Positions 1 through 44,501 of a DNA stretch of 44,501 nt are shown here, piece by piece. The DNA is from Roseicyclus mahoneyensis (GTDB lineage Bacteria > Pseudomonadota > Alphaproteobacteria > Rhodobacterales > Rhodobacteraceae). The notes under the pieces were generated by a model that did not search any database, was not told where the DNA came from, and saw only the letters and a program-made list of their open reading frames with translations. The stretch's first letter is position 1; each line of letters begins with the position of its first letter. A program made the translations under genes and the position numbers. The stretch covers positions 397,907 to 442,407 of the forward strand of contig NZ_QGGW01000002.1 of assembly GCF_003148775.1 (NCBI RefSeq), in the 5' to 3' direction.

Positions 1-1786
1 TGTCGTTTCCGGCGTCGCCATGGAGCAGGTCATTGCCCAATCCGCCGAGGACGCTGTCATTTCCGAGCCCGCCGAAGATGGTGTCATTGCCCGCTTGGCC
101 GAAGATCGTGTCATTCGCGCTCCCGCCCTGAAGCAAGTCGGCGTTTGGTGTGCCGTACAAGGGCGCGGATGGCGGCGGTTGCGGCGCAGGCGGTTGGGGT
201 GCGGGCGGCTGTGGTGCGGGCGGCTGTGGTGGCGGCGGTTGAGGCGGCGGCTCAGGCTCCTCGATAAAGGTTGGCGTTCGCGTCGGGGATGCGATGACGG
301 CCCGGTGAATCTCGGCTGCCGACAGGCTGGTCCCGTTTAGCGTGTGGATCACCAGTGTCTCGTTGCGCCAGGTTACGATGGCCCCGCTGGCCGTGGATGT
401 GATTGTCAGCAGCGTGGGGTCGTAGAGAAAGGGCCAGTCCGACAGGTCAAGCCGGTCGCGCCCCGGTTCGAAATCGGTGATCACGTCCATCTCGCCATCG
501 GCGCGCAACACGAAGATGTCGCGCCCGCCGCCGCCCGTCAGCGTGTCGCTGCCCGCCCCGTCTTCGATGATGTCATCGCCGAAGGACCCGATCAGCAGAT
601 CGTTGCCCGCCCCGCCGATGAGGATGTCGTTGCGTGCGCTACCCGCCAGCGTCTCGCCGCCGTCGCCTGCAATCACGATCATCCCGTTGCGCGACGTGTC
701 GATCGACAGTTCCGTGATCCCCGCGCTGATTTCCGAAGACACGAAGAGATGCAGTCGATTGGCGGTCTGTGCGCTGGCGATGGAGGTGACATTCTCCAGC
801 CCGATGCCGAAGGTGTCGGTCATCACGTCGACAAGTTGGAGCCGCCCGTTGGGCAGCAGGATGAACAGGGTCAGCCCGTCATCGCCGCCCGCCGCGAAGA
901 CATAGGTAAAGCCGTTCGCGGTGATGACCTCGAGGCTCTGGATCAGGCCGAAGCGGGTGTGCAGGGTATCGACGACATGATCGGAAGGCCAAAGGCTGCC
1001 GTCGGCCCGCAGTTCCATCACGGTGATCGCCGCTGATTGGCCCAGCCCATCACCAGGGGCCGACCCGAGCAGGACGAAGGCCCGCCCCCCGATCTCGGCT
1101 GTGGCAAGGGCTGTCGGCACCATGATCCCGATACCTTCGTCGACGCCCAGGTTTCCGGTCGCGACAAGGCCCTGTGCCCCGATCCGGTAGGCCGAGACGC
1201 CCCTTTCGGTCTCGCTGGCGCCCAACAGGAAATCAACGCCGCCCAGCGTCACGGTTTCCAGCGCGAAGACCGATTGGGTATAGCTCGCCTGCGTATTGCT
1301 GAATGCGAACTGTTGGCTCAGCTGGTTCGAGCCCGTGATGGCGTAGCCCTCGATCGAAGCCTGTCCCTCATTGGCCAGAAACAGCATGTCGCTGCCCCAT
1401 TGGCCCAGCGTCAGAAGGGCGGAATCCGTGCTGGCAAGGCCGTTGATCGCACCAAAGCCGTTGATGCTGCCATCGGCGCCCAGCTGATAGGCGGTCAATC
1501 GTCCATCGCCGTTACTGGCCACGACCATCCGCACGCCGTCGGTGGTGCTGATGATCGACAGCCTGTCGAGCACTCCGGACGCGAAACTGCCATGGTAAAG
1601 GGCGAAGTCGAGCAGTGTCAGGCTTCCGTCCGTGCCGATCGCGTGGGCGGTCAGCCCTCCATTGGGTCCTGAGCTCGAATAGAGAACCGCCCCGTTCGGC
1701 GTCTGATGGACGACCAGATCCGTGATGCCGTGGTCCAGCGCCGACTGGCCAGTCGACGTCGTGTTTTCGATCACCAGTTGATGCAT
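1..1786 (-). CDS. RTX-type calcium-binding repeat protein, partial (C-terminus beyond window start)
   Basis: The minus strand is open from the ATG at 1784-1786 to the window edge, giving about 595 residues with no stop. Residues 1 to about 360 are a repetitive beta-rich region (recurring G-x-D-G-x-L and ITGL-like blades) that resembles a beta-propeller. A first RTX block follows at about 365-425, with nonapeptides such as GGAGNDLLI and GSFGDDIIE. Next comes a DFEPGRDRLDLS segment typical of the end of such domains, then a Pro-rich linker (PPAPQ units, about residues 510-540), then a second RTX block (GQAGNDTIF, GGLGNDSVL) running off the window. RTX repeats bind Ca2+ and usually mark type I secreted, surface or extracellular proteins; no N-terminal signal peptide is visible, which fits C-terminal export. 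An in-frame ATG at 1804 is an alternative start, but the GAGGA sits directly against it. The target or enzymatic activity is unknown. Confidence 0.85.
   Translation of the reverse strand, partial: MHQLVIENTTSTGQSALDHGITDLVVHQTPNGAVLYSSSGPNGGLTAHAIGTDGSLTLLDFALYHGSFASGVLDRLSIISTTDGVRMVVASNGDGRLTAYQLGADGSINGFGAINGLASTDSALLTLGQWGSDMLFLANEGQASIEGYAITGSNQLSQQFAFSNTQASYTQSVFALETVTLGGVDFLLGASETERGVSAYRIGAQGLVATGNLGVDEGIGIMVPTALATAEIGGRAFVLLGSAPGDGLGQSAAITVMELRADGSLWPSDHVVDTLHTRFGLIQSLEVITANGFTYVFAAGGDDGLTLFILLPNGRLQLVDVMTDTFGIGLENVTSIASAQTANRLHLFVSSEISAGITELSIDTSRNGMIVIAGDGGETLAGSARNDILIGGAGNDLLIGSFGDDIIEDGAGSDTLTGGGGRDIFVLRADGEMDVITDFEPGRDRLDLSDWPFLYDPTLLTITSTASGAIVTWRNETLVIHTLNGTSLSAAEIHRAVIASPTRTPTFIEEPEPPPQPPPPQPPAPQPPAPQPPAPQPPPSAPLYGTPNADLLQGGSANDTIFGQAGNDTIFGGLGNDSVLGGLGNDLLHGDAGND
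171..252. repeat. Short tandem repeat encoding the PPAPQ linker
   Basis: Imperfect 15-base units (GCGGGCGGCTGTGGT twice in perfect succession, with degenerate units either side) lie inside the RTX gene. On the coding strand they encode Pro-Ala-Pro-Gln-Pro units forming a flexible linker between two calcium-repeat blocks. Such units can change copy number by slippage without breaking the frame. Confidence 0.7.
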
Positions 1787-1930
1787 GTTGACCCCCGCCA
1801 CCATTCCTCGCGGAGGAAACTGGTCGGCGGGTCCGGTCTGGACGGGGTGGAATTGTGGTCAGGACGGGGAAATTCCGGGGGATTTGCCTCGTCTCGTTTA
1901 CCCTGACTTGCAGCCTTGGGTTGTGGCCTG

Positions 1931-2584
1931 TCAGGTCATGTTCTGCTTGTGCACCTCGATCGCGGCGTCAAGATCCTCGAAATAAGTCAGTTTGCCGTGT
2001 TCCAGCACCAGCGCCGCGTCACAGAATTCCTTGAGCTCGCTAAGGTTGTGGTTCACCATGATCGCGTCCGATGTCGACATGCGCTCGTGAAACAAGGCTA
2101 CGCTGCGCGCTCTGAACGAGGCATCGCCCGCGCCGGTCACCTCGTCGATCAGGTAGGTATCGAACTTGATTCCCATCGACAGGCCGAAATTCAGCCGCGA
2201 CCGCATGCCGGCCGAATAGGTTCTGACCTCCATGAAGAAATGTGGTCCGAGCTCTGCGAAATCCTGAACGAAATCGACAAGCTCCTCGGTATCCACACCA
2301 TAGACACGGGCGATGAAGCGGGTGTTCTGGGCTCCGCTCAGGTTCGGGTGGACAGCACCCGCGAGACCGACCGGCCATGAGATGGTGCCATCTGTCACGA
2401 TGCGCCCGGCATCGGGCCGCATGTTTCCCGCGATGATCTGCATCAGGGTCGATTTTCCGGCGCCGTTGCGCCCAAGAAGGGCAAGGGATTGGCCCGTCGC
2501 CAGCGTCAGGTTCAGGTTGTCGATCACCAGCTTTCGCTGACCGTTGACGTCGAAACCCTTGGTCAGATTTTCGAAGCGGATCAT
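1931..2584 (-). CDS. kpsT: Capsule/polysaccharide ABC exporter ATP-binding protein (KpsT-like)
   Basis: A 217-residue ATPase of the polysaccharide-export (Wzt/KpsT) ABC class, predicted to power export of a capsular or exopolysaccharide through the inner membrane with a KpsM-type permease. Walker A is GRNGAGKST (38-46), the signature is the shortened YSAGM (123-127) characteristic of this subfamily, Walker B is FDTYLIDE (141-148) and the H-loop His is H179. The length matches KpsT (about 220), with no C-terminal carbohydrate-binding domain as in Wzt, so the substrate is probably not O-antigen. It lies 12 bases after the KpsE-like gene on the same strand, so the two are probably co-transcribed. 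The cognate permease is on the opposite strand at 4003-4839. Family assignment is firm; substrate is unknown. Confidence 0.9.
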   Translation of the reverse strand: MIRFENLTKGFDVNGQRKLVIDNLNLTLATGQSLALLGRNGAGKSTLMQIIAGNMRPDAGRIVTDGTISWPVGLAGAVHPNLSGAQNTRFIARVYGVDTEELVDFVQDFAELGPHFFMEVRTYSAGMRSRLNFGLSMGIKFDTYLIDEVTGAGDASFRARSVALFHERMSTSDAIMVNHNLSELKEFCDAALVLEHGKLTYFEDLDAAIEVHKQNMT

Positions 2585-2596
2585 CGCCCCGACCTC

Positions 2597-3973
2597 TTAC
2601 TGCCGGTCGCGGATGCTGTAGTAGACCAACGCCATGATGGCCCAGCCAAGCGTCAGGAACAGCAAGGCCAGCGCGATGATCGATTCCCGCTTGGGGAAGC
2701 CTGCGCTTTCGGGCAGGCTGGGGCGGATGTAGACCGCGAGATAGCGGCTTTGCCGTGCGGAATTGGTGCGTGCGACGTCGACGGCGGTCAGGGCGGCGCG
2801 GTAGCTCTGCTCGGCGAATTCGCGGTCGACGGTCAACCCCTCGAACTGCGCCATCAGGGTCGGGTAATCCTCGCCGCCGATCCCGACATCGTCCGTGACG
2901 AAATTCTCGCGTTCCTGCCGGATACGTTCGCGGATCACCTCGATCCGGCGTGCGGCCTGCACCAGACGCGGGTCGTTTGGATTGGTGGTGTTCTCCGACA
3001 GCAGGTCGAAGTCGATCAACGCCTCGGCAAGCTGCTGTTGCAGATTGTTCAGCACTCCTGTCCGTCCCTGAAGGTCGCTTTCCGGGTCGACGATCTGGGT
3101 GCGGGTGCGGAACGCGGTCAACGCCTCGCGGGCGGTGCGCAGGCGGACGATGGCCGCCTCGAGGTCGGATTCGGCAAAGCGCATCGCATCGGCGCGCGCC
3201 TGTTCGTTCAACTCGTTGATGAGGCTCTGGCTCTCCTCCACAATGGCCAAAGCGATGGTCTGCGCCGTCACCGGGTCGAAGGCCAGAACCTCCAGATCGA
3301 TCAACCCGCTGCTCTGGGTGTAGGACACGCGAACGACCCGTTGCCAATGGTCCACCAGATCTTCCATCGAGGCGTCGGGCGTCAAGGAAAACACAGGGTC
3401 CACATCATGGGGCGCTGCGTAATGCGCGACCAGATCCAGGCGCGCTCTCAGGCGCTGCACCATCTCGCGGCTGGTGATGAACTCGAACAGGATGTCGCCG
3501 TCCGATGTCGCATTGGCACCGGCGAAACTGGCCAATCCTCCCAGAAGATCGGTCGCGGAACCCGCCTCGTCGGCCCGCACTGTGAAGCCTGCGTTCGAGG
3601 CGTACTGATCCTGCGCGAAGCTGTAGAGGTAGGCCGCGATGCAGAAGACCGGAACCACGACGAGCAGCAAAAAGGACAGCACCAACCCATAGTGACGCCG
3701 CCGCAAGCGCGCCGGGCGCGCCACGGGTTTGAACACCGGCTTTTGGGGCTTGGCCGTGTCGGTCACCACGGGCTTCGCGGCGGTCACGGCAGCCGGGCCA
3801 ACAGCAGGTTTGGCCGCCGACGCAAGTGCAGGTGCTGCAGATGCGGCAATGGAAACAGCCGAAGGCACCGAAGGCGCCGGCTGACCCTGACCGGGTGTCG
3901 CTTTCTGGGGTCCTGCTGCGTCGGCCAAGGGCGCGGCCCTGCTCTTGTCGTTTGAACTTGCTCGCCTCGTCAT
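2597..3973 (-). CDS. kpsE: Capsule export inner-membrane protein (KpsE/BexC/CtrB-like polysaccharide co-polymerase)
   Basis: A 458-residue protein with an Ala/Pro/Lys-rich cytoplasmic N-terminus (1-90), a first membrane helix (about 95-118, after RLRRRH), a long periplasmic region with coiled-coil-like heptads (about 240-340) and a second helix near the C-terminus (430-454) preceded by a Pro-containing segment (RPSLPESAGFPKRE). This two-helix layout is that of PCP-3 capsule export proteins, which link the KpsMT exporter to the outer-membrane channel. Family members are usually near 380 residues; the extra length is the low-complexity N-terminus. The ATG at 3973 has no clear ribosome-binding site. 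The gene is followed closely by kpsT and is divergent from the permease gene about 30 bases away. No outer-membrane KpsD/Wza gene is visible here. Confidence 0.85.
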   Translation of the reverse strand: MTRRASSNDKSRAAPLADAAGPQKATPGQGQPAPSVPSAVSIAASAAPALASAAKPAVGPAAVTAAKPVVTDTAKPQKPVFKPVARPARLRRRHYGLVLSFLLLVVVPVFCIAAYLYSFAQDQYASNAGFTVRADEAGSATDLLGGLASFAGANATSDGDILFEFITSREMVQRLRARLDLVAHYAAPHDVDPVFSLTPDASMEDLVDHWQRVVRVSYTQSSGLIDLEVLAFDPVTAQTIALAIVEESQSLINELNEQARADAMRFAESDLEAAIVRLRTAREALTAFRTRTQIVDPESDLQGRTGVLNNLQQQLAEALIDFDLLSENTTNPNDPRLVQAARRIEVIRERIRQERENFVTDDVGIGGEDYPTLMAQFEGLTVDREFAEQSYRAALTAVDVARTNSARQSRYLAVYIRPSLPESAGFPKRESIIALALLFLTLGWAIMALVYYSIRDRQ

Positions 3974-4002
3974 ACATAATCGGTCTGGTCAAGGCCAGCA
4001 GA

Positions 4003-4839
4003 TTGGAGCCGACGCTGACACCCTCCGACACACCTTTCACGCGCGCGCCGGTCGGTGCCGCCCCAGCGGTGACACGGTCCTTCGCAAGCTCGCGCGCCGT
4101 TCTGGCTCTGATGCTGCGCGAGATGTCGACGCGGTATGGCCGCACGCCGGGTGGCTATGTCTGGGCGATCCTCGAGCCCTTGGGAGCGTTGATCGTGATG
4201 TCGGTTGTTTTTGCCATCCTTCTGCGCTCTCCACCGCTGGGCAATTCCTTTATTCTTTTCTACGCGTCCGGCTATCTCGTCTTTTCGCTGTTCAACAACA
4301 TCGCCGGGCAAGTTCAGGGTGCGATCAACTTCTCCAAGCCGCTCTTGATGTATCCCGCGGTGTCTTGGGTCGACGCCATTCTTGCGCGCTTCATCCTGAA
4401 TTTTCTCACCAATTTCATGGTGATCATTCTCGTCTTCTTCGGTGTGCTGCAGTTCACACCTGCCTCGGCCACCTTGACAATGTGGCCCATGGTTCTTGCG
4501 ACCTTGCTGTCGGCGGCTGTGGGTCTGAGCTTGGGGACGCTGAACTGCCTTCTCACGGGGCTCTTCCCTGTCTGGGGGCAGCTCTGGGGGATTGCGACAC
4601 GGCCCCTGTTCCTCGCGGCCGGCGTGATCTTCATCTACGAGAACATGCCGTCGGCCGTTCAGGATATCTTGTGGTATACCCCGTGGATCCATCTGACCGG
4701 CCTGTTCCGCACCGGCGTCTATCCGACCTACGCGCCCGATTACATCTCGATCCCGCTCGTCGTGGCGTGGATCCTGATCCCGCTGGCTCTGGGGCTAGTC
4801 TTGTTGCGCCGGCACTATCAGGACATCCTCAACCGCTAG
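4003..4839 (+). CDS. kpsM: Polysaccharide ABC exporter permease (KpsM-like, ABC-2 family)
   Basis: An approximately 278-residue integral membrane protein. The LMLREMSTRYGRTPGGYVWAI stretch near the N-terminus is the hallmark amphipathic segment of KpsM/BexB permeases, followed by about six membrane helices and a C-terminal RRHYQDIL. It should form the inner-membrane pore for polysaccharide with the KpsT ATPase. The open frame extends upstream to 3826, but that part overlaps the start of kpsE and reads as unrelated Arg/Pro-rich sequence. I chose the TTG at 4003 because AAGG lies 8 bases upstream; the next ATG (in LMLREM) would remove the conserved segment. Its separation from kpsT onto the divergent strand is unusual. 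The stop overlaps the rlmH stop in a shared CTAG. Confidence 0.85.
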   Translation: MEPTLTPSDTPFTRAPVGAAPAVTRSFASSRAVLALMLREMSTRYGRTPGGYVWAILEPLGALIVMSVVFAILLRSPPLGNSFILFYASGYLVFSLFNNIAGQVQGAINFSKPLLMYPAVSWVDAILARFILNFLTNFMVIILVFFGVLQFTPASATLTMWPMVLATLLSAAVGLSLGTLNCLLTGLFPVWGQLWGIATRPLFLAAGVIFIYENMPSAVQDILWYTPWIHLTGLFRTGVYPTYAPDYISIPLVVAWILIPLALGLVLLRRHYQDILNR

Positions 4840-5306
4840 GCGCGATGATAAGGCCCGCCCGCAAGGATCGAGGCTGCACGGTACAATTGTTCCGACAGCA
4901 TCGCGCGCACCAGCATGTGCGGCCAGACCATGCGTCCCAGCGAGATCGCCAAGCCCGCCTCCGCGACCAGTTCGCGGGCAAGACCGTCCGCGCCGCCGAT
5001 GCAGATCGCAAGATCGGGTTGCCCCGCATCGCGCAAGCCCGCCAACCGGTCGGCGAAGTCGGGGGAGGTCAGCATTTGACCGCGCTCGTCCAGTACCCAA
5101 ATAGCAGCGCCCCGGGGAATCGCGCGGCGCAGAAGATCGGCTTCGGCCGCCATGCCGCCGCCCTTGCGGTCCTCCACCTCAATGACGCCACCCGAGGTCA
5201 GTCCCATCGCGCGGCCTGTCCGGTCGAAGCGTGTCAGGTAATCATCGGCAAGCGCACGCTCGGGCCCGCCGCGAAGGCGCCCGACGGCGCAAATATGGAC
5301 CCGCAT
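4836..5306 (-). CDS. rlmH: 23S rRNA (pseudouridine1915-N3)-methyltransferase RlmH
   Basis: A 156-residue SPOUT methyltransferase that methylates pseudouridine 1915 in helix 69 of 23S rRNA, using S-adenosylmethionine. Diagnostic features are VLDERG (71-76), the SAM-loop ICIGGADGLARE (101-112) and the C-terminal trefoil-knot segment LGRMVWPHMLVRAMLSEQLY with the terminal GGPYHR. Length matches the family (about 155). It lies 12 bases downstream of rsfS on the same strand, the classic rsfS-rlmH pairing in proteobacteria, so the two are probably one transcript. It converges with kpsM, and the two stop codons overlap. Confidence 0.97.
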   Translation of the reverse strand: MRVHICAVGRLRGGPERALADDYLTRFDRTGRAMGLTSGGVIEVEDRKGGGMAAEADLLRRAIPRGAAIWVLDERGQMLTSPDFADRLAGLRDAGQPDLAICIGGADGLARELVAEAGLAISLGRMVWPHMLVRAMLSEQLYRAASILAGGPYHRA

Positions 5307-5318
5307 GCAGCGTTGCCG

Positions 5319-5750
5319 CTATTGTGCAGTGCTGCCCGTCGGCATCCACATCTTTTCGAGCTGGTAGAACTCTCGCACTTCGGGGCGGAAGACATGGACG
5401 ATCACGTCGCCCGCGTCGATCAGCACCCAGTCGCCGGTGTCCTTTCCTTCCATCTTGCAGGGCAGGCCGAATTCCTGCTTCAGCCGGTCTGCAAGGTTTT
5501 CGGAAATCGCCGCCACCTGACGCGAGGATCGGCCCGAAGCCACCACCATGTAATCGGCGATCGAGGATTTGCCGTGCAGGCTGATCTGCACGACCTCTTC
5601 GGCCTTGTCGTCATCGAGTGAGTTCATGATCCGCTCAAGCAGCGCTTCGCTGGTCGGCGCATCGTCGTCGGCCGCAAGGGCGGCGCGGGGGGCAATGGTC
5701 TGAGCCATCGCATGGGTTTGTCCGGTCAGGACGGTATCCTCCTGGTACAT
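5319..5750 (-). CDS. rsfS: Ribosomal silencing factor RsfS (Iojap/DUF143 family)
   Basis: RsfS binds ribosomal protein uL14 and blocks joining of the 50S and 30S subunits, lowering translation during starvation. The conserved core runs from LLERIMNSLDDDKAEEVVQI through SIADYMVVASGRSSRQVAAI to KDTGDWVLIDAGDVIVHVFRPEVREFYQLEKMW, ending just before the stop. The frame is open back to 5855, but that stretch is not family-like. The ATG at 5750 (143 residues, preceded by ACAGG) or the ATG at 5708 (MAQTIAP, no clear ribosome-binding site) are the realistic starts. I prefer 5750 with moderate confidence. It heads a two-gene unit with rlmH. Confidence 0.93.
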   Translation of the reverse strand: MYQEDTVLTGQTHAMAQTIAPRAALAADDDAPTSEALLERIMNSLDDDKAEEVVQISLHGKSSIADYMVVASGRSSRQVAAISENLADRLKQEFGLPCKMEGKDTGDWVLIDAGDVIVHVFRPEVREFYQLEKMWMPTGSTAQ

Positions 5751-6056
5751 GCGCCTGTGCGATCCCGGCGCCGGAATGCTTCCAAAATAGCATCCCGCAG
5801 TCAAAATCTCAATGTCGGTGCGCTCTGTTTCGGCACAAGCCGCCAAGCCTGCCACCTGCCCTGTGTCACAGGTGCCGTCCAGCCGCGAAATCTGTGATTT
5901 GTGACGCCAATCTCATCCATGGCTGGGAATATTGCATATATCTTGGGGATAAGGCCGAGAACATACCGATATCCGGTGGCGTGTAGTTGACTCGCGCCGC
6001 AGGGGTAGGGGTAGGATGCCGGTCCAAGGCGACGGATCAACACAAGGACCCTGCGC
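5751..6056. other. Intergenic region between divergent rsfS and smc
   Basis: About 306 bases with no convincing gene. It contains a perfect inverted repeat CCTGTG-T-CACAGG (5860-5872), an AT-rich patch (5930-5950) and a candidate smc promoter near 5987-6017. The upstream extension of the rsfS frame through this stretch is not conserved-looking. Confidence 0.5.
5987..6017 (+). promoter_or_regulatory. Candidate sigma-70-type promoter for smc
   Basis: TTGACT (5987-5992) and TAGGAT (6012-6017) are separated by 19 bases, slightly longer than ideal. It ends 39 bases before the smc start, and AAGGA lies about 8 bases before the ATG. Assigned by eye only. Confidence 0.3.
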
Positions 6057-9000
6057 ATGCGATTCACCCGGCTGCGGCTGAACGGCTTCAAGAGCTTCGT
6101 GGACCCGACCGATCTGGTGATCCGGGACGGTCTGACGGGCGTCGTCGGCCCCAATGGCTGCGGCAAGTCCAACCTGCTGGAAGCCTTGCGCTGGGTAATG
6201 GGCGAAAACCGCGCCTCGGCGATGCGCGGCGACGGGATGGAGGACGTGATCTTCAACGGTTCCGGCAAGCGCGGCGCGCGCAATTTCGCCGAGGTCGTTC
6301 TGCAACTGGACAATTCCGAACGGCTGGCGCCCGCCGGGTTCAACGATGCCGACACGCTCGACATCACGCGCCGCATCACGCGCGACGCCGGATCGGCCTA
6401 CAAGCTCAACGGCAAGGATGTGCGCGCGCGTGACGTGCAGATGCTGTTCGCCGATGCCTCGACCGGCGCGCATTCGCCCGCGTTGGTGCGGCAGGGACAG
6501 ATTTCCGAGTTGATCAACGCGCGGCCCAAGGCGCGGCGGCGCATCCTTGAGGAAGCGGCGGGGATCTCGGGTCTGTATCAGCGTCGGCATGAGGCCGAAT
6601 TGAAGCTCAAGGGGGCGGAAACCAACCTTGCCCGCGTCGATGACGTGTTGGAGCAACTGGCCAGCCAACTCAGCACTCTGGCGCGGCAGGCCAAGCAGGC
6701 GCAGCGCTACCGCGAGATCGGGGCCGAGCTGCGGCAGGCCGAGGGGCTGCTGTTGTGGCTGCGCTGGCGTGACGCGCAAGACGGGGTCGAACGCGCCGAG
6801 GCCGTGCTGCGCGAGGCGCTGGGAGGCGCCGCACGGGCCGAGACCGCCGCCCGCGCCGCTGCCACCGCGCGCGAGACCGCCGAGGCGCGTTTGCCGCCGC
6901 TCCGCGAGGAAGAGGCCATTGCCGGAGCGATCCTGCAGCGCCTGACGCTGGAGCGTGACAATCTCGACAGCGACATCGCCCGGGCCGAGGCTGCGGTGAC
7001 GACGCTGGAGGCGCGGCTTGACCAATTGACCCGCGACATCGACCGAGAGGGCGCGTTGAACGCCGACGCGGGCGAGACCATCGCCCGGCTGGAGGAGGAA
7101 CGCGCCAGCCTGAGTGCCGAGGGGCAAGGCCACGAGGATCGGCTTGCTGCCGCTCTTGCCGCCGCCGAGGAGGCCGCGACCGTTCTGCGCGCCCGCGAAC
7201 AGGATCTGGCCGACGCCACCGAAGAAGCCGCCCGCCTGTCAGCCCGCCACCAATCGGCCGAGCGTCGCGTGACCGAGGCGCAAAAGGCCCGCGCCCGCCA
7301 TGCGACCGAGGCCGAAACCGCGTCGCGCAACGCGGAGGAGGCCGCGTTGCGCCTGTCGGCCCTGACCCGCGACGTCACCACAGCCGATGAGGCGCTGACC
7401 GCCGCCCGCGATCTGGCCACGCGCGCCGAAGAGACCCTGACCGAGACCGAGACTGCGCGTGCCACCGCCCAGAGTGCCGAGGCCGAGGCGCGCGCCGCCC
7501 GCGCCGATGCCGAAGGGCGCGCCGGCACGCTCGAGGCCGAGGTGACGGCGCTGAACCGACTGCTCGACCGCGAACGCGGGCAGGGCGACCAGATCCTCGA
7601 CCAGATCACGGTGGCCAAGGGGTTCGAGGCCGCGCTGGGTGCCGCGCTGTCCGATGATCTAAAGGCGGGCGTGTCTACGGCCGCCGGCGGTACCGGCTGG
7701 ACCAAGCTGGACTCTTATGACTCGGTAGCGGCCTTGCCCGCCGGCGCGCGCCCGATCACCGAGGTCGCCAGCGGCCCCGATGTGCTGGCCCGCCGCCTGT
7801 CGCAAATCGGTCTTGTCGACCGTGCCGACGGTGCCCGTCTGCAAGCGCTGCTGCGCCCCGGTCAGCGCCTTGTCAGCGCTCAGGGCGATCTGTGGCGTTG
7901 GGATGGCTATGCCGTCGCCGCCGCCGATGCCGTATCGACCGCCGCGCGCAGGCTGGAACAGGTCAACCGCCTGTCCGAATTGCGGGCCGAGGCGCTGGAT
8001 GCCGCCAATATCGCCGCAGGCACCCGCGCCGCGCATGAGACGCTGGCCCGCCGTCTGTCCGATCTGACCGAAGCCGACCGCGCCGCCCGTGCCGCGCGGC
8101 GCGATGCCGACACGCGGCTGGCCGATGCGTCCCGCACGCTCAGCCGGGTCGAGGCAGACCGCAGCGTGGTGCAGGGCAAGCTTGAAACGCTGCAGGCCGC
8201 CGCCGCCCGCCATGGCGACGAGGCCAAGGCCGCCGAGACCGAACTGGCCCGCGCCGAAGGCGCGATGGCCGAGTTGGAGGATCTGGGCACCGCCCGCGCC
8301 CGGCTCGACGATATCCGGACGACGGTCGAGGCGTCGCGGATGACGATGATGGCGCGGCGCACCGCCCATGACGAGCTCAAGCGCGAGGGCGAACGGCGCG
8401 TGGCCCGTGTGGCCAAGATCGTCGATGACAGCGCAAGCTGGCAAAAGCGGCTCGACAGTGCCGCCACCCGTCTGGCCGAATTGCAGAGCCGCAAGGCGGA
8501 GACCGAGGCGCAACTGCTCGAGGCGCGGAGCAAACCCGGCGATCTGGCTGCGCGCCGGTTGGGTCTGGCCGAAAAGATCACCACCGCCGAGCTGCGCAAG
8601 GCCACTGCCGCCGATGCGCTGTCTGCCGCTGAAGGCGCGCTCCGCGCTGCCGTGGTCATGGAACGCGATGCAGAGCGCACCGCCTCCGAGGCGCGCGAAG
8701 CCCGCGCAGGGGCCGAGGCGCGCCGCGACGCCGCGCGCGAAACGGTCGAGGCAGCCGCCCAGCGGATCGGCGAAGAGCTTGAGACGACGCCGGAGGGTCT
8801 GCGCGACAGTCTTGGCGACCTGCCCGACCCTGTCCGGCCGTCGGACGCGATAGAAGCCGATGTACACCGTCTGCGCCGTCAGCGCGACGCGCTGGGCGCG
8901 GTGAACCTGCGCGCCGAGGAAGACGCGGCCGAAGTGCAGACGGAACATGACACGCTGGCCGCGGAAAAGAGCGATCTGGAACAGGCCATCGCCAAGCTGC

Positions 9001-9512
9001 GCACCGGTATCTCAAGCCTGAACCGTGAGGGGCGCGAGCGGCTGCTGAAAGCCTTCGACGCGGTCAATATCAGCTTCGCCCGGCTCTTCACCCATCTGTT
9101 CGGCGGTGGCGAGGCGCGGCTGGTGCTGGTGGAATCCGACGATCCTCTGGAGGCGGGGCTGGAAATCCTGTGCCAGCCGCCGGGCAAGAAGCTGTCGACG
9201 CTGTCGCTCTTGTCAGGGGGCGAACAGACCCTGACCGCGCTGGCGCTGATCTTTGCAGTGTTTCTGGCCAATCCCGCGCCGATCTGCGTGCTCGATGAGG
9301 TCGACGCGCCGCTGGATGATGCCAACGTCACGCGGTTTTGCGACCTGCTGGATGAGATGACGCGCCAGACCGCGACGCGGTTTCTGGTCATCACCCACCA
9401 TGCCGTGACGATGGCCCGGATGGACCGCCTGTTCGGCGTCACCATGGGCGAACAGGGCGTGTCGCAACTGGTGTCGGTCGATTTGAAAAAGGCCGAGCAG
9501 CTGGTCGCCTGA
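6057..9512 (+). CDS. smc: Chromosome segregation protein SMC
   Basis: A 1151-residue SMC ATPase, the core of the bacterial condensin that organises and segregates chromosomes with ScpA and ScpB (not in this window). It has Walker A GPNGCGKSN (31-39), two long Ala/Glu/Arg-rich coiled coils (about 165-500 and 650-960), a globular hinge (about 505-640) between them, the ABC signature LSGGEQ (1052-1057) and Walker B ICVLDE with VDAPLDD (1076-1088). Length is normal for alphaproteobacterial SMC. The very high Ala/Arg/Glu content of the coiled coils creates long false open frames on the other strand. The stop lies within a bidirectional hairpin shared with argG. Confidence 0.98.
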   Translation: MRFTRLRLNGFKSFVDPTDLVIRDGLTGVVGPNGCGKSNLLEALRWVMGENRASAMRGDGMEDVIFNGSGKRGARNFAEVVLQLDNSERLAPAGFNDADTLDITRRITRDAGSAYKLNGKDVRARDVQMLFADASTGAHSPALVRQGQISELINARPKARRRILEEAAGISGLYQRRHEAELKLKGAETNLARVDDVLEQLASQLSTLARQAKQAQRYREIGAELRQAEGLLLWLRWRDAQDGVERAEAVLREALGGAARAETAARAAATARETAEARLPPLREEEAIAGAILQRLTLERDNLDSDIARAEAAVTTLEARLDQLTRDIDREGALNADAGETIARLEEERASLSAEGQGHEDRLAAALAAAEEAATVLRAREQDLADATEEAARLSARHQSAERRVTEAQKARARHATEAETASRNAEEAALRLSALTRDVTTADEALTAARDLATRAEETLTETETARATAQSAEAEARAARADAEGRAGTLEAEVTALNRLLDRERGQGDQILDQITVAKGFEAALGAALSDDLKAGVSTAAGGTGWTKLDSYDSVAALPAGARPITEVASGPDVLARRLSQIGLVDRADGARLQALLRPGQRLVSAQGDLWRWDGYAVAAADAVSTAARRLEQVNRLSELRAEALDAANIAAGTRAAHETLARRLSDLTEADRAARAARRDADTRLADASRTLSRVEADRSVVQGKLETLQAAAARHGDEAKAAETELARAEGAMAELEDLGTARARLDDIRTTVEASRMTMMARRTAHDELKREGERRVARVAKIVDDSASWQKRLDSAATRLAELQSRKAETEAQLLEARSKPGDLAARRLGLAEKITTAELRKATAADALSAAEGALRAAVVMERDAERTASEAREARAGAEARRDAARETVEAAAQRIGEELETTPEGLRDSLGDLPDPVRPSDAIEADVHRLRRQRDALGAVNLRAEEDAAEVQTEHDTLAAEKSDLEQAIAKLRTGISSLNREGRERLLKAFDAVNISFARLFTHLFGGGEARLVLVESDDPLEAGLEILCQPPGKKLSTLSLLSGGEQTLTALALIFAVFLANPAPICVLDEVDAPLDDANVTRFCDLLDEMTRQTATRFLVITHHAVTMARMDRLFGVTMGEQGVSQLVSVDLKKAEQLVA

Positions 9513-9520
9513 GCGACCAG
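9501..9520. terminator. Hairpin between convergent smc and argG
   Basis: CTGGTCGC-CTGA-GCGACCAG is a perfect 8-bp stem with a four-base loop. The smc stop TGA (9510-9512) begins in the loop. No T-run follows on the plus strand, so it may be a factor-assisted or mRNA-stabilising structure rather than a strict intrinsic terminator. Confidence 0.55.
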
Positions 9521-9523
9521 CCC

Positions 9524-10750
9524 TTACCCCTTGAGCCGCCGGTTGCGCGCCGCGATCAGCCGCAGACGCAGAGCGTTGAGCTGGATAAAGCCCTCCGCAT
9601 CCTTCTGGTCATAGGCGCCGGCGTCTTCCTCGAAGGTCACATGCGCCTCGGAATAGAGGCTGTGATCGGACCAGCGCGCGACGGTCCGCGCGACGCCCTT
9701 GTAGAGCTTGAGCCGCACGGTGCCGCTGACATGCTCTTGCGAGGCGTCAATCAGGGCTTGAAGCATCAGCCGCTCGGGCGAGAACCAAAAGCCGTTGTAG
9801 ATCAGTTCCGCATAGCGCGGCATGATTGAATCCTTCAGATGCCCCGCACCTGAATCCAGCGTGATCTGTTCGATGCCGCGATGCGCTTCCAGCAGAATGG
9901 TGCCACCGGGGGTCTCGTAGACGCCGCGCGACTTCATCCCGACAAAGCGGTTTTCCACGAAATCCAGCATCCCGATGCCGTGCTTGGCGCCCAGCTCATT
10001 CAGCTTGGTCAGGATGGTGGCGGGCGACATCGGTGTGCCGTCGATAGCGACCGCATCGCCGCGCTCGAACGTCACCTCGATGAATTCGGGTTTGTCGGGC
10101 GCATCCTCGACCGCCACGATCCGGCTGGCGACATAATCCGGTGCTTCGACCCCCGGATCCTCAAGCACACGCCCCTCGGATGAGGTGTGCAGCAGGTTCG
10201 CATCGACCGAGAACGGCGCCTCGCCGCGCTTGTTCTTGGCGATGGGGATCTGGTTTTGCTCGGCAAATTCCAGCAGCTTGGTGCGGCTGGACAGGTCCCA
10301 TTCCCGCCAAGGCGCGATCACCCGCAGGTTGGGCTCCAGCGCCGCCACACCCAGTTCGAACCGCACCTGATCGTTGCCCTTGCCGGTCGCCCCGTGCGAG
10401 ACGGCATCGGCCCCGGTTTGTGCCGCGATCTCGGCCAGATACTTGGCGATCAGCGGCCGCGCGATCGAGGTGCCCAGCAGATACATCCCTTCGTAAAGCG
10501 CATTGGCGCGGAACATCGGGAAAACGAAATCGCGCACGAATTCCTCGCGCAGGTCGAGGATGTGGATGTTCTCGGGCTTGATCCCCAGCATCAGCGCCTT
10601 TTCCCGCGCCGGTTCCAGTTCTTCGCCCTGGCCGAGGTCGGCGGTGAAGGTCACCACCTCGCAGCCATATTCCGTCTGCAGCCATTTCAGGATGATCGAG
10701 GTGTCGAGACCGCCGGAATAGGCAAGAACGACCTTCTTGGGTGCAGACAT
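9524..10750 (-). CDS. argG: Argininosuccinate synthase
   Basis: A 408-residue enzyme joining citrulline and aspartate with ATP to give argininosuccinate, the penultimate step of arginine synthesis. The N-terminal ATP pyrophosphatase P-loop is AYSGGLDTS (10-18). [15 protein letters not shown] (the citrulline/aspartate-binding region), APWREWDL and [14 protein letters not shown] are all present in the expected order, and the length is typical (about 400-410). It is a single gene, divergent from the membrane protein gene at 10834, and ends 11 bases from the smc stop. No arginine-responsive motif was recognised upstream. Confidence 0.98.
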
Positions 10751-10833
10751 CGGGCGGGCTCCATCGCGTTCAGGATTGACCGCGCGGGCGATACCGGGTT
10801 TTCAATCTCGGGGCAAGGTGACCGGAGGGTGCG

Positions 10834-11622
10834 ATGGATTACGGGTATCAGTTGTTGCGGCACGTCGTGCAGCAGGTTTTCGGCAATCTCAGGCAGGCGG
10901 CGCAACTGACGCTGGCGCTGTTTTTGGTTCCATTTGTAGGGTTTTTGTTTCTGGGCGTCGGTAATCCCGCCGAAATGTCGGAGGCGCCGGGCGGCGGCGT
11001 CATCCTTGGCGGCCTTTTCCTCGTGATCTTTGCCGTGGTGGCCTATTGCTGGGCGGCCGTCGGCTGGCACCGTTATGTCCTGCTCGAGGAAACCGGCAAC
11101 GGTTTTCTGCCGGTCTGGCGCGGTGACCGGATCGGTGCTTATTTCGGGCGCGCTTTCATCGTGGGTGTGGTGGTGATGCTGGCCGTTCTGGGGGGCGGGA
11201 TCGTGGTGGGCATAGTGGCGGCCATCACCCAATCGGTTGGGGTGGCCATCGCGCTTGGCATCGGTCTGGTCTTCGGCGCCTCGTGGGTCGCCACGCGAAT
11301 TGGCCTCGTGTTGCCGGCTGCTGCCTTGGGCGAGCGGATGACGATCGGTGAAAGCTGGGCGGTCACGCGCCCTGTCGCCAGCCAGATCTTTTTGCCGCTG
11401 ATCGTGGTCGCGCTGGTCGTGGGCGTTATCCAGCAACTTGTCATGGTGATCTTCGGGCAGACTGTCATGGTCGAGATGTTTGGCGTGATGCAGGACCAGA
11501 TGGTCCTGTCCTTGCCCGGTCAAGTGCTGTACGGCGTCCTGTCCTGGGTGCAGGTTCTGCTCAACCTTGCCCTGATGACCACGCTCTACGGCAATCTCGT
11601 CGAAGGGCGGCAGCTCAACTGA
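10834..11622 (+). CDS. Uncharacterised integral membrane protein, about six helices
   Basis: A 262-residue hydrophobic protein. The N-terminus (MDYGYQLLRHVVQQVFGNLRQAAQ) is amphipathic and cytoplasmic-looking. Membrane segments are visible at about 23-42, 56-78, 108-130, 132-155, 178-202 and 228-252. A conserved-looking loop WHRYVLLEETGNGFLPVWRGDRIGAYFGR lies between helices 2 and 3. This loop and the overall layout resemble uncharacterised membrane proteins common in Rhodobacterales; I cannot assign a function. It is followed 39 bases later by ilvA on the same strand but shares no obvious role with it. Confidence 0.8.
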   Translation: MDYGYQLLRHVVQQVFGNLRQAAQLTLALFLVPFVGFLFLGVGNPAEMSEAPGGGVILGGLFLVIFAVVAYCWAAVGWHRYVLLEETGNGFLPVWRGDRIGAYFGRAFIVGVVVMLAVLGGGIVVGIVAAITQSVGVAIALGIGLVFGASWVATRIGLVLPAAALGERMTIGESWAVTRPVASQIFLPLIVVALVVGVIQQLVMVIFGQTVMVEMFGVMQDQMVLSLPGQVLYGVLSWVQVLLNLALMTTLYGNLVEGRQLN

Positions 11623-11661
11623 CACTGGACAGCGCGGGGGCTTTGGGGCACGCCGGGCGGC

Positions 11662-12909
11662 ATGACCGATTTCGCCGATCACGCCCGGGCCGCGACCCGC
11701 GCCTTGCGGGACCTGTTCCCGCCCACGCCGTTGCAGCGCAACCTGCACCTGTCCGAACGGTTTGGTGCCGATATCTGGCTCAAGCGCGAGGATCTGTCGC
11801 CCGTCCGCTCCTACAAGCTGCGCGGCGCCTTCAACGCCATGCGCAAGATCCGAACTGCCGATCCGGGGGCCACCCGTTTCGTGTGCGCCAGCGCAGGCAA
11901 TCATGCGCAGGGCGTGGCCTTTGTCTGCGCGCATTTCGGGGTGACGGGGCGCATCTACATGCCCGTGACCACGCCCGAGCAGAAGATCCTGAAGACCAGA
12001 ACCTTCGGGGCCGGCACGGTCGAGATCGTGCTGACCGGCGATTTTTTCGACGAGACGCTGGCCGCAGCCAAGGCGGATTGCGCGGCCTCTGGCGCGCATT
12101 TCCTGTCGCCCTTCGACGACCCGGATGTGATCGAGGGGCAGGCTTCTGTCGCCGTCGAGATGATGGACGAGATGGGGCGCGCGCCCGACCGCCTTATCCT
12201 GCCGGTGGGCGGCGGCGGGCTGTCGGCCGGCATGCTCTCCTACCTCGATGCGGTGGGGGCGCAAACCCATCTGACGCTGGTGGAACCAGCGGGCGGTGCC
12301 AGCCTGACCGCGGCCTTGAGGACAGGCGCGCCGCAGACCATCCCCATCACCGATACCTTTGTCGATGGCGCAGCTGTGGCCCGGATCGGCGACAAGACCT
12401 TTGAGGTTCTGCGCAAACTTGATCCGCGCGACGTGCTGATCGCGCCTGAAAACCGCATTTGTGTGACCATTCAGGAAATGCTCAACATCGAGGGGATCGT
12501 TCTGGAACCCGCCGGTGCCCTGTCGGTCGACGTGCTGGCGCAGATGCGTGACCAGATCGCGGGCCAGACGGTGGTCTGCGTCACCTCGGGCGGGAATTTC
12601 GATTTCGAGCGTTTGCCAGAGGTCAAGGAACGGGCGCAGAACTGGCAGGGGCTCAAGAAGTACTTCATCTTGCGCCTGCCGCAGCGTCCGGGCGCCTTGC
12701 GCGATTTCCTCGACCTGTTGGGGCCGGGCGACAACATCGCCCGGTTCGAATATCTCAAGAAGAACAGCCGCAATTTCGGCTCTGTGCTGATCGGGATTGA
12801 AACCGATGATCCTGCCAATTTCGACGCGATGATCACGCGTGTCACCTCTCGCGGGTTCGGGTTCCGCGACATCACCGGCGATGAAGTGCTGGCCGATTTC
12901 CTGATCTGA
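11662..12909 (+). CDS. ilvA: Threonine ammonia-lyase (threonine dehydratase)
   Basis: A 415-residue PLP enzyme converting threonine to 2-oxobutanoate and ammonia, the entry step to isoleucine. The PLP Schiff-base lysine is K52 in SYKLRGA, ASAGNHAQG (76-84) contacts the cofactor and GGGGLSAG (183-190) binds its phosphate. After the catalytic domain, residues from about 333 (KKYFILRLPQRPGALRDFL) form one ACT-like regulatory domain, so feedback control by isoleucine is plausible. This single regulatory domain makes it shorter than E. coli IlvA (about 514). The ATG at 11662 has only a weak GGGCGG upstream. Confidence 0.95.
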   Translation: MTDFADHARAATRALRDLFPPTPLQRNLHLSERFGADIWLKREDLSPVRSYKLRGAFNAMRKIRTADPGATRFVCASAGNHAQGVAFVCAHFGVTGRIYMPVTTPEQKILKTRTFGAGTVEIVLTGDFFDETLAAAKADCAASGAHFLSPFDDPDVIEGQASVAVEMMDEMGRAPDRLILPVGGGGLSAGMLSYLDAVGAQTHLTLVEPAGGASLTAALRTGAPQTIPITDTFVDGAAVARIGDKTFEVLRKLDPRDVLIAPENRICVTIQEMLNIEGIVLEPAGALSVDVLAQMRDQIAGQTVVCVTSGGNFDFERLPEVKERAQNWQGLKKYFILRLPQRPGALRDFLDLLGPGDNIARFEYLKKNSRNFGSVLIGIETDDPANFDAMITRVTSRGFGFRDITGDEVLADFLI

Positions 12910-12915
12910 CAGGCC

Positions 12916-13242
12916 TCAGGCCGCATCGGCGATGCCGGGAATGTCGGCCGCAATGGCGCCGAGCGAGGCGGCAAAGCTGTCGGCAACGGCGGCAAGGTCA
13001 GGCGGGGCCCCGGCCACGCAGGCGGCCTCGGCCCGGCGGCAGGCGTCGACCATTGCGACAAAACCCATGTTGGCCGCACTGCCGCGCAGAAAGTGGAAAT
13101 CGGCGGCCGTGGCATTGGCCGGATATTCGGCGAGACGGTCGAGATGTTCTGTGATCTCGGCCACGAAGATCATGGCGACATCGGCGAAATCCTCTTCCCC
13201 GATATCGGCGCGCAGGCCGTTCAGGCGGGTCCAGTCAATCAT
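12916..13242 (-). CDS. Histidine phosphotransfer (Hpt) domain protein
   Basis: A 108-residue stand-alone Hpt protein that should shuttle phosphate between histidine kinases and receiver domains. The phosphorylatable residue is H50 in HFLRGSAANMG, the canonical Hpt helix motif, in a four-helix all-alpha layout. The start at 13242 is supported by AAGGAG 9 bases upstream; the frame extends to 13338 but without family similarity. The divergent neighbour (13393) is a receiver-phosphatase fusion, so a phosphorelay between the two is an attractive inference. It is convergent with ilvA (6 bases apart). Confidence 0.88.
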   Translation of the reverse strand: MIDWTRLNGLRADIGEEDFADVAMIFVAEITEHLDRLAEYPANATAADFHFLRGSAANMGFVAMVDACRRAEAACVAGAPPDLAAVADSFAASLGAIAADIPGIADAA

Positions 13243-13392
13243 GGTCGCAATCTCCTTCCCGATACGTCCAGAGTGTCGCCAAAGACTTAACGCGACCTTG
13301 CGGGCAGGCCCTGCGATAGATCGGATTTTCCGTTTCACGGCCCGTTAAGACATGACGCGCATAGCGGTGCGATCCTTCGGACTGATGACCCC

Positions 13393-14673
13393 ATGTTGCA
13401 CCGACCCGACAGATCCAGTTGGCCTGCCGACGCGCCCCCCGCCCCCCCCGAGAGGGTGCTGGTGATTGAGGACAGCCGCGCCCAACGCATGATGTTGGCC
13501 GCGCTCTTGCGCCGCTGGGGGCATGACGTGGTGGAATGCGACAGCGCTCTGGCGGCGTTGGATGTGGCCTGCGACCCGTCGATCGGCCTGATCATCAGCG
13601 ACTGGATGATGCCCGGCCTCACCGGCCCCGATTTCTGCCGCCGCCTGCGTGGCATGCGACGCGACGGCTACGCCTATGTCATCTTGCTGACCTCCAAATC
13701 CGAAGAGGGTGCGCTGACCGAAGGGTTGGAGGCCGGGGCCGACGACTTCCTGACCAAGCCTGTGCGCGCGCCCGAGTTGCGCGCCCGCTTGAACGCCGGC
13801 GCACGCATCGTGGCCATGCAGCGTGAGGTGATGGACAAGAACCGCCTGCTGACCGATGCGCTGGGCGAGATCCGGACACTCTACGCGGCGCTTGACCAGG
13901 ATCTGGAGGAGGCGCGTCGCCTGCAGCAGGCTCAGATGCAGGACCGCTTCCGCCGTTTCGGCCCGGTCGAGGTGTCGCTGTGGCTCAAGGCGTCGGGACC
14001 CATCGGGGGTGACATGGTGGGCTGTTTCCCGGTCAACGACACAGTGATCGGTGCCTTCGGCCTTGATGTCTCGGGCCATGGCGTCGCGTCGGCGATGATC
14101 GCGGCGCGGGTCTCGGGCATCCTGAGCGCCGCGACGCCCGATCAGAACATCGCTCTCACCCGGATGGAGGATGGCAGCCTGCGCCCCCTGTCGCCCGACA
14201 TGGCCGCCGCAAGGCTCAACAAGATGATCCTGAGCGAGATCCGCAGCGACCGGTACTTCACCTTGTGCCTCGGCTTTCTCAACCTATGCACCGGTCGGAT
14301 GCGGATGGTGCAGGCGGGTCACCCGCACCCGCTGGTCCTGCGCGCCGATGGCCGGGTCGAAACCGTGGGGGAGGGTGGCCTGCCGATCGGTCTGGTGCGC
14401 GAAGCCGTCTATTCCAGTTTCGACGTCGGATTGGGGTCGGGCGACCGGATGCTGATCTATTCTGATGGCCTGACCGAATGCGTCAATGCTGAAGGGGAAA
14501 CGCTTGATGAAGACGGTTTGGCGCGGTTGGTGGCGGAGCACGCCGATCTGCGCGGCCCTGCCTTCCTTGGCGCATTGGAAGACGGGCTGGCGCGGTTCGC
14601 GGGCACCGACACTCTGGGCGATGACGCCTCTGTGGTGGTCATCGACTATGTCGGGCCGGACAGAACCGGCTGA
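13393..14673 (+). CDS. Response regulator with PP2C-type (SpoIIE/RsbU) serine phosphatase output
   Basis: A 426-residue fusion. The receiver domain (about 20-140) has the acidic pair E26/D27, phosphoacceptor D70 in IISDWMMPG and K122 in FLTKP. A short helical linker (about 145-185) leads to a PP2C-family domain with GGD (205-207), DVSGHG (225-230), YSDGLTE and GDDASVVVIDY, which hold the metal-binding aspartates. All catalytic residues appear intact. Such proteins dephosphorylate anti-sigma-factor antagonists in partner-switching stress or motility control. No antagonist (STAS) or anti-sigma kinase gene is in the neighbourhood. It lies divergent from the Hpt gene with a 150-base spacer. Confidence 0.92.
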   Translation: MLHRPDRSSWPADAPPAPPERVLVIEDSRAQRMMLAALLRRWGHDVVECDSALAALDVACDPSIGLIISDWMMPGLTGPDFCRRLRGMRRDGYAYVILLTSKSEEGALTEGLEAGADDFLTKPVRAPELRARLNAGARIVAMQREVMDKNRLLTDALGEIRTLYAALDQDLEEARRLQQAQMQDRFRRFGPVEVSLWLKASGPIGGDMVGCFPVNDTVIGAFGLDVSGHGVASAMIAARVSGILSAATPDQNIALTRMEDGSLRPLSPDMAAARLNKMILSEIRSDRYFTLCLGFLNLCTGRMRMVQAGHPHPLVLRADGRVETVGEGGLPIGLVREAVYSSFDVGLGSGDRMLIYSDGLTECVNAEGETLDEDGLARLVAEHADLRGPAFLGALEDGLARFAGTDTLGDDASVVVIDYVGPDRTG

Positions 14674-14677
14674 GCCG

Positions 14678-15571
14678 TCACAGACCAACGGTCAGTCCAA
14701 GCTCCCGTAGGCCATCGCGGGCGGCGGCATGATGCGCTTTCGGCACCAGATCGAAGAAGCGCGACAAGATGCCTGGCCATTGCGGTGCCGCCTCAAGGAA
14801 CATGCAGCGGTGATAATGCAGGATATGCACGTCCGGCGTGTCCACGATGCTGTCGCCGCGATGGGAAAGCGAGTGGTTCCACGTCTCGTCCAGCACATGC
14901 GCAGTATAGCCAAAGCGGGCCATGGTCAGCGGCAGGGTGATCTGATCAAGCCATGGCCGCTTTTGCGCAATGGCGCAGCGGTGGTCGAAATCCAGCGCCG
15001 TCTCCAGCCAATGGTTGGCAAAGCGCTTGCCGTCGGGCCCGACCTCTTCGGGCATCGCTATGAGCCCTGCGTTGAAATAGGGCAGATGCTCGGGCCGCTT
15101 GCCGCGCAGCAGGCGCACGCGCGCCTCGGGCAGGGGCAGCCGGAAATGGTCATAGGCGCGCTGCCAGCGGTCGTCGGGCCCCCATGTCGGCCGCCCCTCG
15201 GGCGCTGCAGCGACATGGGTGTCGGGTAGGGCGGCCAAGGCTGTCAAAGGTTTCAGGCAGATCATGTCGGTGTCGAGGAAAATCCCGCGCCCATCCCCCC
15301 GCCGGTCGGTCGCAGCCACGATCTTGTTGCCATGCGGGTAGGGCTTTGCCCATTCGGGGGCTTGGGGCAGGGGGCGCAGTTCGACCCCGGTCTCGGAATA
15401 GATCGCGCGGGTGACGGGGCCGATTTGCGGCAGCCAATCGGCGCCTGCATAGGCATAGAGGTGCACGCCCGGCTGCCCCGCGTGTGCCTGCGCCAGACTT
15501 GCGGCCAGCAGCCAGGATTGCCAATCCAGCCGCGCGCCATCGGCGACGAAAAAGATATGCGTGTCGGTCAT
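14678..15571 (-). CDS. Glycosyltransferase-like protein (GT-A fold, DxD motif)
   Basis: A 297-residue soluble protein. FLDTDMICL (98-106) is the DxD metal/nucleotide-sugar motif of GT-A enzymes, preceded by YPHGNKIVA and followed by LPYFNAGLIAM, a pattern shared with GT8/GT32-like and capsular sugar transferases. The start at 15571 gives MTDTHIFFVADG; the frame continues upstream to 15613 without similarity. Donor and acceptor are unknown. It is convergent with the phosphatase gene and lies 60 bases downstream of the Dabb gene on the same strand, so it may be read through from that operon. A role in surface glycan synthesis is only inferred. Confidence 0.7.
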   Translation of the reverse strand: MTDTHIFFVADGARLDWQSWLLAASLAQAHAGQPGVHLYAYAGADWLPQIGPVTRAIYSETGVELRPLPQAPEWAKPYPHGNKIVAATDRRGDGRGIFLDTDMICLKPLTALAALPDTHVAAAPEGRPTWGPDDRWQRAYDHFRLPLPEARVRLLRGKRPEHLPYFNAGLIAMPEEVGPDGKRFANHWLETALDFDHRCAIAQKRPWLDQITLPLTMARFGYTAHVLDETWNHSLSHRGDSIVDTPDVHILHYHRCMFLEAAPQWPGILSRFFDLVPKAHHAAARDGLRELGLTVGL

Positions 15572-15631
15572 GCCTGTGTGGTCCTGCCCGGTTTCGCGGA
15601 AACATGCCCGCAAAGCGCTGCGCTGGCCAGA

Positions 15632-15940
15632 TCAGACCTCCAGATCGGCAACGAAAATCCCCTCGTGCCCACCTCGGCAGGCCGCGACCAGCATGCCGCC
15701 CGCGCGGAGGTGCTCTGGATGCGCCTCATAGGCGAGATGCGCCGCGCGGTCGCTGAAGATCACCGAAAAGCCATAGGCATAGCGCGCCGATTTCCGCTCG
15801 AAATCCCGGTTCGGGCCATGGGTAAAGCCGGTCGCACCGGGCAGCGCGTCGCATAGAGCGACAAGGATCGGCATGGCGGCCTCGATCCGGCGCAGGCCCG
15901 CGTCACTGTCGGGTTCCATCAAGACGATATGATGCAGCAT
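15632..15940 (-). CDS. Dabb-domain (dimeric alpha-beta barrel) protein
   Basis: A 102-residue protein with the stress-responsive A/B barrel (Dabb) pattern: N-terminal MLHHIVLME, a central FTHGPNRDFERKSARYAYGFSVIFSD and the HPEHL motif near residue 77. Dabb proteins form dimers; some are cyclases or small lyases, and most are uncharacterised. Its start follows the glycerate kinase stop by 3 bases and is preceded by GAGGGG, so it is the last tightly coupled gene of the 23.2-15.6 kb operon and may act on a pathway intermediate. No catalytic residue can be named with confidence. Confidence 0.8.
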   Translation of the reverse strand: MLHHIVLMEPDSDAGLRRIEAAMPILVALCDALPGATGFTHGPNRDFERKSARYAYGFSVIFSDRAAHLAYEAHPEHLRAGGMLVAACRGGHEGIFVADLEV

Positions 15941-15943
15941 GGC

Positions 15944-17176
15944 TTACCCCTCGATTAGGATGGCGCGGAAATCGTTGACGTTGGTGAGGGTGGGGCCGGT
16001 CACCACCTGCCCCTTAATTTTATAGAAGAAATTATGGGCATCGTTGCGGGCCAGCGCCTCTGTAGGATCGACGCTCAGCCCGGCCGCCTGCCCGAGCGTA
16101 TCAGGCCCGATCACCGCCCCGGCGACCTCGGCTGCGCCATCAACGCCATCCGTATCGCAGGCAATGGCATGGATGCCCGGCGCGCCATCCAAAGCGATGG
16201 CCAGCGCTAGCGCATATTCCGCGTTCGGCCCGCCCACGCCATCACCGCGCCGCGTTACCGTCAATTCGCCGCCCGACAAGATCACGCGCGGTCCCTTCGC
16301 GGCCCTTGCCAGCGCGGCATGAGTCATGGCCACCTCGCGGGCCTCACCTTCCAACGCGTCGCCAAGGATGTCGACGTCATAGCCAGCGGCCCGCGCCAGA
16401 TCGGCAGCGGCCGCCAGCGATTGTGCTGGCGCGGCATAGATGACGTTCTTCACGCGGGCGAGGCGCGGATCGTCAGGCGGCAGCGGGTCGCCCCCGGCTG
16501 TCAGGAAAGCGGCGATGGACGCGGGCGGCACCACCCCCCACCGCGCCAGAGTGGCCAGCGCGCGCGCCGCATCGCCGCGGTGGCCCACGGTGGGGCCCGA
16601 GGCGATATCGCCCGGATCGTCCCCCGGCACGTCGGAGATCATCAGCGCCAGCATCCGCGCCGGATGGGCGGTGGCGGCCAGCCTTCCGCCCTTGACGGCC
16701 GAGATTTCCTTGCGGATGCCGTTGATATCCCCGATCGGCGCGCCCGAGGCCAAGAGCGCCTGCGTCAGCGCCTGTTTTTCCGCCAGCGCGATGCCATCCG
16801 CCGGCGCGCACAAAAGCGCCGAGCCGCCGCCCGAGATCAGCGCGAGAACGAAATCCCCCTCACCAAGGCCCGCAAGCAGGTCGAGAATCCGCCTTGTCGC
16901 GGCCACGCCCACGGCATCGGGCACGGGGTGCGCCGCCTCAACGATCTCGATCCCCGCGCAGGGTCGCCCGTAGCCGTAGCGCGTGATCACCAGCCCCTCA
17001 CAGGGTCCCCATGCGGCCTCCACTGCCTCGGCCATCCGGGCACTAGCCTTGCCCGCGCCGATGACGATCACCCTGCCATCAGGCTTGGGTGGCAGGCTTG
17101 CGGCAAGGCTCTGCATCGGGTCGGCGACGGCGACCGCACGGTCGAACATCGCGCGCAGCAGGTCGGGCGGCGTCAC
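15944..17176 (-). CDS. Glycerate 2-kinase (MOFRL family, GckA/TtuD-like)
   Basis: A 410-residue enzyme expected to phosphorylate D-glycerate to 2-phosphoglycerate. Visible features are the N-terminal LLRAMFDRAVAVADP, VIVIGAGKASARMAEAVE, the glycine-rich LALISGGGSALLC and GDDPGDIASGPTVG, and a C-terminal MOFRL domain with GGPNAEYALALAIAL and DTDGVDG. The start is the GTG at 17176, whose GTGA overlaps the TGA stop of the LacI gene by four bases. The frame runs on to 17452, but that part is an overlap with the LacI coding sequence in another frame. It supplies the exit of three-carbon acids to glycolysis, which suits an aldolase-type pathway in the same operon. Confidence 0.92.
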   Translation of the reverse strand: MTPPDLLRAMFDRAVAVADPMQSLAASLPPKPDGRVIVIGAGKASARMAEAVEAAWGPCEGLVITRYGYGRPCAGIEIVEAAHPVPDAVGVAATRRILDLLAGLGEGDFVLALISGGGSALLCAPADGIALAEKQALTQALLASGAPIGDINGIRKEISAVKGGRLAATAHPARMLALMISDVPGDDPGDIASGPTVGHRGDAARALATLARWGVVPPASIAAFLTAGGDPLPPDDPRLARVKNVIYAAPAQSLAAAADLARAAGYDVDILGDALEGEAREVAMTHAALARAAKGPRVILSGGELTVTRRGDGVGGPNAEYALALAIALDGAPGIHAIACDTDGVDGAAEVAGAVIGPDTLGQAAGLSVDPTEALARNDAHNFFYKIKGQVVTGPTLTNVNDFRAILIEG

Positions 17177-18186
17177 TCGGTCGGCCCCAAGCTTGAGGCA
17201 CGGGAGATCAGCCGGACCGGGCTGCGAAACTCGGGCTCGGGCCTCTGACCCTCGACCATCCAGTGCAGCAGGCGCGCGGCGGTATCGCGGGCGAACCCTG
17301 AGATATCGCATGCGACCGAGGACAACTGTGGCCAACTTTGCGCTGCTTCCTCGATATCGTCGAAGCCCACGACGTGGAACCCGCTGCCGACAGGCCGCTC
17401 CGCGCGGGCAAATCCCGCCATCAGACCCAGCGCCACAAGGTCGTTGAAACACAGCGCGGCGTCCACGTCTGGGTAGTCGGCCATCAATTGATCCGCCGCC
17501 TGCATCCCGAAAGCGCGGCTGGATTTGCCGTGCAGCGCGATTTCCTCGATCCCCTCGGCCTTGAGCACCTCGCGCCAGCCCGATTTGCGCTCGCGCGTGA
17601 TCGCCCGGCCCGGAAGACCACCGACAAAGGCGACGCTGGCCGCACCCTGTTCCAGAAGGTGCCGCGTCGCCTTGGCGCTTCCGCTGGCATAGTCGAAACT
17701 GGCAAAGGGAAAGATGCTGGTCCGCTCATCCATCTTGCGCAGCACCTGCAACACCGGCAGGCCGGTGCGGGCCAGCTGGTCGAAGGTATCGCTCGCTGCG
17801 CCATATGCGGGCGAGATCACCAGCGCCGACACGCCGTGTTCAATCATCGAGCCGACCAGTTTGGCCTGCAGCTCCGCATCCTCGTCGGAATTGGCGATGA
17901 CGGTCGCATAGCCCTCGGCGGCCAGCGCCATCTGCAGGCTGGTGGCGAATTCGGTGAAGAACGGATTGCGCAGGTCGTTGATGACCAGCCCCACCAACCC
18001 GACCGAGGCCGAGCGCAGATTTGCCGCCGCGCGGTTGTAGACATAGCCGATTTCGGCCATCGCCTTCTCTACCGCCTCCCGCGTTTCCGGGCGCACCTGT
18101 TTTGAGCCCTGAAGAACCAGCGAGACGGTGGATTTCGACACGCCCGCGCGGGCGGCGACATCGAGGATGGTGGGGCGGCGGATCAT
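17173..18186 (-). CDS. LacI-family transcriptional regulator (inside the GMC/DUF993 operon)
   Basis: A 337-residue repressor-type regulator. The N-terminal helix-turn-helix is PTILDVAARAGVSKSTVSLVL (5-25), with the hinge helix near AAANLRSA, and a periplasmic-binding-protein-like effector domain (about 60-337) including ALCFNDLVALGLM and VVGFDDIEEA. It sits between DUF993 (10 bases upstream) and glycerate kinase (4-base overlap), so it is co-transcribed with the operon it probably controls. The TTGGAWCGWTCCAA palindromes at 23207 and 33810 are the best candidate operators, having the central CG step bound by LacI hinge helices. Effector is unknown, presumably a sugar or pathway intermediate. 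Confidence 0.94.
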   Translation of the reverse strand: MIRRPTILDVAARAGVSKSTVSLVLQGSKQVRPETREAVEKAMAEIGYVYNRAAANLRSASVGLVGLVINDLRNPFFTEFATSLQMALAAEGYATVIANSDEDAELQAKLVGSMIEHGVSALVISPAYGAASDTFDQLARTGLPVLQVLRKMDERTSIFPFASFDYASGSAKATRHLLEQGAASVAFVGGLPGRAITRERKSGWREVLKAEGIEEIALHGKSSRAFGMQAADQLMADYPDVDAALCFNDLVALGLMAGFARAERPVGSGFHVVGFDDIEEAAQSWPQLSSVACDISGFARDTAARLLHWMVEGQRPEPEFRSPVRLISRASSLGPTE

Positions 18187-18195
18187 GCCGGCAGG

Positions 18196-19359
18196 TTAGC
18201 CTCCGATGCCGTGCAAGGCCAAGAGCGTTCGCATGCGACCTTCGGCAAGGTCGGGGTTTTGCAACAGACGCGCCTGATCGGCCAGTCGGTAGACCTGCGC
18301 GTAATGCGTGATCTCGCGCGAAGACTGGAAGCCCGCGGGCATGATGAAATGCCGCTGCGTGCCGTTCAGCCAGCTCAAGAATGCGATGCCTGCCTTGTAG
18401 TATTGCGTCGGCGGTTTGAAAATCTCGCGGCTCAGCGGCACGGTGGGGGCCAGAAGCGCATGATAGGTCGCGCTGTCGCCCTTGGCCAAGGCCTCCAACG
18501 CCTGCGCGGCGGCGGGCGCGATGGCGGCGAAGATGCCCAGAAGCGCGTGGGAATGATGCGTGCCGTCCCCCTCGATCAGTGCGGCATAGTTGAAATCGTC
18601 GCCGGTATAGAGGCGCACACCCGCGGGCAGTTTCGCGCGAAACGCCTCTTCATGCGCTTGATCCAGCAGGCTGATCTTGATGCCGTCGATCTTGGGCGCG
18701 TGGCGGTTGATGAGGTCGAGAACCACGCTGTTCGCCGTCTCGATATCTGCCGCGCCCCAATATCCGGTCAGGGCCGGGTCGAACATGGCGCCCAGCCAGT
18801 GCAGGACGACCGGTTCCTTTAAATCTTGTATAAGAATATCATAAACCCGGGCATAGTCCTCCGGCCCCGCCTTGATCGCGGGCAGCGCGCGGGTGGCCAT
18901 CAAGATGATCTGCCCTCCTGCCGCCTCGATCGCCGCCATCTGCGTGCGGTAGGCCGCGATGATCGCGTCGGTGCTGGTCAACTCTACCAGCGCCACATGA
19001 TCCGTCCCCGCCCCACAGGCCACGCGCGGACGCATCGGGTGGGCCTTGGCCTCCCGCATGGTGCGCACGATCAATTCCTTGGCCGTCGCCCAATCCACAC
19101 CCATGCCGCGCTGCGCGGTATCCATCGCCTCGGCCAGCCCCAGCCCCTGATCCCAGAGGCTCCGGCGAAAGGCCAATGTCGCGTCCCAATCCACCGCCGG
19201 GCGGCCCTGCCACGGGTCGCGTTCGGCCAAGGGGTCGCTGATCACATGGGCGGCGGCAAAGGCCGTGCGGGTCAGCGTGACAGAGGGCGCGCGCGGCATC
19301 AAAGGCTCGCCGGTCAGGCGATAGTCCTCGAGCGTTTTGTCATAGGTCGGAAGCCACAT
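18196..19359 (-). CDS. DUF993 protein, dihydrodipicolinate-synthase-like TIM barrel
   Basis: A 387-residue protein resembling the DUF993 (PF06187) family, distantly related to dihydrodipicolinate synthase/NAL class I aldolases. The segment KIDGIKISLLD holds K228 at the place where class I aldolases carry the Schiff-base lysine; VALVELTS, QIILMATRALP and LYTGDDFNYAALIEGDGTHHSHALLG are further conserved-looking stretches. The second is the segment where DHDPS-like proteins read a product-binding loop. The start at 19359 lies one base after the stop of the GMC gene, with GAGAGG upstream. The inferred role is C-C bond cleavage or a related lyase step on an oxidised sugar; the true reaction is not known to me. 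Confidence 0.85.
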   Translation of the reverse strand: MWLPTYDKTLEDYRLTGEPLMPRAPSVTLTRTAFAAAHVISDPLAERDPWQGRPAVDWDATLAFRRSLWDQGLGLAEAMDTAQRGMGVDWATAKELIVRTMREAKAHPMRPRVACGAGTDHVALVELTSTDAIIAAYRTQMAAIEAAGGQIILMATRALPAIKAGPEDYARVYDILIQDLKEPVVLHWLGAMFDPALTGYWGAADIETANSVVLDLINRHAPKIDGIKISLLDQAHEEAFRAKLPAGVRLYTGDDFNYAALIEGDGTHHSHALLGIFAAIAPAAAQALEALAKGDSATYHALLAPTVPLSREIFKPPTQYYKAGIAFLSWLNGTQRHFIMPAGFQSSREITHYAQVYRLADQARLLQNPDLAEGRMRTLLALHGIGG

Positions 19360-19360
19360 C

Positions 19361-20947
19361 TCAGCCTCTCGCGTCTTGGCGGATCATGTCGGCGGCCTTT
19401 TCGCCGATCATGATCGCTGCGGCATTGGTGTTGGAGGAAATCACGGTCGGCATGATGGAATTGTCCACCACACGCAGCCGGTCGATCCCGTTGAAGCGCA
19501 GGCGGGTGTCGACCACCGCCGCCGGGTCCGACCCCATGCGGCAGGTCCCTGCGCAATGGTGCGAGGTCTTGGAATGTTCGCAGATGAAATCGAAATACTC
19601 CTGATCGGTCCGCACATCCGGTCCCGGCAGGCGTTCGGCCTTGACGAATTTGGCAAGTGGCGTCTGTCCCATGATCTCCTGCGTCAGCTTGAGCCCGCGA
19701 ATGGACATCTCGCGGTCGCGGGCATCTTGCAGGTAGTTGGGGTCGATCAGCGGGGCCTTGGCCGGATCGCTGGACGCCAGCCGGACAGTGCCGCGTGACC
19801 GGGGGCGCAGGTAGCAGGAATTCAGCGTCACGCCCCCTTGCGGCATCACCGCCACGCCCTTTTCGATCCCGGTGCCAAGGCCAAGATGAAACTGGATGTC
19901 GGGGGATCGGGCATCGGAATCAGCATACCAGAACCCGCCGGTTTCAAACAGCGAGGACGCCACCGGCCCCTTGCGCGTCAACAGATACTGCAGCCCCGCC
20001 AGCGCGGCCATGTGCGGTTTCGCGTAGCGATCATAGCTGTGCGGCCCGCTGAGTTCCACGATGCAATAGAGGTCGAGGTGGTCTTGCAGGTTCGCCCCCA
20101 CCTGCGGCTGGTCCAGCACGATGGGGATGCCCAGATCTTGCAGATGATCTGCTGGCCCGATCCCGGACAGCTGCAACAGGCGCGGCGAACCGATGGCACC
20201 CGAAGCCAAGAGCACCTCCTGCGTCGCCGTGATCCGCGTGCCGTCCACCAGCTCCACCCCCGTTGCGCGACCGGCCTCCACCGTGATCCGCCGCACCTGC
20301 GCGCCGGTCCGCAGCGTCAGGTTCGCGCGGCCAAGGTTCGGCGTCACATAGGCCATCGCGGCAGATGACCGGCGCGCGTGCCTTTGCGTCAGCTGGTAAA
20401 AGGCCACGCCGTCCTGCGTTTCGCCGGTCACGTCCATGTTCCGCGGGATGCCCAGCGCCTTCGCCGCTTCGAAATAGGCCTCGCAGATGGGCAAGGGGGC
20501 GCTGGGTTGTGATACGCCCATTGGGCCCCCCTTGCCGTGGTAGCGGTTGTCGTGGGTGTCGTTATCCTCGGCCTTGCGGAAATAGGGCAGCACGTCCTCG
20601 TAGCCCCAGCCGTCACAGCCCATCTGCCGCCATTCGTCGTAATCTTGCGCATTTCCCCGCGTGTAGATCTGCGCGTTGATCGCCGATCCGCCGCCCATCA
20701 CCTTGGCCTGTGTGTAGTTGAAGACGCGCCCCTTCATGTGCCGCTGCGCCACTGTCTCCCAACCCCAGGAGCCGATGCCCTTGGTCATCTTGGCGAAGCC
20801 TGCGGGCAGGTGATAGAACGGATGCCGGTCGCGCCCGCCCGCCTCCAGCAGCAGGACACGCGTGGCCGGGTCCTCGGACAGCCGGCCCGCAAGCACGCAG
20901 CCCGCGCTGCCGCCGCCGATGATGATGTAGTCGTAGCCTTCGGCCAT
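19361..20947 (-). CDS. GMC-family FAD oxidoreductase (choline/alcohol dehydrogenase-like)
   Basis: A 528-residue flavoenzyme. The FAD Rossmann motif is GGGSAG (11-16), with a conserved KVMGGGSAINAQIYTRG ADP-binding stretch and ASGAIGSPRLLQLSGIGP (second GMC signature). The C-terminal domain holds the catalytic pair H464 (HHCAGTCRMG) and N508 (SSNTNAAAIMIGEKAAD). This subfamily oxidises primary or secondary alcohols and passes electrons to quinone or oxygen. There is no signal peptide, so it acts in the cytoplasm or at the membrane. The ATG at 20947 has GGGAG upstream and follows the SDR gene by 9 bases. Specific choline use is unlikely given the neighbours. Confidence 0.93.
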   Translation of the reverse strand: MAEGYDYIIIGGGSAGCVLAGRLSEDPATRVLLLEAGGRDRHPFYHLPAGFAKMTKGIGSWGWETVAQRHMKGRVFNYTQAKVMGGGSAINAQIYTRGNAQDYDEWRQMGCDGWGYEDVLPYFRKAEDNDTHDNRYHGKGGPMGVSQPSAPLPICEAYFEAAKALGIPRNMDVTGETQDGVAFYQLTQRHARRSSAAMAYVTPNLGRANLTLRTGAQVRRITVEAGRATGVELVDGTRITATQEVLLASGAIGSPRLLQLSGIGPADHLQDLGIPIVLDQPQVGANLQDHLDLYCIVELSGPHSYDRYAKPHMAALAGLQYLLTRKGPVASSLFETGGFWYADSDARSPDIQFHLGLGTGIEKGVAVMPQGGVTLNSCYLRPRSRGTVRLASSDPAKAPLIDPNYLQDARDREMSIRGLKLTQEIMGQTPLAKFVKAERLPGPDVRTDQEYFDFICEHSKTSHHCAGTCRMGSDPAAVVDTRLRFNGIDRLRVVDNSIMPTVISSNTNAAAIMIGEKAADMIRQDARG

Positions 20948-20956
20948 GGTGCTCCC

Positions 20957-21697
20957 TCAGAGCCGGTGGATGGACAGCCCGCCATCGACGGGGATGACGG
21001 TACCGGTGGCAAAGGCGAAATCGCCGCGCACTAGCGGCACGATGGTCTGCGCGATATCAGCGGGCCTACCCCAGCGGCGGGCCGGCACAAGGCCGTCGGC
21101 GATGCGCGCGTCATAGCGGTCGCGCACGGGCGCCGTCATCGGTGTGGCGATGATGCCGGGGCGAATGTCGAAGACTCCGATACCATCAGGCGCAAGGCGG
21201 GCCGCAAAGGCCTGCGCCATCATCGCCGCGCCTGACTTGGAGATGCAGTATTCCGCCCGGTCGGGCGAGACCATGCTGGCGCTGACCGAGGTGATGAAAC
21301 AGATCGCGCGATAGGGATCGGCTGGCAGGGCAAGCATCCGCCGCGCCGCTTCTTGTGCAAGAAACATGGCCCCGCGCAGGTTGACGCTGATGCAGCGGTC
21401 GAAGCTCTCGACGCTCATGTCCAGCAGATCGCCCCGCACCATCGCCGGAACGCCCGCATTAGACACAAGCGTCGTCACCGGCCCTACCGCGTCCATCAAT
21501 GCGGCGACTGACGAGACATCCGCCAGATCATGCCGGTGATAGGTCGCCCCCGGCATCGCGGCCAGTGCGGCCTGAACCACCTCTGAGTCGGGTACGACCT
21601 CGGCGGCCAGCGCCACCTGCCACCCCGCCGTGTGCAGGGCCTCGGCGATGCCCAGCCCGATGCCTTGTTGTCCCCCAGTGATCAACGCGCGTTTCAT
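20957..21697 (-). CDS. Short-chain dehydrogenase/reductase (3-oxoacyl-reductase-like)
   Basis: A 246-residue classical SDR. The cofactor motif TGGQQGIG (7-14), NAG (80-82), the catalytic Ser region ITSVSAS (135-141) and YCISK (Y150, K154) are all intact; GDFAFATGTVIPVDGGLSIHRL is the standard C-terminus. AAEVVPDSE after the second strand lacks the Arg that marks NADPH preference, so the cofactor is uncertain. Its ATG overlaps the TGA of the upstream GMC gene by four bases (ATGA), showing translational coupling. It probably oxidises or reduces a hydroxyl on the pathway substrate. Confidence 0.93.
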   Translation of the reverse strand: MKRALITGGQQGIGLGIAEALHTAGWQVALAAEVVPDSEVVQAALAAMPGATYHRHDLADVSSVAALMDAVGPVTTLVSNAGVPAMVRGDLLDMSVESFDRCISVNLRGAMFLAQEAARRMLALPADPYRAICFITSVSASMVSPDRAEYCISKSGAAMMAQAFAARLAPDGIGVFDIRPGIIATPMTAPVRDRYDARIADGLVPARRWGRPADIAQTIVPLVRGDFAFATGTVIPVDGGLSIHRL

Positions 21698-23169
21698 GTC
21701 GCCTCCTGTGCGATCCGGTCGGCCTGCCTCAGCGCCAGCGCCGCGATGGTCAGCGACGGGTTCACCGCCGCGGATGTCGGCAACAGGGAGGCGTCGCAGA
21801 TCCAGAGATTTGGGTGATCGTGGCAGCGCCCGAACGTGTTCGTTACGCTTGCCGTCGGATCATCGCCCAGCCTCGCCGTCCCGCATTGATGCGAGGGTGT
21901 CGTACGGTCAAAGGCCTTGGCCAGAACAACCGGAAATCCCGCGCGGCGCAGCGCCTGTTTCAAGGCGGCCACCAAGGCCAGATGCGCATCCCAGTTCGAC
22001 CGCCGCCAATCGAGCACGATGGCGTCACCCTTTACCGTCACGCGGCTTTCGGGATCGGGCAGATCCTCGGACATGGCGTAGAAGTCGATGGCACGGTCTG
22101 CGATCACTTTTGCCACAGGCCCTGGCAACCCGGCCTGCGCCGCAAGGATGGGTGCCGAAACCCGACCCAGAAGCTGCACATTGCCCAGCGGTTCGCCCTG
22201 CGGCCCGCCGGTCAGGTACCAGTCGTTGATCTGCAGCGTCTTTTGATAGACCGAGCGGTTCCGCCGCCCCGACAGCGCCAGCACGGCCGAGGCGTTGTGG
22301 TTCATGAAGTTCCGCCCGACCTGATCGGAGCCGTTCGCCACCCCCCGCTGGTGGTCCGCATCGGCCGAGCGCAGGAGCAGCGCCGCCGTCATCACCGCGC
22401 CCGCCGCCAGCACGACGCGCGGCGCCGTCATCGGCCCCGCACTGGTCAGCAGGCGGGTGATCCGCCCCCCCTCCGTCTCCAGCCGTTCCACCGTCACGCC
22501 GGTCTGCAGCTGCACATTGGGGTGACGCAAAGCCAGCGCCAGCGCCGCCGTTTCGGCATCGAGCTTGCCGCCCGTGGTGTCGGGAAACGCGTCCCAAGGC
22601 GTCGCTGACCGCGCCAGCCAACGGTCGAGGTCCACGGCCAGCGGCAGCGGCGCGGGGTGAAGGCCCGCGGCCCGCAATCGCCGGTCCAGATCGGCAATCG
22701 CCGGTTCGTGCGGCACCGGACCGAAGGGATAGGGCGCGCCATGGGCGGGCTCGGTGGGGTCAGGGCCCGCATCGCCCCGTACCTGATAAAGCGCCTCGGC
22801 CCGGTCATACCAGGGTGCAAGCGTGGCATAGGGAAAGGGCCAGCCGGGCGTCGTGCCGCCGATGTGCCGGATCGGCGCGAAATCGGCTTCGCGGTAGCGC
22901 AGCATCACGGCGCCGTAGAACTTTGAATTGCCGCCAACGAAGGCATAGTTGCCGGGGTTGAACGGCACGCCCTCGGGCGTCAGCCAATTCTCGCGGGGCC
23001 GGAAATGCCCGCGCCCGAAGATCGCCACCGGGTCGCGCGCCTCAGGGCAATCGGCCAGACGTTCCCCCCGCTCGAGGATGAGCACGCGCATTCCCGACGG
23101 CGCCAGCCCGGCGGCCAGCGTCGCCCCGCCCATGCCGGAGCCGACGATGATGATGTCGGCGTCGCTCAT
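21694..23169 (-). CDS. GMC-family oxidoreductase, distant sugar-oxidase-like subgroup
   Basis: A 491-residue protein and the first gene of the 23.2-15.6 kb operon. It has the FAD motif VGSGMGGATLA (8-18), LERGERL, and the C-terminal GMC catalytic pair H427 (SHQCGTARLG) and N470 (AAVNPSLTI). The GGNSKFYGAVMLRYREADF region is characteristic of the subgroup that includes pyranose 2-oxidase-like and glucoside 3-dehydrogenase-type enzymes rather than choline dehydrogenase. No partner Gluconate_2-dh3 subunit gene is present. The start at 23169 is set by AAGGA 10 bases upstream; the frame extends to 23229 across the operator. The inferred activity is oxidation of a ring hydroxyl of a sugar or cyclitol. 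Confidence 0.88.
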   Translation of the reverse strand: MSDADIIIVGSGMGGATLAAGLAPSGMRVLILERGERLADCPEARDPVAIFGRGHFRPRENWLTPEGVPFNPGNYAFVGGNSKFYGAVMLRYREADFAPIRHIGGTTPGWPFPYATLAPWYDRAEALYQVRGDAGPDPTEPAHGAPYPFGPVPHEPAIADLDRRLRAAGLHPAPLPLAVDLDRWLARSATPWDAFPDTTGGKLDAETAALALALRHPNVQLQTGVTVERLETEGGRITRLLTSAGPMTAPRVVLAAGAVMTAALLLRSADADHQRGVANGSDQVGRNFMNHNASAVLALSGRRNRSVYQKTLQINDWYLTGGPQGEPLGNVQLLGRVSAPILAAQAGLPGPVAKVIADRAIDFYAMSEDLPDPESRVTVKGDAIVLDWRRSNWDAHLALVAALKQALRRAGFPVVLAKAFDRTTPSHQCGTARLGDDPTASVTNTFGRCHDHPNLWICDASLLPTSAAVNPSLTIAALALRQADRIAQEAT

Positions 23170-23206
23170 CCGCCCACGATCCTTTTCACTGTCTCTCTCA
23201 TAACTT

Positions 23207-23220
23207 TTGGATCGTTCCAA
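23207..23220. promoter_or_regulatory. LacI-type operator O1 upstream of the GMC operon
   Basis: TTGGATCGTTCCAA is a 14-bp near-perfect palindrome centred on CG, 38 bases upstream of the GMC start. Read on the minus strand it lies between CTGGAA (23221-23226) and TTATGA, spaced 17 bases, a possible weak -35/-10 pair. The reverse complement of the same 14-mer occurs at 33810-33823, and both are followed on the plus strand by TTCC. Confidence 0.65.
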
Positions 23221-23235
23221 TTCCAGCATAAAGAG

Positions 23236-23264
23236 ACGCCCGCTGCCATCCGGCGCGCGGGCGT
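23236..23264 (-). terminator. Terminator of the sugar ABC transporter operon
   Basis: On the minus strand ACGCCCGC and GCGGGCGT form a perfect 8-bp stem with a 13-base loop, beginning 4 bases after the malK stop codon and followed by CTCTTTAT. It separates the transporter operon from the GMC operon promoter. Confidence 0.7.
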
Positions 23265-23268
23265 GGTG

Positions 23269-24384
23269 TCAGGCGATGCGATCCTCGGTCTTGGGATCGA
23301 ACAAGACGGCCTTGTCCATGTTCACCGCGAAATCAAACGGCTGGCCCGAGCGCACATCTGCATCGGCCCGCATCCGCGCGATGCAATCCTTGCCGGCCAG
23401 CGTCATGGTCACGAAGGTATCGGCCCCCGCCGGTTCCGTCACGCCCACCGTGTTCGTCAGCGCCTGAATGTTGCGCGCGTTGCGGTCGGCGCCTTCGGGG
23501 TCGGTGATCGCCTCGGGGCGGATGCCAAGGATCACCTCGCGCCCCTTGTAGGCGGCATAGGCGGCAGACGCATTATCGATCCTCAGTGCCCGCTCTTGCC
23601 CGTCGGCGCCGGTGGTCAGCGCGTGTAGCGCGCCGTTGCGATCCTCAAGCCTGACGGTCAGCACATTCATCGCAGGGCTGCCCATGAAGGTTGCCACGAA
23701 CAGGTTGGCGGGGTTGTCGTAGATCTCCTTGGGTGTTCCCAACTGCTGAACATAGCCGTTGTACATTACCGCAATCCGCGTGCTCAGCGTCATCGCCTCG
23801 ATCTGGTCGTGGGTGACGTAGACGATGGTGGTGCCCAGCTTCTGGTGCAGCTTCTTGATCTCGGTCCGCATGTCGACCCGCAGCTTGGCGTCAAGGTTCG
23901 ACAGCGGTTCGTCGAACAAGAACACATCGGGGTTGCGCACCAGCGCCCGGCCCATCGCGACCCGCTGGCGCTGGCCGCCCGACAATTGGCCGGGCTTGCG
24001 CGTCAGCAGGTTTTCGATCTGCAGCAGCTTGGCCACGTCGGCCATCGCCTTGTCGCGCTCGGGCTTGGGCGTGCCATGCATCTCGAGGCCAAAGGTGATG
24101 TTCTGGCCAACTGTCATGTTGGGGTAGAGCGCGTAGGACTGGAATACCATCGCGATGTTGCGCCGCGACGGGTGGACGCCGTTCATCACCCGGTCCTTGA
24201 TCTTGATCTCGCCTGAGGAAATTCCCTCCAGCCCCGCGATCATGTTCAGAAGGGTGGACTTGCCGCAGCCGGACGGGCCGACCAGCACCAGAAACTCGCC
24301 TTCCTCGACCGAGATGTCGACCTTGTGCAGAACTTCGACCGCGCCGTAGGACTTGGTGACGTTGTTGATATCCAGAAAGCCCAT
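23269..24384 (-). CDS. Sugar ABC transporter ATP-binding protein (MalK/UgpC type)
   Basis: A 371-residue ATPase energising the neighbouring permeases. Walker A is GPSGCGKST (36-44), the signature LSGGQRQR, Walker [17 protein letters not shown] and switch H in VTHDQ. The C-terminal third (about 235-371) is the OB-fold (TOBE) regulatory domain of CUT1 ATPases, with GIRPEAI. The start at 24384 (MGFLDINN) is preceded by GGAGGA; the frame runs upstream to 24453 without similarity. It is the last gene of the four-gene transporter operon and ends at a strong hairpin. Identification as CUT1 importer ATPase is firm. Confidence 0.96.
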
Positions 24385-24408
24385 GGCTTCAATCCTCCGG
24401 ATTGCCCG

Positions 24409-24459
24409 GCGCGGTGCAGGTGCTCCGCGCGTTCGGAATTTGAAACGCGCCACTGGCGC
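24409..24459 (-). other. Two small hairpins between malG-like and malK-like genes
   Basis: GCGCGG/CCGCGC (24409-24414 and 24425-24430) and GCGCC-ACT-GGCGC (24447-24459) can form stems in the about 100-base spacer between permease and ATPase. They could adjust the expression ratio inside the operon. No long T-run follows. Confidence 0.35.
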
Positions 24460-24487
24460 CTTTAATTTTGTTACACAAAACCATTCC

Positions 24488-25369
24488 TTACCCCTTGACC
24501 GAGCCGGCCATCAGACCGCGTACGAAATAGCGACCAGCGACGATGTAGACGAGAAGCGTGGGGGCGGCGGCCATGATGGCGCCTGCGAAATGCACGTTGT
24601 ATTCGCGCACCCCCGTGGACGAGTTGACAAGGTTGTTCAGCGCCACCGTCATGGGCGCACCACCCCCGCTGGCAAAGGAAGCCCCGAACAGGAAGTCGTT
24701 CCAGATGTTGGTGAACTGCCAGATGAAGCTGACCGCGATGATCGGCCCCGACGACGGCAACATGATCCGCCAGAAGATCTGAAAGAACCCCGCCCCGTCG
24801 ATTTGCGCCGCCCGCACCAGTTCCGTCGGAAAGGCAGCATAGTAGTTGCGGAAATAAAGCGTGGTGAACCCGATCCCGTAGACGAAATGCACCAAGATCA
24901 GCCCCGGCGTGGTGCCCGCAATGTCGAGTATCCCAAGGATGCGCGCCATCGGGATCAGCACGATCTGGAACGGGATGAAGCACGAAAACAGCAAGAGCCC
25001 GAAGATGATCGTTGCACCCCGGAAATGCCACTTGGTCAGGACATATCCGTTCAGCGCACCCACGATGGTGGACAGCAGCACGGCGGGCACAGCCATCACG
25101 ATCGAATTGATGAAATAGGGGCGCAGACCGGTTGGCTCGACCCCGATCTGCGCCGTCGACCAGGCTGACAGCCAAGGTGCGATGGTCCAGTCACGGGGCA
25201 GGGCGATCATGTTGCCGCCCGTGATCTCGGACAGAGGCTTGAGCGAGTTGATCAGCATGATGCCGAAGGGCAGCAGGTAGAACAGCGCGAAGAGGATCAA
25301 GATCAGGTAGATCAGCACCCTCGCAAAGCCGGAGGACCGCATGGCGTTTTCAGTCGAGGCAGCAGCCAT
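24488..25369 (-). CDS. Sugar ABC transporter permease (MalG/GtsC type)
   Basis: A 293-residue inner-membrane protein with six predicted helices beginning with [22 protein letters not shown]. The EAA loop that contacts the ATPase is [23 protein letters not shown], and the C-terminus [15 protein letters not shown] is typical of this family. The ATG at 25369 overlaps the last base of the upstream permease stop (TGATG); a GTG at 25372 is the alternative. With the adjoining permease it forms the CUT1 translocation pore for a mono- or disaccharide. Confidence 0.95.
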
Positions 25370-26268
25370 CACTTCTTCTCCCGCAGTTCGGCGTAGAGGT
25401 AGGGTACCATGATCGCGGCAATGGTCATCAGCATGATGACCGCCGAGGCAGCACCGATGCCCATCTGGTTGCGCGTGAAGGTGTAGGAATACATGAAGGT
25501 CGCGGGCAGCGCCGTGGCATTGCCCGGCCCGCCGCCGGTCAGGGCGATGACAAGGTCATAGGACTTGATCGCCAGATGGCTCAGGATCACGAAGGCCGAC
25601 AAAAAGGCCGGGCGCAATTGCGGCAGGATGATCCGGCGATACATCTGGAAATTCGATGCGCCATCCATCTGCGCGGCCTTGAGGATCTCGTTGTCGATGC
25701 CGCGCAGGCCGGCAAGGAACATCGCCATGACAAAGCCCGAGGATTGCCAGACCGCGGCGATGACGATGGTGTAGATCGCCATCTCGCGGTCCTTGATCCA
25801 GTTGAAGGTGAAACTTTCCCACCCCCAGAGGTTCATCGTGTTCTCAAGCCCGATGGCGGGGTCGAGCATCCATTTCCACGCCGTGCCGGTCACGATGAAG
25901 GACAGCGCCATGGGGTAAAGGAAGATCGGGCGCAGCACGCCTTCGCCGCGAATCTTCTGGTCGAGCAAGATGGCCAGCGTCAGGCCGATCAGCGTACAGA
26001 TGATGATGTAGAGCGAGGCGAAGATCGCAAGATTGGTTAGCGCGATGTTCCATTCACGCACGCGGAAAAGGCGTTCGTAGTTGTCCCAGCCCACCCAGTT
26101 GTAGGACGGCAGCATCCGGCTGTCGGTGAAGCTGAGGTAGATCGTGAAAGCGATGAAGCCGTAGACGAAGATCAGCATCACGGCGAGGGATGGCGACAGC
26201 ACCAGCTTGGGCAGCCATGTCTGAAGGCGTGTGCGGAAATCCACGCCCGTGTCGGTCGTTGCGGCCAT
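25369..26268 (-). CDS. Sugar ABC transporter permease (MalF/GtsB type)
   Basis: A 299-residue inner-membrane protein with six predicted helices, opening with LVLSPSLAVMLIFVYGFIAFTIYLSFTDS. The EAA motif is DNEILKAAQMDGASNFQMYRRIILP. The stretch RNWVGWDNYERLFRV-like at about 55-70 follows the first helix, as in glucose/mannose-type permeases. GGAGGGGG precedes the start. It overlaps the second permease gene by one base, so translation is coupled. It pairs with the downstream permease, the MalK-type ATPase and the binding protein encoded just upstream. Confidence 0.95.
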   Translation of the reverse strand: MAATTDTGVDFRTRLQTWLPKLVLSPSLAVMLIFVYGFIAFTIYLSFTDSRMLPSYNWVGWDNYERLFRVREWNIALTNLAIFASLYIIICTLIGLTLAILLDQKIRGEGVLRPIFLYPMALSFIVTGTAWKWMLDPAIGLENTMNLWGWESFTFNWIKDREMAIYTIVIAAVWQSSGFVMAMFLAGLRGIDNEILKAAQMDGASNFQMYRRIILPQLRPAFLSAFVILSHLAIKSYDLVIALTGGGPGNATALPATFMYSYTFTRNQMGIGAASAVIMLMTIAAIMVPYLYAELREKK

Positions 26269-26322
26269 GGCCCCCTCCCCCCTTTTTGGTGACTGACCCG
26301 AGACCCGCAGGCCCGGAATATG

Positions 26323-26351
26323 GACCGGCCCTGCGCGCGGCAGGGCCGGTC
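26323..26351 (-). other. Intercistronic hairpin after the sugar-binding-protein gene
   Basis: GACCGGCCCTGC-GCGCG-GCAGGGCCGGTC is a perfect 12-bp stem with a five-base loop, starting 14 bases beyond the binding-protein stop and before the first permease. Such structures usually protect the 3' end of the binding-protein mRNA and terminate part of the transcripts, giving excess binding protein over permease. Confidence 0.65.
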
Positions 26352-26364
26352 GCGTCTGCGCAGG

Positions 26365-27615
26365 TTACTGCGCGATCTCGACGGCGGTGACGAGTTCGGC
26401 TGCCGCGGTCTCGGCGTCGTACTCGCCGTTGAAATGCGCGGTGATCACGTCATACATCGCGTTCTGGATCGACGGGTTGTTGGCGTGGCCATGCGCCATC
26501 GACCCGAACAGGCCACCGCTTGCCGCGGCTTCGGCCAGTTGCGCCATGCCAAGCTGTCCGCAGGCGTCAAAGGCATCCGAAGGGATGTCGGTGCGCGCGG
26601 GCACCGAGCCCTTGACGAGGTTGAAGGTCACCTGGAACTCGGGGCTCATCACGGCGCTGGCCATGGCCAACTGCGAGGCCTGAGCCGAGGCATCCGACAC
26701 GTTGAACATGGCGAACTGGTCCGAGTTGAAGGTCACGGTGCCTTCGGTGCCCGGCACGCGGAAGCACTGGAACTCGTTGCCGGCCGTCATGCCCGCATTG
26801 ACGAATTCGCCCTTGGCCCAATCGCCCATGATCTGGAACAGCGCCTCGCCGTTGATGACCATGGCCGACGCGAGGTTCCAGTCGCGGCCCGAGAAGTTGT
26901 CATCGACGAACCCGCGCAGCGTTTCCATACGCTGGAACGCCTCGACCATGGTGGCCGATCCCAGCGCCTCAGGGTCCAGATCGACCATCGACGCCTGATA
27001 GAACTCCGGACTGCCGACGCCCATCACCATGGATTCGAACACCGTCGCATCCTGCCAGGCTTGGCCACCATGGGCGAGCGCGGTGTAGCCCGCATCCTGC
27101 GCGGCTTGCATCGCGGCGACGAATTCGTCCCAGCTGGTCGGCTGTTCGATGCCCAGTTCCGCCATCAGGGCGGTGTTGGCCCAGACCCAGTTGGTCGAGT
27201 GAACGTTGACGGGTGCGGCAACCCAGCTGCCCTCATAGGTCGAAAACGCCTGAAGGGCGGCGGGCACCACATCGGCCCAGCCCTGTTCGGCGGCCAGCGC
27301 ATCAAGGTTGGCCAGCGCGCCCTCGGCCGCCCAATCCTGAATCGAGAAGCCCAGCATCTGCACGGCGGTCGGCGGGTTGCCTGCGGTGACGCGGGCGCGC
27401 AGCACGGTCATGGCATCCGAACCGCCGCCACCTGCGACCGGCATGTCCTGCCAGCCGATGCCACCCGCGGCCAGCGTGTCGCGCAGCGTGCCCACGGCGG
27501 CAGCTTCGCCGCCCGAAGTCCACCAATGCAGCACTTCCACCTCTTGCGCTGTGACCGTCGCGGTCGACAGCGCCAGCACAGCGGCCGACATGTAGAGTTT
27601 CTTCATCATGGTCAT
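26365..27615 (-). CDS. Extracellular sugar-binding protein (glucose/mannose-type, GtsA-like)
   Basis: A 416-residue periplasmic receptor. Residues 1-23 are a Sec signal peptide (MTMMKKLY, hydrophobic core, TVTAQ cleavage region). The mature protein begins [17 protein letters not shown] and includes [38 protein letters not shown] and MGDWAKGEF, a pattern found in CUT1 glucose/mannose-binding proteins (GtsA and thermophilic glucose-binding proteins). A glucose-like sugar or glucoside ligand is likely but not proven. The ATG at 27615 has GGAGGA 8 bases upstream. It is the first gene of the transporter operon, under a LacI-type operator, and faces a divergent LacI gene. Confidence 0.94.
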
Positions 27616-27663
27616 GGTTAGGTTCCTCCCTTGGTGACCAACGCCCTTGACGGGCTCTGCAGA

Positions 27664-27694
27664 ATTAAAACGTTATAAATCCTTCATCCGTCAA
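27664..27694 (-). promoter_or_regulatory. Candidate promoter of the sugar transporter operon
   Basis: On the minus strand TTGACG (27694-27689) and TTTAAT (27669-27664) are 19 bases apart, 48 bases before the binding-protein start. The LacI-type palindrome centred at 27671/27672 fills the spacer and touches the -10, as expected for repression. Confidence 0.45.
27665..27678. promoter_or_regulatory. LacI-type operator in the transporter promoter
   Basis: TTAAAACGTTATAA is a palindrome centred on CG with 6 of 7 positions matching between halves. It lies within the transporter promoter and is paired with a related site at 27794-27807 near the divergent LacI gene. Confidence 0.55.
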
Positions 27695-27696
27695 CT

Positions 27697-27727
27697 GGAA
27701 ATTTCCTGTTCAAGCTCACGAAATTTC
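27697..27727. promoter_or_regulatory. Paired AAATTT palindromes in the transporter/LacI intergenic region
   Basis: GGAAATTTCC (27697-27706) and GAAATTTC (27720-27727) are perfect palindromes with centres 22 bases apart, two helical turns, just upstream of the transporter -35. They do not match the LacI-type sites and could bind an additional regulator. Confidence 0.35.
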
Positions 27728-27744
27728 AACAAACTTCCTGCAAA

Positions 27745-27773
27745 CGCAGCATTTTTCCGCGCCGCAGCATTTT
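27745..27773 (+). repeat. Direct repeat CGCAGCATTTT
   Basis: The 11-mer CGCAGCATTTT occurs at 27745-27755 and 27763-27773 (18 bases apart, start to start) between the divergent transporter and LacI genes. Tandem sites of this kind often bind an activator, but chance in an AT-rich spacer cannot be excluded. Confidence 0.35.
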
Positions 27774-27793
27774 CAGATGCAACGGAATTCTTG

Positions 27794-27807
27794 TTGAAAC
27801 GTTTGAA
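27794..27807. promoter_or_regulatory. LacI-type operator upstream of the divergent LacI gene
   Basis: TTGAAACGTTTGAA is centred on CG with 6 of 7 matching positions between halves. Its left half (TTGAAA) could serve as the -35 of the LacI gene at 27855, with CAATAT at 27816-27821 as the -10, so autorepression is likely. Confidence 0.6.
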
Positions 27808-27854
27808 ATGTCGGTCAATATGACCGCGACGGAAATAAGCTGCCGCAGTGACCC

Positions 27855-28883
27855 ATGACCCATGACAGCCCCCTTGCCGCCCTGCATGGGCAGGGCGAAA
27901 GGCCCACGCTGCGCACCTTGGCTCACGTCACGGGGTTCTCGGTGGCGACCGTGTCGCGCGCCTTGGCCGATGATCCGCGAATCGCCGTCAAGACGCGCGC
28001 GACGGTCGCTGCCGCTGCCGAACGGCTGGGCTACATCCCCGACCGTGCCGCGCGCCGCCTGCGCACGGGCCGCACGCAGGTCATCTCGCTCCTGCTCAAC
28101 ACGGAACACGAGTTTCTTGGCTTCACCCACGAGTTCCTGACCGGCATTACCGAGACGCTTGTCGGCACCGGCTATTCCGTGACGGTCGTGCCCGACCAGC
28201 CCGGCGACGACCGGCTTGCGCCCGTCCGCACGATCCTGCGCAACAACCTCGCCGATGGGTTGCTGTTCACCCGGACCGAGGCCTTCGACCCCCGCGTCCG
28301 CCTGTTGATGGAGGCCGATTTCCCCTTCGTCAGCCATGGCCGCACGGAATTCAGCGCGCCGCATCCATGGGTGGATTTCGACAACGAGGCCTTTGCCCGC
28401 GCCGCCGTCGCCCATCTGGCCGCCAAAGGGCGCAGGCGGATCTGCATGGTCCTGCCGGGTGACCAGTTCACCTTCACCCAGCATCTGCGCTACGGCTTCG
28501 TCTCGGCCGCCCGCGCGGCAGGGATCTACCATGAGATCGTTCCGGGCGTGACCCTCGACAGCCCGACCGCCGCAATTGCCGCCGCCCTGACCGCTGCTCG
28601 CCACGGCCCGAACCCGCCAGACGGGTATGTCTGCGTCGGCGAGGTGACGGCGCTGGTGGCGCTGGCCGCGCTGGCCGATACCGGCGCGGTGCATGGGATC
28701 GATGCCGATATCGTGGCAAAACGCGCCTCGCCGATCTTCGACAACATCCGCCCCCGCATCGACACCGTATTCGAGGATCTGCGCGCCACCGGTCGAGCCA
28801 TGGCGGAAATGCTGCTGGGCCGCATGGCGGGTGCGCCGCCCGAGACGCTCAACCGCCTGTTCCAGCCCGATCCGGTGGCGTGA
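27855..28883 (+). CDS. LacI-family regulator of the sugar transporter operon
   Basis: A 342-residue regulator. The helix-turn-helix is at 18-37 (RPTLRTLAHVTGFSVATVSRAL) and the hinge helix near PDRAARRLRTG, followed by the sugar-sensing domain (HEFLGFTHEFLTGITETL, WVDFDNEAFARAAVAHLAAKG, DGYVCVGEVTALVAL). The TVSRAL recognition helix is commonly paired with AAACGTTT-type operators, which match the two sites in the divergent intergenic region. It is therefore the likely repressor of the binding protein-permease-ATPase operon and of itself. Its stop lies 2 bases from that of the aldehyde dehydrogenase gene running the other way. Confidence 0.94.
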   Translation: MTHDSPLAALHGQGERPTLRTLAHVTGFSVATVSRALADDPRIAVKTRATVAAAAERLGYIPDRAARRLRTGRTQVISLLLNTEHEFLGFTHEFLTGITETLVGTGYSVTVVPDQPGDDRLAPVRTILRNNLADGLLFTRTEAFDPRVRLLMEADFPFVSHGRTEFSAPHPWVDFDNEAFARAAVAHLAAKGRRRICMVLPGDQFTFTQHLRYGFVSAARAAGIYHEIVPGVTLDSPTAAIAAALTAARHGPNPPDGYVCVGEVTALVALAALADTGAVHGIDADIVAKRASPIFDNIRPRIDTVFEDLRATGRAMAEMLLGRMAGAPPETLNRLFQPDPVA

Positions 28884-28885
28884 GA

Positions 28886-30406
28886 TCATGCGACCCATGT
28901 CCCCCGGGTCTGCCCGATGCGCATCTGCACGGTCTTGACCTCCAGAAACTCCTCCAGCCCGTAGCGGCCCAGTTCGCGGCCCTGACCGCTTTCCTTGAAC
29001 CCGCCGAAGGGCAGTTCCGCGAACCCGTCCATCCAGGTGTTGGTCCAGACCGTTCCCGCCTGCACCTTGCGCGCGAAATCGAGGCAGGTGGAGACATCGC
29101 GGCTCCAGACCCCCGCCGAAAGCCCGTAGGCGGCAGAATTGGCCAGCGCGATGGCCTCGTCGAACGTGCGGAAGGTCAGCACCGACAGGACCGGGCCGAA
29201 CACCTCCTCGCGGGCGATGGCCATGTCGGGGGTGACCCCGGTCACGATGGTCGGCTGGTAGAACTGCCCGCCAAGCCCGCCCACCTCAAGCGCGGCGCCG
29301 CCCAAGGCCACATGCGCGCCCGCCGCCACCGCGCCCCGCACATAGCCGTCGATCTTGGCCAGATGCTCAGAGCTGATGATCGCGCCCACCTGCGTGCGCG
29401 GGTCCAGCGGATCGCCAAAGGGCACGCGGCGGCTCAGCGCCGCGACCTTGGCCACCAGCGCGTCCGCCACATCCGCATGCACGATGATCCGGCTGCCCGA
29501 ATTGCAGCATTCGCCCGCGTTGAAATAGACGCCAAAGGCGATGGCATCGGCCGCCTGATCCAGATCCGCATCGGGGAACACGACCTGCGGGTTCTTGCCG
29601 CCCAGTTCGAGCGACACCTTTTTCAGCGTCGCACTGGCCGCTGCGGCTATCCGCTTGCCCACGCCGGTCGATCCGGTGAAGGACACCATGTCCACACGGG
29701 GATCGGTCGACAGCACCGCGCCCACCGGGTCGCCGTAGCCCAGCACGATGTTGCACACGCCTGCGGGCAGCCCAGATTCTTCTAGCAGATGCCCGAGCAT
29801 CACGGTGGTGCCCGGCGTCAGTTCCGAGGGTTTCACCACCGCCGTGCAGCCCGCAGCAAGCGCAAAGGGCAGTTTTTGCGACACGATGAGAAACGGGAAA
29901 TTCCACGGGCAGATCAGCGACACGACCCCGATGGGTTCCTTCAGCACCAGCCCCAGCATGTCGGGGCCAAGGCTGTTGTGGCTATCGCCATGCATCGTAC
30001 GCGCCAGCGCAGCCGCATAGCGCCACAGATCCGCCGCGCCCTCGATCTCGGCCATGGCCTGCGTGATCGGCTTGCCCGATTCCAGCACTTCGTGACGGGC
30101 AATCGCCGCCCGGTCGCGGTCGATCAGATCGGCGACGCGCAGGAGCAATGTCGCCCTGTCCTTGCCCGACGACCGCGACCATGCGCCCGCATCGAATGCA
30201 GCGCGTGCCGCCGCAATCGCGGCTTCGGCCTCTGGCCTGCCACCCTTGGCCGCGACCGACACTGCGACCCCATGCGCAGGCGAGCGGCGTTCGCTGGTCG
30301 CGCCATCGGCGCTGTCCAGCCATACACCGCCGATCCAGTGCTGCAGGGCGACCGGCGCGTCGGGCAACGCGGCGTTGGTGGCGGGAATGACGGTCAGGTC
30401 AGGCAT
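28886..30406 (-). CDS. Aldehyde dehydrogenase (betaine-aldehyde-dehydrogenase-like)
   Basis: A 506-residue NAD(P)-dependent aldehyde dehydrogenase. Key residues are N169 (ICPWNFP), the cofactor loop FTGSTGVG, E267 (SLELGGKNPQ) and nucleophile C301 in GECCNSGSR. Late motifs EEVFGPVLSV and FGGFKESGQGRELG are intact. It oxidises an aldehyde to an acid in the cytoplasm. It is the last gene of the operon Gfo/Idh, CoA-transferase, enoyl-CoA hydratase, aldehyde dehydrogenase, with a 3-base gap to the gene before it, and so could supply the acid that the CoA-transferase activates. The exact aldehyde is unknown; sequence does not separate glycine-betaine from other alkanal substrates. Confidence 0.93.
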   Translation of the reverse strand: MPDLTVIPATNAALPDAPVALQHWIGGVWLDSADGATSERRSPAHGVAVSVAAKGGRPEAEAAIAAARAAFDAGAWSRSSGKDRATLLLRVADLIDRDRAAIARHEVLESGKPITQAMAEIEGAADLWRYAAALARTMHGDSHNSLGPDMLGLVLKEPIGVVSLICPWNFPFLIVSQKLPFALAAGCTAVVKPSELTPGTTVMLGHLLEESGLPAGVCNIVLGYGDPVGAVLSTDPRVDMVSFTGSTGVGKRIAAAASATLKKVSLELGGKNPQVVFPDADLDQAADAIAFGVYFNAGECCNSGSRIIVHADVADALVAKVAALSRRVPFGDPLDPRTQVGAIISSEHLAKIDGYVRGAVAAGAHVALGGAALEVGGLGGQFYQPTIVTGVTPDMAIAREEVFGPVLSVLTFRTFDEAIALANSAAYGLSAGVWSRDVSTCLDFARKVQAGTVWTNTWMDGFAELPFGGFKESGQGRELGRYGLEEFLEVKTVQMRIGQTRGTWVA

Positions 30407-30409
30407 GGG

Positions 30410-31177
30410 TCATGTTCCGGGAAATTCGGGTTTGCGTTTGGCGGCGAATGCCGCGACGCCCTCGGCCTTGTCGGCGCTGGCGCCGATCATGCCCGCGCCC
30501 AGCGCCTCGATCATGGCGGATGGGTCTTCGCCGACGCCTGCATGGATCTGGTATTTCGCGACCTCGACCGCGCGGGGCGAGGCGTTGGCCATGCCCGCCG
30601 CGATCCCTTCGGCGACAGTCAGCGGGTCGTCGGCCACCTCGGCGACAAAGCCCAAGGCATGGGCGCGGCCTGCGTCCAGCCGCCGCCCGAACAGCGCCAT
30701 TTCCTTCAAGACAGGTTCCGGCAGCAGCCGCGCCAGACGCTGCGTGCCGGACCAACCCGGCACAATGCCCACCTGCGCCTCGGGCAGGGCAAGCGTTGCC
30801 CCCGGCGCCATCACCCGGATGTCGCAGCACGCCGCCAGTTCCAGCCCGCCGCCAAAGGCATGGGCCTGCAGGACGGCGATGGTGGGCTTCGACAGCCGCG
30901 CCAGCCGGTCAAACACCCGATGCCCCTCGCGCACCCAGTTTCGCGCGAATTCGAACGGCGACAGCGGTGCCCATTCGGCAATGTCGGCACCTGCGCAAAA
31001 GGCGCGGTCCCCAGTCGCTTGGACAAGCACGCACATCACATCGGCGCTGCGCTCCAGCGTAGCGCAATGCGCGTCCAACTGCGCCAGCATCGCGGGGGTG
31101 AAGGCGTTCAGCTTGGCCGGATTGTCCAGCGTCAGCCGCGCCAGCGCCCCTTCGACGGACAGATGCACCCCGCTCAC
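30410..31177 (-). CDS. Enoyl-CoA hydratase/isomerase family protein
   Basis: A 255-residue crotonase-fold protein. The CoA-ester oxyanion-hole region is DRAFCAGADI (57-66) and AFGGGLELAACCDI (107-120). Both acidic residues of true hydratases are present: E113 (GGGLELA) and E133 (LPEAQVGIVPG). The start is the GTG at 31177, whose GTGA overlaps the CoA-transferase stop by four bases. It probably hydrates the enoyl-CoA produced after CoA activation in this operon, though crotonase members also catalyse isomerisation, dehalogenation or retro-Claisen reactions. Confidence 0.93.
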   Translation of the reverse strand: MSGVHLSVEGALARLTLDNPAKLNAFTPAMLAQLDAHCATLERSADVMCVLVQATGDRAFCAGADIAEWAPLSPFEFARNWVREGHRVFDRLARLSKPTIAVLQAHAFGGGLELAACCDIRVMAPGATLALPEAQVGIVPGWSGTQRLARLLPEPVLKEMALFGRRLDAGRAHALGFVAEVADDPLTVAEGIAAGMANASPRAVEVAKYQIHAGVGEDPSAMIEALGAGMIGASADKAEGVAAFAAKRKPEFPGT

Positions 31178-32745
31178 AGGGTCAGCCCCATGGGCGCATC
31201 GCGCAGGATCGACAGGGGCAGGGCCGTGGCGTTCTCGGCCACGGCAACACGGCCATGGCTTGCCGCCACGATGTCGCGCGCGGGGTCCATCCCCGGCATG
31301 ATCTCGGTCGCCACAAGGCCCTGAGCGGTCAACCGGATCACGCAGCGCTCGGTGACATAGATCACATCCTGCCCCTGCTCGACCGCGCGTGCCCCTGAGA
31401 AGGTCACGTGTTCGACCTGTTCCACCATCTTGGTGAATTTGCCGGGCTTGGCGACCCTGAGGCCGGTGTCGCTCAAGTCCAGCTCCGCCCCGGCCTCGAA
31501 ATAGCCGGAAAACACGATCTTTTTCGCATGCGCCGTGATGTCGACGAAGCCACCGCAGCCCGCGGTCAGATAGGGCTTTTTCCCCAGCTTCGAGACATTC
31601 ACATTCCCTTCCACATCGACCTCAAGGAAGGAGAGGAAGGTCAGGTCAAAGCCGCCGCCCTGAAAATAGGTGAACTGGTTGGGCGAGGGGACGAAGGCAT
31701 CGGCATTCGACGCGCAGCCAAAGGCAAAGCCGGTCAGCGGCATGCCCCCAACGGCACCCTGCTCGATCGCCCATGTAACCGCCTGCGCATGACCTTCTTC
31801 CAGAAGAATGCGCGGTACCATGGCGGAAATGCCGAAGCCCAGATTGGCTGTCTGGCCGCGCCGCAATTCCATCGCCGCGCGCCGCGCGATGATCTTTTCG
31901 ACGCTATGTTCTGCCAGCGAAAAACTGTCCCATGGCCGCATGATCTCGCCCGAGATGGCCGGATCATAGAGTGTTTCGGTCGTCTGCTTCTGGTCGGGGT
32001 CCACCACGATCAGGTCCACCAGATGCCCCGGCACATGCACGTCATGCGGGCGCAAGGACCCTGCTGCCGTCATCCGCTTGACCTGCGCAATGATCAGCCC
32101 GCCGTGGTTGCGCACGGCAATGGCCTGATCCAGCGCGCCCAGATAGGCGCCCTCGTGCTCATAGGTCAGGTTGCCGCGCTCATCGGCGGTGGTGGCGCGG
32201 ATGATGGCGATCTGCGGCACGATGTTGGGGAAATGCAGCCACGTCTCGCCTCCGAATTCCTGTCGCTCCACGATGGGCGCCGCAGCCCCCCGCGCATTCA
32301 TGGCACAGCCCTCGCGGACTGGATCGACGAAGGTCTGAAGCCCCACCTTTGTGAAAACTCCTGCCCGCCGTGCCGCCACGTCGCGGTGCATGTCGAACAT
32401 GATGCCGGATGGCACATTGTATGCCGCGACGCGGTCCTCTACGACCATTTTCCAGATCTCGGGCATCGGCAACGACGAGGGTCCGGACGGATAGCTGCCC
32501 GCGATGATGCGGTCCAGCAGCCCGTCCTTGGCGATGTGATCCACGCCTTTCACGCCATACATGTCCCCCGCCGCGATCGGGTGCAGCGTGGTCAGCCCGC
32601 GGGGATGCCCCTCGGTCGCGAACCTCTCGCCCAGCGCCTTCAGCACCGCATCGGGGCAGCCCAAAGCCGAGGACGACGACACCGTGACGACCGCCCCGTC
32701 AGGGATGCGCGCGACAGCCTCGGTGGCGGTGACATGCTTGCCCAT
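31174..32745 (-). CDS. Acyl-CoA:carboxylate CoA-transferase (YdiF/family I)
   Basis: A 523-residue fused family I CoA-transferase with alpha-like and beta-like halves in one chain. The predicted catalytic glutamate that forms the CoA thioester is E328 in WAIEQGAVGGMP. GFGISAMVPRIL precedes it, FQGGGFDLTFLSFLEVD follows, and SSSSALGCPDAVLKALGERF lies in the N-terminal half. Length fits YdiF-type enzymes (about 520). It converts a carboxylic acid to its CoA ester using acetyl-CoA or a similar donor. It follows the Gfo/Idh gene by 4 bases and is coupled to the enoyl-CoA hydratase by GTGA. Confidence 0.93.
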   Translation of the reverse strand: MGKHVTATEAVARIPDGAVVTVSSSSALGCPDAVLKALGERFATEGHPRGLTTLHPIAAGDMYGVKGVDHIAKDGLLDRIIAGSYPSGPSSLPMPEIWKMVVEDRVAAYNVPSGIMFDMHRDVAARRAGVFTKVGLQTFVDPVREGCAMNARGAAAPIVERQEFGGETWLHFPNIVPQIAIIRATTADERGNLTYEHEGAYLGALDQAIAVRNHGGLIIAQVKRMTAAGSLRPHDVHVPGHLVDLIVVDPDQKQTTETLYDPAISGEIMRPWDSFSLAEHSVEKIIARRAAMELRRGQTANLGFGISAMVPRILLEEGHAQAVTWAIEQGAVGGMPLTGFAFGCASNADAFVPSPNQFTYFQGGGFDLTFLSFLEVDVEGNVNVSKLGKKPYLTAGCGGFVDITAHAKKIVFSGYFEAGAELDLSDTGLRVAKPGKFTKMVEQVEHVTFSGARAVEQGQDVIYVTERCVIRLTAQGLVATEIMPGMDPARDIVAASHGRVAVAENATALPLSILRDAPMGLTL

Positions 32746-32749
32746 GGCG

Positions 32750-33748
32750 TCAGATGCCCCCGTAATTCACGGCCGTGCGCTGCCCGGTCGCGGCGGCATC
32801 GGCCACCGCGGCGGCGACAGCCAGCGATTTGACCCCGTCGATGCCATCGGCCGCAGGCCGCCCGTTGCCCGCGCAAGCATCGTTGAAAAGCCCCACCGCG
32901 CGCCCGTAGAGGTTGTGATCGGAGAAACTCAACGCCTCTTCCCCCGACCCCGTGCGCAGCAAGATCTCGCCCACTGGCGCTTGCGTCATCACATTTCGCG
33001 CGACGATCGACCCTTTGGTGCCATGCAGCTCGAACCCGGTCTTGGCGAAAGCATGGGTAAAGCTCTCATGCGCCATGACCATCGCACCCGACGGCATGGT
33101 CCAGACCGACATGCAGCTGTCCTCCACCCCCTTGCCCATGCCCGACGCACCGGACATCGCCACGACCTCCACCGGGTCCTCACCCAGATGGAAGCGCACG
33201 GTATCCGCGTCATGCACCACGATATCGGGGATCACCCCGCCGCCAGCGGCGGGGTTGTCGATGCGCCAACCCCGAAGGAAGGGCGGCAGATGGACAGCAT
33301 GGAACACCCGCACACTCAACACATCGCCGATGCGCCCAGCCTGCAACGCCGCGCGGATCGCCAGATGCGAGCCTGCGTTGCGCAGATGGTGGTTGGTGGC
33401 AAAGACCACGCCAGCGGTCTGTGCCGCGCGCACCATGGTCACGGCATCGCCCACGGTCATCGCCAAAGGCTTTTCGCACAGCACATGCTTGCCCGCCGCG
33501 ATGGCGGCCATGGCTTGTACGAAATGCTTTTCATTGGTGGTGGAGATATATACGGCCTCCAGATCATCGGCGGCCAGCAGCGCCTCCAGATCGTCCGAGC
33601 CTCGCGGGATGCCGTGCTCCGCCGCATAGGCCGCCGCCCGCGCGCCCGAGGAACTCAGGACCGAGCGGATATCGCCGCCCGCTCCGCGGATGGCCCCGAT
33701 CATGTGGTTTGCGGCGATGTTGCTCGCGCCGATCAATCCCCAACGCAT
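32750..33748 (-). CDS. Gfo/Idh/MocA-family NAD(P)-dependent oxidoreductase
   Basis: A 332-residue dehydrogenase of sugar, cyclitol or sugar-derivative hydroxyls. The N-terminal Rossmann domain (LIGASNIAANH, then HVLCEKPLAM with the conserved EKP) is followed by the alpha/beta catalytic domain with GGGVIPDIVVHDADTVRF, the place of the usual D-x3-H-x2-D catalytic triplet. It is the first gene of the four-gene CoA-activation operon, and the TTGGAACGATCCAA operator lies 62 bases upstream of its start. Its presence upstream of acyl-CoA enzymes is uncommon and suggests that the pathway first oxidises a polyhydroxylated or cyclic substrate. Substrate is not predictable from sequence alone. Confidence 0.9.
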   Translation of the reverse strand: MRWGLIGASNIAANHMIGAIRGAGGDIRSVLSSSGARAAAYAAEHGIPRGSDDLEALLAADDLEAVYISTTNEKHFVQAMAAIAAGKHVLCEKPLAMTVGDAVTMVRAAQTAGVVFATNHHLRNAGSHLAIRAALQAGRIGDVLSVRVFHAVHLPPFLRGWRIDNPAAGGGVIPDIVVHDADTVRFHLGEDPVEVVAMSGASGMGKGVEDSCMSVWTMPSGAMVMAHESFTHAFAKTGFELHGTKGSIVARNVMTQAPVGEILLRTGSGEEALSFSDHNLYGRAVGLFNDACAGNGRPAADGIDGVKSLAVAAAVADAAATGQRTAVNYGGI

Positions 33749-33809
33749 CCGGGTCCCTCCCCTTGCTTCTGACCACCCGACTCGGGGCGATCACTTGTCT
33801 ACGGGCTTT

Positions 33810-33835
33810 TTGGAACGATCCAATTCCCCTGTCAA
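33810..33835. promoter_or_regulatory. LacI-type operator O2 and overlapping -35 upstream of the Gfo/Idh operon
   Basis: TTGGAACGATCCAA (33810-33823) is the exact reverse complement of the O1 14-mer at 23207-23220. On the minus strand a consensus TTGACA (33835-33830) lies 6 bases upstream of it, so a repressor here would block the promoter; the -10 is not clear. The TTGACA is itself inside CCCTGT-CA-ACAGGG (33827-33840), a second inverted repeat. Confidence 0.65.
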
Positions 33836-33874
33836 CAGGGTCCGGGCAGACTTTCGGCCACAGGCGATGCAGTA

Positions 33875-35152
33875 TCAGGCGACGCGCGCACCGGGCGGGA
33901 TGGTCGGCGGGGCGGCGTTCAGGGTGTCGATGGCGAACCCGGCGGCCGCCTTGTATCCGGCCATGTAATCGCGCCGCTCGGTCTCGGGCAGGATGCTCTC
34001 GATGTCCTCGAACACGCCGCCGCACCGTTCGTCGAGCAAGCTCAGAAGGCCGAACGGCCCGGCGCCCCGGTTACGCAACACCAGTTCCGACACCGGACCA
34101 CACAATTGCGCATCATAGGCCGCAAGCGCATCGGGTGTCGCACCATGCGCCAGCATCTTGGCCCCGATCACGCGGGCATCCACGATCGCCTGGCTCGCCC
34201 CGTTCGACCCGGTCGGATACATCGCATGCGCCGCATCGCCCATCAGCGCCACCTGGCCATCTACCCATGTCGCCACCGGATCGCGGTCGATCATCGGGTT
34301 TTCATAGGCGCAATCGGCGGCTTTCAGCATCGCGGGCACGTCGAGCCAGTCGTAGCGGAAGCCCTCAAAATGATGAACGAAATCAGCGACCTCCACGGGG
34401 CGGAACCATGCGTCATCGGGCCAACCGCCGGAATTGTCGACCGTCACCTCGGCGATCCAGTTGACCAGCGCGGTGCCGTCGGGCCCCACCGGCGTGATCG
34501 GGTAGATCACCATCCGGTGCCGGTGCGTTCCCAAACCCACAAAGGACGACGCGGTCCGCAACGGCCTTGCCCGGACCGTGCCGCGCCACATCACTGCGCC
34601 GCCCCAGTTGATCGGCGGCTGATCGGGGTGCATCTGCGCGCGGATGCGCGAATGGATGCCGTCCGCGCCCAGCAGCAGCGCGCCCTTGACCTGCGCGGTC
34701 ATGCCATCGGCACGCGACACCTCGGCAATCACACCGCCCGCGTCTTGGCGATAGCCGGTCACCCGCGCCCCTAGCGTGATGCACTCCCGCCCCGCCCGGT
34801 CCAGCAGGCGGTGATAAAGCAGCATGTGAAAACGTCCGCGATGCACGGCATATTGCGGCCAGTGATAGCCCGCAGCCCGCCCGCGCGGCTCGGCATGCAC
34901 CTCGCGCCCGTTCAAGCCCACCAGCGCCCATTCCAACGCGGGCAGGCCGACAGTGTTCAGATCGCTCTCGGTGATGCCAAGGTCGATCGGTTCGCGCACG
35001 GCATTGGGTTGCAGGTTGATCCCCACCCCCAGCGGCTTCATCTCGCGGCTGGATTCGAAGACATGAAACGGCACGCCGATCTGGTGCAGCGTCAGTGCCA
35101 TGGTCAGGCCGGCGATACCGCCGCCCAAGATCAGGACCGGGCCGACCGTCAT
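33875..35152 (-). CDS. FAD-dependent monooxygenase (PhzS/salicylate-hydroxylase-like)
   Basis: A 425-residue class A flavoprotein. FAD motifs are ILGGGIAGL (near residue 8), GADGIHSR and LMGDAAHAMYPTGSNGASQAIVDA, the order seen in aromatic hydroxylases. The N-terminal LGVGINLQPNAVREPIDLGI and AYKAAAGF C-terminal stretch resemble the flavin-dependent oxidoreductase group that includes PhzS. It inserts oxygen into an aromatic or enol-like substrate with NAD(P)H. Its ATG overlaps the SDR stop by four bases (ATGA), so the two are one unit. The 126-base gap to the Gfo/Idh operon with O2 suggests a separate promoter downstream. Confidence 0.88.
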   Translation of the reverse strand: MTVGPVLILGGGIAGLTMALTLHQIGVPFHVFESSREMKPLGVGINLQPNAVREPIDLGITESDLNTVGLPALEWALVGLNGREVHAEPRGRAAGYHWPQYAVHRGRFHMLLYHRLLDRAGRECITLGARVTGYRQDAGGVIAEVSRADGMTAQVKGALLLGADGIHSRIRAQMHPDQPPINWGGAVMWRGTVRARPLRTASSFVGLGTHRHRMVIYPITPVGPDGTALVNWIAEVTVDNSGGWPDDAWFRPVEVADFVHHFEGFRYDWLDVPAMLKAADCAYENPMIDRDPVATWVDGQVALMGDAAHAMYPTGSNGASQAIVDARVIGAKMLAHGATPDALAAYDAQLCGPVSELVLRNRGAGPFGLLSLLDERCGGVFEDIESILPETERRDYMAGYKAAAGFAIDTLNAAPPTIPPGARVA

Positions 35153-35916
35153 CGCGGGGCCATCCGGATCGCGCCGTCCAGCCGGATGACCTCGCCGTTC
35201 AACATCGGGTTGCGGGTGATATGCTCGACCATCGCGGCATACTCATCCGGGTCGCCCAGCCGTGAGGGGAACGGCACCTGCGCGCCGAGCGAGGCCTGCA
35301 CCTCGGCGGGCAGGCCCTGCAACAGCGGCGTCAGGAACAGGCCCGGCGCAATGGTGCAGACCCTTATCCCCTTGTCGGCCAGATCGCGCGCCATCGGCAG
35401 GGTCATGCCCACGATACCCCCCTTGGACGCGGCATAGGCGACCTGCCCGATCTGCCCGTCATAGGCCGCGACCGAGGCGGTGTTCACGATCACGCCCCGC
35501 GCGCCATCGCCGTCCATGGGGTCCGCCGCAACCATGCGCGCAGCTACTTGGGACGCGCAATTGAACGTGCCGATCAGATTGATCCTGACAACCCTGTCGA
35601 AGAGCCCGGCATCATGTGCCGCCCCGCGGGACACGGTCTTGGCCGCAGGCCCGATGCCCGCGCAGTTCACAAGCACCCGGGGCACGCCAAAGGCCGCCTC
35701 CACGGCGTCGATCCCCGCCGCGACCGACGCCGTGTCCGACACGTCGACCGCGGCAAACATGCCCCCCAGAGCGCCAGCTTGTGCCGCCCCGCGCGCCGTG
35801 TCGAGATCGAAGATTGCGACCTTCAGACCGCCTGCCGCCAGTCGCGCCGCAGTCGCCGCACCCAATCCTGAGGCCCCGCCGGTCACGATGGCTGCCATGC
35901 CTGCCCAATCCTGCAT
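35149..35916 (-). CDS. SDR oxidoreductase, 3-hydroxyacyl-CoA dehydrogenase type II-like (HSD10-like)
   Basis: A 255-residue classical SDR. Motifs are TGGASGLG (12-19), FDLD (acidic end of strand 2, favouring NAD+), NCAG, S148 and YAASK (Y161, K165). The sequence after YAASKGG, with [25 protein letters not shown] and C-terminal [12 protein letters not shown], is typical of type 10 17-beta-hydroxysteroid/3-hydroxyacyl-CoA dehydrogenases. The start at 35916 gives [14 protein letters not shown]; the frame continues to 36018 without similarity. It is coupled to the monooxygenase gene and could catalyse the dehydrogenation after the enoyl-CoA hydratase step encoded downstream. Confidence 0.9.
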
Positions 35917-36012
35917 CCCAAAACCCCGTTTGCTGCTGGCCGTTTCTGTGCCCTCCGCGCGCATCCCACAAGCCTTTGCGGGCAGGTGACAAAACCACAA
36001 GGTTGCCCTTTC

Positions 36013-36040
36013 CTGCATTTGGTCCTATTCCGCAATGCAG
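36013..36040. other. Inverted repeat in the SDR-SulP divergent spacer
   Basis: CTGCATT (36013-36019) and AATGCAG (36034-36040) are perfect inverted arms with a 14-base spacer, in the 254-base region between the divergent SDR and SulP genes. It could be a dimeric regulator site. It shows no resemblance to the LacI-type operators in this window. Confidence 0.3.
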
Positions 36041-36170
36041 CGAACATGGACCCGGGCCTTGCCTCCCGGGTGGCTCTTCCGGCCGCCGATCCGCCGGACC
36101 ACGATGACCAAACGTGCCTCTCGCACGCTGGCCGCGCAGAAATAAGCGGTCGGGTTCGGACAAACATTCC

Positions 36171-37661
36171 ATGATGTCTTTCGACGCATACCGCGCCCAG
36201 TGGCTCGGCAGTATACGCGCTGATCTTCTGGCGGGTCTTGTCGTGGCGCTGGCCCTCATCCCTGAGGCCATCGCCTTTTCCATCATCGCAGGCGTCGACC
36301 CCAAGGTCGGGCTTTACGCCAGCTTCTCTATTGCGGTCATCACCGCCATCGCGGGCGGACGGCCCGGCATGATCTCGGCGGCCACCGCTGCCACCGCCGT
36401 CCTGATGGTCACGCTGGTGCGCGATCACGGGCTGCAATACCTGCTGGCAGCAACGGTCCTCGCAGGTCTCCTGCAGATCGCCATGGGCATCCTGCGGCTC
36501 GGCTTCGTCATGCGCTACGTGTCGAAATCGGTGATGACGGGCTTTGTGAATGCGCTCGCCATCCTGATCTTCATGGCGCAACTGCCCGAGCTTGATCCGC
36601 GCAACGTCACATGGCTGACCTATCTGCTGGTGGCCGCGGGGCTTGCCATCATCTACCTGTTTCCGCTGCTCACCAAGGCGATCCCCTCGCCGCTTGTCAC
36701 AATTGTGGTGCTGACCGCGCTGACGGTTGCCATGGGCCTAGACGTGCGCACCGTGGGCGACATGGGCGCGCTGCCCGACACGCTGCCGGTCTTCCTGATC
36801 CCCGACATCCCGCTGAATTTCGAGACGTTGCAGATCATCTTTCCCTATTCCGTCGCCGTCGCCGTTGTGGGCCTTCTGGAAAGCCTGATGACGCAAAACA
36901 TCGTCGACGACCTGACCGACACGAAATCGAACCGCAATCAGGAATGCGTGGGGCAGGGGCTGGCCAACACCGCCACCGGCTTCATCGGCGGCATGGCGGG
37001 TTGCGCCATGATCGGGCAGTCGATCATCAACGTGAAATCGGGCGGGCGCGGGCGGCTGTCGTGCTTTGTCGCGGGCGTGTTCTTGCTGATCCTCGTCGTC
37101 GGTCTGGGCGATCTGGTCAGCATCATCCCCATGCCCGCACTGGTCGCGATAATGATCATGGTGTCGATCGGCACCTTTTCATGGTCCTCGATCACGAACC
37201 TTGCGGTGCATCCCCGGTCGTCCTCCATCGTCATGCTGGCGACGGTTGCCACCGTGGTCTGGACCCACAACCTCGCCATCGGGGTGCTGGTCGGCGTGCT
37301 TTTGTCGGGCATCTTCTTCGCGGCGAAGATCGCGCAGCTTTTCACCGTCCGGTCCGTGATCAGCCCCGATGGCCGCCTGCGCACCTACCATGTCGAGGGG
37401 CAGCTATTTTACGGTTCGGTCGAGGATTTCATGAACGCCTTCGACTTCAAGGAGGCGCCCGAGCGCGTCGTGATCGACGTCAGCCGGGCCCATATCTGGG
37501 ACATCTCATCGGTTCAAGCGCTTGATATGGCGATCCTGAAATTCCGCCGCGACGGGGCCGAGGTCGAGGTGGTGGGCATGAACGAAGCCACGGAAACGCT
37601 GGTCGACAAGCTGGCCACCCATGACAAGCCGGGCGCCATGGACAAGCTGATGGAGCATTGA
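36171..37661 (+). CDS. SulP (SLC26) family inorganic anion transporter with STAS domain
   Basis: A 496-residue membrane protein. The N-terminal [35 protein letters not shown] is the SulP signature before a 12-14 helix transport core; [29 protein letters not shown] is the second conserved motif. A cytoplasmic STAS domain (about 400-496) includes [20 protein letters not shown]. SulP proteins carry sulfate, bicarbonate or other anions. The start at 36171 (MMSFDAYR) is chosen because the extension to 36114 is Arg-rich and unrelated. It lies one base upstream of a universal stress protein gene. Substrate cannot be told from sequence. Confidence 0.93.
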
Positions 37662-37662
37662 G

Positions 37663-38526
37663 ATGACGGAAATGACAGGCAAGATCATCGCGCTGATCGA
37701 CGGGTCGGTCTATTCCGAAAGCGTCTGCCACCATGCCGCGTGGATCTCGAAAGCAACCGGCGCCCCGGTGGAACTGGTCCATGTGCTGGGCCGGGCCGAG
37801 GGAACGGGCAACCGCGACTTGTCGGGGTCCATCCGGCTGGGCGCGCGCACGGCCTTGTTGCAAGAACTGGCCGATCTGGATGCGCAGCGCGCCAAGCTGG
37901 TCGGCCAACGGGGCCGCGCCATCCTTGAAGATGCGCGCGCCATCGTCGATCAGGACGGCGTGACCGAGATCACCACCCGACTGCGCCATGGCGACGTGGT
38001 CGAAGCCATCGCCGAGATCGAGGAGGACGCCCGCGTCATCTTGATCGGCAAGCGGGGCGAGGATGCGGATTTCGCCAAGGGCCATCTGGGGTCCAACCTC
38101 GAACGTATCGTTCGCGCCGCACACCGGCCGGTTTTCGTCGCCTCGCGCGCCTTCCGACCTATCGAAAAGGTGCTGGTCGCCTATGATGGTGGCCGGTCCG
38201 CGATGAAGGCGGTCGACCATATCGCCCGCAGCCCCCTGTTTTCGGGTCTGTCGGTGACGGTGGTGACCGTGGGCCCCGACACCCCCGAGACCCGCAAGGG
38301 CCTTGAAGATGCGCGGGCGCTGCTCAAGGCCGCAGGGATAACCGCAGACACCCGCATTGTCGAAGGTCGGCCCGACGATGTTCTGGGCAAACTCGTGGAT
38401 ACCGAAGGCTTCGACATGTTGGTGATGGGCGCCTATGGCCATTCGCGCATCCGCAGCCTTGTGATCGGCTCGACCACCACGGAAATGGTCCGGTCGTGCA
38501 AGGTGCCTGTTGTGCTGATGCGCTGA
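37663..38526 (+). CDS. Tandem universal stress protein (two UspA domains)
   Basis: A 287-residue protein with two Usp domains. The first (about 5-150) ends in VILIGKRGEDADFAKGHLGSNLE, the second (about 160-287) in LVMGAYGHSRIRSLVIGSTTTEMV; both contain the G-x2-G-x9-G-S/T ATP-binding loop. The start lies one base after the SulP stop (TGAGATG), with GGAG about 7 bases upstream inside the SulP end, so translation is coupled. Fused or adjacent SulP-Usp pairs suggest nucleotide-dependent control of the anion transporter. Confidence 0.93.
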   Translation: MTEMTGKIIALIDGSVYSESVCHHAAWISKATGAPVELVHVLGRAEGTGNRDLSGSIRLGARTALLQELADLDAQRAKLVGQRGRAILEDARAIVDQDGVTEITTRLRHGDVVEAIAEIEEDARVILIGKRGEDADFAKGHLGSNLERIVRAAHRPVFVASRAFRPIEKVLVAYDGGRSAMKAVDHIARSPLFSGLSVTVVTVGPDTPETRKGLEDARALLKAAGITADTRIVEGRPDDVLGKLVDTEGFDMLVMGAYGHSRIRSLVIGSTTTEMVRSCKVPVVLMR

Positions 38527-38596
38527 ACGCCGCCGCGGCAGGCAAGACTGTGCCGAAAGGTTTGACCTCAGCCGCTGACGCGTTAGCCTATGCGTC

Positions 38597-39049
38597 ATGA
38601 CATATGCCCAAGCCTTGCCCGCCAACCCGTTCCGCTCCCTATCCCGTCTGATCCGTCTCCTGCCTTGGCGCGACGGACTTCTTGCCGCCATCCTCGTATT
38701 GTCCGCCACAGCCTTGCTGCAGGCGCAGGACCGTATCGAGGCGTGGACGCAGGATTGGGTTCCTCCGGTCCTCGAAGTCCCTGCCGACGCCACTTTGCTG
38801 ACGGATCGGGAGATCGGGTCGACCGTGCGCATGTTCTCGTTTTCCACGGGTGCCGATGTTGATGCCCTGTTCGAGGCATGGGAAGCGGCGCTGCGCGACG
38901 GGGGCTTTCCGATAGACCAAGGTGCCGACGATCTGCTGGAACGGTCGATCGAGTTCTCAGGCCGGGGCATCAGCAACGCCAAGATCGTCGCGGGCGTGAC
39001 CAGCGAGGATGGTCGCACCGTCATCGAGATCGACGCGACCTTGCAATAA
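38597..39049 (+). CDS. Small membrane-anchored protein of unknown function
   Basis: A 150-residue protein with one hydrophobic segment (about 27-45, LLAAILVLSATALLQAQ) near the N-terminus, then a soluble domain of about 105 residues containing FSFSTGADVDALFEAWEAALRDGG and ending EIDATLQ. The segment may be a signal anchor with a periplasmic C-terminal domain. I do not recognise the family. The gene follows the Usp gene by 70 bases, and the sequence before the start lacks a strong ribosome-binding site. Confidence 0.55.
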   Translation: MTYAQALPANPFRSLSRLIRLLPWRDGLLAAILVLSATALLQAQDRIEAWTQDWVPPVLEVPADATLLTDREIGSTVRMFSFSTGADVDALFEAWEAALRDGGFPIDQGADDLLERSIEFSGRGISNAKIVAGVTSEDGRTVIEIDATLQ

Positions 39050-39145
39050 CGCGACCACACGGCGCGTCACACCTGCTTGAACCGGGCAAAAACTGCGGCC
39101 CACCCTGCGCGCGGCCTGTTATCCTTTCGCGCAGGAGGATCGTCC

Positions 39146-40150
39146 ATGTTGACACCCAGACCCGGCCGCAGGGCCGCCGCCTTGCCCGTCCTGCACCGCG
39201 CCGCCCTCGCGCTGGCCCTATCCCTGGTGGCAGCCGCTGCCCCGGCGCAGACCAACCGTTTCGCCGGTGATTGGCCCCAGACCGATTTCACCCGTCTCGC
39301 TGTCGACCTGACCGAGGTGATCTCGGGCGGCCCTCCGCGCGACGGCATCCCCGCGATCCTGGACCCCACATTCGGTCCGGCAAGCAGGGAGCGGGCGCTC
39401 CACGACCGCGAGCCGGTGCTGACCTACCAGCCCGCGAATGGCCCCGCCCGCGCCTATCCGATCCGCTACCTGATGTGGCATGAGATTGTGAACGACGTGG
39501 TCGATGGCCTGCCCGTAGCCGTCACTTTCTGCCCGCTGTGCAACACCGGCATGGTCTTCGACGCGCGGCTGGGCGGGCAGGCCCATACCTTCGGCGTCTC
39601 GGGCCTTTTGCGGCATTCCGACATGATCATGTACGACCACCAGACCGAAAGCTGGTGGCAGCAGGCGACCGGGCAGGGGATCGCAGGCGCCATGACCGGG
39701 CGCGAGCTGACCCAGTTGCCCGCATGGATGGAAAGCTGGGCCGCCTTTCGCACAGCCCACCCCGACGGGCTGGTGATGGGGGAACCCGACTGGCGCCGCG
39801 CCTATGGCACCAACCCCTATCGCAGCTACGACACCACCCGACCCTTCCTCTATTCCGGCGAGGACCCGCCGCATGGCATTCCCCCGCTGGAACGCGTGGT
39901 GCGCGTGGGCGACCGCGCCTGGCCGATGACCCGCCTTTCACGCGAAGGCACGATCACCGAGGCGGGCGTGACCCTGACATGGGCTGTGGGACAGGCCTCG
40001 GCGCTCGACACCTCCAACCTCGGGGACGGGCGCGAGGTCGGCAATGTCCGCGTTCGCGACGGCGCGGGACGCGACGTGGCGCATGACATTCCCTTCGCCT
40101 TCGCTTTCCACGCCTTCCACCCGAACGGGCGCTGGATGCTGGGGAACTGA
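39146..40150 (+). CDS. DUF3179-containing secreted protein
   Basis: A 334-residue protein with an N-terminal signal-like region (about 1-33, with the hydrophobic core LHRAALALALSLVAAAAPA and AQT after it). The mature part carries the DUF3179 core: VTFCPLCNTGMVFDARL with its two cysteines, FGVSGLLRHSDMIMYDHQTESWWQQ, and TGRELTQLPAWMESWAAFRTAHPDG. The Cys/His/Trp pattern suggests a metal-binding or redox role, but no activity is established to my knowledge. The start at 39146 is set by AGGAGG 7-8 bases upstream; the frame extends to 39077. Confidence 0.88.
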   Translation: MLTPRPGRRAAALPVLHRAALALALSLVAAAAPAQTNRFAGDWPQTDFTRLAVDLTEVISGGPPRDGIPAILDPTFGPASRERALHDREPVLTYQPANGPARAYPIRYLMWHEIVNDVVDGLPVAVTFCPLCNTGMVFDARLGGQAHTFGVSGLLRHSDMIMYDHQTESWWQQATGQGIAGAMTGRELTQLPAWMESWAAFRTAHPDGLVMGEPDWRRAYGTNPYRSYDTTRPFLYSGEDPPHGIPPLERVVRVGDRAWPMTRLSREGTITEAGVTLTWAVGQASALDTSNLGDGREVGNVRVRDGAGRDVAHDIPFAFAFHAFHPNGRWMLGN

Positions 40151-40155
40151 CCGCC

Positions 40156-40545
40156 ATGGCCACGACCCGCGCCCCCCAGACTGAGATCGCCATTGCCGCC
40201 ACCGCCGGTTTCCTCCTCGCTGCGGCCACGCTGGCGGGTGCGACCGCGGCGCTTGGCGCGCATCCCTGGTGGGCGATCCAGTCCGGCCTGGTCGGTACCG
40301 CGGGGGGGCTCGCGCTTTACGGCGCGTTGCGGGCGCTGGGGGTGGGCGCAGGTCGCCTCGGGCTGGTCGCGGCGATGGCGCTGGTCGCCTCAGCCCTTGC
40401 AGCGCATTTCGGAAAGCAGAGCTTCGTCGCCTCCTTCGCAAGCGACGCGCTGGCCGGACGCTTGTGGTATCTCGGCTGGTTCGTCCTCGCCGGGTCTGCG
40501 ACCGTCGTTCTGACCGTCCTCGCCGCGCGGGTCCTGCGTCGCTGA
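40156..40545 (+). CDS. Small four-helix membrane protein, unknown function
   Basis: A 129-residue, strongly hydrophobic protein with about four transmembrane segments (about 10-32, 40-62, 67-88, 102-126) and a C-terminal ARVLRR. The start lies 5 bases after the DUF3179 stop, so the pair may be co-transcribed. Its last 156 bases overlap the C-terminal tail of the hydrolase gene on the other strand. I do not recognise the family; the regular hydrophobic pattern and tight spacing support it as real. Confidence 0.6.
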   Translation: MATTRAPQTEIAIAATAGFLLAAATLAGATAALGAHPWWAIQSGLVGTAGGLALYGALRALGVGAGRLGLVAAMALVASALAAHFGKQSFVASFASDALAGRLWYLGWFVLAGSATVVLTVLAARVLRR

Positions 40546-41310
40546 GGCCCAGACCAACGACCGGTGATCGAACCCGCCTGCAATATGGGGTTTCACGATC
40601 TCGAAATAGGGTGACAGGTCGAAATCGCGCGGTGCGAACAGTGAATGGTGCCGGATGTGCAGGATCTCGGCCCGCCCCGCCTCCGACCCTTCGGCGCGCA
40701 TCACATCGGGCAGGATCGGATAGCGCACTGACTGGAACGCCTGCGCGATCAGCGAGGAACAGATCGCCCGCGTGGCATCCCCCGACCCCAGCGCCAGCAT
40801 CCGCCGTCGCCAGCGCACCGGCACCGGCGGGGTAGGCAGGAAATACCGCGCAAGGTCGAAAACATTTCGCAGGTCGTATTTCAAGCCGATCTTGGCGATC
40901 ATGAACCGCGCCACCGCCCGCCGCTCCTCGTCCGACAAGCCTACGGCCCGGCAGATGCGCGTGTTGTGGCTGGCGTATTTCGACACCGGCGCCGACACGC
41001 AGCCGTAGCCAAGGTTCACCTCGACGAGCTGGTGCCGCACACCGCCCGGCCCCGGGTCGGGCAGATGTGCGCCCACGAACATCGCCGCATGCGACCAGGT
41101 CGATTGCGTCAGATATTTGATCGCAGTCGACACCCGCTCGCCCCCCTCCACCAACAGCACGTCGCCCGGCCGCATGACCCGGCACAGCGTCTCCGTATCG
41201 GACGGTGTGAACGGCTTGTAACCCGATCCCGGCGCGTTCAGTTTGGCCGCAAGGCGATGCCCGATCCGGTCCAGCGCGCGATCCAGCAAGGTGTCGTTCG
41301 TGTGTGTCAT
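40390..41310 (-). CDS. Permuted papain-like cysteine hydrolase (YiiX/NlpC-P60-related)
   Basis: A 306-residue protein of the YiiX/YebB type, a permuted NlpC/P60 fold that may cleave cell-wall or amide substrates. PGDVLLVEGGERVSTAIKYLTQSTWSHAAMFVG holds the probable catalytic H74, and DATRAICSSLIAQAF holds the probable nucleophile C184, as expected for the permuted order. The start at 41310 has GGAG about 10 bases upstream; the frame runs to 41601 without similarity. The family-like part ends near residue 254; residues about 256-306 (Asp/Glu/Arg-rich) lie antisense to the plus-strand gene. Confidence 0.8.
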   Translation of the reverse strand: MTHTNDTLLDRALDRIGHRLAAKLNAPGSGYKPFTPSDTETLCRVMRPGDVLLVEGGERVSTAIKYLTQSTWSHAAMFVGAHLPDPGPGGVRHQLVEVNLGYGCVSAPVSKYASHNTRICRAVGLSDEERRAVARFMIAKIGLKYDLRNVFDLARYFLPTPPVPVRWRRRMLALGSGDATRAICSSLIAQAFQSVRYPILPDVMRAEGSEAGRAEILHIRHHSLFAPRDFDLSPYFEIVKPHIAGGFDHRSLVWASATQDPRGEDGQNDGRRPGEDEPAEIPQASGQRVACEGGDEALLSEMRCKG

Positions 41311-41494
41311 GGACCTGTCTCCGACCCGTCTGCCATCAGGGAAACGCCACCGCCCCCGGGCCGTCCACTCATCTGTGTGCGACGCGCCAAGTCGTGACCG
41401 CGCGTGATCGCCGGGTGAAGCGCTCGGCCCCACAACGCGCACCTTTCCCATCCCGGGCGACCGTCCTAGGATGCCCTCAAGGGAGAGGGACATC

Positions 41495-42664
41495 ATGCGC
41501 ACACAGGTCGCCATCATTGGCGGCGGGCCCTCGGGCCTGTTGCTGGCGCAGCTTTTGCACAAGCGCGGCATCGACAGTGTCGTGCTTGAACGCAAGACCA
41601 AGGATTACGTCCTGTCCCGCATCCGTGCAGGCGTTCTGGAACAAGGTCTCGTGCGCCTGATGGAAGAGGCCGGATGCGCCGACCGCCTGCACGCCGAAGG
41701 GCACGCCCATCATGGCGCGCTGATCGCCTACGGCGACGAGATGTTCCGCATTGATTTCAGCGCGCTGACCGGCACCCCCGTCATCGTCTATGGCCAGACC
41801 GAGGTGACCCGCGATCTCTACGCCGCGCGCGAGGTGGCGGGCGGCGTGATCGAATTCAACGTCGAGGATGTGACGATCCACGAGGCCGACAGCGACGCGC
41901 CCCATGTCACTTACAATGTCGCGGGCGAGGCGCGCCGCATCGACTGCGATTTCATTGCCGGCTGCGACGGGTTCCATGGTGTCAGCCGTCAGGCCATTCC
42001 GCTGAGCGCGCGACGCGAATACGAGAAGGTCTATCCCTTCGGCTGGCTTGGCATCCTGTCCGAGACCCCGCCGGTGAACGCGGAACTGATCTACGCCAAT
42101 TCCCCTCGTGGCTTTGCGCTGTGTTCGATGCGCAACGAGAACCTGAGCCGTTACTACATCCAGTGTTCGCTCAGCGACAGGTCCGAGGACTGGACCGATG
42201 ACGCGTTTTGGCGAGAACTCAAGCGCCGCATTCCCAGTGATCAGGCCGACCGCCTCGTGACCGGCCCCTCGATCGAGAAATCCATCGCTCCCCTGCGCTC
42301 CTTCGTGACCGAGCCGATGCGCTGGGGCCGGTTGTTCCTGTGCGGCGATGCGGCCCATATCGTGCCGCCCACGGGGGCCAAGGGGCTGAACACCGCCGCC
42401 TCCGATGTCCGGTATCTCTACACCGGTTTGCGCCAGTTCTACGAGAACGGGTCGACCGACGGCATCGACAGCTATTGTGCCAAGGCGCTGGCCCGCGTGT
42501 GGAAAGTGGAACGATTCAGCTGGTGGTTCTCGTCGCTCATGCACCGCTACCCCGACCAGTCCGAGTTCGACCTGCGCATTCAGGTGGCCGAGCTGGAATT
42601 CCTGCGCTCCAACTGCGCCGCCCAACGGGCGATGGCGGAAAACTATGTGGGCCTACCCTATTGA
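41495..42664 (+). CDS. pobA: 4-hydroxybenzoate 3-monooxygenase
   Basis: A 389-residue FAD enzyme that hydroxylates 4-hydroxybenzoate to protocatechuate with NADPH and oxygen. Visible are the FAD motif IIGGGPSGLL (near residue 10), KDYVLSRIRAGVLEQG, GCDGFHG and CGDAAHIVPPTGAKGLNTAASDV. Length matches PobA (about 390-394). The start at 41495 has AGAGGGA upstream; the frame extends to 41471. It heads a run pobA-pcaC-pcaH-pcaG on the plus strand that turns 4-hydroxybenzoate into ring-cleaved products. A TAGGAT at 41469-41474 could be a -10, but no pob/pca regulator gene is adjacent in the window. Confidence 0.97.
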   Translation: MRTQVAIIGGGPSGLLLAQLLHKRGIDSVVLERKTKDYVLSRIRAGVLEQGLVRLMEEAGCADRLHAEGHAHHGALIAYGDEMFRIDFSALTGTPVIVYGQTEVTRDLYAAREVAGGVIEFNVEDVTIHEADSDAPHVTYNVAGEARRIDCDFIAGCDGFHGVSRQAIPLSARREYEKVYPFGWLGILSETPPVNAELIYANSPRGFALCSMRNENLSRYYIQCSLSDRSEDWTDDAFWRELKRRIPSDQADRLVTGPSIEKSIAPLRSFVTEPMRWGRLFLCGDAAHIVPPTGAKGLNTAASDVRYLYTGLRQFYENGSTDGIDSYCAKALARVWKVERFSWWFSSLMHRYPDQSEFDLRIQVAELEFLRSNCAAQRAMAENYVGLPY

Positions 42665-42686
42665 GACGGCTGAAAGGACCCTGCCC

Positions 42687-43067
42687 ATGACCGACCGCTA
42701 CACCCAAGGCATGAAGACCCGTCGCGCGGTTCTGGGCGATGCCCATGTCGACCGTGCCGAGGCCGCAAGGACCGATTTCGATACGCCCTTCCAGACATTG
42801 ATCACCGAAGGCGCCTGGGGCACGGTCTGGTCCGATGACACGATCAGCCTGCGAGAGCGGTCGATGCTGACGCTGGCGCTGCTTGCCGCGACCGGCAATT
42901 TCGACGAGATCCCTATGCACATCCGCGCCACCGCCCGCACCGGGGCCAGCCCCGATGACATCATGCAGGCCTTCTTGCATGTGGCGATCTACGCGGGCGT
43001 GCCCAAGGCCAACCACGCGATCAAGCTGGCCAAGGCGACACTGGCCGAGATGGAGGATCAGCGATGA
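42687..43067 (+). CDS. pcaC: 4-carboxymuconolactone decarboxylase
   Basis: A 126-residue CMD-family enzyme that converts 4-carboxymuconolactone to 3-oxoadipate enol-lactone, the third step after protocatechuate ring cleavage. Core features are [72 protein letters not shown], with the His in the EIPMHIR region where the general base lies. AAAGGA is 9 bases before the ATG. It overlaps pcaH by four bases (ATGA). Confidence 0.96.
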
Positions 43068-43789
43068 AGCCGCCCGCCGAATACTACCAGCGCGACCTGA
43101 ACCGGCATCCGCCCGCGCTGACGCCCGCATACAAGACCTCCGTCGCACGCAGCCCGCGGCTTGCGCGGATCAGCCTCGAGCAGACGGTCAGCGAAATCAC
43201 CGGGCCGACCTTCGGTCATTCCGATATCGGTCCGCTCGACCATGACCTGATCCGCAATTACGCCACCACCGGCGATCCCATCGGCGAGAGGATCATCTTG
43301 CACGGCCGGGTCTTGGATGAAAACGCGCGCCCCGTGCCCCATACCTTGGTGGAACTGTGGCAGGCCAATGCAGGCGGGCGTTATCGCCACAAGAAGGACA
43401 CCTATCTTGCCCCCGTCGACCCCAATTTCGGCGGCTGCGGGCGCACGATCAGCGATGCCGATGGCCATTACTTCTTCCGCACCATCAAGCCCGGTGCCTA
43501 CCCATGGCGCAACCAGATCAACAACTGGCGCCCCGCCCACATCCATCTCAGCGTCTTCGGCGCATCCTTTTCGCAGCGCCTGATCACCCAGCTCTATTTC
43601 GAGGGTGATCCGCTGATCCCACTCTGCCCCATCGTGCAGACGATCCCCGACACCGACGCCGTGAACGCGCTCATCGCCCGGCTCGACATGAACGCCTCGA
43701 TTCCGCTGGACAGCATCGCCTACCGCTTCGACATCGTGCTGCGCGGGCGGCGCTCGACGCTCTTTGAAAACAAATTGGAAGGAAACTGA
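43064..43789 (+). CDS. pcaH: Protocatechuate 3,4-dioxygenase beta subunit
   Basis: A 241-residue catalytic subunit cleaving protocatechuate between its hydroxyls to give 3-carboxy-cis,cis-muconate. All four non-heme Fe(III) ligands are present in order: Y107 (GGRYRHK), Y146 (GAYPW), H159 and H161 (RPAHIHLS). Positions agree closely with the Pseudomonas numbering of those ligands. [11 protein letters not shown] and [22 protein letters not shown] are signature stretches. It overlaps pcaC by four bases and is followed one base later by pcaG. Confidence 0.97.
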
Positions 43790-43790
43790 G

Positions 43791-44408
43791 ATGCCTCACC
43801 TTCCCTATCTCAAGGAAACCCCATCCCAGACCGCCGGCCCCTATGTCCATATAGGGCTGGCACCGGGTGCGGCCGGCTTCGACATTTACGAGCGTGAACT
43901 GGGTTGGGACATTGCCGGACCCAACGCTGCCGGTCAGCGCATCCGCGTCGAGGGGCTGGTGATCGACGGCACGGGCAGCCCGATCAAGGATGTGCTGCTG
44001 GAGGCGTGGCAGGCCAATGCCGCGGGCCACTACGCCCATCCCGAGGGCGGCGGCAAGGTCGAGGACGGCTTTCGCGGATGGGGCCGGGTCATCACCGATT
44101 TCGACACGGGCCAGTGGGGCTTTGACACGGTCAAGCCCGGCCCGGTACCAGGCCGCAATGGCACCGTTCAGGCCCCGCACATCAGCCTTTGGATCGTCGC
44201 GCGCGGCATCAATCTTGGACTGCACACGCGGCTCTATTTCGAGGACGAAGGCGCGGCCAACGCCGCCGACCCGATTCTCAACGGCATCGAGTGGGAAAGG
44301 CGCAGGCCTACCCTGATCGCCCGTCGGGCTGACCGTGACGACAAAGCAGTCTACCGTTTCGACATCCGCATCCAAGGCGACCAAGAAACCGTCTTTTTCG
44401 AGATCTGA
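43791..44408 (+). CDS. pcaG: Protocatechuate 3,4-dioxygenase alpha subunit
   Basis: A 205-residue structural partner of PcaH with the same intradiol dioxygenase fold but without the full iron ligand set. PSQTAGPYVHIGLAPG is the N-terminal signature, LEAWQANAAGHYAHP and FRGWGRVITDFDTGQWGFDTVKPG follow. The start at 43791 lies one base after the pcaH stop, with GGAAGGA upstream. It completes the alpha-beta pair needed for the (alpha-beta-Fe) oligomer. Confidence 0.97.
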   Translation: MPHLPYLKETPSQTAGPYVHIGLAPGAAGFDIYERELGWDIAGPNAAGQRIRVEGLVIDGTGSPIKDVLLEAWQANAAGHYAHPEGGGKVEDGFRGWGRVITDFDTGQWGFDTVKPGPVPGRNGTVQAPHISLWIVARGINLGLHTRLYFEDEGAANAADPILNGIEWERRRPTLIARRADRDDKAVYRFDIRIQGDQETVFFEI

Positions 44409-44409
44409 C

Positions 44410-44501
44410 ATGACCAACCCTTGCATCATCTGCGTTGCCATCACCGGCTCGCTTCCGACAAAAGCGAACAATCCGGCGGTTCCGATCACGGTTTCGGAAC
44501 A
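44410..44501 (+). CDS. BKACE (3-keto-5-aminohexanoate cleavage, DUF849) family protein, partial
   Basis: Only the first 30 residues are inside the window, MTNPCIICVAITGSLPTKAN and PAVPITVSEQ. This N-terminus (C-I-x-A-I-T-G-x4-K-x2-N-P-x-[VI]-P) matches beta-keto acid cleavage enzymes, Zn-dependent Claisen-type lyases that split a beta-keto acid with acetyl-CoA. It begins 1 base after pcaG and is likely co-transcribed. In a protocatechuate operon it might act on a beta-ketoadipate-like acid. Assignment rests on a short stretch. Confidence 0.75.
   Translation, partial: MTNPCIICVAITGSLPTKANNPAVPITVSE

Follow-up and report, generated by a model that had tools for sequence, protein, structure and literature searches.

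The window analysed here (44,501 nucleotides of Roseicyclus mahoneyensis DNA) contains two copies of a palindromic 14-mer, TTGGAWCGWTCCAA, at 23207-23220 and 33810-33823, 10,603 bp apart, and the locus raises the question of whether one regulator acts at both, which regulator this would be, and what the genes behind the two sites have in common. The initial annotation had described the 14-mers as exact reverse complements of each other lying shortly before first start codons. Both points were confirmed, with 37 bases separating one site from the start of a GMC oxidoreductase gene at 23169 and 61 bases separating the other from the start of a Gfo/Idh/MocA oxidoreductase (Gfo) gene at 33748. These distances fall within the 30-140 bp upstream of the target start where LacI-family operators mostly lie (some relatives of the locus go down to 11), and both sites are even palindromes with a central CG, which is typical of LacI-family sites (Ravcheev et al. 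2014, PMC4052901). The flanks described with them, TTTT before and TTCC after, are common to both window sites but are not generally kept in relatives.

The window has two exact copies of the 14-mer, and 100 dinucleotide shuffles gave none (mean 0.00, maximum 0). With up to three mismatches allowed, the window count was 5 against a chance mean of 4.0, which is no excess, and therefore the exact match alone is informative. Across the genome (4.03 Mb in 32 contigs), the exact 14-mer occurred only at the two places in the window, each before a first gene, and allowing one mismatch added 1 further place. The absence of a third copy, previously judged by eye, thus extended to the whole genome, and unrelated sites do not often carry the motif there. 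A wider regulon in this genome, reached through a looser motif, was considered and rejected, as the 12-mer core TGGAWCGWTCCA has 4 additional exact places and each of them is coding sequence within a long ORF (428-881 amino acids, GC3 of 0.78-0.89). Non-coding sites in the genome were limited to two, both in the cluster described below.

The genes behind the two sites had been taken for unrelated sets. According to Pfam assignments, those behind the 33810-33823 site, all on the minus strand, encode the Gfo protein (32750-33748), which is near 1,5-anhydro-D-fructose reductase (PDB 4koa, 2e-113; 2glx, 1e-112), a CoA-transferase (31174-32745), an enoyl-CoA hydratase (ECH) family protein of the crotonase type (30410-31177), and an aldehyde dehydrogenase (ALDH; 28886-30406). 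A transporter follows on the same strand, comprising a sugar-binding protein (26365-27615; PDB 4r2b, 8e-162; 5dvf, 1e-112), two ABC permeases (25369-26268 and 24488-25372), and a MalK-type ABC ATPase (23269-24453). Behind the 23207-23220 site, again on the minus strand, are genes for GMC oxidoreductase 1 (21694-23169, start taken from orthologues), an SDR dehydrogenase (20957-21697), GMC oxidoreductase 2 (19361-20947), a DUF993 protein (18196-19359; nearest PDB entry 4dnh, uncharacterised), a LacI-family regulator (LacIA, 17173-18186), a DUF4147/MOFRL glycerate kinase (ORF listed as 15944-17452, true start probably near 17170), and a Dabb-domain protein (15632-15940). An alternative, longer GMC ORF from 23229 would contain the 23207 site. 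The GMC orthologue of one relative (G369), aligned over 491 of 511 residues, begins after that genome's own site, and therefore 23169 is the likely GMC start. The only cluster gene on the plus strand encodes a second LacI-family regulator (LacIB, 27855-28883; Pfam), which lies between the aldehyde dehydrogenase and the divergent transporter genes. In relatives the same genes mostly lay side by side in one orientation, individual genes being absent or substituted; in most relatives LacIB was not observed, and hardly any space separates the ATPase gene from the GMC gene. Judged by this gene order, the Gfo and GMC gene sets belong to a single conserved cluster, and the shared site would therefore join parts of one presumed pathway. 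The proposal of one regulon accordingly stood with respect to the shared conserved site and fell with respect to the unrelatedness of the two gene sets. Elsewhere in the window, genes for an FAD-binding hydroxylase and a protocatechuate 3,4-dioxygenase beta-type protein (41471-43789) probably belong to an unrelated aromatic pathway.

Conservation was assessed in a family sample of 394 genomes, with LacIA called at E up to 1e-60. The exact 14-mer was present in 34 of these genomes at 40 places (9 places for a reversed control pattern), and LacIA in 54, of which 15 had both (one-sided Fisher p 4.5e-6) and 49 had a CoA-transferase orthologue. The other 39 LacIA genomes lacked the exact 14-mer, and the readable promoters among them hold variant sites. 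Eighteen of the 40 exact places were in promoters of this cluster and 22 were elsewhere, many of them coding; among the loci of the L004-L032 series without promoters of this cluster (n = 18), the site was inside an ORF of at least 350 amino acids in 13. From the LacIA genomes, 46 first-gene promoters were readable (G285, G380, and the masked G118 were dropped, and G378 was taken from another locus). The core TGGAWCGWTCCA was present with at most one mismatch in all 46, exactly in 41, and in two copies in 35. Exact cores numbered 63 in 15,978 bp of promoter windows (46 windows, here with the masked G118 and without G378) versus 16 in the other 1.19 Mb fetched. These 16 comprised 4 before GMC genes, 1 before the G378 Gfo gene, 9 from six genomes at up to about 3.5 kb past LacIA, and 2 others, so that 14 were in or beside the cluster. 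Operators beyond LacIA (L164:7011-10307, L124:16127, L129:19597-19660, L133:2402-2503, L169:6915, and L170:9441) had near them genes for a further Gfo/Idh protein with an FAD oxidoreductase, or for a PfkB kinase (Pfam, four proteins), and these genes are possible extra regulon members.

A second set was obtained by a CoA-transferase alignment search of named genomes, of which the best 80 of 526 loci were used; it overlaps with the family set (e.g., L212 is G378 and L213 is G230), so the 46 and the 80 are not independent. In these best 80 loci, the core was found with at most one mismatch in 77 promoters, exactly in 66, and in two copies in 63. Carriers included Rhizobium straminoryzae, Ciceribacter, Oricola, Roseibium, Labrenzia, and Hongsoonwoonella. 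The three loci without a site at up to one mismatch (two Amaricoccus and one Paracoccus) came from genomes that all have LacIA; one half-site was altered in Amaricoccus, and the Paracoccus promoter had two-mismatch sites. Footprinting of orthologous promoters, which the initial annotation had proposed along with the genome-wide scan, therefore bore the motif out, and operator and regulator were kept together across genomes. On this comparative evidence, the palindrome is a real and strongly conserved putative operator of the LacI type.

The promoter before the Gfo gene offers a view of how such an operator could work. In the window, a TTGACA read in the sequence (33830-33835, minus strand) is a putative -35 element, with the predicted operator at 33810-33823 in the spacer behind it. 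This promoter has a single site and no operator 2. Its -10 side (CAAAAA) is weak, and a strict sigma-70 consensus scan of 23100-34000 found no promoter; the -10 element is therefore uncertain. Many relatives share a common order, in which operator 1 follows TTGAC after a few bases and operator 2 comes next, beyond an AT-rich stretch. In 27 of the 46 promoters, TTGAC was no more than 22 bp upstream of operator 1, versus 1.5% per 24 nt elsewhere, and the spacing of paired operators was 20-25 bp in 31 of 35 pairs and 13, 31, 32, or 34 bp in the rest. Spacings in both the 35 family pairs and the 63 second-set pairs were near 13, 22, or 32 bp, the values at which those of LacI-family sites peak (PMC4052901). 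The sites might instead serve activation, given that some LacI-family proteins are thought to be dual and PckR is predicted to be so in portions of the same study. Nevertheless, operator 1 follows TTGAC by a few bases in the 27 promoters, filling the presumed spacer between -35 and -10, and operator 2 lies near the presumed start point, and operators so placed should therefore block polymerase. We regard activation as improbable, and repression as the preferred role.

LacIA (minus strand) is predicted to be the repressor. It has an N-terminal LacI helix-turn-helix (PF00356) and a periplasmic-binding-protein-like domain (PF00532/PF13377/PF13407), the make-up of the LacI family, and its recognition helix reads SKSTVSLVL. 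The KSTVSL helix was present in 51 of the 53 family LacIA proteins that have an N-terminus, and among 48 second-set loci the helix was KSTVSL in 43, KSTVSN in 3, KSSVSL in 1, and unrelated in 1, a weaker match. Eleven LacI helix-turn-helix domains are encoded in the R. mahoneyensis genome, and only that of LacIA has leucine at the helix position, which is arginine in nine and lysine in one. We take this position to be one that contacts DNA in Lac repressor. LacIA was found in 62 of the 66 second-set genomes checked (15 of 16 and 47 of 50), the check covering all but 14 of the 80. The four genomes without it at the cut-offs were three metagenome-assembled genomes and Jiella, which has a LacI protein of 38% identity (helix SKSSVSLVL) whose gene immediately precedes Gfo, with an exact-core site in the intervening DNA. 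In a class sample of 289 genomes, LacIA was detected in 2, both of the window's family, while rhizobial genomes reached through the loci do have it. Aligned with the dimeric Lac repressor core, LacIA extends only about one residue past the point where that core ends, and it therefore appears to lack the C-terminal tetramerisation helix, for which reason DNA looping across 10.6 kb is not favoured. Changes in helix and operator were also compared. The two Amaricoccus loci (L245:7930-7975 and L264:7925-7970) have one half-site changed (TTGTCACG) and a LacIA helix with asparagine in place of leucine. G152 LacIA has the same asparagine yet an ordinary core; covariation, which Amaricoccus fits and G152 contradicts, was therefore not taken as proof.

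The other regulator of the cluster could be thought to bind TTGGAWCGWTCCAA, as the LacIB gene is located between both operators and the internal operator is confined to LacIB genomes (see below). Against this, the cluster DNA retrieved from 37 of the 46 operator-bearing family genomes showed no LacIB (a few clusters being cut by contig ends), its helix is of the typical arginine type, and palindromes of another sequence lie beside it. Nine of the 54 LacIA genomes showed a LacIB gene in the cluster DNA retrieved from them. The gap upstream of the transporter holds AT-rich palindromes in 6 of these 9, and genomes without LacIB showed no palindromes of that kind. In the window, they are the probable LacIB operators TTCAAACGTTTCAA (27794-27807, in the gap between LacIB and the transporter) and TTATAACGTTTTAA (27665-27678), both imperfect palindromes with 6 of 7 pairs. 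Binding of LacIB to the TTGGAWCGWTCCAA sites is accordingly very unlikely, and LacIB probably controls the transporter between both sites through a different, AT-rich palindrome. LacIA remains the best candidate binder of TTGGAWCGWTCCAA, as suggested by its co-occurrence with the operator, its recognition helix, and the missing LacIB in the clusters of most relatives.

The second predicted operator (23207-23220), an exact palindrome located in the 99 bp that separate the GMC gene from the gene preceding it, has a narrower distribution. We compared 114 rows from both genome sets, repeats included. An operator between the preceding gene and GMC was present in 15, all with gaps of 79-157 bp; among the rows without one, 95 had gaps below 40 bp and 4 had longer gaps. 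All 15 rows came from LacIB genomes (the LacIB of G369 being on locus L040), and other LacIB genomes, G030, G034, G047, G250, and G382 among them, had no operator before GMC. The named rows with this operator (n = 11) were eight Roseicyclus/Roseibacterium, two Rhodobacterales bacterium, and one Roseibium (L250). By this distribution, the second site is a lineage feature, a predicted extra promoter before the GMC gene in some LacIB genomes only. It is possible, from the same distribution, that the lower half of the cluster gained its own LacIA-controlled promoter where LacIB split the run and took the transporter.

A third proposal is that a global LacI-family regulator governs the cluster through a shared motif. 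GapR of Rhodobacteraceae, predicted in sections of PMC4052901 to control zwf-pgl-pgi, would be a model for it, and one relative (G067) has 18 sites genome-wide at up to one mismatch, among them an exact one before phosphoglucose isomerase (L176:5120-5133) and one that, by eye, is near a transketolase-like gene, a pattern that a broader regulator with a similar motif might produce. However, the 16 G067 loci inspected, which cover 15 of the 18 places, contained no LacI gene, and in the R. mahoneyensis genome the site occurs before genes of this cluster only, without the genome-wide spread of the GapR type. According to the same sections of PMC4052901, GapR, although likewise a LacI-family protein of Rhodobacteraceae, is global, is encoded by a usually unlinked gene, and has a 20-bp consensus, whereas the LacIA regulon would be local and linked. 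Global control of this kind is thus hardly to be expected. At L004:415-1514, a different LacI, 36% identical to LacIA and with the helix SRATASLVV, adjoins TTGGATCGATCCAA; among the motif loci searched for LacI genes (the 3-kb loci L003-L032, and L171-L176), L004 was the only one with such a gene, which is suggestive only. Lastly, coincidence of the two palindromes, for which it could be said that the motif, at three mismatches, does not exceed its frequency in shuffled sequence, was already refuted by the zero exact matches in 100 shuffles and by conservation across genera and into rhizobia, and its probability is negligible.

The predicted system resembles known ones. Like the local LacI-family sugar regulons surveyed by Ravcheev et al. 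(2014, PMC4052901), it has an even palindrome with a central CG, tandem sites at about 22 bp, positions near the start codon, and a regulator gene within a carbohydrate cluster. RafR of Enterobacteriales and ScrR of Burkholderiales are given there as having double sites only, 21-22 bp apart. Such pairs also occur in most relatives of the cluster, whereas the lineages differ and that of the window has single sites at two promoters. LacIA, its motif, and its cluster were not found among the LacI regulons in the main-text portions of that study, and a literature search on DUF993, the motif letters, and the cluster, in which most subscription journals were outside the scope, returned no matching paper or title. 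Most likely, the comparative data describe an ordinary kind of sugar-repressor switch, of which this would be a new and clearly conserved example in alphaproteobacteria.

The reading that we prefer, with a probability of roughly 0.87, is that both palindromes are operators of LacIA, with repression lifted by a sugar or intermediate so that both halves of the cluster are switched together. From the observed conservation, positions, co-occurrence, and architecture, we infer binding, repression, and induction by such a signal in the following form. When no inducing sugar is present, LacIA dimers would occupy the spacer between -35 and -10 and, in most relatives, also the second operator about 22 bp downstream, and RNA polymerase would be blocked. 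A sugar or intermediate tied to the cluster's transporter would free LacIA, and its release would turn on the Gfo-CoA-transferase-ECH-ALDH and GMC-SDR-GMC-DUF993-LacI-kinase parts together. The LacIA gene itself sits near the end of the cluster that it would control. One upstream operator region would serve the whole run in most relatives. In the lineage to which the window belongs, the run is broken by LacIB, to which control of the transporter has probably passed, and the GMC genes would be transcribed from a separate promoter that carries the second LacIA operator.

As to the substrate, the closest solved structures of the Gfo protein are 1,5-anhydro-D-fructose reductases (4koa and 2glx), and those of the sugar-binding protein are the sugar-binding structures 4r2b and 5dvf. 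No recognised Gfo gene preceded the CoA-transferase in 15 of 48 relatives (G285 left out). The gene content is consistent with a route for a sugar or a polyol, an anhydro sugar being the first guess. The Gfo product is closely similar to the 1,5-anhydro-D-fructose reductase of Sinorhizobium morelense (Kuhn et al. 2006, as reported in passages of the review PMC12441222), where the route is given as reduction to anhydromannitol followed by hydroxylation to mannose. That route leaves the other genes of this cluster unexplained, and the comparison with that strain covered the enzyme. Tentatively, and with considerable doubt, the cluster may encode an aerobic pathway not described so far, which would act on a 1,5-anhydro sugar (candidates are 1,5-anhydrofructose, anhydromannitol, and anhydroglucitol) and differ from the reductase-then-hydroxylation route reported for Sinorhizobium. 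Control in one lineage would then be split between LacIA for the enzymes and LacIB for uptake, each sensing a different compound, and the operator before GMC would have arisen after LacIB divided the ancestral run. If true, the anhydro-sugar reading would be useful, as an oxidative 1,5-anhydroglucitol pathway is stated in passages of the same review (PMC12441222) not to have been described.

Our analysis thus yields a precise predicted assignment of regulator, operator, and cluster for a carbohydrate cluster that is widespread in alphaproteobacteria, and LacIA may provide a ready sensor for finding its substrate. It further suggests how two LacI regulators can divide a cluster between them and how, in some clusters so divided, an additional operator can arise.
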